Source: Oscillatoriales cyanobacterium M59_W2019_021
Lineage (GTDB): Bacteria; Cyanobacteriota; Cyanobacteriia; Cyanobacteriales; Geitlerinemataceae
Reading direction: 5' to 3'
Assembly (NCBI GenBank): GCA_015295945.1
Contig: DVED01000121.1
Span: 1 to 38,508 of the forward strand
Length of the DNA: 38,508 bases
Part shown: positions 1 to 38,508 of the stretch, one piece after another
Layout: each line of letters opens with the position of its first letter
How positions within the stretch are numbered: position 1 is the first letter of the stretch
The notes under the pieces: generated by a model
The model's input: the letters and a program-made list of their open reading frames with translations, nothing else
Told to the model about the DNA's origin: nothing
Database searches by the model: none
Position numbers and translations under genes: made by a program

Positions 1-1356
1 ACGCCGCCGTGGTACGTCGTCGAAGCTACCGAAACCGGGGAACTGATCGGACTTGCCGACCTTCCCCACCGCTTAGGCGTCGATCCGCGTTCCTACAAAG
101 AACCCTCGTCCTCCAGCGAAACGGGAAACCCCTATTGCACCCAAGGGTTTACCTACACCTTCGCCATGGAAACGACGAAGGAACCCCAAGAACACGAACT
201 GCCGCCGTTCTACGAACAGCACCAACCCTACTACAGCTACGAACTGGAACGGTTAGCCAGTTTCCCCCTGGTGTTTAGCTATCGCCGCATCCACAGCGAA
301 GATCCCAAAGATGCCTTGCGTCCCAACCCCCGCGACAATCCCATGCTTCCCGGCGATATTTCCATGCAGAACTGGACGTGGGGAAACGACTACCGACCGG
401 GAACGGCAGAGGATAATTTCATCTATACCCGCGAACAGTTGCAGGAGTTGGGACAGTTGGAACCCGGCGGTTGGCTGGGGGGTTTGCGGACGGAAACTTT
501 GCAAAAAGGGGAAGATCACGCTCTCGGCTTTTTCTATTGGTTGGTGGAAGGAACCACCGACTCGCAATTGGGGGATGGAGTGAAAGAACCGCATCCCAAC
601 CATCGCTTGTTGGCGGGGTTGGATGCACCGATGGGAACGGGACACGGGTTGTCGAAATATCCGTACATTCGGGAAGGACGGCGGATTATCGGGCGTCCGG
701 ATTGGAATTCCCCCGATGGATTTATGGTGTGGGAAATCGATATTTCTCGCCAGGATTATCGCCAGCCGATTTATCAGGAAACTTTGATTCCTAAAGAATA
801 CCGGAGATTGTGGTTGGCACTGTCAGGATTGGAGGTGTTGGAAGTGTTGCAGGGCGATCGAGAACTCGAAAACGTGACGAGGCGATCGCGCGCTTCCATT
901 TTCCCAGATTCCGTGGGCATCGGTCACTACGCGATCGATTTTCACCCGTGCATGCAGCAGCATCCCCCAGAAGCTCCTGGAAATATCGAAATGCCGGGAG
1001 AACGCTTGGGACAAGGAGCCTCTTACCCCTTCCAAATTCCCCTGCGGGCGATGATTCCCCAAAAACTGGACAATTTGTTAGTTGCCGGGAAAAGCATCGC
1101 CACCAGTCACGTTGCCGCCGCCGCCTACCGCGTCCACTCTTTTGAATGGTCGGCGGGAGCTGCCGCCGGAACCACGGCGGCGTTTGCATTGGATAACGGC
1201 ATCGTTCCCTATCAATTGGTCGATAACTTACCATCTCCGGAACCGGAATTGGAACGGTTGCAAAGCCTGCTGATCCAACACCAAAACCCGATTGACTTCC
1301 CCAATACATCCGTTTTGAATAACGATTGGGAAGAGTGGAAAGAAGAGGAGAAATAA
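1..1356 (+). CDS. FAD-dependent oxidoreductase, C-terminal part (5' end outside window)
   Basis: The frame is open from base 1, so the internal ATG at 166 is not the true start and the N-terminal FAD-binding part lies upstream. The visible 451 residues contain a segment resembling the FAD_oxidored family: an early 'TGELIGLADLP' stretch and, near the end, 'LVAGKSIATSHVAAAAYRVHS' style residues (positions 1078-1140), typical of the C-terminal FAD-contacting region of large cyanobacterial FAD-dependent oxidoreductases. The substrate cannot be deduced. The stop at 1354-1356 is followed after nine bases by the DUF2256 gene, so the two are probably cotranscribed. Family assignment is good; the specific reaction is unknown. 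Confidence 0.8.
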   Translation, partial: TPPWYVVEATETGELIGLADLPHRLGVDPRSYKEPSSSSETGNPYCTQGFTYTFAMETTKEPQEHELPPFYEQHQPYYSYELERLASFPLVFSYRRIHSEDPKDALRPNPRDNPMLPGDISMQNWTWGNDYRPGTAEDNFIYTREQLQELGQLEPGGWLGGLRTETLQKGEDHALGFFYWLVEGTTDSQLGDGVKEPHPNHRLLAGLDAPMGTGHGLSKYPYIREGRRIIGRPDWNSPDGFMVWEIDISRQDYRQPIYQETLIPKEYRRLWLALSGLEVLEVLQGDRELENVTRRSRASIFPDSVGIGHYAIDFHPCMQQHPPEAPGNIEMPGERLGQGASYPFQIPLRAMIPQKLDNLLVAGKSIATSHVAAAAYRVHSFEWSAGAAAGTTAAFALDNGIVPYQLVDNLPSPEPELERLQSLLIQHQNPIDFPNTSVLNNDWEEWKEEEK

Positions 1357-1365
1357 TGGCAAATT

Positions 1366-1518
1366 ATGGGACGACATCGCGCTAAATCTGACTTGCCTAG
1401 CAAAATTTGCCCGGTGTGCCAGCGTCCATTTACCTGGCGCAAAAAGTGGGAAAAGTGTTGGGACGAGGTGAAATACTGTTCCGATCGCTGTCGCCGTCGC
1501 CGTTCGCAGTCGGGTTAG
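1366..1518 (+). CDS. DUF2256 small zinc-ribbon-like protein
   Basis: A 50-residue protein that is easily missed because of its length. It carries [14 protein letters not shown] at residues 15-28, then CW at 31-32 and YCSDRC at 37-42, followed by an Arg cluster. This is the hallmark of DUF2256: two paired cysteine motifs (C15/C18 and C38/C42) that could bind one zinc ion. The start ATG at 1366 gives the conserved frame; an ATG at 1356 in another frame stops after nine codons. In many proteobacteria and cyanobacteria the family sits beside flavoproteins or photolyase-related genes. Here it follows an FAD-dependent oxidoreductase by nine bases, consistent with an operon. Function unknown. Confidence 0.88.
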
Positions 1519-1663
1519 AGTGGAAAGGGGCAAGAGATCGATCGAGCTTGACCCCTGACAGAGGCGTTAGCGCGATCGCATGGGACATTTCCCCAATCTC
1601 CCACCGCCTGACCTCTGTCATGTCCGCACCTGCGATCGGAAACGGTGTTATTCGGGATTAGAG

Positions 1664-2599
1664 ATGATGTCACAACCCATACAGCCTAAGCTGATTATTC
1701 ACGGCGGTGCCGGCAGTTCCCTCTCGGGAAAAGGCAGCGTCGAAATCGTTCGCCAGTCATTGCATCGAGTCATTGAAGATGTTTACGAGCTACTGCAAAA
1801 TGGAGCCAGTGCGCCAGATGCCGTGGTGCGCGGTTGCCAACTTCTAGAAGACGATCCCCTGTTCAACGCGGGAACGGGTTCGGTCTTGCAATCGGACGGA
1901 CAAATCCGCATGAGTGCCTCGTTGATGGACGGTACGAGTTTGCGATTTAGCGGCGTGATTAACGTGTCGCGAGTGCAAAATCCCATCGACCTGGCGAAAA
2001 AGCTGCAACCCGAACAGGATCGCGTCCTCTCCGACTTCGGCGCGACGGAATTTGCCCGAGAAATTGGCGTCCCCATTTACGATCCCAAAACAGAAAAGCG
2101 CTTGAAGGAGTGGTGGTACGAACACACCGACAATTTTCACCGGAAAATGGCGGACGTGGTTGCCGAACCGGCGGGTCGCGGAACCATTGGCGTGGTAGCG
2201 CTCGACGCGGAGGGACGCATCGCCGCCGGAACCTCCACGGGAGGGAAAGGCTTCGAGCGCATCGGTCGGGTGAGCGACTCGGCGATGCCTGCCGGAAACT
2301 ACGCCAACGATCGCTCGGGTGTCAGTTGTACGGGGATCGGCGAAGATATTATCGAGGAATGCCTCGCTGCCAAAATCGTCGTCCGCGTCACCGATGGGAT
2401 GTCTTTGGTGCAGGCAATGGAGCGATCGTTTGCCGAGGCCGAAAGCCACAACCGCGATTTTGGAGCGATCAGTCTCGATGCTACCGGGAGCATCGTTTGG
2501 GGCAAAACCAGCGATGTCATCTTGGCCGCTTTCCACAACGGAGATCGCATCGGCGACAGCCTAGAAGCCGAAAAAGGCACGAAAGTCGTTCGTTGTTAG
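1664..2599 (+). CDS. Isoaspartyl peptidase / plant-type L-asparaginase
   Basis: An Ntn-hydrolase of about 311 residues that hydrolyses L-asparagine and isoaspartyl dipeptides after self-cleavage into two chains. It begins with 'LIIHGGAG' at about residue 9, has 'DPLFNAGTGSVL' near residue 64, and the autoproteolysis site 'RGTIGVVALDA', whose Thr (codon 2183-2185, residue about 174) becomes the N-terminal nucleophile. 'GTSTGG' follows, as in the family. The frame extends upstream to 1580, but homology starts at the ATG pair 1664/1667, so I chose 1664; 1667 is equally possible. Upstream, TGACAGAG (1556-1563) and CTCTGTCA (1613-1620) form a long-spaced inverted repeat of unknown meaning. It probably serves cyanophycin or damaged-peptide breakdown (inference). 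Confidence 0.9.
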   Translation: MMSQPIQPKLIIHGGAGSSLSGKGSVEIVRQSLHRVIEDVYELLQNGASAPDAVVRGCQLLEDDPLFNAGTGSVLQSDGQIRMSASLMDGTSLRFSGVINVSRVQNPIDLAKKLQPEQDRVLSDFGATEFAREIGVPIYDPKTEKRLKEWWYEHTDNFHRKMADVVAEPAGRGTIGVVALDAEGRIAAGTSTGGKGFERIGRVSDSAMPAGNYANDRSGVSCTGIGEDIIEECLAAKIVVRVTDGMSLVQAMERSFAEAESHNRDFGAISLDATGSIVWGKTSDVILAAFHNGDRIGDSLEAEKGTKVVRC

Positions 2600-2633
2600 T
2601 TGTTAGGAGTTAGGGGTTTGGGATTTGGTAGTC

Positions 2634-2666
2634 GCTAGTCGCGCTTTTGCTTTCTTCTCCCCCTGC
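2634..2666. repeat. 33-nt dispersed intergenic repeat, copy 1
   Basis: This 33-base stretch (starts gctagtcgcgcttttgc, ends ctccccctgc) is identical to 36533-36565, about 34 kb away. Both copies lie in spacers after a 'ggggtttgg' style run. It belongs to the pyrimidine-rich filler repeats common in filamentous cyanobacteria. Confidence 0.85.
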
Positions 2667-2783
2667 TTCCCCGGCTTGCCAGAAACCGATCGAGTCCGTG
2701 CCGGGGTGCGTGGAGGAAAGAACGCAATCTGCTAAAATGGAAGACTGTGACTTTTTATGCGTAGACAATAATCCATCACTACC

Positions 2784-2921
2784 ATGCCCCAGCGCACCTT
2801 ACGAGGCACGAGCCGCAAACGAAAAAGAGTTTCGGGTTTTCGCACCCGGATGCGAATTAAGACGGGAAGACGGGTCATCAACGATCGCCGCCGCAAAGGT
2901 CGGTATCGGTTAGCCGTTTGA
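2784..2921 (+). CDS. rpmH: 50S ribosomal protein L34
   Basis: A 45-residue, very basic protein starting [15 protein letters not shown] and containing RVSGFRTRM and the RRxKGR tail (residues 35-40) that define L34. It is a structural component of the large ribosomal subunit. It lies about 150 bases before rnpA, the conserved bacterial rpmH-rnpA order. A TAAAAT at 2733-2738, about 45 bases before the ATG, is a plausible -10 element. The cyanobacterial MPQRTLxGTxRK start differs from the enterobacterial MKRTF form but is normal in this phylum. Confidence 0.97.
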
Positions 2922-3074
2922 GGAAATCGGGATTCGCTGAATCATCGCGACTCGCAATATGACAAAAGTCAAAGCCACGACGGAGGAAGTCGATCGAATT
3001 GACTTTCTCTGTTTTCCGGTTGTCTGGTCTAGGTCGGTCTTTCTCAAATTCCCAAAGCTCGAGGGGAAAAGGTC

Positions 3075-3449
3075 GTGTTGCCTAAAGCCAATCGCCTACG
3101 ACACTGGCGCGACTTCCAAACCATTTACCAACAGGGAATTCGTTGGCGGGGCGATCTTTTGATGCTCAGAGCCTGGCGTCGTACTGCTGCCGACCCCGTA
3201 CCGACGCGCTTCGGGATTTCTGTCAGCCGCAAATTTAGCAAGCATGCCGTCACCAGAAATCGCATCAAGCGGCAAATTCGAGCGGCGCTGCACCATCTCT
3301 TGCCGGACATCGTACCCGGTTGGGACTGTATTATCGTCGTCAAGCCGACAGACCAAACGTGCAATTACGATCGATTTCTGCAAGAATTGAAGCAGTTGTT
3401 GGCAAAAGCAGAGGTACTCAATGGGCATTCGAGAGGAAACGTATTATGA
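3075..3449 (+). CDS. rnpA: Ribonuclease P protein component
   Basis: A 124-residue protein subunit of RNase P, which helps the catalytic RNA mature tRNA 5' ends. The diagnostic motif is 'SRKFSKHAVTRNRIKRQIR' at about residues 50-68, with the RNRIKR core. The N-terminus 'LPKANRLRHWRDFQTIYQQG' is also typical. The start is GTG at 3075, preceded by a purine-rich GAGGGGAAAAGG at 3061-3072; no ATG lies upstream in frame before the conserved residues. Its 3' end overlaps the next gene by 29 bases, which suggests translational coupling. Confidence 0.96.
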   Translation: MLPKANRLRHWRDFQTIYQQGIRWRGDLLMLRAWRRTAADPVPTRFGISVSRKFSKHAVTRNRIKRQIRAALHHLLPDIVPGWDCIIVVKPTDQTCNYDRFLQELKQLLAKAEVLNGHSRGNVL

Positions 3450-3822
3450 AGGCGGACCCGCCATTGGGGACTTAATTTTCAATCTCCTCATCGGTTTGAC
3501 GATCGTCGCTTTACCACTCACCATTGGAGCGGTGGTGCGGGCATTGTGGTTGCGCTATCGCATTACCAATCGCCGCATTTGCGTCACTGGGGGATGGATG
3601 GGGCGCGATCGCACGGATATCATCTATTCGGAAATCGTTAAAATCGTCACGGTTTCTCGCGGTTTCGGGTTATGGGGAGATATGGTCGTCACCCTTAAAA
3701 ACGGCTCGCGTTTGGAATTGAGAGCGGTTCCCCGCTTCCGGGAAGTTTACGAGTATATCAGCGAGAAACTGTCGCCGAAAGCGCGTCAAGCCAGCGGTCC
3801 CCTCGGCCGCGCGGCTAATTGA
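3421..3822 (+). CDS. PH domain-containing membrane protein
   Basis: A 133-residue protein with one predicted membrane segment at about residues 17-40 and then a bacterial PH domain (bPH_2, residues 44-120), visible as 'RYRITNRRICVTGGWMGRDRTDI' followed by alternating hydrophobic strands. In cyanobacteria this gene usually sits between rnpA and yidC, as here. It overlaps rnpA by 29 bases and ends 54 bases before yidC. A role with YidC-dependent membrane biogenesis is an inference from conserved position; no catalytic residues are visible. Confidence 0.87.
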   Translation: MGIREETYYEGGPAIGDLIFNLLIGLTIVALPLTIGAVVRALWLRYRITNRRICVTGGWMGRDRTDIIYSEIVKIVTVSRGFGLWGDMVVTLKNGSRLELRAVPRFREVYEYISEKLSPKARQASGPLGRAAN

Positions 3823-3876
3823 GCATTGAATGCCGTTCGATAGAAAATATAGAGTGCAAACGTTGAATTAAAACAA

Positions 3877-5034
3877 ATGGATTTTGGTATTGGTTTTCTC
3901 TCGAATAACGTCATGCTGCCGATCCTGGACTTGTTCTACGGGATCGTCCCCAGCTACGGTTTGGCGATCGTTGCCCTGACGTTAGTGGTTCGCTTTGCCC
4001 TCTATCCCCTCAGCGCGGGTTCCATTCGCAGTATGCGTCGGATGCGGGTCGCCCAACCGGCGATGCAAAAGCGGGTGAAAGAAATTCAAGAGCGATATAA
4101 AGCCGATCCTGCCAAACAGCAGGAGGAAATGAGCAAGGTTTACAAAGAATTCGGCAATCCCCTTTCCGGTTGCTTGCCCGTTCTCGTGCAAATGCCCGTT
4201 CTCTTTGCCCTATTCGCCACGTTGCGGGGATCGCCGTTTGCCGATGTCAATTACACGGTTAACGTCGAAATTTTCCCCAAAGAACAAGTCGAACGGATTC
4301 AGCCGCAAGTTTTTGCCACCAAACCGCAAAATATCTACGTCTCCGATGGGGTTCACACCAAGTTAACGGCATTGCTGCCAGCGGGAAATCGTTTGGTGGT
4401 GGGTGATCGCGTGCAACTGGAATTTCAAACGGAGGAAGGCAAGCCTTTAAGTACGTTTGCCAGCGAAAATGGGGAAACGGGAATCGCACCCCAGTTGAAA
4501 GTGATCGAAGGTGCCGATCGCCTGAAAGTCAATCCCGACGGCTTGATCGAAGCCCTACAACCCGGCAAAGCCACCTTGCAAGCCACCATTCCCGGATTAG
4601 CAGCAGACAAAGGTTTCTTGTTTATTAAAGCACTCGGACGAGTGGGAACGACAGACGAAAACGGCAATATCAACTGGGATATCGTTGGCATGGTGCTGTT
4701 CTTCGGATTGAGTTTGTATCTCAACCAGATTCTGTCCGGTTCCGGTGCCAAAAGCGCATCGAGCGAAAACAGCCAGCAAGAAACGGTTAACAAAATTACC
4801 CCCGTTCTGTTTTCGGTGATGTTCTTGTTCTTCCCCCTTCCGGCTGGGGTGTTGATGTACATGGTGATTGCCAACATCTTCCAAACTCTCCAGACTTTTA
4901 TTTTGTCGCGGGAACCGCTGCCGGAAAACCTGCAAAAAATCCTGGACGAACAGGAAAAAGCCGCGAAGAAAGCCAGCGGCGATCGCAGCACCCTGCCCTT
5001 CGAGCCGGGAAGTTCCAAGAAAAAAGCCGGGTAG
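3877..5034 (+). CDS. yidC: Membrane protein insertase YidC/Oxa1/Alb3
   Basis: A 385-residue insertase that places proteins into the plasma and thylakoid membranes. Membrane segments are visible at about 15-46 (with the conserved groove Arg in '[10 protein letters not shown]'), 95-115 ('[16 protein letters not shown]'), 262-282 and 308-335 ('[20 protein letters not shown]'). Between the second and third lies a roughly 140-residue soluble insert (about 120-255) with Big_2-like beta-rich sequence, a feature of cyanobacterial YidC. The basic C-tail ends in KKKAG. It belongs to the rpmH-rnpA-PH-yidC-jag-yceD cluster. Confidence 0.96.
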
Positions 5035-5073
5035 TTTCGCTGCCGTTATTTACAATCACTTCAGATCAGCAGC

Positions 5074-5559
5074 ATGAACGATCCAAGATTAAATCGCGGT
5101 CGAGAGTGGTTAGAACAACTTCTGGCAATGGGGGGCTTGTCTATTCCCGTTACCGCTTCGTGGGAGGTCGATAGTTGTTGGCTGACCCTCGACAGTTCTC
5201 ACCTGACTCCCGAGCAGATCGAGAGTCTGATCGGCACGCGGGGAGAGGCGATCGATGCCATCCAATATCTCGCCAATTCGATTCTCAATATCGGGCGCGT
5301 GCCCGAAGAACAATCCTCGTATACCATCGAACTTGACGGGTATCGGGTGCGACGGCAAAACGAATTGCAATCTCTGGCTGAGGAAGTTGCCGATCGCGTT
5401 CGCACCTCTGGAGAGGCGGTGGAAATAACCGATCTTTCCTCCGCCGAACGGCGTCAGATTCACACCTTGTTGAAAGAATCTACGGATCTGGAAACCGAAA
5501 GCCAGGGAGAAGAACCCCATCGCCGTTTGGTGGTGCGGTTGCGATCGGAAATTGCCTAA
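5074..5559 (+). CDS. jag: Jag/KhpB-like RNA-binding protein (KH + R3H)
   Basis: A 161-residue protein with a KH-like part (residues 20-90, 'IGTRGEAIDAIQYLANSILN', a GxxG-type loop) and an R3H-type C-terminal part ('RRQIHTLLKES', then 'RRLVVRLR'). It binds RNA and is encoded next to yidC in most bacteria. It starts 39 bases after the yidC stop. It lacks the long N-terminal Jag-N domain of Firmicutes, as is usual in cyanobacteria. Confidence 0.93.
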   Translation: MNDPRLNRGREWLEQLLAMGGLSIPVTASWEVDSCWLTLDSSHLTPEQIESLIGTRGEAIDAIQYLANSILNIGRVPEEQSSYTIELDGYRVRRQNELQSLAEEVADRVRTSGEAVEITDLSSAERRQIHTLLKESTDLETESQGEEPHRRLVVRLRSEIA

Positions 5560-5600
5560 AATCGGGGAATTTTCCAACTGAATGCTTGGGGGAAAACCGC

Positions 5601-6104
5601 ATGGACGCTATTTATATTCCCAGTTTGACCAACGCGCCCGATCGGACGGAAGTTGTTCCCGTCAACGATTTTTTAGCGGATTTGCAAACTTTAATGCCCG
5701 TGCGCGGTGATGTCCGAGTCACGCATCAGGGGAATTATTTAGAAGTATCTGCTAGCGCGATCGCGATTGTGACCTTAACTTGCAACCGCTGTTTGCAGCA
5801 ATATAACTATCGCTTAAAAATCAAACCGTCCGAACTGATTTGGTTAGAAGAACCCCAAGCCGTTCTGCCGTCGAGCGATCTCGAAATCGAAACGCCCCTA
5901 GAAGAATTAGTGGAAAGTTTGCCGCCTAACGGGTATTTTAAACCCGATATTTGGCTGTACGAACAGTTGTGTCTGGCGCTCCCATCTAAGCAGTTATGCG
6001 ATGAAAACTGCGAGGGAATTCCCGTTTCCCAAAGCAATCCAGAATCCCATATCGACAGTCGCTGGGCGGCACTCGATGCTTTAAAAGGAAAGTTACCCCA
6101 GTAA
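5601..6104 (+). CDS. YceD family protein (DUF177)
   Basis: A 167-residue DUF177 protein. It has 'VTLTCNRCLQQYNYRL' mid-protein and 'LCDENCEGIP' near the C-terminus, the paired cysteine motifs of the family. In plants and bacteria YceD homologues are linked to 23S rRNA maturation and L32 accumulation. I chose ATG 5601 (MDAIYIPSL); a TTG at 5586 in frame would add five poorly conserved residues. It starts 41 bases after jag and closes the conserved cluster. Confidence 0.88.
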   Translation: MDAIYIPSLTNAPDRTEVVPVNDFLADLQTLMPVRGDVRVTHQGNYLEVSASAIAIVTLTCNRCLQQYNYRLKIKPSELIWLEEPQAVLPSSDLEIETPLEELVESLPPNGYFKPDIWLYEQLCLALPSKQLCDENCEGIPVSQSNPESHIDSRWAALDALKGKLPQ

Positions 6105-6145
6105 GAGGGAAATTAAAAATTCACGCTCCTCCGTTCCCGTTAAAA

Positions 6146-6177
6146 ACGGTGCGTTTCGTTCCTCAACACACCCTACC
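6146..6177. repeat. Dispersed 'ggtgcgtt...caacacaccctac' repeat, copy 1
   Basis: This stretch in front of the AAA ATPase gene is a diverged copy of the element at 14599-14630. The shared parts are ggtgcgtt at the left and caacacaccctac at the right. It is a familiar short intergenic repeat of filamentous cyanobacteria. Confidence 0.6.
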
Positions 6178-6223
6178 AAAACTAGCGACAAAAAAACAAA
6201 CCCCAAACCTCAAACCCCAAACG

Positions 6224-7729
6224 ATGTTTAAAGACGAGTTTGAACTGTTGTTAAGAGCGCGGTATCCGCTGATTTATATTCCGACGTTGGAAGAGGAACG
6301 GGTGGAAGAGGCGATCGCCCAGTGCGCGAAAACTCAGGGCAATCGAGCCATCTACATTTGGGATTTTGTGGAGGGATATCAGGGGAATCCCACGGATGCG
6401 GGGGCGGGGCGACGCAATCCGTTACAGGCTTTAGAGCAGGTGGAAAAGCTGAATGCGGCTGCTCCTGCTATTTTTATTTTGCGAGACTTTCACCGCTTTT
6501 TAGACGATGTTTCCGTGTCCCGGAAGTTGCGAAATCTCGCCCGTTTGTTAAAATCACAACCGAAAAATATCGTCATTTTGTCGCCTCAAATTGCCATTCC
6601 CGAGGAGTTGAGCGAAGTCTTAACGGTGTTAGAATTTCCGCTTCCCGATCGGAGCGAAATTCGCAGCGAAATCGATCGATTGTTAGCGGCAACCGGGCGA
6701 TCGCTAGAAAGCCGAATTCTCGATGACATGGTACGTTCCTGTCAGGGGTTATCGATGGAACGGATTCGGCGGGTGTTGGCAAGGGCGATCGCCACTCACG
6801 GAGAATTGCGATCGGAAGATGTGGAATTAATCCTGGAAGAAAAGCGCCAAACCATCCGCCAAACCCAAATTTTGGAGTTTTACCCCACCACCGAACAAAT
6901 CTCCGATATCGGCGGGTTAGATAACCTCAAAGAATGGTTGTTGCGGCGTGGCGGGGCATTTTCCGAAAGGGCGCGACAATACGGACTGCCCCATCCTCGC
7001 GGTTTATTGCTCGTTGGCATCCAGGGAACGGGAAAATCGCTAACCGCCAAGGCAATCTCACACCACTGGCACTTACCCCTGTTAAGGTTAGATGTTGGGC
7101 GCTTATTCGCCGGATTGGTGGGGGAGTCGGAATCGCGCACCCGCCAGATGATTCAACTCGCCGAAGCCCTCGCCCCTTGCGTGTTGTGGATCGACGAAAT
7201 CGACAAAGCTTTTGGGGGAGTAGATAGCAAAGGGGATGGCGGAACCACCAGTCGCGTGTTCGGTACGTTTATTACTTGGTTAGCCGAGAAGAATTCTCCG
7301 GTGTTTGTGGTGGCAACGGCAAATAATATTCAAGCTTTACCGCCGGAAATGTTGCGAAAAGGCAGATTCGACGAAATCTTTTTTGTGGGTTTGCCCAGCC
7401 AATCGGAACGGGAAGAAATTTTCACCGTTCACCTTTCCCGGTTGCGCCCTCACAATCTCAAAAACTACGATTTGCAGCGTTTGGCATACGAAACTCCCGA
7501 TTTTTCCGGCGCGGAAATCGAACAAGCCCTGATCGAAGCCATGCACTTAGGCTTCAGCCAGAATCGAGATTTCACAACAGATGATATTTTAGAAGCGGCG
7601 AGTCAAATCGTTCCCCTAGCCCGCACTGCCCAAGAGCAAATCCAACTGCTGCAAAATTGGGCAGCCGCCGGGAAAGCCCGGATGGCATCTCGGGGTAACA
7701 GCTTAACCCGTCGAATTCAAGAAATTTAG
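6224..7729 (+). CDS. AAA+ ATPase, Ycf46/Slr0374-like
   Basis: A 501-residue cyanobacterial AAA ATPase. The N-terminal half ('FELLLRARYPLIYIPTLEEERVE') is the Ycf46-type domain. The C-terminal AAA module has Walker A GIQGTGKS at about 265-272, Walker B VLWIDEID at 320-327, and 'ATANNIQALPPEMLRKGRFDEIFFVGLP' carrying sensor 1 and the arginine finger. The start is ATG 6224 (MFKDEFELL); the 25 codons upstream in frame are low-complexity. Homologues such as Slr0374 of Synechocystis respond to inorganic carbon and stress; their exact client is unknown. The gene stands alone between repeat-rich spacers. Confidence 0.93.
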   Translation: MFKDEFELLLRARYPLIYIPTLEEERVEEAIAQCAKTQGNRAIYIWDFVEGYQGNPTDAGAGRRNPLQALEQVEKLNAAAPAIFILRDFHRFLDDVSVSRKLRNLARLLKSQPKNIVILSPQIAIPEELSEVLTVLEFPLPDRSEIRSEIDRLLAATGRSLESRILDDMVRSCQGLSMERIRRVLARAIATHGELRSEDVELILEEKRQTIRQTQILEFYPTTEQISDIGGLDNLKEWLLRRGGAFSERARQYGLPHPRGLLLVGIQGTGKSLTAKAISHHWHLPLLRLDVGRLFAGLVGESESRTRQMIQLAEALAPCVLWIDEIDKAFGGVDSKGDGGTTSRVFGTFITWLAEKNSPVFVVATANNIQALPPEMLRKGRFDEIFFVGLPSQSEREEIFTVHLSRLRPHNLKNYDLQRLAYETPDFSGAEIEQALIEAMHLGFSQNRDFTTDDILEAASQIVPLARTAQEQIQLLQNWAAAGKARMASRGNSLTRRIQEI

Positions 7730-7971
7730 AGATTAGATAGTTGTTAGTTGTTAGTTATTACACATCTCCAGAAATTAATTCAGACCCCTCTCCAAACCTC
7801 TCCCCGACACGGAGAGAGGCTTCCTCACCCCCATTCCAACAACAAACCTTTTCCTTTACCCCTTCCTCTTAGGAGGGGGAGGTAGAGAAGGGGGTCAGGG
7901 GGGTTAAGTCTCGGTCTTTTCCTCCAGATGTCTATTAGTTGTTCCTCACCCATTACCGATTACCAAATACT
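7730..7971. repeat. Repeat-rich intergenic spacer
   Basis: No gene is visible. The spacer holds 'ttgttagttgttagtta' heptamer-like runs (7740-7757). It then has a CCTCTCC...GGAGAGAGG hairpin (about 7798-7820) and a second purine/pyrimidine inverted region around 7858-7892. It ends with 'cattaccgattaccaaat', another cyanobacterial short tandem repeat. Confidence 0.6.
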
Positions 7972-8424
7972 ATGACTTTATCGAATATTGCTAAAGTAAT
8001 TTTGGGATTGGCGATCGCCATTGCCCTACTCATCGGGGGCAGTGTTGCCGCTACCTTATATTTGGTTGCCAAACTCACCGCACTGCCGCCCAAACCCGTT
8101 TTCGACAACAAACCCCCCAATGCCGAAGAAACGGCGGCAACTCCCAAACCCGCCACACCTGCTGCCTCTCCTGCTGCGTCCCCTAGTCCTTCCCCAACTC
8201 CTACACCCACACCGGAAGGATACCTCGCCAAGGTGACTTGGCCCCAAGGCTTGTTATTGCGAACTGATCCGAGTTTTGAGGCGGCAAATTCGGGCGGCGT
8301 TGCGGTTAACCAGCAGGTTCGCGTTTTAGAAGAAACAGAAGACGGAAAATGGCAGCGAATCCGCTTGGAAAGCGGTCAAGAAGGTTGGGTTGTGGGTGGT
8401 AATACGATTAAGGTGGAAGAATAA
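7972..8424 (+). CDS. SH3 domain-containing membrane-anchored protein
   Basis: A 150-residue protein with one hydrophobic segment at about 7-33, a Pro/Ala/Ser/Thr linker (about 45-80, ending in PSPSPTPTPTPE) and a C-terminal bacterial SH3 domain (83-150) with 'GLLLRTDPSFEAA' and 'GQEGWVVGG'. The topology implies an anchored protein with its SH3 domain in the periplasm, where such domains bind peptidoglycan or proteins. I chose ATG 7972; a TTG at 7939 in frame reads through repeat sequence. It stands alone between two spacers. Confidence 0.85.
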   Translation: MTLSNIAKVILGLAIAIALLIGGSVAATLYLVAKLTALPPKPVFDNKPPNAEETAATPKPATPAASPAASPSPSPTPTPTPEGYLAKVTWPQGLLLRTDPSFEAANSGGVAVNQQVRVLEETEDGKWQRIRLESGQEGWVVGGNTIKVEE

Positions 8425-8494
8425 AATATAGGGTTCGTTTTTTTCCTTAACACACCGTTTGGATGAGTTGTGAGGTGTTAATTTGAAGTGCAAT

Positions 8495-8510
8495 GTTCGA
8501 TCGATCGAAC
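8495..8510. promoter_or_regulatory. 16-bp perfect palindrome
   Basis: gttcgatcgatcgaac is a perfect palindrome 58 bases before the CPBP gene. It contains overlapping CGATCG cores, so it could be a chance extension of the abundant HIP1-like words or a real operator. Confidence 0.35.
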
Positions 8511-8543
8511 CCGTACGATCGCCAAATTTACCTAAACTCTTGC

Positions 8544-8564
8544 TATGGAGGCGTTGCGTAAGTC
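8544..8564. repeat. 21-nt dispersed repeat, copy 1
   Basis: Identical over 21 bases to 14632-14652 (tatggaggcgttgcgtaag plus two). Copy 1 touches the start of the CPBP gene; copy 2 touches the 3' end of the DUF442 gene. Confidence 0.75.
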
Positions 8565-8567
8565 TTA

Positions 8568-9080
8568 ATGAATTTAATTCTCGATCGAATTTTAAATTCA
8601 TTTTCTACAGTCCCCACTGCTGAAGACTGGTTGTATTCAGTTATTTTATTAGTCGTTTACGCGGCGATCGCTCTTCCCATCGGACGGAAACTCAATTTTT
8701 TACAATTTGATATGGGGTTACATCCGGCGATCATTTTGCGAATGGCGATGGTTGCCTGGATCGCCCCCGGTTTGCTCGAAGAACTGGTCTGGCGAGTTTG
8801 CCTTATCCCTCATCCTACCGAGGCGATCGACCCTTCTATCTTCTGGTTTTGGGTCATCTTAAGTCTCTGTCTGTTTGCGATTTACCATCCTCTCAATTTT
8901 TTTGTCAAACACGACACCTTTAAAGATCCGATATTTTTACTCTTAGCGACCCTTTTAGGTGTCATTTGTACGATGTCTTACCTCAAAAGTGGCTCGATTT
9001 GGACTCCGACATTTTTGCATTGGGCGATCATCGTGGTGTGGTTATCTTTCTGTGGCGGTTACGACAAAATACACGGTTAA
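8568..9080 (+). CDS. CPBP-family (Abi/RCE1-like) intramembrane protease
   Basis: A 170-residue multi-spanning protein. The CPBP motifs are visible: EExxR as 'EELVWR' at about residues 71-76, FxxxH as 'FAIYH', and a third His in 'FLHWAIIVVW' near the end. These residues form the glutamic-type catalytic site of the family. At least four hydrophobic helices are evident. The substrate is unknown. The ATG at 8568 has no clear ribosome binding site and lies just after a dispersed repeat. A hairpin follows the stop. Confidence 0.82.
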   Translation: MNLILDRILNSFSTVPTAEDWLYSVILLVVYAAIALPIGRKLNFLQFDMGLHPAIILRMAMVAWIAPGLLEELVWRVCLIPHPTEAIDPSIFWFWVILSLCLFAIYHPLNFFVKHDTFKDPIFLLLATLLGVICTMSYLKSGSIWTPTFLHWAIIVVWLSFCGGYDKIHG

Positions 9081-9111
9081 AAAAAATCCCAGCGTAGATA
9101 GCTACACTGGG
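9079..9111 (-). terminator. Rho-independent terminator of the porin gene
   Basis: CCCAGCGTAG, four-base loop, CTACACTGGG (9088-9111) forms a ten-pair stem with one mismatch. The A-run at 9079-9086 becomes a U-run on the minus strand, so it terminates the porin transcript. It may also slow the converging CPBP transcript. Confidence 0.8.
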
Positions 9112-9155
9112 AAATCTTGATTGGGTCGAAAATTTACAAGTCGTTGAGAACCGAT

Positions 9156-10886
9156 CTAGAACTTAAACGTCGTCCGAATGGTTCCCACCACGATCGTGTC
9201 ATTGTCCTCTTGGTAAGCGGGACGGAACACCGCAAACGCTCCAGGAGTAACGGAAATATTATCCGAAACTTGGATGCGGTAGAACCCTTCCAGGTGATAG
9301 GAGGTGTCGCCCACGCGACGACCGCTAAACTCGTTGCGGGTAGCTTTGGGCGGAATCCCAGCTACGATGCCCAACAGGTTGCCGTCGCCACCCAAATCGG
9401 GGAACGCCAGTTGCAGCGCACCGTTCATGATGGTAGCGCTGTCATTGTTGTCGTCAATGATATCGCCTTGGGCATTGGCGAAGGTAACGCCGTACCAACC
9501 TCCCACTTGGAACTTATCGCTGACGCCAAAGAGAACTTGAGCGCCCAGGGAGTTCCCCGTAGTGGCAACGCCATCGAACGGATCGGAAGCGTAGGCGTCA
9601 CCCGTGCTGCCGGACAGGTTCACTTCCCCACCCGGTGCGTAGTAGCGGACGTAGGACAGACCGAGTTTGAAGGCATCGGAGGGTTCAAACACTAAGTTTG
9701 CCAAAGCAGCGTGCTGACCGTTAAACAAACCGTTCTTCTCGGCAGGGTTGCTGGCAAATTCGCTTTCAGCCAGGTATGCCAAGTTCAAAGTTGCCGAATC
9801 TCCCAAACCGATATTCAATCCCAAGCCGGAGCTATCGTCGCCTTGACGTAGAACCGGGTTCAAACGACCGAAGCGAGAAATGGAACCGCTACCACTGCTG
9901 GCAATGGGGCTGACCACATCGATAAAGTCGCGAGGTTCGACGCTGTTCCCTGCCAAGATCACGTCTACGTTATCGGTGGCGGGGAATTTGTAGTAGAGGT
10001 CGTCAAGTTCGACATTGTTCCCGTTATTGCCATCAAAGCCCAAGCGGGTCATGTTGGTTCCGGTCAAACCGCCTCGGAACGAGGTGATATTCCGAGCTTG
10101 CAAGCGAGTCCGCAAGCGGTCTTTTCCAGTGAAGCTGGTGTCGAGGGTCAACCGGACGCGATCGGCGAAAATGGTTTGGGTGTTGTCATCGTTGGTGTCG
10201 CCTGCGGGGATACCGGGAATGGCAGAGCCTTCACCGGATGCGGGAGCGCCCCAAGTATCGGCTAGGGCGAAGATGACTTCCCCTTTCAGTTTGGTAGTGG
10301 TGGAGAACTGGTTGGCTTCCAACTCAGCGGTGCGAGCTTCCAGAGCGTCTACCCGTCCGCGCAGGGTTGCCAATTCGGCGGCGAACTCTTCTTGCAAGCG
10401 GCGGATGGTGGCGAGGGATTCGGGATCGATTCCTTCATCTCCGCCGACTAATGCCAACACCTGATCCAAGCAAGCGTTCAAACCCGCTGCGAACTCGTAG
10501 CGAGTTAGCGCCCGGTTGCCGCGATAGGTTCCATCGGGATAACCCGCGATACAACCGTAGCGTTCGACGAGGGATTGCAGGGCTTGGAATGCCCAGTCGG
10601 TGGGCTGTACGTCGGAAAGCTGGGACACCGAGGTGACTTGGGACAGTTCGGTGGTCGGGTCTGCCAGTTCGGAAACGGAGGTGAACTGAGCGACTTTTTC
10701 GGATTCGGCGGTAACGTCCAATCCTTTGGTAGTTTCGACGGCTGGCACTTCAGCTTGCTTTTCAGCCAGGGTTTGAGGGGCTTCTTGGGCGATCGCCGCT
10801 GTACCCCAGATTAAAGAAGTCATTCCCACCAGGACGGGAGAGACTCGCAACAGAAAACTTATCGTTTTAGAATTCATCTCGTTCAT
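9156..10886 (-). CDS. Iron uptake/carbohydrate-type outer-membrane porin (SLH-OprB)
   Basis: A 576-residue cyanobacterial major porin of the Som type. A signal peptide is visible ('LIWGTAAIAQEA', cleavage near residue 33). An SLH domain at about 92-150 ('PTDWAFQALQSLVERYGCIAGYPDG') binds cell-wall polysaccharide, a coiled coil at 155-195 follows ('LQEEFAAELATLRGRVDALEAR'), and then an OprB-like beta-barrel ends in the terminal Phe ('TTFKF') needed for barrel assembly. The start could be ATG 10886, ATG 10877 or GTG 10895; I chose 10886. Such porins pass ions and small solutes across the outer membrane. The gene is monocistronic with its own terminator. Confidence 0.92.
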   Translation of the reverse strand: MNEMNSKTISFLLRVSPVLVGMTSLIWGTAAIAQEAPQTLAEKQAEVPAVETTKGLDVTAESEKVAQFTSVSELADPTTELSQVTSVSQLSDVQPTDWAFQALQSLVERYGCIAGYPDGTYRGNRALTRYEFAAGLNACLDQVLALVGGDEGIDPESLATIRRLQEEFAAELATLRGRVDALEARTAELEANQFSTTTKLKGEVIFALADTWGAPASGEGSAIPGIPAGDTNDDNTQTIFADRVRLTLDTSFTGKDRLRTRLQARNITSFRGGLTGTNMTRLGFDGNNGNNVELDDLYYKFPATDNVDVILAGNSVEPRDFIDVVSPIASSGSGSISRFGRLNPVLRQGDDSSGLGLNIGLGDSATLNLAYLAESEFASNPAEKNGLFNGQHAALANLVFEPSDAFKLGLSYVRYYAPGGEVNLSGSTGDAYASDPFDGVATTGNSLGAQVLFGVSDKFQVGGWYGVTFANAQGDIIDDNNDSATIMNGALQLAFPDLGGDGNLLGIVAGIPPKATRNEFSGRRVGDTSYHLEGFYRIQVSDNISVTPGAFAVFRPAYQEDNDTIVVGTIRTTFKF

Positions 10887-11251
10887 TACTCTCACACCTG
10901 CTCTTGTCTTTAAAGTTTTGTGACGCTAGCCAAGATTTTTAGGTTCCCTCTATACATAGATCGATTCATGCAACTGTTCGATCGGTCACCATTTTTATAC
11001 AAAATCCTGCCAAGACCTATCTTAGCATCGGCAGGTTAAAGCGACATTAAAGTCTGCGATCGCCATCGGGGTGACATCTCGAAAGCCGCAAAGCGTCCAT
11101 CGGACATAGGATAGACGAGTTTTCAGGAACTCCAAGTCGAACCGTTACCCCCCACGGATAGGATCGCATGGCATTCGCACTGCTAGATCTAGCGTGGCGA
11201 CGTCAGTCCTCGTTTTTAGCGTTCGGGAAATCCGAACTATACAAACAGGCT
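10887..11251. other. Divergent intergenic region
   Basis: Separates the porin (leftward) from the sulfide block (rightward). I see no gene. A 'cctgcc...ggcagg' imperfect inverted repeat at about 11008-11036 lies upstream of the porin and may be part of its promoter or leader. The rest is unremarkable. Confidence 0.5.
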
Positions 11252-11271
11252 ATATTGTTATATAGTAATAT
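11252..11271 (+). promoter_or_regulatory. Candidate ArsR-type operator 1
   Basis: A 20-base imperfect palindrome, ATATTnnTATATAnnAATAT, 26 bases before the GTG start of the metallo-hydrolase. Its right half TATATAGTAATAT (11259-11271) matches 12720-12732 in 12 of 13 bases, upstream of the arsR gene. AT-rich palindromes overlapping the promoter are usual targets of SqrR/BigR-type repressors; assignment to the local ArsR protein is inference. Confidence 0.6.
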
Positions 11272-11297
11272 TAAAGGCAGCCGCAGAGGTAACAATC

Positions 11298-11990
11298 GTG
11301 TTCTTTCGACAACTTTTCGATCCAGAAACCAGTACCTATACTTATTTGATTGCCGATCGCCCGACCCGATCCGCGATCCTCGTCGATCCAGTATTGGAGC
11401 AGGTAGAGCGAGATCTGCAACTGCTCCGAGAACTGGGACTGACGCTGAAATACTGTCTGGAGACCCACATCCATGCCGACCATATTACCGGAACGGGGAA
11501 ACTGCGAGAGGCGACGGGTTGCTTGGGAATCGTCCCGGAAAATGCCAAAGCTCAATGTGCCGATCGTTTTCTCAAAGACGGGGACATTTTGGAAATAGGA
11601 AGCGTGAAGGTAGAGGCGATTGCCACCCCCGGTCATACGGACAGCCACAACGCCTATTTGGTCGATGGCACGCACTTGCTCACCGGAGATGCCCTACTCA
11701 TTCGCGGTTGCGGGCGGACGGACTTCCAAAGCGGGGACGCCGGAACCTTGTACGATGTCATTACCCAAAAACTATTCGCCCTTCCCGATGAAACCTTCGT
11801 GTATCCCGGTCACGATTATCGAGGTCATACAGTATCTACTATTGGCGAAGAAAAACAGTGGAACCCCCGAATTGTCGATCGCACCCGTCGCGAGTTTATC
11901 GAATTCATGGCGAACCTCAATCTTCCCGATCCGAAAAAGATAATGGCAGCCGTCCCCGCGAACGAGCGTTGCGGTCGTGTTGCCGTATAA
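11298..11990 (+). CDS. Persulfide dioxygenase-like MBL-fold hydrolase (ETHE1/Blh type)
   Basis: A 230-residue metallo-beta-lactamase-fold protein. The metal site is clear: H57xH59xD61H62 ('THIHADH'), H113 ('PGHTDSH'), D131 ('LLTGDALL') and the final His in 'YPGHDY' near 174. 'GRTDFQSGD' at 139-147 is the signature separating ETHE1/persulfide dioxygenases, which oxidise glutathione persulfide to sulfite, from glyoxalase II. The start is GTG 11298 behind AGAGGT at 11285-11290. It is first in a rightward run with the rhodanese and arsR genes. Only the MBL half of Blh is present; a DUF442 half is encoded separately at 14653-15084. Confidence 0.9.
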   Translation: MFFRQLFDPETSTYTYLIADRPTRSAILVDPVLEQVERDLQLLRELGLTLKYCLETHIHADHITGTGKLREATGCLGIVPENAKAQCADRFLKDGDILEIGSVKVEAIATPGHTDSHNAYLVDGTHLLTGDALLIRGCGRTDFQSGDAGTLYDVITQKLFALPDETFVYPGHDYRGHTVSTIGEEKQWNPRIVDRTRREFIEFMANLNLPDPKKIMAAVPANERCGRVAV

Positions 11991-12037
11991 CAACACTCTC
12001 AATTCATCAACCCTAACTTTTCACAAAATTGACCTTT

Positions 12038-12574
12038 ATGCTGACTTCCAATCCGATCGAATTGCAAACCATTGATGCCCGGACTTTGAAACAATTGCTC
12101 GATCGACAAGCGGTAACGCTTATCGACGTGCGCGAACCCGGAGAATATGCCGGGGAACATATCCCCGGAGCGACTCTGGTTTCTCTCTCCAATTTTGACC
12201 CCAACCAAATTCCCCAACAAGATGGAAAAATGATCGTTCTTTACTGTCAGTCGGGGACTCGATCGAAAACAGCAGCCCAAAAACTCCTCGACGCCGGATT
12301 TCCCACGGTCACTCAACTCGCATCGGGTCTGAATGCGTGGAAAGACGCTAAATATCCTACAGTTGTCGATCGTAAGGCTCCCATTAGTTTGATGCGCCAA
12401 GTGCAAATTGTGGCAGGTTCTTTAGTTTTCCTGGGAACGGTATTAGGGGCATTTGTTTCGCCCGGATTTCTCGTTCTCAGTGGTTTTGTCGGTGCGGGAT
12501 TGATGTTTGCTGGGATCACCGATACTTGTCTGTTGGGAATGCTGCTGGCGAAGCTCCCTTACAACCAAAAATAG
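12038..12574 (+). CDS. Membrane-anchored rhodanese (YgaP-like sulfurtransferase)
   Basis: A 178-residue protein with a rhodanese domain (about 8-112) whose active-site Cys70 sits in CQSGTR, the persulfide-carrying loop. It is followed by a DUF2892-like hydrophobic hairpin (about 125-165) ending 'GMLLAKLPYN', as in E. coli YgaP. It should transfer sulfane sulfur at the inner face of the membrane. I chose ATG 12038 over an in-frame TTG at 12029. It lies 47 bases after the dioxygenase, so persulfide made there or by SQR could be passed along. A strong terminator follows. Confidence 0.92.
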   Translation: MLTSNPIELQTIDARTLKQLLDRQAVTLIDVREPGEYAGEHIPGATLVSLSNFDPNQIPQQDGKMIVLYCQSGTRSKTAAQKLLDAGFPTVTQLASGLNAWKDAKYPTVVDRKAPISLMRQVQIVAGSLVFLGTVLGAFVSPGFLVLSGFVGAGLMFAGITDTCLLGMLLAKLPYNQK

Positions 12575-12590
12575 CACTGAGGCTCGTTCC

Positions 12591-12619
12591 ATCCCACGCT
12601 CGATCGGCGTGGGATTTTT
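12591..12619 (+). terminator. Rho-independent terminator after the rhodanese gene
   Basis: ATCCCACGC, seven-base loop, GCGTGGGAT is a perfect nine-pair stem followed by a five-T run (12615-12619). It separates the dioxygenase-rhodanese transcript from arsR, which then needs its own promoter. Confidence 0.85.
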
Positions 12620-12718
12620 AGTAGGTCGTTCGTCAGTCGTTCAATTCTCGATCGATCTCAAATCGATAGTCAAGCTTAAGAGACATTTTCCCGTTCGCGA
12701 AAGAATCTAGTATACTAA

Positions 12719-12733
12719 CTATATAGAAATATA
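12719..12733 (+). promoter_or_regulatory. Candidate ArsR-type operator 2 (autoregulation)
   Basis: CTATATAGAAATATA, with an eight-base palindrome core CTATATAG, 24 bases before the arsR ATG. It shares TATATAGnAATAT with operator 1, which suggests that the regulator controls itself and the dioxygenase operon. Confidence 0.55.
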
Positions 12734-12757
12734 AGTTGTACCCTAAATTTCTCCGGA

Positions 12758-13117
12758 ATGTCCAAGACGCTTTCTCAGAAAAATACGCCAGAAGTCCTCG
12801 CTCCCGTTGCCGATTATTTCAAAGTCCTCTCAGAAACCAGTCGCTTGCAAATTTTAAGCTGCCTGAGAAATGGAGCGATGAACGTTACCGAAATCGGCGA
12901 AGAAACGGGCTTGGGGCAGGCGAATCTCTCCAAACATTTAAAAGTTTTAACCCAGGCAGGTTTGGTTTCCCGACAGCCCCAAGGCGTCAGCGTTTACTAC
13001 GAAATTTGCGATCCGATGATTTTCGATTTGTGCGAATTCGTGTGCGATCGCATCAGCCAACAACTTCAAAAGCGGGCGAAAGAATTTGAGAAGATGTCAG
13101 CCTTCAAAAATCGCTGA
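12758..13117 (+). CDS. ArsR/SmtB-family repressor, SqrR/BigR-like
   Basis: A 119-residue winged-helix regulator. The recognition helix is visible in 'TGLGQANLSKHLKVLTQAGLV' (50-70), then the wing 'RQPQGVSVYYEI'. Cysteines are at 35, 84, 92 and 96. C35 in 'ILSCLRNG' and one of C92/C96 near the C-terminus match the spacing of the redox pair in SqrR/BigR (C41 and C107 in Rhodobacter SqrR), which links through a polysulfide bridge when persulfides rise and releases DNA. The usual metal-binding ELCVCDL motif of SmtB/ArsR is absent. Neighbouring sulfur-oxidation genes support a sulfide-sensing role (inference). Confidence 0.88.
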   Translation: MSKTLSQKNTPEVLAPVADYFKVLSETSRLQILSCLRNGAMNVTEIGEETGLGQANLSKHLKVLTQAGLVSRQPQGVSVYYEICDPMIFDLCEFVCDRISQQLQKRAKEFEKMSAFKNR

Positions 13118-13191
13118 GATCGCTGAGATTTACTATTTTTCGATCGCCCTCTCGAAAAAAGTGGCTGGGGAGTTTTCTCACTCCCTCTTCA

Positions 13192-14178
13192 CTAAACATT
13201 CGCTTCCCAACGACGCGCACCCCTTGCCCGACGAATATCTCGCCAAATTTGCGTCGCCGCCAACGCCCCATCTCCCGCCGCGATAACAACTTGATTTAAT
13301 CCAACTTTCAAGTCTCCAATGGCAAAAATGCGCGGATGGGAAGTCCGACACATTTTATCGGTTGCAAGATTGCCCCCTTGCATCTCCAGGTTCAATTCTT
13401 GAAGATAACTATTGTGATAGCGGGAACCCATTGAAATTAGACCCGTTTCTAACTCAACGATCGAACCATCCACTAATTCTACACCTGTCATTTGATGGTT
13501 CTGTCCCAAGAATTGCCGAATCGGCGTTTCGACCAACGGATAACCGTGTTCCCGAAGTTTCTGGCGCATTGGCGGACTCACCTCAAACGTGCCGTGAGTG
13601 AAGACGGTAATGTAAGGTGTAAACCAGCTTAGATTGAACGCCATTTCTTCAATACTGGCTTCGCTTCCGGCAATTAAACCGCATTTTTTATCGGTCATTT
13701 CATAGCCATCGCAGACCATACAAACGTGGAGATTATACCCGGCATAGTCGTAAACATTTCGCATTTCTTCTAAAGGCGGCAAATGGTCGATAATGCCACT
13801 TGCCGCAATTAAATATCGAGTGCGGAATGTGGCAAAAAGGCTATTGACGCGCCCCACTTTTACCTTGACAGCGAAGGTTTCCCCTTCGTCTACCACTTCC
13901 TCAACGTAAGCGTTGAGAAAATCGCCATCCAAAGAAGCGTAATGTTCTTTGCCTTGCTGTAATAATACTTTTCCGGGAGTATCGGGTGGCAAGCCGAGAT
14001 AATTATGTAGCTCTTGCATCCAGAAAGAACGAGCTTTGCCTTTGTCAATAATTAAACTCGAAAGGCGAAAACGCTGCAAGTAAATGCCCGCAGACAGTCC
14101 TCCTGCACCGCCCCCGATAACGATCGCATCGTAAATATAATTTGTCCGGTTTTGAAGATTTTGTTTGGAGAGTTGCAT
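13192..14178 (-). CDS. NAD(P)/FAD-dependent oxidoreductase, thioredoxin reductase-like
   Basis: A 328-residue flavoprotein convergent with arsR. The FAD dinucleotide motif is 'IVIGGGAGGLSAG' (19-31). The redox pair C153-C156 lies in 'CMVCDGYE', placed as in thioredoxin reductase (CATCDG). 'RIFAIGDLKVGLNQVVIAAGDGALAA' near the C-terminus is the second FAD contact. The NAD(P) site 'GLIAGSEAS' lacks the usual GGGDSA form, so donor preference is uncertain. A role in reducing thioredoxin-like or persulfidated partners is plausible beside sulfur genes but unproven. Confidence 0.87.
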   Translation of the reverse strand: MQLSKQNLQNRTNYIYDAIVIGGGAGGLSAGIYLQRFRLSSLIIDKGKARSFWMQELHNYLGLPPDTPGKVLLQQGKEHYASLDGDFLNAYVEEVVDEGETFAVKVKVGRVNSLFATFRTRYLIAASGIIDHLPPLEEMRNVYDYAGYNLHVCMVCDGYEMTDKKCGLIAGSEASIEEMAFNLSWFTPYITVFTHGTFEVSPPMRQKLREHGYPLVETPIRQFLGQNHQMTGVELVDGSIVELETGLISMGSRYHNSYLQELNLEMQGGNLATDKMCRTSHPRIFAIGDLKVGLNQVVIAAGDGALAATQIWRDIRRARGARRWEANV

Positions 14179-14187
14179 CGCGAACCT

Positions 14188-14200
14188 CTCTAATTTAGAG
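14188..14200 (-). promoter_or_regulatory. Palindrome over the ribosome-binding site
   Basis: CTCTAATTTAGAG is a perfect 13-base palindrome ending nine bases before the ATG of the flavoprotein gene. Its gene-proximal end overlaps the AGAGG likely used as ribosome binding site (minus strand, 14185-14189). It could be an operator or a small masking hairpin. Confidence 0.4.
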
Positions 14201-14325
14201 TAAAAAGCAGAGGGCAGAGGACAGAAGGAAAAAGGTTGAACGGTCTGGGTTTTCAGTTATGCTTTTTTCCTAACTCTCCTGTCCACTGCTATAAATCAAT
14301 GAATCAGTAGATTGGGAAACGAATG

Positions 14326-14473
14326 ATAGCAACAGCCACTCGGGTTAGGACATGGCGACTGAGCGAAGACTGGGCGTAGCATTTGCATAAACATTGTCGG
14401 TTAGTGGACAAGATTATCGGGCAAATGCTACGCCCCTACCCAAATTTTTCCTAACGGGTATGGCAACTGCTAT
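14326..14473. mobile_element. MITE-like nested palindromic element
   Basis: About 148 bases with two nested inverted repeats. The outer arms are 14326-14350 (atagcaacagcc...gttagga) and 14449-14473 (tcctaac...ggcaactgctat), imperfect. The inner arms, 14372-14386 and 14421-14435 (gggcgtagcatttgc), are a perfect 15-base pair with a 34-base loop. There is no coding capacity. This is the architecture of non-autonomous elements in filamentous cyanobacteria. Confidence 0.65.
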
Positions 14474-14598
14474 AGTAGGAATTGCATGGGTTTGTCTTCG
14501 ATATTTGCTGGCAAAAACTTTTCCGCAAATCTACTGAACTGGGATTGAAATTTTTCAAGTTTTAACTTTGTTTCGATATCCCGGCAGATACAGGGATA

Positions 14599-14630
14599 AT
14601 GGTGCGTTACGCTCCGCCAACACACCCTAC
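14599..14630. repeat. Dispersed 'ggtgcgtt...caacacaccctac' repeat, copy 2
   Basis: Matches the element at 6146-6177 at both ends and sits directly before the 21-nt repeat (14632-14652). The spacer is a stack of at least three repeat types. Confidence 0.65.
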
Positions 14631-14631
14631 A

Positions 14632-14652
14632 TATGGAGGCGTTGCGTAAGTC
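14632..14652. repeat. 21-nt dispersed repeat, copy 2
   Basis: Identical to 8544-8564. It abuts the stop codon of the DUF442 gene, which ends at 14653 on the minus strand. Confidence 0.75.
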
Positions 14653-15084
14653 CTAAGAGAGATAGCTTTCGATCGCCTGTTTGAACTGCGGATTGGCTGC
14701 AAAATCAAATCCTAATTGTTTCCCAGTTTCTAAAACTCGGTCTACTGTCATTTTCTGGCGATCGGCGTCATAAAGTAAGGCAATAAATGCAGCTCTCATT
14801 CCGCTTTTACAGTGAATCAAAGTAGGTTTGTCAAGTCGATCGAGTTCTCGGACGATCTGCTCGATGCGATCGACATCGAGCGAAGCTGGCGTTAGGGGAG
14901 TATGGAGGTAGGTCAGTCCGGCAGTTTCGACAAGCTGTTGTTCGGTCTCCAAAAAACCGTCTTCGTTGGCAGAGCGGAGATTCAACACGGATTTAAATTC
15001 CGTATCTGCTAATTGCTGTACCTGTTCTGGAGTGAGTTGACCTTGAACTGAAAGTCGATCGTCAATTTTAATGATATTTTCCAT
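14653..15084 (-). CDS. DUF442 phosphatase/sulfurtransferase-like protein (Blh N-domain type)
   Basis: A 143-residue protein tyrosine phosphatase-fold protein starting MENIIKIDDRLSVQGQL. The active loop is H91-C92-KSGM-R97. The Cys-to-Arg spacing is four residues, as in rhodaneses and DUF442, not the five of classical phosphatases. DUF442 is the domain fused in front of the MBL domain in Blh of Xylella and Agrobacterium, whose bigR-blh operon oxidises hydrogen sulfide. Here the partner domain is the separate gene at 11298-11990. I chose ATG 15084; upstream codons in frame overlap the Rieske gene. It is in the same direction as the Rieske gene, 107 bases after it. Confidence 0.88.
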   Translation of the reverse strand: MENIIKIDDRLSVQGQLTPEQVQQLADTEFKSVLNLRSANEDGFLETEQQLVETAGLTYLHTPLTPASLDVDRIEQIVRELDRLDKPTLIHCKSGMRAAFIALLYDADRQKMTVDRVLETGKQLGFDFAANPQFKQAIESYLS

Positions 15085-15191
15085 GTAGATTTCTCTTTGA
15101 GTTTTGCTGAGACTAAATGCAGTTTTCAAAAGTTCGATCGCCCTTTTTTCCACCCATTTAAACGTTCGAGATTGAATCGAGGACAGCAATC

Positions 15192-15725
15192 CTAAACCCA
15201 CCAAGGTTGTTTGCCCGTCCGGGGATCGTTTTCCGTCCAAGGTGCAATCCGGATGTACTCTCCCGCCAACGTCACCCGAACTAGTTTGAGGGGAAGTGGA
15301 GCCGGACCGCGGACCACGTTTCCATCCGCATCGTAGCGAGACCCGTGACAGGGACATTGGAATTGATTCTCGTTGGGGTTCCACGGAAACGTACAACCTA
15401 AATGGGTACAGTTATCGACGATTCCCCAAGGATGGAGCGTGCCATCTTCCCGAAGGGTCAGGTACGTGGGTTCTGCGGCTAAACCCGCCACTAAGGCACG
15501 AGTGCCCGGTGCTTCTGCCAAAATTTGACTCGCGGGAATGAGATTGCCATTGATATCTTTGGCGAGAATCGAACCGTCTTCGCCGACTTCTGCGGGTGCG
15601 GCAAAGAACTTTGCCGCCGGGTAGAGCACGGTGCCCGCTGTGGTGGCGACAACCGCACCCGTGAGAAAGTTAAGCAATTGTCGCCTCGACAGGGAGGGAC
15701 TTTCCAGAGGAAGACTCTCGGACAT
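15192..15725 (-). CDS. petC: Cytochrome b6f-type Rieske iron-sulfur protein (extra PetC)
   Basis: A 177-residue Rieske protein. An N-terminal 'SRRQLLNFLTGAVVATTAGTVLYP' segment anchors it in the membrane. The 2Fe-2S ligands are C106/H108 ('CTHLGC') and C124/H127 ('CPCHGSRY'), with C111-C126 as the stabilising disulfide. Length and the 'GPAPLPLKLVRV' tail fit PetC of the b6f complex. No petA lies beside it, although the usual location is a petC-petA operon, so this is probably an alternative isoform. Its promoter faces the SQR gene, suggesting a role when sulfide electrons enter the quinone pool (inference). Confidence 0.9.
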   Translation of the reverse strand: MSESLPLESPSLSRRQLLNFLTGAVVATTAGTVLYPAAKFFAAPAEVGEDGSILAKDINGNLIPASQILAEAPGTRALVAGLAAEPTYLTLREDGTLHPWGIVDNCTHLGCTFPWNPNENQFQCPCHGSRYDADGNVVRGPAPLPLKLVRVTLAGEYIRIAPWTENDPRTGKQPWWV

Positions 15726-16046
15726 GACTGGATACCTCTGTATTGTAGGTTTGCGAACGTTGTTTACATTTCTATAATATAACTAATTAGCGATTTAGTC
15801 AATTAAGAGATCGAAATTCCCAACTCGGCATCCTGTGCGCCGGAGATCGATCGCGAAGAGGCAAGTCGGCACGGCTATAGAGGGCGAGCCAATCGAATCG
15901 CGGGACAAAAATAATTAACTAGTTTCCCATTTGGTTAAATAATGACATAATGAGAACAAGCCAAACCGTTTGGTAAAAGACAGGGGTTGTAGGGTAACGC
16001 TTTTGGAGCGATCCCGCACCAGTTTCGATCGCTCGGAGTCATGAAT
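15726..16046. other. Divergent promoter region between Rieske and SQR genes
   Basis: About 320 bases without a gene. Near the Rieske start is the motif at 15766-15782. Nearer SQR, 'ggttaaataatgacataatgag' (15934-15955) is AT-rich and may contain its -10 region. GGAG at 16035-16038 is the SQR ribosome binding site. Confidence 0.6.
15766..15782 (-). promoter_or_regulatory. Candidate ArsR-type operator 3
   Basis: On the minus strand this reads TTATATTATAGAAATGT, about 41 bases before the Rieske ATG. TATAGAAATGT differs by one base from TATAGAAATAT in operator 2. It may serve both divergent genes. Confidence 0.45.
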
Positions 16047-17378
16047 ATGGCACATATTGTCATCTTGGGAGCAGGTATTGGCGGATTGCCAACTGCTTAT
16101 GAATTGCGGCATTTGTTGCCGAAATCCCATCGCATCACCCTCATTTCAGACAATCCCAAATTTACGTTTATTCCCTCCCTGCCGTGGGTGGCGTTCGATT
16201 TAACTCCCCTAGACAAGATTCAACTAGATCTCAAACATCTTCTGCGGGGACGGGGTATCGATTGGGTGCAGGGGAAAGTCAGCGAGATCGATCCCCACTG
16301 TCAAACGATCGAAGTTGCCGGAGAAATCCTCAGTTACGACTACGCCGTCATTGCCACGGGAGCCTCGCTCGCCTTAGATGCCGTACCGGGATTGGGACCG
16401 GAGACGGGTTATACTCAATCCGTTTGCAATCCCCATCATGCGTTGTTGGCGAGAGCGGCTTGGCGCGAGTTTTTAGAGTATCCGGGTCCTCTCGTTGTGG
16501 GAGCCGTGCCGGGAGCGAGTTGTTTCGGACCTCTGTATGAGTTTGCTCTGCTGGCGGATTACGTGTTGCGGAAACGGGGATTGCGTCACCGGGTGCCGAT
16601 TTCTGTGGTGACGCCGGAACCCTATGCGGGTCATTTAGGCATTGGCGGCATGGCAAACTCTGCGGAACTCGTGACTCAAATGCTACGGCAGCGAGAAATT
16701 GAATGTATTGAAAATGCAGCGATTACCGAGATTAGTCGCCATCAAATTCACGTAGCGGGAGGTCGGATTTTGCCGTTTCAATACTCCATGGTACTTCCCC
16801 CATTTCAAGGTGCGGCATTTTTGCGATCGGCAAAAGGATTAACCGATGAAAAAGGATTCGTCCCGATTTTACCGACCTATCGACATCCCGACTTTCCGTC
16901 AATTTATAGCTTGGGCGTCGCCGTGCAATTAACGCCACCGGAAAAAACACCCATCCCTATTGGCGTTCCCAAAACCGGACAAATGACAGAAGCGATGGGC
17001 ATGGCGGTCGCGCATAATATTGCTAGGGAATTAGGCGCGATTTCAGATGCTCCCGTGACACCCACTTTGGAAGCCATTTGTATGGCAGATTTTGGCAACA
17101 CGGGAATTATTTTTATTGCCGCTCCGGTGTTACCCGACTTAGTGACGGGAAAACGGCGACAATCGATCGCGCGTCAGGGTCGGTGGGTGAGTTGGATCAA
17201 GATGGCGTTTGAGAAATTCTTTCTGATGAAAATGCGCTGGGGGATGTCCGTTCCCTGGTTCGAGCGTTGGGGTTTGCAAATTTTGGGTTTATCTTTAGTG
17301 GAACCCATTTCAGAGGAGTCGATCCCAGAGGTACAATTAGTTCCGGTTAATTCAGCATTACTGAAACGGAAAATCTAG
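16047..17378 (+). CDS. sqr: Sulfide:quinone oxidoreductase
   Basis: A 443-residue membrane-associated flavoprotein that oxidises sulfide to sulfane sulfur and reduces quinone. The N-terminal FAD motif is 'VILGAGIGGLPTAYEL'. The three catalytic cysteines are present: C127 ('SVCNPHH'), C159 ('GASCFGP') and C345 ('AICMADF'). 'GVPKTGQMTEAMGMAVAHNIA' and the amphipathic C-terminal end after 'VPWFERWGLQ' fit cyanobacterial SQRs. I chose ATG 16047 because GGAG (16035-16038) is eight bases before it; ATG 16041 is too close. It leads a rightward run with the DUF3122 and SulP genes. Confidence 0.94.
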   Translation: MAHIVILGAGIGGLPTAYELRHLLPKSHRITLISDNPKFTFIPSLPWVAFDLTPLDKIQLDLKHLLRGRGIDWVQGKVSEIDPHCQTIEVAGEILSYDYAVIATGASLALDAVPGLGPETGYTQSVCNPHHALLARAAWREFLEYPGPLVVGAVPGASCFGPLYEFALLADYVLRKRGLRHRVPISVVTPEPYAGHLGIGGMANSAELVTQMLRQREIECIENAAITEISRHQIHVAGGRILPFQYSMVLPPFQGAAFLRSAKGLTDEKGFVPILPTYRHPDFPSIYSLGVAVQLTPPEKTPIPIGVPKTGQMTEAMGMAVAHNIARELGAISDAPVTPTLEAICMADFGNTGIIFIAAPVLPDLVTGKRRQSIARQGRWVSWIKMAFEKFFLMKMRWGMSVPWFERWGLQILGLSLVEPISEESIPEVQLVPVNSALLKRKI

Positions 17379-17429
17379 ATAATCGTAACAACGAGCGATA
17401 GTTGCTGTTAAGAGCCAAAGGATAAGACC

Positions 17430-17963
17430 GTGAAATCAAGTTTAATAAAAGATCGAATTCGACGAATTTTATCCCTGATATTACTCGCGGTAACGATCGC
17501 GATTTTAATGTGTGTGGGAGTTGGGACATTTAACCTTCCCTCGGCTGCGGCGGCAATTCAAGTTTTGGAAGAATCCCCCGATCGCATCCTGTATCAATCC
17601 AGACACAAATTTCAAGACAATCGGGGGAATGCTTGGCAAGTCGTATTTTTCAAACGGGTTGAAGCGGACGAATCTCCGAGTCTTAATTTACGGCTGGTGG
17701 CTTTTCCAGGGACAGCCGATTTTGCCCATCCCCAGCCTTTGAAAATTAAAACCAAAACCGGGAAACAGTTTGAGGCAGAAGATCTCTTTGCTGAGGCAGC
17801 ACCGACTGCCAACGTCGGTCAATATAATTTGGAAAATATCTTAGATCGATTGCCCAGCTTTGCCTCGATCGATCTCGTGACGACGATGAAGGACGATCGA
17901 ACGGTAGCGCTCAAAATCCCGTCAGAAGTCATTTTAGAATGGCAAACCATTGCGGGTTATTAA
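17430..17963 (+). CDS. DUF3122 secreted protein
   Basis: A 177-residue protein with a signal peptide or anchor at about 10-42 ('ILSLILLAVTIAILMCVGV', then 'PSAAAAI'). The mature part matches the cyanobacterial DUF3122 pattern: 'ILYQSRHKFQDNRGNAWQVVFFKRV', 'LRLVAFPG', 'AHPQPLKI', 'NVGQYNLENIL' and the closing 'VILEWQTI'. Function unknown. It lies 51 bases after sqr and 26 before the SulP gene, so it is likely an exported accessory of this operon. I recall a similar sqr-hypothetical-transporter order in the Synechocystis suo operon, which needs checking. Confidence 0.82.
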   Translation: MKSSLIKDRIRRILSLILLAVTIAILMCVGVGTFNLPSAAAAIQVLEESPDRILYQSRHKFQDNRGNAWQVVFFKRVEADESPSLNLRLVAFPGTADFAHPQPLKIKTKTGKQFEAEDLFAEAAPTANVGQYNLENILDRLPSFASIDLVTTMKDDRTVALKIPSEVILEWQTIAGY

Positions 17964-17989
17964 TAACGAGATCGAGAGGGTAAAAATCG

Positions 17990-19780
17990 ATGACGTTTAA
18001 ATCTCTGATCGATTCGATTCTGGAAAAATTGCAAGTCGATCGATTAAAGCGTTACATTCCCATTCCCGAATGGTTATTTCGCTATCAATCGGAATATCTA
18101 GTTGGGGATATTATCGCGGGGATTATCGTCACCAGTTTGCTCGTTCCGCAAAGTATGGCATACGCACTGCTGGCGGGATTGCCTCCTCAAATTGGACTCT
18201 ATGCGAGTATGCTGCCGGCGATACTCTATCCGTTGCTGGGTAGCAGTCGGGTTTTAGCAGTGGGTCCGGCGGCAGTGGACTCGCTGATGGTAGCAACGGC
18301 ACTGGGAAAACTCGAACCGCAAAATACGCCAGAGTATCTTATTCTTGCACTAACCCTCACATTTTTAATTGGCTGTATTGAAATCTTAATGGGCGTGTTG
18401 CGGTTGGGTTTTTTAGTCAATTTTCTCAGTCATGCGGTTATTTCCGGGTTCATTAGTGGTGCAGCAACGATTATTGCGATCGGTCAAATCAAGCATTTAT
18501 TCGGCTTAAAAATTTCCAATACAGAATCGCTCTTCACCTTAGTTCTATCCATTTTTAGAACGATTGATCGCACCAATTGGGTTGCTTTAGGTTTGGGATT
18601 GGGAAGTATTGCAATTTTGCTATTTTTTAATTATCCACTAGTCAAATGGCTCAAACGACGAAGATGGAGCGATCGAGCGATTCTTCCTGTTTCTAAAAGT
18701 GCGCCATTACTAGTGGTTATCGTCGGGACATTATTAGTTTGGGCATTGCATCTTGATCGTGCAGCAGGCGTAAAAGTTGTGGGAGATATTCCTTCGGGAT
18801 TGCCTCATTTTAGTTTTCCGATCTTCGATTTATCCACTTTAGAAACTCTTTTACCGATCGCATTAGCTATTAGTTTAGTCGGTTATTTAGAAGGTTTTGC
18901 CGGAGCCCAATCTTTAGCTCGAAAACGACGAGAAAAGGTGAGTGCGAATCGAGAATTTATCGCGCTGGGTGTTGCTAATTTAGGAGCGGCTTTTAGCGGG
19001 GGGTATCCAGTAACGGGAGGTCTCGGTCGATCGGTGGTGAATTTTGCAGCGGGTGCGAATACTGGACTGGCATCGATAATTACGGGACTTTTAGTTATTG
19101 TCATCGTGATGTTTCTCACGCCAATGTTTTATTTTTTGCCCCAAACTTGCTTGGCAGCAATTATTATTATTGCCGTTTATAAACTTATCGATCTTGCCAC
19201 ATTTCGGCGAATGTGGTTATACGATAAAGCTGATGCAATCGCCTGGTTGACGACTTTTATTGCTGTTCTATTTGTGGGTGTCGAAAAGGGAATCTTGTTG
19301 GGAGCGATTGTGGCGTTAGTTCTGCATTTGTGGCGCACGAGTCATCCCCACATCGCGATCGTCGGACGTTTGGGAGAGACCGAACATTTTCGCAACGTGC
19401 TGCGGTACGACGTGAAAACTAGCCCCCAAGTTTTAGCCATTCGCGTGGATGAAAGTTTGTACTTTGCCAATGCAAAATATTTAGAAACGTATATTTTCAA
19501 TGCGATCGCCAATCGCGAAGCGACTCCGTTGGAGTATCGCCCGGACGTGAAAAAGATTTTACTGGTATGCAGTGCAATTAATCTTATCGATGCGAGTGCC
19601 TTAGAAATTTTAGAAAGCCTGATTTTTGACCTGAGACTGTTGGGAATTCAATTTTATATGTCTGAAGTCAAAGGACCGGTGATGGATAAGTTGAGAAAAA
19701 TTGGGTTTGTCGATTATTTAGGAGAAGAGCGAATCTTCTTATCGACCGATCGAGCCATGCGCGAATTAGCTGGGATTTAG
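17990..19780 (+). CDS. SulP-family anion transporter with STAS domain
   Basis: A 596-residue transporter with a long multi-spanning part (about 30-430). It starts with the family signature 'DIIAGIIVTSLLVPQSMAYALLAGLPPQIGLYAS' at 37-70 and ends in a cytosolic STAS domain (about 470-590, 'CSAINLIDASALEILESL'). SulP proteins carry sulfate, bicarbonate or other anions. Following sqr by one gene, it could export or import oxidised sulfur; direction and substrate are not visible. The 'INLIDASALEIL' site has Ser where STAS phosphorylation residues lie. The 3' end overlaps an antisense gene remnant. Confidence 0.92.
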   Translation: MTFKSLIDSILEKLQVDRLKRYIPIPEWLFRYQSEYLVGDIIAGIIVTSLLVPQSMAYALLAGLPPQIGLYASMLPAILYPLLGSSRVLAVGPAAVDSLMVATALGKLEPQNTPEYLILALTLTFLIGCIEILMGVLRLGFLVNFLSHAVISGFISGAATIIAIGQIKHLFGLKISNTESLFTLVLSIFRTIDRTNWVALGLGLGSIAILLFFNYPLVKWLKRRRWSDRAILPVSKSAPLLVVIVGTLLVWALHLDRAAGVKVVGDIPSGLPHFSFPIFDLSTLETLLPIALAISLVGYLEGFAGAQSLARKRREKVSANREFIALGVANLGAAFSGGYPVTGGLGRSVVNFAAGANTGLASIITGLLVIVIVMFLTPMFYFLPQTCLAAIIIIAVYKLIDLATFRRMWLYDKADAIAWLTTFIAVLFVGVEKGILLGAIVALVLHLWRTSHPHIAIVGRLGETEHFRNVLRYDVKTSPQVLAIRVDESLYFANAKYLETYIFNAIANREATPLEYRPDVKKILLVCSAINLIDASALEILESLIFDLRLLGIQFYMSEVKGPVMDKLRKIGFVDYLGEERIFLSTDRAMRELAGI

Positions 19781-19957
19781 CGCAGGAAAATCACTCGATC
19801 GCATACGATCTTCGACCATCGTCACTTCTCTGGCTTCGAGTAACGACCAATCTCGGCGGACGTTATCGAGATAGCGATCGATGTAAGATTCGCGATTTTC
19901 CCCAGAAGAGCGAATGGCATCGATTAAGATCAAAGGATGGGTTAGGGTTTTGACATC
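19766..19957 (-). pseudogene. C-terminal remnant of an unidentified gene
   Basis: On the minus strand 63 codons stay open from after a TGA (19958-19960) to TAA (19766-19768). The protein-like sequence includes 'ILIDAIRSSGENRES' and 'LLEAREVTMVEDRMRSS' and uses codons as its neighbours do. No start or ribosome binding site is visible, and a palindromic repeat lies directly upstream where the 5' part should be. It overlaps the SulP 3' end by 15 bases. I do not recognise the family. Confidence 0.45.
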
Positions 19958-19992
19958 TCACTGGTCACTGGAAGTCGCGCCTACAGAAACCC

Positions 19993-20061
19993 AGTCCGCC
20001 TTCGCGGACTCTCTAAACCCGCGAAGGCGGGTTTAGCCACTGTCGCAGCGGTTTCAACCGC
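19993..20061. repeat. Cluster of three hairpins (REP-like)
   Basis: Three palindromes follow each other: agtccgc-cttc-gcggact (19993-20010), a perfect nine-pair taaacccgc-gaag-gcgggttta (20014-20035), and gcggtt-tc-aaccgc (20048-20061). The first two are partly inverted copies of each other. The third holds the TGA stop codon of the LCP gene. It probably also acts as transcription end or 3' stabiliser. Confidence 0.75.
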
Positions 20062-21406
20062 CTCGCTTGCTTTCAATTTTAAATTGTGCGGGGTTGAAAT
20101 CTTCTCCCAAACGAATGGTTAAATCCGAACCCACATCTCCTGTAGAATCCGTGACAATTTGACCGAATCCCAACAGTTCTTGAAGGAATTGAGCGCCTTT
20201 GAGATCGCCTTGCTGGACGATAATTTGAGTTTGTCGCGGTCGATCGAGCCAAGACTCCGAAAGGTAAACCCCCTGCGCTCCTTTGGATGCTAAATAAGCT
20301 TGCAACTGCTCTCCCTCTTTGGGGTTGGAGGTGGGATTTTGGATGGCAACGCGCAAGGTGGCCAGCACTCGTTCGGGGTTGAGTCGGTATTGCGATCGCG
20401 CGTCGTTGTCAGTTTCGATCGGCTGTTGGAAATAGTCGGCGAGAATGCGATCGCGTCCTACCGGATCGATCGTCCAATCCCCATCAGTTTCCGCATCGCC
20501 GAAGCGACCGGGTAATATTACCATTTTCAGGCGATCGGCATCGACGTGTAAACCAAACTCCACCAACGCCATCATTTCCGGCACGGTTAAATCCGTATCC
20601 AAATATTTTTGGACGATGCGAATGGCTTCCGGCAGGTGCGGCAATACCGTAGGATGGGTGAGGCGCGATCGCAATGCTTGGATTAACGCTTGCTGGCGCT
20701 GTACCCGACCGATATCGCCATACGCACCTTGACGAAACCGGGAAAATTGTTCCGCTTGCGTGCCGTTGAGGATTTGCCATCCCGGTTTGAGGTCGATTTT
20801 GAGTTGTTGCGTACGATCGGTATAGGACATGGCACTAGGAACGAACACTTCGACCCCCCCCACCGCGTCCACCACTTCCCGCAACGCTTGGGTATTGATG
20901 CGAACGTAGCGATCGATCTCGATGCCGCCGAGGAGTTGTGCGATCGTTTCCTTCGCCAGTTCGCTACCGCCTTCGTAATTCGCCAAATTCGCCTTCGCCA
21001 ATCCCACGCCGGGAATTTCCGTCGGCGTATCGCGAGGAATCGACAGCAGCGACATCGACTCGTCTTCGGGATCGAACCGCAGCAGCAAAATCGTATCGCT
21101 GTGACCGGAAAACCGATCGTCAGCCCCCTCAATCCCGTCCACACCTAGGATTAAAATATGAATCGGTCGAGTGAGTTGGTAGCCGAAACCGCGATCGCGC
21201 TTCACTTCAGTTTGGACGAAGGATTTGGGAGACGGCAGCACCCAAGCGGCGATCGCTCCCAGGGTAGCAGACGCCATCACGGCAACGGTCAATCCCACTC
21301 CCCACCACACCCATCGGCTAAAATCGAGATTCGTCCTTCTCGTTTTGACTGCCACAGAAGGCGTACCTACCGTTGAAGTTGGAGATGCAGAATGTCTGGC
21401 TATCAC
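20054..21406 (-). CDS. LytR-CpsA-Psr (LCP) family ligase
   Basis: A 450-residue protein with a short cytosolic N-terminus, one membrane segment (about 33-55) and an extracytoplasmic LCP domain (about 80-260). Visible LCP motifs are 'ILILGVDGIEG', 'HSDTILLLRFDPEDESMSLLSIPRDT', 'ALREVVDAVGGVEVFV' and 'QFSRFRQGAYGDIGRVQRQQALI', carrying the conserved Asp and Arg residues that bind the polyprenyl pyrophosphate. A LytR_C-type domain follows (about 350-440). These enzymes attach glycopolymers to peptidoglycan; in cyanobacteria they may attach sheath or envelope polysaccharides. Confidence 0.92.
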   Translation of the reverse strand: MIARHSASPTSTVGTPSVAVKTRRTNLDFSRWVWWGVGLTVAVMASATLGAIAAWVLPSPKSFVQTEVKRDRGFGYQLTRPIHILILGVDGIEGADDRFSGHSDTILLLRFDPEDESMSLLSIPRDTPTEIPGVGLAKANLANYEGGSELAKETIAQLLGGIEIDRYVRINTQALREVVDAVGGVEVFVPSAMSYTDRTQQLKIDLKPGWQILNGTQAEQFSRFRQGAYGDIGRVQRQQALIQALRSRLTHPTVLPHLPEAIRIVQKYLDTDLTVPEMMALVEFGLHVDADRLKMVILPGRFGDAETDGDWTIDPVGRDRILADYFQQPIETDNDARSQYRLNPERVLATLRVAIQNPTSNPKEGEQLQAYLASKGAQGVYLSESWLDRPRQTQIIVQQGDLKGAQFLQELLGFGQIVTDSTGDVGSDLTIRLGEDFNPAQFKIESKRGG

Positions 21407-21453
21407 GGTCTTGACCCCGATCGCAGTTCTCGTCGCTTTTGCATGATAGTGCC

Positions 21454-22005
21454 ATGTTCGATCGAAAGCTAGGTGTTAGGGTGCAAACCCCCCGCGTTGC
21501 GTCCCCCAAGTTAGACTGTACCCGACTGCGAGACTTGCTGGCGGCGGCACGATGGCAGGATGCCGACGCAGAAACCCGGCGTCTGATGGTGCGAGCGATC
21601 GATTTGCCGGAGGAAGCGTATTTTACCGAACGCGAATTTCTCCAATTTCCCCAGAAATCGCTATCGATTCTCGATCGCCTGTGGCGTGACTATAGCGGCG
21701 ATCGCTTCGGCTTTAGCATCCAGAACCAAATTTGGCGGCAAATCGGCGGCTGGCATCCGGATGCCAACTACGACACCTGGTTGCAATTCGGTCGGCAAGT
21801 GGGTTGGTTGCGTGGCTGCTGGCTATCTCCAGAGGAACTCACCTTCGACTTGAACGCACCCGCCGGACATCTTCCCGCCGCTTGGACGGAAGAATTCGAG
21901 TTAGGAGAGATCGCGCTGAGTTTGTGGGCGCGGATGGAGACGTTTGTATTCAATGAGACAATATACTGTGGGGATCGAGCGGATTCCCCGAATCCGCCGC
22001 CATAG
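21454..22005 (+). CDS. GUN4 domain-containing protein
   Basis: A 183-residue protein whose residues 22-145 form a GUN4 domain: 'LRDLLAAARWQDADAETRRLM', 'LDRLWRDYSGDRFGFSIQNQIW', 'FGRQVGWLRGCWLSPEELTFDLNAPAGHLP'. GUN4 proper binds porphyrins and stimulates Mg-chelatase; cyanobacteria have many extra GUN4-domain proteins of unknown role. I chose ATG 21454 over TTG 21439. It is divergent from the LCP gene by 47 bases and 31 bases before egtD, so the two rightward genes may be cotranscribed. Confidence 0.88.
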   Translation: MFDRKLGVRVQTPRVASPKLDCTRLRDLLAAARWQDADAETRRLMVRAIDLPEEAYFTEREFLQFPQKSLSILDRLWRDYSGDRFGFSIQNQIWRQIGGWHPDANYDTWLQFGRQVGWLRGCWLSPEELTFDLNAPAGHLPAAWTEEFELGEIALSLWARMETFVFNETIYCGDRADSPNPPP

Positions 22006-22036
22006 CACCCCATTGCTCCATCTCAATCCAGAATCG

Positions 22037-23074
22037 ATGCAAGTTTCAAAGCTTTCGCCTGCCAATGTCGCTCCTCAAACTGCTTGCCGTGTTGGAGAAC
22101 GCTTACAATTAGAGTTCCTCCGGTCACCCGATCGCCCTTCGCCGCAAACTGAAGGACGCGACGTGGTTGAGGGGTTGTGCCAAACCCCGAAATCCGTTCC
22201 ACCTCGCTACTTCTACGACGATCGCGGATCGCAACTGTTCGAGGAAATTTGTCACTTACCGGAATACTACCCCACTCGCACGGAAACGGCAATTCTGCGC
22301 AACTGTGCCGGAGAAATTGCCCGCCTGACCGGACCGTGCGAATTAGTGGAATTGGGCAGCGGCAGTTCGACGAAAACCCGCTTGTTGTTGGATGCGTATT
22401 CTCAGTGGGGACAGTCGGCTCGTTACGTTCCCATCGACGTCAGCGGCGGTATTTTGGAGTCGAGCGCTCGCAGTTTGCTGGCGGAATATCCCCATCTTCA
22501 AGTGTGCGGTTTGGTGGGGACTTACGAGGCGGCTCTGTCCCATTTGCAGCCGACGACGATGCCAACCCGGACGATCGCCTTTCTCGGCAGCACGTTGGGA
22601 AATCTGACTCCGGAAGAGTGCGATCGCTTTTTCGCGCAAGTTTCCGAAGTGCTGCAACCGGGCGAGTATTTTCTGTTAGGAATCGATTTGCAAAAACCGA
22701 TCGAGATTTTAGAAGCGGCATATAACGATGCCAGCGGCGTAACCGCAGAATTCAACTTAAATATGCTGCGCCATCTCAACCATCGTTTTCAGGGCAATTT
22801 CGATCTCGACGGCTTCGAGCATCGGGCATTTTATAACGAAGATTCGCACCAAATTGAAATGCACTTATGCAGTCGGCGATCGCAATCGGTCTGTTTGTCG
22901 GACTTGGATCTCTCTATTAACTTTGCCCCTGGAGAAACGATGCTCACGGAAATTTCCCGCAAGTTCGACTTAGCCCAAATGCAGGAGTATTTGAAAAAAC
23001 GCGAACTTCTGACAGTGGGGGTTTGGTGCGATCGAAATGATTGGTTTGGCGTCTTGTTGTGCCAGCGGCATTAG
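22037..23074 (+). CDS. egtD: L-histidine N-alpha-methyltransferase
   Basis: A 345-residue SAM-dependent methyltransferase that converts histidine to hercynine, the first step of ergothioneine synthesis. The family signature 'PPRYFYDDRGSQLFEEI' lies at 55-71 and 'PEYYPTRTE' at 75-83. The SAM loop 'VELGSGSSTKTRLLLDA' is at 104-120, and 'IAFLGSTLGNLTPEE' follows. I chose ATG 22037; an upstream in-frame start overlaps the GUN4 gene. No egtB sulfoxide synthase lies nearby, although it is the usual partner, so it must be elsewhere or the enzyme acts differently here. Confidence 0.93.
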   Translation: MQVSKLSPANVAPQTACRVGERLQLEFLRSPDRPSPQTEGRDVVEGLCQTPKSVPPRYFYDDRGSQLFEEICHLPEYYPTRTETAILRNCAGEIARLTGPCELVELGSGSSTKTRLLLDAYSQWGQSARYVPIDVSGGILESSARSLLAEYPHLQVCGLVGTYEAALSHLQPTTMPTRTIAFLGSTLGNLTPEECDRFFAQVSEVLQPGEYFLLGIDLQKPIEILEAAYNDASGVTAEFNLNMLRHLNHRFQGNFDLDGFEHRAFYNEDSHQIEMHLCSRRSQSVCLSDLDLSINFAPGETMLTEISRKFDLAQMQEYLKKRELLTVGVWCDRNDWFGVLLCQRH

Positions 23075-23119
23075 AAATCAAGATCGCCAAGACTATCACT
23101 TGAGTTTAAACAACTGACT

Positions 23120-23208
23120 TTAGGGGCTTTCCCCTAAATGTGGTGGGCAACGGCGGATTGGCAGCGGATATTGGGGAATCAGATCGCGCTCTCGCCGCCA
23201 TAGCCCAC
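23120..23208. repeat. Palindromic spacer element
   Basis: A hairpin TTAGGGG-cttt-CCCCTAA (23120-23137) is followed by a longer inverted pair, 23143-23156 (gtgggcaacggcgg) and 23195-23208 (ccgccatagcccac), pairing at 12 of 14 positions. It lies between the converging egtD and TPR genes and may serve as terminator; no T-run is present. MITE-like. Confidence 0.6.
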
Positions 23209-23222
23209 CCTACAGGAGCTAG

Positions 23223-24041
23223 CTAAGAAATGTTTAGAAACTTCTCCAGGGCGATCGCCATAGCTGGGGGCCAACGGCGAATTTTAGCAACCCATTCGAT
23301 ATCTTTGTAACGCGGATCTAAGCCCACAGCAGCCACCCAATTACTTTCGGCTTCCCCAATTTTGCCCTCACTCCAGAGAACGGCGGTGAGGGCAGCACGA
23401 ACGTCGGCGAATTGGGGGTATTTCCGCGCTAGATTTTTGAAATTTCGCAGGGCTTCGGCAGTATCGCCGAGTTGGTAGAGCATCAAAGCATAGTTGGTGC
23501 GGGCAATGCCCAGACGAGGTTCTAATTCTGCCGCTTTTTGGTAGTCGGCAACCGCTCCTTCCCAGTCTTGCAATCCGGCTTTAGCGTTGCCTCGATTGTT
23601 GTAGGCGGCGGCGTCGTCGGGTGCGAGTTCCAAAACGCGATCGTAGTCGGCGAGAGCTTGGGAAAATTCGCCCAATCTTTCGTAAGCTGCCCCCCGATTG
23701 AGGTAAGCATCGGGAAGATTCGGTGCGAGTTCGATGGCGCGATCGTAATCGGCGATCGCTAATCCTAACTGGTTTTGACCCGCCCGGATGTTACCGCGAT
23801 TGCTCCACAGGGCTGGATTGTCCGGAAAGCGATCGATCGCTTCGCTCCAAAATCGATCGGCACTAGCCAAATCGCCGTTATTAAACGCCCGAGTGGCATC
23901 CTTTGCCAGTTGTTCTAGCTGATTCAATGAATCTCGAGAAATGGTAATTGGATCTGGCGCTAAGGCAGGTATGAAATGACCGAAGGCTGTGGTAACGGAA
24001 ACGAGAACCGAACTCAACCAAGCGAACAGTAAAGCGAGCAT
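23223..24041 (-). CDS. Tetratricopeptide repeat protein, exported
   Basis: A 272-residue protein with an N-terminal hydrophobic signal (about 1-20, 'LALLFAWLSSVLVSVTTAFG') and four to five TPR units from about residue 45 to 205. 'ALWSNRGNIRAGQNQLGLAIADYDRAIELAP' and 'AYLNRGAAYERLGEFSQALADYDRVLELAP' are near-consensus copies. TPRs are protein-binding scaffolds; the predicted location is lumen or periplasm. The end ('EWVAKIRRWPPAMAIALEKFLNIS') resembles cyanobacterial TPR proteins of unknown function. No partner gene is obvious. Confidence 0.86.
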   Translation of the reverse strand: MLALLFAWLSSVLVSVTTAFGHFIPALAPDPITISRDSLNQLEQLAKDATRAFNNGDLASADRFWSEAIDRFPDNPALWSNRGNIRAGQNQLGLAIADYDRAIELAPNLPDAYLNRGAAYERLGEFSQALADYDRVLELAPDDAAAYNNRGNAKAGLQDWEGAVADYQKAAELEPRLGIARTNYALMLYQLGDTAEALRNFKNLARKYPQFADVRAALTAVLWSEGKIGEAESNWVAAVGLDPRYKDIEWVAKIRRWPPAMAIALEKFLNIS

Positions 24042-24126
24042 CTTTATGAGTGATTGGGATGTTCTTGGGCTGAATATTAAATTAGTTTAAAATAGATTCT
24101 GGCAAGATAGGGTTGCCCACTGGGTT

Positions 24127-25572
24127 TTATCCGTCAGGACGAGATCGCCCTCTCAACCCCCGATCGTTGGCGGAGCCTCTCCTCTGGAGAATCGCCCAAA
24201 CGCCAAACCCCACTGCCATTCCCGGCAACACCTCGTACACCGAACCCGAGAGTTGCAATCCTCCGTTCCAAATCGCCGCCGTGGCAATCCCGGCAAGCAT
24301 CATCGCCACGGCAACCCCAGAAGAAACCGGTTGCCCCCAAACTCGCAGTATCAACAGCGGTCCCAATCCCGACGCCAGTGCCGACCAAGCGAACACCCCC
24401 AAGGCAAACATATTTTTATCGCTGGCTAAAGCGATCGCCAAAACGATCGCCGTCACCACCAGCGTTCCCACCTTCGCCCGGTTGTAAGAATGCCCCATGT
24501 CGGGTAGCAAATCCTGAGTTAACGCCGCCGAACAGGAGAGAATTTGCGAGTCGGCAGTGGAAACGACGGCGGAAAAGATCCCCGCCAAAATCAAACCGAC
24601 GAACAAACCGGGGAAAAACTGAATCGCCATCTGCGGCAGTGCCAACTCCGGATCTCCGCCGTTGGTGAGTTCCGGTAGCAACACCCGTGCCGTCAGTCCC
24701 ACCACCACCGCCGCTGTGGAAAAAATAACGTACAGCGCTGCGTAAAGATTGCGCGTCACCCCCATTTTTTGAGCCGAGTCGATAACCATGGCTCGAACCA
24801 TAATATGCGGCTGTCCGACAACTCCCACCCCCGCCACCAACCAACTGAGGAGAAATAAGCCGAAACCGAATTGCAAATTTTGAGGAACCGGGTTGATTAA
24901 CGCCGGATCGATCGCCTCCAATTTCGCCCACAATCCCCCGAATCCCCCACAGGCGGATAGCGTAACTGCGCACAACAGAAACATCGCCACCATCATTACC
25001 ACCGCCTGGACTGCATCCGTCCAAATCGACGCTCGAATGCCGCCGGAAAAACAGTATCCCACGACGATAACCGCGCCTAAGATAATCCCCCAGGCATAAT
25101 CCCAGCCGAAAATCGCGTGCAGGGCTTTGCTTCCCGCCAGGAGTTGGGCGGCAGCATATGCCCCTAAAAAGGCGATCGTAATCAGTGCCGACAACGCCAA
25201 CACGGGGCGGTTCCCCTTGCTGTCACCCCCCAGAAAAGCACCGATGGTTTCCGAGGCATTGGCTTCGGACTGTTGCCGCAGTCGCGGGTGGACGAAAAAC
25301 CAGGTGAGATAGTCCCCCAGAAACCAACCCACCAACAGCCACGCCGAGGAGATCCCCACTTGGTACGTCCAGCCGATGGTACTGATAAACATCCCGCCGC
25401 TGTGTGCCGTGGCGAAGGCGGAAAGTCCCGTCAGCCAAGGGTTCACGTTGCGATTCGCCAGCAGGTAATCGGTGGTGGTGTTGGTTTTGCGAGTTGCCGA
25501 GTACAAACCCACCCCGGCAAACAGGGCTAAAAAGACGATGAAACTGACTGCCGCTAAGAGTCGATCGAACAC
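24127..25572 (-). CDS. Sodium:solute symporter (SSS family)
   Basis: A 481-residue multi-spanning transporter with about 13 hydrophobic helices. Motifs of the SSS family include 'TDYLLANRNVNPWLTGLSAFATAHSGGMF' near residue 34, 'YCFSGGIRASIWTDAVQAVVMM' near 172 and 'ILAGIFSAVVSTADSQILSCSAALTQDL', the last like the sodium-binding Ser/Thr-Ser region of PutP. The start is GTG 25572. The closest known relatives are proline/pantothenate-type permeases; the substrate cannot be fixed. The next leftward gene, upstream of it, is a membrane PH-like protein. Confidence 0.9.
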   Translation of the reverse strand: MFDRLLAAVSFIVFLALFAGVGLYSATRKTNTTTDYLLANRNVNPWLTGLSAFATAHSGGMFISTIGWTYQVGISSAWLLVGWFLGDYLTWFFVHPRLRQQSEANASETIGAFLGGDSKGNRPVLALSALITIAFLGAYAAAQLLAGSKALHAIFGWDYAWGIILGAVIVVGYCFSGGIRASIWTDAVQAVVMMVAMFLLCAVTLSACGGFGGLWAKLEAIDPALINPVPQNLQFGFGLFLLSWLVAGVGVVGQPHIMVRAMVIDSAQKMGVTRNLYAALYVIFSTAAVVVGLTARVLLPELTNGGDPELALPQMAIQFFPGLFVGLILAGIFSAVVSTADSQILSCSAALTQDLLPDMGHSYNRAKVGTLVVTAIVLAIALASDKNMFALGVFAWSALASGLGPLLILRVWGQPVSSGVAVAMMLAGIATAAIWNGGLQLSGSVYEVLPGMAVGFGVWAILQRRGSANDRGLRGRSRPDG

Positions 25573-25678
25573 GATTTCAATCTCCGATATAGGTTATGTA
25601 GCGAGTCTAAATAAAATCGGAATTGGGGCGATCTCGGGGGGAGTTCCCCTACATCGGTTCGCAAGTCAAATAGACTGG

Positions 25679-26227
25679 CTATATTGTCGCTGCGATCGTT
25701 ACCGCATCGATAAATAACAACAGCAACGTACACCCCAACAAAATGAAATACATCCACGGTTGTGCCAGGGGACGCACGTCTGTCGTATCGATCGCCGTTT
25801 TCTCCCCAACTAGCCGCACCAACTTGGCAAATCCCGCCACCCGCATGGGCAGCAGATACCCTTCCCCCGACTGGGAGAGGAAGTAGTACACCAAGCCTCC
25901 TTGACCCGTGGTACGCGGTTTAAGCGCCTTCACCTCCGACCACGGTAGCGACCACCCCGGACGGAAAAAGCGGGGAACCCAACCGGGGTAAGTCACGCGA
26001 ATGCCGCGATCGTCCAAGACCACCCGTTCGCTGAGAGCGGCGTACAGCAACACCAACCCGATCGCCAATCCCCCCCACAACACCGATGCCGGAATCGGCG
26101 CATCGGTCAATTGCGCTAAAAAGGGTAGCGGCACGGTTAGGGCAACGTACAAGCCAATCAGGGTAATCCGAATCAACGGAGAAATTCGGAAGATGGAGGG
26201 TTCTGGGGAATTGGCGATTTCAGACAC
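25679..26227 (-). CDS. Conserved membrane protein, PH-like
   Basis: About 182 residues from a GTG at 26227: two N-terminal membrane helices (about 18-38 and 47-66), a central soluble PH-like domain ('SERVVLDDRGIRVTYPGWVPRFF', 'SLPWSEVKALKPRTTGQGGLVYYFL') and a C-terminal helix (about 159-178). This pattern is conserved in cyanobacterial hypothetical proteins, but I know no function. The start is uncertain: the frame extends to a TTG at 26299 through repeat-like sequence, and no ATG is available. It is in the same direction as the symporter gene, 106 bases upstream. Confidence 0.68.
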   Translation of the reverse strand: MSEIANSPEPSIFRISPLIRITLIGLYVALTVPLPFLAQLTDAPIPASVLWGGLAIGLVLLYAALSERVVLDDRGIRVTYPGWVPRFFRPGWSLPWSEVKALKPRTTGQGGLVYYFLSQSGEGYLLPMRVAGFAKLVRLVGEKTAIDTTDVRPLAQPWMYFILLGCTLLLLFIDAVTIAATI

Positions 26228-26676
26228 GGGATTTAGGGCAGAGGGGGTAGAAGGCAGAAGGGAAAAGCCGAATATTATTGTTATGCGTTGAGCTAGCAAT
26301 GCTTTTTCCCAATGACCAAGAAGAATACAGAAGTAAGCGCTACGCGCTGGCTACGCCCACAGGAGTTCGGGTGAATTTAATATTCTGAACTCCTGTAACT
26401 CCTGAACTTCTGAACTCCTTTTAACGTAGTGTATCGTCATTCGATCGAACCCAACCAGCAAAGTGGTCGATCGAGCGGCAAAACTTGACAACAGTCGCAT
26501 TTATATTGAGAACTATGTCATTAAAGGAACGAGTTTACGGCGTTTCAGCCCTGTGCTAAAATAGATTAGGGGCGAAGCTTTGACTACTTATAGTACATAA
26601 ATCAATAATCTAAGAATTTATTTTTATCCAACCTGAATTGGCGATCGAAAATTACCCATTACCCATTACCAAATAT
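26228..26676. other. Repeat-rich intergenic region
   Basis: No gene is seen. Contents: 'cgctacgcgctggctacgcc' (26338-26357), an inverted repeat caggagttc/gaactcctg (26360-26368 and 26387-26395) around an AT-rich loop, tandem 'ctcctgaacttctgaactcct' pieces to 26418, and an 'attaccc' heptamer run (26651-26670). Confidence 0.6.
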
Positions 26677-27591
26677 ATGAGATTCATCAGCCCTAAAACC
26701 GACTTTGCCTTCAAAAAAAATATTTGGTTCCAACGATAGCAAAGACATCCTCGTCAGTTTTCTCAACGTGCTTCTCTACGCCGGAGAATCGAAAATTCAA
26801 GATCTCGAAATTATCGATCCCTATGCTTCGGGAACGACGATTGGCTTGAAAGATAGCTATCTCGATGTTAAAGCACAACTCGACACCCAAGAAATCGTCA
26901 TCATCGAAATGCAGGTTTTGAATGTCTCGGCATTTGACAAGCGAGTTGTCATAACGCTACCAACACCTATTCGACCCAGCTTAAATCGGGAAAATGATAC
27001 TTCAAACTCAATCCCGTCATCGCGCTAACCATTACCGATTTTGTCATGTTTGATCGCCACGATCGCGTCATTTCTCAATACCGCTTCAAAGATTTTGAAG
27101 ATTTAGTAGACTACCGCAACTACGAACTCGAACTAGTTTTCGTCGAATTGCCGAAATTCCAAAAAAGCTTAGAAGAGTTGGAAGAGTTATCCGACAAATA
27201 GATTTACTTCATAAAAAATGCTCCCAACTTGGAAATGATTCCTTCTCCCATGCAAGGAGTTCCCGAACTGAATAAAGCGATGAATATTGCCAACCGAGCC
27301 AATCTCAATCTCGAGGAATTAGAAGACTTAGAAAAACGAGAAATGTTTCTTTGCGACCAAATTGGAGCCGTCCTCAAAGGGATCGAGGAAGGCTTAGAGC
27401 AAGGGCGGCAACAAGGTCAAGCTCAACTTATCGTGCGTCAGCTTACTCGGAAATTGGGGGAACTGTCACCCGAAACCATCGCAGAGATCGATCGCCTCTC
27501 TCACGTGCAACTCGAACAGTTAAGCGAAGCAATCTTCGAGTTCGATCGCCCGGAAGACCTAGAACAGGGGTTGCGCCAACCTCCCAATTAG
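26677..27591 (+). pseudogene. Broken Rpn-family (PD-(D/E)XK) nuclease/transposase-like gene
   Basis: Recognisable from 'MRFISPKTDFAFKK' through 'FGSNDSKDILVSFLNVLLY', 'IVIIEMQV' (the E-x-Q nuclease part), 'YFKLNPVIALTITDFVMF' and the C-terminal 'GIEEGLEQGRQQGQAQLI' coiled end of Rpn/YhgA-like proteins. It carries at least four lesions: an extra A in an eight-A run (26713-26720), a lost base near 26950, TGA at 26995-26997, and TAG at 27199-27201 where a Trp codon is usual. It therefore cannot make a whole protein unless frameshifting and readthrough occur. Intact Rpn proteins promote RecA-independent recombination. Sequence error cannot be excluded for single lesions. Confidence 0.88.
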
Positions 27592-27627
27592 GGATTCAAG
27601 GTTTTTCAGCACACCCGAGCGATCGAA

Positions 27628-28707
27628 TTGACCCAATCGGGGTACGATCGATATCTACGTCATTTGAGACTCTACCCCATGGTGCGCTCGCCCTTAACTG
27701 AAGACCTTGCCGACCTGCTGCAAAACGCGCCGGAACTGAACTTCGAGATTCCCAATCCCGAAGATGAAGAACTGCCGGAGTTCGAGTTTAACCAACGGGT
27801 GGAAACAGCGTGGGTGGTGTGCGATCGCTTCGACCTGCAAACCGACATCTGGCGGGGGCGAATTTTGCGAGCCGTGCGCGATCGGGAAAAAAAAGGCGGG
27901 GAAGGACGGGGCAAAGGCTTTCTCAACTGGCTCAAAGACCGAGAAATCAGCAAAAGCCAAGCCTACGCGCTGATCGAACTCGCCAACAGTGCCGATACCC
28001 TCCTCGCCGAAGGCAAACTCCAACCCGAAGCCATCAACAACTTCAGCAAACGCGCCTTCGTCGAAACCGCCCAGTCTCCCCTACAAGTGCAACAACTCGT
28101 CAGCGAAGCCGCAAGTGGGGGCGATCGGATTACCCGACGGGAAGTCAAACAACTCACCGACGAATGGGTGGCTATGACCTCGGATTTACTCCCCGAAGAA
28201 GTGAAAGAAAAAGCTGCCGATCGATCGCTGCCTCCCAAACACGTCGCTCCCCTGGTGCGGGAGTTAGAAAAACTACCCGAATCCCACCAACAAGAAATCC
28301 AACGCACTGTTGCCGAATCTCCCGATATCGATACCGTCAAACAACTGACCAGCGACGCGCGCAACCTCTCCAAATACCTCGATGCGGCAGCACAAGTGCA
28401 AACTATCGATCCCAACATCATCGACTTAGAACTCGCCTTAGAAGAAGCCTTACGCATCGGTTGTTTGAACGTCGCTGCCGATTTAGTCAAACAATCGGCA
28501 CAATTAGAACAAACGGCAGTCAAACTCTACACCACTTGGAAACGGTTGGCAGGAATTGCCGATCGCCTCTACGTCGATACCGGAGCCAGTACGCCGAATT
28601 TGCGATCGTTGATTACCTGCATCGAACGCATCACCGGATCGATCGTGGAAGTTCCCCTCGACGATTCCAAAGAACGCACGGTACGCCTGCAAATCCTGAC
28701 GGAATAG
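27628..28707 (+). CDS. Uncharacterised helical protein, possibly DNA-binding
   Basis: A 359-residue, mostly helical, charged protein that I do not recognise with certainty. Residues 85-115 ('GFLNWLKDREISKSQAYALIELANSADTLL') resemble a helix-turn-helix segment of ParB/KorB-like or plasmid-type regulators. 'ITRREVKQLTDEWVAM' follows near 165. The C-terminal 110 residues are another helical domain. The start is uncertain: TTG 27628 keeps a protein-like 'YDRYLRHLRLYPM' lead, while the first ATG is 27679. It is in frame with the dead nuclease gene just upstream and 37 bases after its stop. Related cyanobacterial proteins exist, with no known function. Confidence 0.65.
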   Translation: MTQSGYDRYLRHLRLYPMVRSPLTEDLADLLQNAPELNFEIPNPEDEELPEFEFNQRVETAWVVCDRFDLQTDIWRGRILRAVRDREKKGGEGRGKGFLNWLKDREISKSQAYALIELANSADTLLAEGKLQPEAINNFSKRAFVETAQSPLQVQQLVSEAASGGDRITRREVKQLTDEWVAMTSDLLPEEVKEKAADRSLPPKHVAPLVRELEKLPESHQQEIQRTVAESPDIDTVKQLTSDARNLSKYLDAAAQVQTIDPNIIDLELALEEALRIGCLNVAADLVKQSAQLEQTAVKLYTTWKRLAGIADRLYVDTGASTPNLRSLITCIERITGSIVEVPLDDSKERTVRLQILTE

Positions 28708-28711
28708 CTCA

Positions 28712-28792
28712 TTTGGGGTTTGGGGTTTGGGGTTTGGGGTTGAGGCACGAAACGCACCATCGTCAATTACCAATTACCAATTACCGATTACC
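28712..28792. repeat. Two heptamer tandem arrays
   Basis: TTTGGGG repeated four times (28712-28741 with two extra T) and AATTACC repeated about four times (28765-28792, the last GATTACC). These are the seven-base short tandem repeats well known in filamentous cyanobacteria. Confidence 0.85.
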
Positions 28793-28838
28793 CCATCCAC
28801 TGTGTAACAGTTGAAAAACCGGACACTTTGTCAAGTGC

Positions 28839-28888
28839 ACCCCCCCATCGGAGTTGTAGAATAGGGGGGGGTTTGACTCCGGATGGGG
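28839..28888 (+). promoter_or_regulatory. Alternative hairpins in leader of the EAL gene
   Basis: Two stems compete for one C-run. Stem A pairs the C7 run (28840-28846) with the G8 run (28864-28871). Stem B pairs ccccatcggagt (28843-28854) with actccggatgggg (28876-28888), with one bulged base. They cannot form together. It lies about 107 bases before the EAL gene. I do not match it to a known riboswitch class. Confidence 0.4.
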
Positions 28889-28994
28889 ATCTCTCCGTTT
28901 TTGCCCTCATCTTCCCAAGTTATTCACAACAGAGTTCTACAATCCAGACAGAGCTAGCCCTCTCAAATGCAAAGTCCATAAGGCATCTACCGGT

Positions 28995-30059
28995 ATGAAA
29001 AACGCGATGAGAGTCAACTCGCACCCAGGTCTGGTCAGAAAAGTTTGCAAAATGTTATCTTCCCGTACCTCTCATGAGTTGACAGCCCTTCTGAGTGACG
29101 AACTGCGTACTCCGTTAAATTCCATTCGAGAAGCTCTCATTCTGGTGTGTGCGAGCGAACTTGGGTCTCTATCCGAGAGAAATCGAAATTTACTCAGTCA
29201 TGCGCTCAAAAATACAGAAGATTTAGTCTGTCTGCTCGAAGCTCTCGAAAGCGAGTTCGATTCTTCCGCCAGTCGAAACCCCTTAACGAGCGATCGCCTT
29301 CGTCTGGAAACCGATCTGCGTCTGGCGTGGGAACAGCAACAACTCCAGTTGTTCTACCAACCGATTACCTGTTTGGAAACCCATCGCACCATCGGATTTG
29401 AAGCACTGGCACGGTGGCAGCATCCCACCCAAGGATGGATTCCCCCAACCATTTTCATTCCCTTTGCCGAACAAATTCGCCTGATCGAACAGTTGGGGTT
29501 GTGGGTGTTGCGCCAAGCCTGTCGGCAATTACATCTCTGGCAGAAGCAGTTTCCCAGCCATCCACCCCTGACAATGAGCGTCAATTTGTCGAGCCTGCAA
29601 TTAATGCGACCGGATTTAGCCGTGCAAGTCGAACGCGCCTGTCAGGAAGCTCAAATTGCGCCGAGTAGTTTGCGGTTGGAAATTACGGAAAGTAGCACGA
29701 TCGAAAATCCCGAAATGGCGATCGCCTGTCTCCAGCAGCTCAAAGATATAGGCATCCAACTCTACCTCGACGATTTTGGCACGGGTTATTCTTCGCTATC
29801 CCGCTTGCAAGACTTGCCGATCGATGTTCTCAAGATCGATCGCAGTTTTGTCAGCCAACAGAAATGGGAAGTCATTTGGTCAATTCTCCTATTAGCCGAA
29901 AGTTTGGGATTAGAAGTCATTGCCGAAGGCGTTGAAACCGCAGAAGAACTCGAAAAACTGAAGTTGTTAGGATGCAAGCAAGTCCAAGGATTCTTTTTTT
30001 CGCCCCCTGTCGATAGCCATACCGCTACCGTCTTAATTGCCGACGCAATCTGTTGTTAA
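28995..30059 (+). CDS. EAL-domain c-di-GMP phosphodiesterase with pseudo-HisKA segment
   Basis: A 354-residue protein. Residues 24-85 look like a histidine kinase dimerisation domain, but the H-box reads SDELRTPLN, with Asp35 in place of the phosphorylated His. The EAL domain (about 105-345) keeps its catalytic residues: E136 in FEALARW, N197 in SVNLSS, E229 in LEITES, D259-D260 in DDFGTGYSS, K280 in LKIDRSFV and E311 in EGVET. It should hydrolyse cyclic di-GMP to pGpG. The helical segment probably serves dimerisation or pairing with a kinase rather than phosphotransfer. A second ATG at 29007 is an alternative start. Confidence 0.92.
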   Translation: MKNAMRVNSHPGLVRKVCKMLSSRTSHELTALLSDELRTPLNSIREALILVCASELGSLSERNRNLLSHALKNTEDLVCLLEALESEFDSSASRNPLTSDRLRLETDLRLAWEQQQLQLFYQPITCLETHRTIGFEALARWQHPTQGWIPPTIFIPFAEQIRLIEQLGLWVLRQACRQLHLWQKQFPSHPPLTMSVNLSSLQLMRPDLAVQVERACQEAQIAPSSLRLEITESSTIENPEMAIACLQQLKDIGIQLYLDDFGTGYSSLSRLQDLPIDVLKIDRSFVSQQKWEVIWSILLLAESLGLEVIAEGVETAEELEKLKLLGCKQVQGFFFSPPVDSHTATVLIADAICC

Positions 30060-30259
30060 AACGCACTTTAGATCGACAGTTCAGATCGACAGCTATTCCT
30101 TGACACCAGCTTTTGCTGGAAGCTAAAAAAACGCTATACTGACATCCCAAATTGCCGCCGTTCGACACGCTATCGGTTTCCCTATCTCAAATTTTATTGA
30201 TAATATTCGGTTTGACTGAATCTGTCCGAGCGATCATCGATCGGGCAGATTTTGATCGA

Positions 30260-31441
30260 TTACCCATTCCCCACGATCGAGCGCGCGAATTTCTCCAGTC
30301 GATCCATTCCTTTCTCCACCGATTCTAAATCCGTGGCATAAGAAAACCGAATGCAATCATCCGTTCCGAATGCCATTCCGGGAATGGCGGCAACGTGATA
30401 CTCGGTTAACAATTGGTTGCAAAACTCGACGGATTTCATCCCCATCTTGCTGATGTCGATGTAGAGATAAAATGCCCCTTGGGGTTGGGGAGCGCTCAAA
30501 CCGGGAATGGCGTTGAGGCGATCGAACATCACCTGGCGGCGTCGGTCAAACGCTTGGCGCATGGTTTCGATATAATCGGGAGATTTAGGCGACTCTAAGG
30601 CTTCGATCGCCCCGTATTGAGCAAAGGTACACACGTTCGACGTACTGTGACTTTGGATGGTAATCGTTGCCTTAATTAAATCCACAGGACCGGCTAAATA
30701 ACCCACGCGCCAACCCGTCATCGAGTAAGCTTTAGCAAATCCCCCACTGACGATCGTCCGCGCAAATGCTTCGGAACTCGCCGCACCGATACTCAGGTGT
30801 TCTGCCCCATCGTAAAGCAGTTTCTCGTAAATCTCGTCGGAAACCACCCAAATATCCCGCGCCACTACCACTTCTGCCAACGCGCGAATTTCGTCGGGGG
30901 TATACACCATCCCCGTAGGGTTAGACGGGGAATTGAGGACGAACAGCTTGGTTTTGGGGGTAATGGCTTTGTCGAGTTGTTCCGGCGTAATTTTATAGCC
31001 CGTTTCTACCGTCGTGGGAACGATAACCGGAGTTCCCTCCGCCAATTTTACCATTTCCGGATAGCTCAACCAGTACGGGGAGGGGATAATCACCTCGTCC
31101 CCGGTTTCGATCGACGCTAGCATCAAATTAAACAGCGACTGCTTGCCGCCGTTAGTGACGGCGATATTTTCGGCAGCGTAATCCAATCCATTCTCGGTTT
31201 TCAGCTTGTGCGCGATCGCCGATCGCAATCCCGGTTCCCCCGCCGCCGGACCGTAGCGAGTTTTGCCCTCATCCAGCGCCTTCTTCGCCGCCGCGACGAT
31301 ATGGTCGGGGGTATTGAAATCCGGTTCTCCGGCACTAAAGCTACAAACATCAATTCCCTCGGCTTTCATAGCTTTGCCTTTCGCCGTAATCGCCAAAGTA
31401 ATGGAAGGCGGGACTTGACCCACTCGTGCTGCCAACTTCAT
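30260..31441 (-). CDS. aspC: PLP-dependent aminotransferase, aspartate type
   Basis: A 393-residue class I/II aminotransferase. The PLP lysine is K237 in '[18 protein letters not shown]'. Cofactor contacts are visible in '[12 protein letters not shown]' (170-181) and '[15 protein letters not shown]' (198-212), and '[11 protein letters not shown]' near the end carries the substrate-binding Arg. This pattern fits the cyanobacterial aspartate (or prephenate) aminotransferase of subgroup 1b. I chose ATG 31441; the frame runs on to 31501 without homology. It stands alone, with a repeat-rich promoter region. Confidence 0.93.
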
Positions 31442-31548
31442 CGTTCGTCGTCCGTGGTGCGTTGTTTTTGGTATTCTAGTCGGGTCATCCGTAAAAGCCA
31501 AGTTAAGAAAACGTTTAGATCGTTTGAGTTGGAGGGTGTGGGGTTTTA

Positions 31549-31872
31549 CAAGGGTATGTTTTTTAGATTCTGGGCGAAATGGGGCAGAGGGGGCAGAGGG
31601 GGCAGGGGGGACAGCTTACAAGGGAATGTTTTTTAGATTCCGGTGGATACGAGCAGGGGAGGCAGGGGAAGCAGGGGGAGCTGTCTTGAGCAAAACCCTT
31701 AATTTTTCGTTGACACTTGACGAGCAATGGGAGCAATTGTGAAAAGCATTCCCTTGTAAGAGAGGAGGCAGGGGGGGCAAAACCCTTGAAATCTCGTTCG
31801 ACAGTAACCAGCGATTCTCCTGCATGAGACGCTTCGCGAACGCATCAATTGTGAAAAGCATTCCCTTGTAAG
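31549..31872. repeat. Mixed direct and inverted repeat block
   Basis: A 27-base direct repeat (caattgtgaaaagcattccc...) occurs at 31734-31760 and 31846-31872. Its CATTCCCTTGTAAG end is the perfect inverse of CTTACAAGGGAATG at 31616-31629. A further near-copy, acaagggtatgttttttagattc, begins at 31547. 'ggcagagggggcag' filler lies between. There is no coding sequence in this stretch. Confidence 0.8.
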
Positions 31873-31975
31873 GGTGTGGGGTTAGGGGTTTGTTAGGGAC
31901 TTGCGGGGAAATCAGGTATCCATCAGGCTGGAAGAATCGTAATATCCCATTTGGATCGAAACCCAGCCGATCGAA

Positions 31976-32010
31976 CCCAAAAAGCCGGGGACATTCCCCG
32001 GCTTTTTGGG
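31976..32010. terminator. Strong bidirectional terminator
   Basis: CCCAAAAAGCCGGGGA, loop CAT, TCCCCGGCTTTTTGGG is a perfect 16-pair stem with A/T runs on both sides of the GC core, so it can work on either strand. It is 164 bases after the sbtA stop and most likely ends that transcript. Confidence 0.85.
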
Positions 32011-32173
32011 TCGCTGTGTTTTGTACTCGCAGGACGTTGACGCCAGCGAAGAAGCGATTGACCTAGACCTATGAACTGTGCGGCTGTTGAATGGAGACAA
32101 CGCAAACCTGGACATAGCCGCCGCGTGGGTTGCCGAGTCAAGGGAACACCGGCAGACCGCAACCCCTCTGGGA

Positions 32174-33298
32174 TCAGCCGCCCAGCACCTCGGCAAGCCC
32201 GACGAAGATCGGTATTCCCAAGGCAATCGCAACCGGTGTGCCGATGGCTGTAGACGCACCGATGTAGGCGGAGGGATTCGCCGACGGGATACCGGCTCGT
32301 AACGTAGGCGGCCCCGAGATGTCCGAACTGGAGGCGGCAATGACGGCTAGGATGGCAACACCGCCAGGGGTGAACCCCGTAGCGACGTGGGCAATCCAGC
32401 CGAGACCGAAAGCAATGAACCCATGCAGCAGCGGTGCCAGTAGGGCATATACAGCATACCACTGAGCCACCTTGCGCAGCTCGCCGAGCCTTGCCCAGGC
32501 TTCCATACCCATGACCAGCATCAGGATTGAAAGCAGACCGCGAAACAGGGGTTCGTAGAAGCTCTCAAAGACACTTTCCGGTCGGGTTAGTATGCCCAAA
32601 GCGAGACCGAGCAGCAGTGCTGATAAGGCAGAACCTTGAAGGCTTTCCTGGACGATCGGCCATATCCTGACCTTCTGACCTTGCTCCATGCGATACTCGC
32701 TGGCGGTGCTGGGATACCCACGGGCGGTAATACCCTGCTCGCTGGAATACTCGCCGGCGGCAACGGGCTGCTTGCTGAGATACTCCTCATCCTTGCTGAG
32801 ATACTTGTCGCGCTGCTTTTTGGTATAAATGCTAGCCAAGACGATCGCCGTCACGAGCGCTGGGATGTCCATGAAGGGATAGAGAGCGCCAGCCCAAGCC
32901 TCGTATGTGATGCCTTGCCCGTCCAGTACCGTCAGACCAGCGGCGAGGGTAGAGCCACTCACAGCACCAAACAAACCTCCGGTCGCCAGGGCATCTACGA
33001 CTCTAATTTGCGGCAGCTTGGCTAACGTGAAGCTCGCGATGAACACGATCGCAATCCCTAGTACCGCAGCGAACAACGCGGGCAACAGCATATCCGCTAT
33101 ATTGGCATTGCGGATCGCAATGCCGCCGCTCAGACCGACTTTGATGAGCAGCATGAAGACAATGAACTTATAGATCGCATCTGGAATTTGCAGTTGGCTA
33201 CCGAGGGCAGCAATGACTATACCGCCAATCAGAAAGCCGAGTGTTGGGGACTGCAATTGCGACCCGAATTTCGTCAAGAAATCGGACAAGAAATCCAC
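32174..33298 (-). CDS. sbtA: Sodium-dependent bicarbonate transporter SbtA
   Basis: A 374-residue SbtA (the family once called DUF897), the high-affinity Na+/HCO3- symporter of the carbon-concentrating mechanism. It begins 'MDFLSDFLTKFGSQLQSPTLGFLIGG'. 'GGLFGAVSGSTLAAGLTVLD' near 107-126 and 'AVIAASSSDISGPPTLRAGIPSANPSAYIGASTAIGTP' near 320-357 are the paired pseudo-symmetric motifs. A cytosolic loop at about 160-215 with 'SKDEEYLSKQPVAAGEYSSEQG' is the family's variable part. GCGATCGC is scarce here compared with neighbouring genes, so the gene may be a recent arrival. The partner sbtB lies 1.3 kb away in the opposite direction. Confidence 0.94.
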   Translation of the reverse strand: MDFLSDFLTKFGSQLQSPTLGFLIGGIVIAALGSQLQIPDAIYKFIVFMLLIKVGLSGGIAIRNANIADMLLPALFAAVLGIAIVFIASFTLAKLPQIRVVDALATGGLFGAVSGSTLAAGLTVLDGQGITYEAWAGALYPFMDIPALVTAIVLASIYTKKQRDKYLSKDEEYLSKQPVAAGEYSSEQGITARGYPSTASEYRMEQGQKVRIWPIVQESLQGSALSALLLGLALGILTRPESVFESFYEPLFRGLLSILMLVMGMEAWARLGELRKVAQWYAVYALLAPLLHGFIAFGLGWIAHVATGFTPGGVAILAVIAASSSDISGPPTLRAGIPSANPSAYIGASTAIGTPVAIALGIPIFVGLAEVLGG

Positions 33299-33871
33299 GT
33301 TGTAATTCCTCCTTGATTAGATATTAGGGGTCAGGACGGCAGGCAAGCGTAGCCTCAAATCCTGGGTAGCTGGCTCCACACATCTGCGTGAGCAGCGAGT
33401 CAACCCGCCACTAAGAATGCATCTGCATCCCGGTGCGTCGCGTGCTGGAAGATAAGGTGTCGCTGTCCCGTAGCACATTTCATAGATAGATCGATTTCTA
33501 TTAAAAACCGATGTTCTATGTACTTAAGTCTATCATTAAATCCGCACGAATTGGCGATCGCTCTACATAGCTCTGTTACGTAATATCAAATTCAAATCAT
33601 AAGTTTTCCTTTTATAGCAAGGGACAGTAGGGTTGCGGCATCCTCAATTGAAGGTTTCATGAGTCTGCGGTTTCACATTTTCTGAATACAGGAGCCATGC
33701 CGCCACTTGACGAGCGCTGCTATATAGGGCTTTCATTCGCGACTTCTTGAGAATAGTTTCAAGAATCGGTGAAATCTTTTTGGGAGATCGCCGATCTTCC
33801 CCCCCCTCGCAAACCTTGAGCGGCTTTGGTATAACAGTCGCCACTGTTATTAGGTTCTAGCAATCGCTGAG
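33299..33871. other. Intergenic region upstream of sbtA
   Basis: Contains no convincing gene. The motif CTTAAGTnTATnnTTA at 33523-33538 recurs at 34303-34318. A perfect eight-base inverted pair ATAACAGT/ACTGTTAT (33831-33850) lies after the small membrane gene and could help terminate it. A 66-codon GTG frame at 33644-33844 (minus) is weakly protein-like, with 'LYSSARQVAAWLLYSEN', but I cannot support it. Confidence 0.5.
33523..33538. promoter_or_regulatory. Motif shared by sbtA and sbtB control regions, copy 1
   Basis: CTTAAGTCTATCATTA, about 225 bases before the sbtA ATG, matches 34303-34318 at 13 of 16 positions. It may be bound by a LysR-type carbon regulator such as CcmR/NdhR or CmpR; this is inference, and no consensus was tested. 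Confidence 0.4.
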
Positions 33872-34117
33872 CTAATCAATCCACATTTCGGGGGGAGTTG
33901 TTGACGGCTCATAAGTCTTGGACGGACTGTTACTGGCGAGGTTAAACCACCCCACCGCCAGTAGGAGACCGAACCCACAGCCCAACAAAAAAGTCCAGGC
34001 GTGAGACGACTCGAGAACGCAGAGCAGGCGGCGATTGCTGCCATATACTTGCACTAGCCAGCCTTCGCTAGTGTTATCAAATTTGGTTTGCAGTTTCGTT
34101 GAGTCAAACTCGTTCAT
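33872..34117 (-). CDS. Small single-span membrane protein between sbtA and sbtB
   Basis: An 81-residue protein starting MNEFDSTKLQTKF, with a soluble N-terminus (about 1-37, 'SEGWLVQVYGSNRRLLCVLES'), one membrane helix at about 40-61 ('WTFLLGCGFGLLLAVGWFNLA') and a short polar tail. I do not recognise the family. I chose ATG 34117; the frame runs on to 34222 but the added part looks non-coding. It is in the same direction as sbtA and divergent from sbtB. Position alone suggests a link to bicarbonate uptake. Confidence 0.6.
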   Translation of the reverse strand: MNEFDSTKLQTKFDNTSEGWLVQVYGSNRRLLCVLESSHAWTFLLGCGFGLLLAVGWFNLASNSPSKTYEPSTTPPEMWID

Positions 34118-34923
<806 letters not shown>

Positions 34924-35101
34924 CTCAAAACCCTAGAAATTATCACATTAATAAGAAGTTATTTGATCGATGGGAATCTCGGTATTGTAATGACATCTGA
35001 GAGATCCAAAAGAGCTAGTGCAGGCTGGCATCAATTGCCAACAGGCTGAGCCTTTCAACTGGAAGTTCTAAGTGTTATCCAGATGGGTTAGTTATTTCTG
35101 C

Positions 35102-35251
35102 CACGCTGCACTAGAGCGGTTGCCAGAACGGGGTTTTTCCGACACCATCGTCGGCGTCGGTTTGTTTCGCCAGCGTTTGTCGTCGTTACCGGACAAACGC
35201 ATGGGCGAAAATACTCGCTACGGGATAGAGGATGCCGCTTTGAGCGCGTAA
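35102..35251 (+). pseudogene. Transposase N-terminal remnant
   Basis: One frame reads 'LFRQRLSSLPDKRMGENTRYGIEDAALSA' before TAA at 35249-35251. 'LPDxRxGxNTxYxIEDAALSAF' is, as I remember it, the N-terminal region of a transposase family common in cyanobacteria. The rest of the transposase and any terminal repeats are missing, and bioF begins 12 bases later. Only a fossil is left. Family not assigned. Confidence 0.5.
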
Positions 35252-35262
35252 GCGCGTGTTCT

Positions 35263-36465
35263 TCATCGAGGCGTCCTCAAAATTTCGACGAGACTTTCGA
35301 CTAGTTGTTGCAAATGCGATGTTTCGTGGGTTGCCATCACCGTTATGCGCAAGCGGCTGGTGGGAACGGTGGGCGGACGTACTGCCGAAGCCAAAATTCC
35401 GTTTTCTTTGAGTCGATCGCCCACGGATAAAACTAGTGCCGGATCGTCTAATTGCACGCATAAAATCGGAGATCCGGAAGGGAGTAATTTAGGCGATCGT
35501 CGCTCAGCATTTTCTTCGGAAATTGTCAACTTTTCCGAGATGAATTGCTGGAGATGGGTAACATTTTGCCGAAGTTTCACCAGTCGTTGGGGTTCCTGTT
35601 TGAGAATAGCGATCGCCTCTAACGCTGCCGCCGTATCAGCCGGCGATAAACCCGTAGTATAAATCCAACTTGCCGACCGATTTCTCAAGTAATCGATGAG
35701 TGGAGCAGAACCCGCAACGTATCCCCCCAAACTTCCCAAGGCTTTACTCAAGGTTCCCATCTGAATTAACGGACGGTGGCGCAATCCAAAATGTTCGGGA
35801 CTACCCGCCCCCGTAGCCCCTAAAACTCCCGTGGCGTGGGCTTCGTCGATGAGGAGCATACTCTCAAATTCTTCCGATAAATCGAGCAATTGCGGTAGAG
35901 GACAGATATCTCCATCCATACTGAAAACACTATCGGTTAAAATCAAGCATCGCCGATAGTGCGATCGCCATTGTTGTAATTGAAGTTTCAGTTCGGTAAC
36001 ATTGTTGTGGGGATATTCTCGAACCGTTGCCCCTGATAAAATCGCACCACTTTTTAAACTGGAATGATTGTATCGATCGGCGAAAATAAGGTCGCGTTTG
36101 CCCACCAGAGCGGCGATCGTTCCTAAATTTGCCAGATATCCCGAACTAAAAACCAGGGCATCTTCCGTTTGCTTGAAATCGGCGATCGCCCGTTCTAAAT
36201 CTCGATGAAGCGATCGATGTCCGCTGAGTAACCGCGACCCCGTACTTCCCGTTCCCCACCGCCGAGTTGCCTCTACCGCCGCCGCAATGAGTCGATCGTC
36301 GCCTGCCAATCCCAAATAATCGTTACTGGCAAAATTGAGGAGCGATCGCCCTTCCATTTCCACCACCGCTCCCGGACGACTGTCGATCGTCCGCACCGAA
36401 CGATACCAATTCGCCTTCCGAATGGCTTCTAAAGAAGAGTCTACCCAACTATAAGGATTCGTCAT
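35263..36465 (-). CDS. bioF: 8-amino-7-oxononanoate synthase
   Basis: A 400-residue alpha-oxoamine synthase that joins pimeloyl-ACP/CoA with L-alanine in biotin synthesis. The PLP lysine is K241 in '[13 protein letters not shown]'. '[18 protein letters not shown]' (204-221) binds the cofactor. '[13 protein letters not shown]' (44-56) and '[13 protein letters not shown]' (71-83) are family motifs. No other bio gene lies in the window. KBL (2-amino-3-ketobutyrate ligase) is the nearest alternative, but the N-terminal motif and cyanobacterial distribution favour BioF. Confidence 0.92.
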
Positions 36466-36532
36466 TGGTCATTTGTCCTTTGGGGGTTTGGGGTTTAGGG
36501 TTGGTAATTGCTAGTTGCGCTTTCGCGCTTTT

Positions 36533-36630
36533 GCTAGTCGCGCTTTTGCTTTCTTCTCCCCCTGCCTCCCCTGCTCCCCCTGCTCAAGAAAGCTCCCCCT
36601 GCCTCCCCTGCTCAAGAAAGCTCCCCCTGC
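36533..36630. repeat. 33-nt dispersed repeat copy 2 and a 28-nt tandem repeat
   Basis: 36533-36565 is identical to 2634-2666. Right after it, a 24-base unit (cctgctcaagaaagctcccc...) occurs at 36579-36602 and 36607-36630, a 28-base period. A heptamer-like 'tttggggtttaggg' precedes the block at about 36487-36500. Confidence 0.85.
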
Positions 36631-36646
36631 TCCCGAACCCCTTCGA

Positions 36647-38508
36647 TTACCAAGGACTGCCCACCATTGTAAAGCCCGACCAATAGTACGGATGAGAGAG
36701 AGCGCGATCGTTGGTATCGGCTAACTCGGGCGGTAGGGGAACACTACCGTCGGCTTCGACGAGTTCGCCATTGCGGACGCGCAGTTCTCCCCGCAACATC
36801 GCCAGTTGCGCTTGTCGCAGGGCTTCAGCTTTTGTGGCAATGCCCGCTTGTTGGAGTTTTTGGTAAAATTCCGCCATCAATCCTAACGTGCCTTCGTCGC
36901 TGACATACCACAAACTAGCGAGAACGGATTTCACCCCAGCTTGGACGGCGAATCCGGCAAAACCCAATTCCGAATCCCCATCGCCGACAGCAGTGCGGCA
37001 AGCACTCAACACCAGCAAATCGACAGGGTAATCGTTCCAACCTAATTCCCGCAAGCGATCTAAGCCCAGTTTGCGATCCCAAAACTGGATATAAGAATTT
37101 TCCGGTTTTCCCGCTTGAAATTCGGCGTGGGTTGCCAGGTGAACGATGCGGTAGCGGCTGGAGTTGCGCTGTTCTTTAAGGTTTTCCAGGGTAAAGGCTT
37201 CGTTGAGGAAGGCTTTTCCGGGCCAAATTCCCTCGATCGGGCGATCGGGAACTAATGCCGATCCTCTAACGATGGTGGAGAGTTCGATGGGAACGGCAGG
37301 CAAGGGGATCTGATCGCGGAACTGACTGGCGCCCATGGCTAACACGCGGCTGCCTCGCAACGGTTGATAGCTGGTATCGGTGAGGTTGATGCTGGGAATC
37401 AGTCCTAGGCTGTATTTTTCGATGAGGAATTGCTTTCCATCGTGCAAAGCGGCGATCGGCAGGGTGCGCAGTCCTTCATCCATAGAAAAGACCAAAGTGT
37501 CCGCCCCCACCCGTTGTAGTTCGGGTTCTAAAGGGGCGATGAGCCATTGATAGAGTTGTTGGGCGGAGGCGAGATAGCTGGTGGTGTTCCGTTGGCGCGG
37601 ATTGGTTAAATTTCGGCGCAATTCTTTCATAACAGGCATCAGCGCTTCGCGATTGGCGTCAGGAACACTAGCATAAATCCGCTCTCCCGTTGGGGCGATC
37701 GCGATTAAATCCAGTTGTTCCGGACGGGCGAGGACGTAAATAATCACCGACGTTTGCCCGGTTTGTTCGGCAATATCCATCAGGCGATCTTGAAAATGGG
37801 ATGCTGAGAGCAAAGTCGGACTGGAATTGCGGCGCGAGACGCTTCTGACCTGGGTGACATAAGACCCTTCTAGGGTGTTGATCGCCCCATCTACATCCCC
37901 AGATGCCAAATTCTCCTCGACGGCAGCGAGGGTGGCGGTTGGGGTTACAGTTCCACTACTACTAACCGTTCGGCTGGGTGTTGTGGTGGTGACGGTTGTA
38001 TTGCGGTTGGTCGTATTCGCAGCCGAGCCGGACGTTCGAGAACCCGATGTGTTCGATGTTGAGTTAGAGGTTGAACCGGACGAACTGGATGTGCCCGCAC
38101 TTCCGGTGGTGGATGTTGGAGAATCGATCGTTGTGGATACGATCGTGGTGGTGGTCGTCGAGGATGTGGTGCTGCGGGTCGTGGTCGTTGTTGTTCTCAC
38201 TGTGCCAGTTGAGGTAATGTTACTCGTACTGGACGATGACGTGACGATCGTCCTGGAACCCGAACTCGGTGTCGGTTCAAAGCCACTCGAGGTATCGGTA
38301 ACCGGATCGTCCACGACGGGCGTTTCCGTATTAGTGTTGTTGGGAACGCTGGGGGTTTGGATGTCAGTCGAGATTTGGTTGCTATCTCGGGGAGTCGGGG
38401 TTGGCGTTGATTGCTGGGTGTTCGGGTCGGTTCCATCGCCAGTCGTTCCATCGCCGGGATTGGTCGTTCCATCGCCAGTCGTTCCATCGCCGGGATTGGT
38501 CGTTCCAT
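36647..38508 (-). CDS. CHAT-domain cysteine protease-like protein, N-terminus outside window
   Basis: The frame is open to the right edge, so at least 620 residues are visible and the start is missing. The C-terminal half is a CHAT domain: the catalytic His is in 'HLATHAEF' (codon 37127-37129) and Cys in 'LSACRTAVGD' (codon 36998-37000), followed by 'GFAGFAVQAGVKSVLASLWYVSDEGT'. In front lies a Ser/Thr/Gly linker of about 130 residues, and before it a 36-base repeat coding GTTNPGDGTTGD, twice complete and once begun (38430-38508). CHAT proteins are caspase-like proteases. Cyanobacterial ones often follow secreted haemagglutinin-like or TPR parts; that part is not in view. Confidence 0.9.
   Translation of the reverse strand, partial: GTTNPGDGTTGDGTTNPGDGTTGDGTDPNTQQSTPTPTPRDSNQISTDIQTPSVPNNTNTETPVVDDPVTDTSSGFEPTPSSGSRTIVTSSSSTSNITSTGTVRTTTTTTRSTTSSTTTTTIVSTTIDSPTSTTGSAGTSSSSGSTSNSTSNTSGSRTSGSAANTTNRNTTVTTTTPSRTVSSSGTVTPTATLAAVEENLASGDVDGAINTLEGSYVTQVRSVSRRNSSPTLLSASHFQDRLMDIAEQTGQTSVIIYVLARPEQLDLIAIAPTGERIYASVPDANREALMPVMKELRRNLTNPRQRNTTSYLASAQQLYQWLIAPLEPELQRVGADTLVFSMDEGLRTLPIAALHDGKQFLIEKYSLGLIPSINLTDTSYQPLRGSRVLAMGASQFRDQIPLPAVPIELSTIVRGSALVPDRPIEGIWPGKAFLNEAFTLENLKEQRNSSRYRIVHLATHAEFQAGKPENSYIQFWDRKLGLDRLRELGWNDYPVDLLVLSACRTAVGDGDSELGFAGFAVQAGVKSVLASLWYVSDEGTLGLMAEFYQKLQQAGIATKAEALRQAQLAMLRGELRVRNGELVEADGSVPLPPELADTNDRALSHPYYWSGFTMVGSPW

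Follow-up and report, generated by a model that had tools for sequence, protein, structure and literature searches.

A probable sulfide-responsive gene island under its own ArsR repressor in an Oscillatoriales cyanobacterium

Here, we describe nine clustered genes of Oscillatoriales cyanobacterium M59_W2019_021 that probably form a sulfide/sulfane-sulfur-responsive island controlled by its own ArsR repressor (Table 1). The window, meaning the whole 38,508-nucleotide stretch of DNA analysed, carries all nine open reading frames called by an earlier, sequence-only reading at 11298–19780, and Pfam places them in the families named there, a TrxR-like flavoprotein excepted. For five of the nine (SQR, PDO, ArsR, the flavoprotein and the DUF442 protein), solved relatives found by sequence search also back the family. 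The case is built on the identity of the genes and the conservation of motif residues, together with recurrent neighbourhoods and shared operator-like sites.

From these we infer repression, with control and effector supplied by sulfide chemistry. With no signal, ArsR would occupy palindromes over the PDO, arsR and PetC2/SQR promoters, and sulfide, or polysulfide made by SQR, would release it. SQR would then oxidise H2S and reduce plastoquinone, while the PetC2 Rieske protein would join cytochrome b6f and carry SQR electrons onward, perhaps at low oxygen. Sulfane sulfur would pass to low-molecular-weight thiols via the rhodanese, and perhaps the DUF442 protein; PDO would turn the persulfide into sulfite, and SulP would export the resulting anion in place of TauE. 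The role predicted for DDOR is to take electrons from thiols or persulfides and pass them back to the membrane chain, and a divergent psbA located away from the island would be switched along with it.

A broader proposal, which we advance tentatively and at somewhat less than even confidence, is that one ArsR-operator regulon is the transcriptional switch with which cyanobacteria exchange water for sulfide as their source of electrons. This regulon would swap D1 (divergent psbA) and Rieske protein (PetC2) and add SQR and the DDOR branch, the latter as a second, sulfane-sulfur-linked entry of thiol or persulfide electrons into the plastoquinone pool, all coupled to disposal by PDO and anion export by SulP or TauE. 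If true, the proposal would supply a first function for the DDOR half that is so far uncharacterised. How cyanobacteria alternate between oxygenic photosynthesis and its sulfide-driven form matters for understanding sulfidic mats and Proterozoic oceans. That sqr lies beside arsR, psbA or petC2 is already published, as is the SQR and PDO pathway; no cis element linking these neighbours was found in that prior work. With a portable 20-bp site, the regulon can be tested directly and its members predicted by genome scan.

Table 1. Predicted features of the island (window coordinates; a dot marks features given without strand)
Feature	Position	Strand	Basis
Operator-like palindrome before PDO, ATATTGTTATATAGTAATAT	11252..11271	.	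25.2 bits, window best
Persulfide dioxygenase (PDO), ETHE1-like MBL	11298..11990	+	PDB 4ysb E 3e-84; ETHE1 4chl E 1e-70
Rhodanese with YgaP-like membrane anchor	12038..12574	+	PF00581 + PF11127
Terminator-like hairpin 3′ of rhodanese	12591..12615	+	10-pair stem + T run; consensus scan only
Operator-like palindrome before arsR	12713..12732	.	13.4 bits, window third
ArsR/SmtB-family repressor	12758..13117	+	HTH_5; NF033788 above cut-off
DDOR (diflavin-linked disulfide oxidoreductase), SQR-linked branch	13192..14178	-	PDB 5jri/5n0j; tree
DUF442/BLH_phosphatase domain protein	14653..15084	-	PF04273 above cut-off
PetC2-type Rieske protein, genome's second PetC	15192..15725	-	NF045928 above cut-off
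Operator-like palindrome between Rieske and SQR	15777..15796	.	15.7 bits, window second
Weaker operator-like site before SQR	15921..15940	.	8.4 bits, window fourth
Type I sulfide:quinone oxidoreductase (SQR)	16041..17378	+	PDB 3sz0/3kpk/3hyv top matches by far
DUF3122 protein	17430..17963	+	PF11320 E 4e-47; N-terminal helix + beta-sandwich
SulP anion transporter with STAS domain	17990..19780	+	TIGR00815 above cut-off

A 20-bp palindrome, ATATTACTATATAGTAATAT, suggests a shared putative ArsR operator linking the PDO, arsR and Rieske/SQR promoters. Its four best matches in the window all fall in the island's three promoter gaps, an arrangement with a probability of 3e-7 over the whole window and 1e-4 over intergenic DNA. 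The matrix was refined on the upstreams of related arsR genes with the window excluded: the window's arsR site, one of 42 in the starting version, was dropped for the re-estimation. At width 20, 38 of the 42 related arsR upstreams contain a site with a score above 0. Among relatives it precedes SQR in 37/53, PetC2 in 15/42 and psbA in 11/19 upstreams, against 16/610 others, and PDO in 17/18, a figure partly dependent on training because some loci (e.g. L016) have arsR and PDO in divergent orientation, so that one site may serve both genes. It is missing before PetC2 in 27/42 relatives and before psbA in 8/19. Duplicate loci (L014, L020, L024, L030, L031) were left out of these counts; near relatives, such as L101, L104, L105 and L106, were kept.

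Taken singly, the second and third window sites lie within the range of shuffle maxima, and the fourth scores 8.4 bits against their mean of 8.6. The best site overlaps a promoter-like pair at 11238–11266, the second lies within a pair for the Rieske gene (15802–15774) and the fourth overlaps pairs at 15915–15951; in the consensus scans, promoter-like and terminator-like sites are no more frequent than in shuffles. The window's DDOR (−2.9 bits) and DUF442 (−5.4) upstreams show no operator-like site. Genome-wide, with 150 of 648 candidates scored, the best matches lie before PDO (E 0.37, the lowest), a psbA and arsR, and the Rieske/SQR site is absent at E ≤ 10. This psbA is divergent, far from the island, and has the operator-like site upstream. 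The 13-base core with at most one mismatch matches five places in the genome, against two for a reversed control pattern; the island holds two of the five, one being the sole exact match. Genome-wide significance is thus weak, and the operator argument rests on position and relatives. Our literature search found no paper on this operator. Position 11252, the left edge drawn by the sequence-only reading, is the first base of the window's best palindrome.

The repressor had been called SqrR/BigR-type, which does not clearly hold: it scores 39.5 bits against the BigR equivalog NF040642 (cut-off 155). At the column that we tentatively equate with Cys42 in alpha-2 of BigR, it has S34 in place of Cys, with C35 beside; 35 of 42 relatives have Cys there. 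Its helix-5 residues C92 (42/42) and C96 (37/42) presumably precede the SqrR/BigR partner Cys, late in that helix, by roughly two turns and one, respectively.

The solved proteins nearest to the island SQR are type I enzymes, and Cys129 (53/53), Cys161 (53/53) and Cys347 (54/54) are conserved in aligned matches; against the NCBIfam SQR models the island protein scores below cut-off. It is 63.6% identical to the SQR of Synechococcus PCC 7002, which is termed type I and known to oxidise sulfide (PMC7042703, excerpt). By these closest relatives and the three redox Cys, the island SQR can be assigned to type I. Within ~10 kb of 34 SQR-I genes, the window included, we find ArsR at 20, DUF3122 at 14, PetC2 at 8, DDOR and PDO at 7 each, SulP at 3 and DUF442 at 1; at 6 of the 34, none of the other eight island families was found within that distance. 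In the gene-neighbourhood search, proposed earlier as a check, the island's modules recur in cyanobacteria across SQR-I and PDO neighbourhoods, but the complete nine-gene set occurs at 1 of 34 type I SQR loci, the window. Recurrent neighbourhoods and the shared operator-like site favour the earlier view that the genes belong together, while DUF442 is near SQR only here. DUF3122 has an AlphaFold model with pLDDT 86.8 and zero Foldseek matches in the PDB at E ≤ 0.001; we dropped a function from its fold, as the top Z of 8.1 to 3dtd (VIA) may reflect just a common arrangement.

The island Rieske protein scores 280 bits against NF045928 (cut-off 250) and is 47% identical to the genome's other PetC. 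Its cluster ligands CTHLGC/CPCHGS are intact in 42/42 sequences, and with its anchor they mark it as a likely cytochrome b6f PetC. It is a PetC2-type variant, of a kind already known beside sqr. SQR-I and PetC2 occur together in 18 of 386 genomes (carriers 34 and 33; p 3e-13) and, by genus, in 14 of 142 (p 9e-8), although these p values, like the neighbourhood counts, ignore common descent. Fifteen of the 33 PetC2 genomes lack SQR-I; PetC2 therefore serves other conditions too. In PCC 7002, psbA and petC are induced by H2Sn (PMC12466478, excerpt).

The flavoprotein, read earlier as TrxR-like, is actually a DDOR. Its best PDB match is 5jri (Slr0600, E 5e-130), followed by Gll2934 (5n0j, E 7e-119), with the next at 4e-29; it is 60% and 55% identical to these two. 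We rejected a thioredoxin reductase because the nearest solved relatives are DDORs, a family described in the literature as having a second flavin, using no NADPH and reducing no thioredoxin. A CxxC at 153/156 is present in 9/9 aligned matches, so that by sequence it can be counted in the Slr0600/Gll2934 family. The family tree has two halves. In the window's, SQR is a neighbour of 7 of the 20 members and is missing within ~8 kb of the other 13; in the other, peroxiredoxin-linked half, which has a member 97.8% identical to Slr0600, 0 of 21 lie beside sulfide genes. Adjacency to sulfide genes as a family-wide rule was rejected on these counts. A literature search found no paper on the SQR-linked branch, which is apparently unstudied. 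DDOR targets are still open according to a 2022 review, and this branch may offer a function for that flavoenzyme.

PDO matches 4ysb and ETHE1 (4chl) along its full length, and His57, 59, 62, 113, 117 and 172 are invariant in 18/18 relatives. No NCBIfam model reaches its cut-off on it. An ETHE1-like sequence with the metal-binding His motif makes it a putative ETHE1-type enzyme. For the rhodanese, the ATG at 12038 is the probable start codon (its Pfam run used 12035–12574). Of 99 PDO places, five, from distant classes, were left out; 82 are unfused, and in 55 of these a rhodanese at least 50% identical lies 3′ of PDO. The DUF442 protein, whose Pfam search used a longer TTG frame overlapping the Rieske gene, scores 59.9 bits against TIGR01244, under the cut-off of 85.85. 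It adjoins SQR in the window alone among the 34 loci, yet lies within 5 kb at 7/82 PDO places. A Blh-type DUF442-PDO bifunctional protein does not apply, these being two separate genes in the window. The slot after PDO(-rhodanese), counted to 5 kb at the 82 places, holds TauE in 60, SulP in 8, both in 0 and neither in 14. In relatives SulP takes the TauE slot, which lends indirect support to the idea that it could transport sulfite, though the window's SulP is 6.7 kb from PDO-rhodanese, behind SQR-DUF3122. The exchange suggests a checkable substrate for the island SulP. A PDO-SulP gene fusion hinted at by long frames was rejected: the partner, judged by eye, is a flavoprotein-like N-terminal part.

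We consider it unlikely, though not negligibly so, that this is instead a low-oxygen or redox island, with an ArsR sensing oxygen, peroxide or thiol redox and the sulfide genes part of a microoxic programme with a D1 variant and PetC2. At two positions that mark low-oxygen D1, the products of the operator-bearing psbA genes have A and L. Further, microoxic conditions induce psbA1-DUF2892-petC-rhodanese clusters (PMC5295598, excerpt), and the ArsR protein RexT, which has a redox Cys pair, senses H2O2 (PMC8960804, excerpt). However, the operator is steadiest before the sulfide enzymes PDO (17/18, the partly training-dependent figure) and SQR (37/53), and less so before PetC2 (15/42) and psbA (11/19).

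Less probable still is a chance pairing of two separately regulated units, PDO-rhodanese for sulfane-sulfur detoxification and SQR-PetC2 for electrons. Each module is found alone elsewhere, and a terminator-like hairpin follows the rhodanese, but an identical palindrome class precedes both units, PDO lies within ~10 kb of SQR-I at 7/34 loci, and PetC2 is within 5 kb at 7/82 unfused PDO places. An arsenic or metalloid detoxification cluster of the Synechocystis suo type, with sqr and arsR tied to arsenite, seems highly improbable, even though arsR lies beside sqr here, the suo cluster has the same operator class, and Grim and Dick describe the suo operon as well as arsB/arsC beside sqr2 (PMC5061849, excerpt). 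The arsB, arsC, arsM and chrA families have no match among the nine genes of the island. We know of no arsenite role for PDO, rhodanese or SulP.

Parts of the island resemble known systems. In Thermostichales MAGs, PetC2 also adjoins type I sqr, and the excerpted account mentions no DDOR, PDO or operator (PMC11304991). PCC 7002 shares a type I SQR (64%) and PDO, which yield sulfite and thiosulfate, but its sqr (G0075) and pdo (A2866) are not together (PMC7042703, excerpt). On its plasmid pAQ7, sqr is near petC2-DUF2892 as in the island, with an IS4 element between sqr and petC2 and a 12-bit operator-like site before DUF2892-petC2; unlike the island, DDOR and SulP are unannotated in the 13 kb examined. 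The suo (sqr-arsR) operon on pSYSM of Synechocystis PCC 6803 has an SQR 53% identical, ArsR and DUF3122 neighbours as here, and a 22-bit site of the same class ~33 bp before sqr; unlike the island, it has chrA, DUF302 and DUF3365, and PDO, rhodanese, DDOR, PetC2 and SulP are unannotated in the 13 kb examined. The BigR operon, composed of ArsR, Blh (DUF442-ETHE1) and TauE, shares with the island an ArsR, DUF442 and PDO domains and a transporter; in the island, DUF442 and PDO are separate, SulP stands for TauE, SQR-PetC2-DDOR is added and the ArsR Cys positions apparently differ.

The most likely explanation of the island is that it is a unit responsive to sulfide or sulfane sulfur and run by its own ArsR repressor through shared palindromes. 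All nine genes proposed by the sequence-only reading are real open reading frames (11298-19780). Pfam identifies a persulfide dioxygenase (PDO) of the MBL superfamily, a rhodanese with a YgaP-type anchor, ArsR, a Pyr_redox_2 flavoprotein, a BLH_phosphatase/DUF442 protein, a Rieske protein with a PetC anchor, a second Pyr_redox_2 protein (the sulfide:quinone oxidoreductase, SQR), DUF3122 and SulP-STAS. Against NCBIfam, the Rieske protein (PetC), ArsR (general ArsR/SmtB subfamily) and SulP reach the cut-offs; PDO, SQR, the flavoprotein and DUF442 fall below them. The PDB entries nearest to SQR are 3sz0/3kpk (E 1e-98) and 3hyv (E 3e-95), its PCC 7002 counterpart is 63.6% identical, and three cysteines are invariant across aligned relatives; for the MBL protein the nearest entry is 4ysb, and ETHE1 persulfide dioxygenase gives a full-length match as well. 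The flavoprotein had been labeled TrxR-like, a label we withdraw, as it is nearest to Slr0600 and Gll2934. These are diflavin-linked disulfide oxidoreductases (DDORs), which two papers describe as enzymes that do not use NADPH, do not reduce thioredoxin and have acceptors that await identification (PMC8566235, PMC9025218). The flanking genes (Rce1-like protease, OprB porin, LytR-CpsA-Psr, GUN4) are outside the sulfide chemistry. About 2 kb to the right of the island lies a gene for an EgtD-like histidine-specific methyltransferase (Methyltransf_33, 21944-23074), whose ergothioneine-type sulfur chemistry would add a further thiol link; farther on, 36647-38314 encodes a CHAT-domain protein whose long N-terminal region is rich in Ser/Thr.

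SQR and PDO of PCC 7002, placed in E. coli, convert sulfide to sulfite and thiosulfate (PMC7042703), and by homology this chemistry should carry over to the island. Electrons fed in by SQR would pass via the variant Rieske protein, PetC2. The effector of ArsR, the donor and acceptor of the DDOR, the roles of DUF442 and DUF3122, and the substrate of SulP are likewise putative.

Evidence for common regulation comes from the upstream regions of 42 arsR genes that share 50% identity or more with the window's own. A palindrome finder, run at widths 16-24, gave ATATTACTATATAGTAATAT; at width 20, 38 of the 42 regions score above 0. The matrix was re-estimated without the window before the 38.5-kb window was scanned.

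Operator-like sites in the window, and the site-bearing psbA gene elsewhere in the genome
Feature	Position	Score (bits)	Remark
Site before PDO	11252-11271	25.2	1st in window
Site between Rieske and SQR	15777-15796	15.7	2nd in window
Site before arsR	12713-12732	13.4	3rd in window
Site before SQR	15921-15940	8.4	4th in window, weak
Divergent psbA	L276 (locus on another contig): 358-1446		operator-like site about 55 bp upstream

In 100 Markov resamplings, the top score had a mean of 8.6, a 95th percentile of 13.4 and a maximum of 16.2 bits, so that only the PDO site stands out by score; the second and third sites are supported by position. Promoter-like hexamers, which are no commoner in the window than in shuffles, overlap the sites, an arrangement that a repressor would need. 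With the window-free matrix and a threshold of at least 10 bits, sites are found in relatives upstream of SQR (37/53), PDO (17/18), ArsR (15/25), psbA (11/19) and PetC2 (15/42), compared with 3% of random windows from the same loci and 16 of 610 other ORF upstreams. They are rare before rhodanese (0/17), SulP (0/4), DUF3122 (1/26), Tll0287-like (0/25), TauE (1/14) and DDOR (1/9) genes, as expected for genes internal to operons.

A genome-wide scan that scored 150 of 648 candidates gave these matches at E <= 10 (0.37 to 9.6, weak by themselves): the PDO site (both strands), the psbA site, the site of arsR, and a further one close to a gene for an ABC transporter. The Rieske/SQR site was not among them, which slightly lowers our confidence in the explanation stated at the outset. 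A search at E <= 1e-60 found one further psbA in the genome, which shares 70% identity with the site-bearing copy. At two positions the site-bearing psbA has A and L. The same pair occurs in 17 of the 19 psbA genes from the loci of relatives: 11 of the 17 have a site that reaches 10 bits and 6 do not; the other two, with G and F instead (L019, L026), have no site. Two named and studied systems agree with the window. On pSYSM of Synechocystis, a site of 22.1 bits precedes the sqr gene of the sqr-arsR-DUF3365-DUF3122 cluster by some 33 bp; pAQ7 of PCC 7002 has a 12.1-bit site before DUF2892-petC2, with none found immediately before its sqr. Polysulfide treatment is reported to raise psbA and petC in PCC 7002, the petC copy being unspecified in the accessible text (PMC12466478). 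Already described are sqr near arsR and psbA (PMC5061849), petC2 flanking type I sqr (PMC11304991) and low-oxygen psbA1-petC-rhodanese clusters (PMC5295598); for the operator and an SQR-linked DDOR branch, we found no description in the open-licence literature searched.

The repressor had been called SqrR/BigR-type. Of its helix-5 cysteines, C92 is kept in 42 of 42 relatives and C96 in 37 of 42. At the column that we take to be BigR Cys42, 35 of the 42 have Cys; the window's protein has Ser34, then Cys35, and its nearest SQR/DDOR-linked relatives show the same or nearly the same pattern (Ser, Ala or Thr, then Cys). The BigR model gives it 39.5 bits, against a cut-off of 155. ArsR may thus work like SqrR/BigR, but we do not file it in that class.

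Could the genes have come together here by chance? Among 386 cyanobacterial genomes (142 genera), type I SQR occurs in 34 and PetC2-type Rieske in 33 (E <= 1e-60), DDOR in 40 (41 places) and PDO in 93 (99 places; E <= 1e-80). SQR and PetC2 occur together in 18 genomes (p 3e-13) and 14 of 142 genera (p 9e-8), and SQR and DDOR in 18 genomes (p 3e-11) and 13 genera (p 3e-6), all values that include shared descent; the grouping appears non-random. The flanks of the 34 SQR genes were surveyed for about 9 kb in either direction (one side shorter at contig ends in L102, L103, L108, L113 and L117; the SQR of L133 a fragment). Within about 10 kb of SQR lie ArsR in 20, DUF3122 in 14, PetC2 in 8, DDOR in 7, PDO in 7, SulP in 3 and DUF442 in 1, and at six loci none of the other eight island genes was found. 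Subsets recur beside SQR, but among the 34 loci the full set of nine is seen in the window only. Of 26 PetC2 loci without adjacent SQR, six have PDO-rhodanese nearby (L151, L152, L154, L155, L156, L159). A Tll0287-like protein, absent from the window's island, recurs beside SQR, often with DUF3122 (15 loci, 14 of them SQR loci, including L108, L111, L116, L118, L124, L125, L127 and L132).

A tree of the 41 DDOR places has two supported halves, which differ in their neighbors (p 0.003 for SQR, 5e-5 for a peroxiredoxin-like gene). The window's half has 20 rows: in 7 of them SQR is no more than about 2 kb away, and the peroxiredoxin-like gene is absent from all; in the other half (21 rows), 12 have that gene, 6 of them with a PerR-like gene as well, and none has SQR. 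One representative of each marker gene was checked, and both fall below NCBIfam cut-offs. Slr0600 is 97.8% identical to one member of the peroxiredoxin-linked half, and a review names PrxII and PerR as the most prevalent DDOR neighbors, its accessible part containing no SQR-linked branch (PMC9025218). All 7 SQR-adjacent DDORs are among 11 rows that share 76% identity or more with the window's DDOR (support 88/83), nested in a 13-row clade (100/100). Against a strict link, 4 of these 11, one of them at the edge of a contig, have no SQR inside about 8 kb. In one genome (G338, locus L106), DDOR lies about 40 bp downstream of PetC2.

For SulP, we examined 94 of the 99 PDO places, 82 unfused and 12 fused to a flavoprotein-like part. 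Within 5 kb of the unfused genes, TauE is found at 60, SulP at 8, both at 0 and neither at 14, an exclusion with p 9e-6 when descent is left uncorrected. The window, with SulP 6.7 kb from PDO, counts among the 14; its SulP shares only 30% identity with one and 25% with the other of two further SulP proteins of the genome (E <= 1e-20). Read most simply, the pattern would make SulP the exporter of what PDO produces, its putative substrate. The fused PDO frames (354-806 aa; L171, L177, L195, L226, L227, L228, L230, L233, L235, L236, L237, L238) have neither TauE nor SulP within 6.5 kb, though L227 has a weak rhodanese match and L195 a DUF3122, and possibly represent a separate persulfide system.
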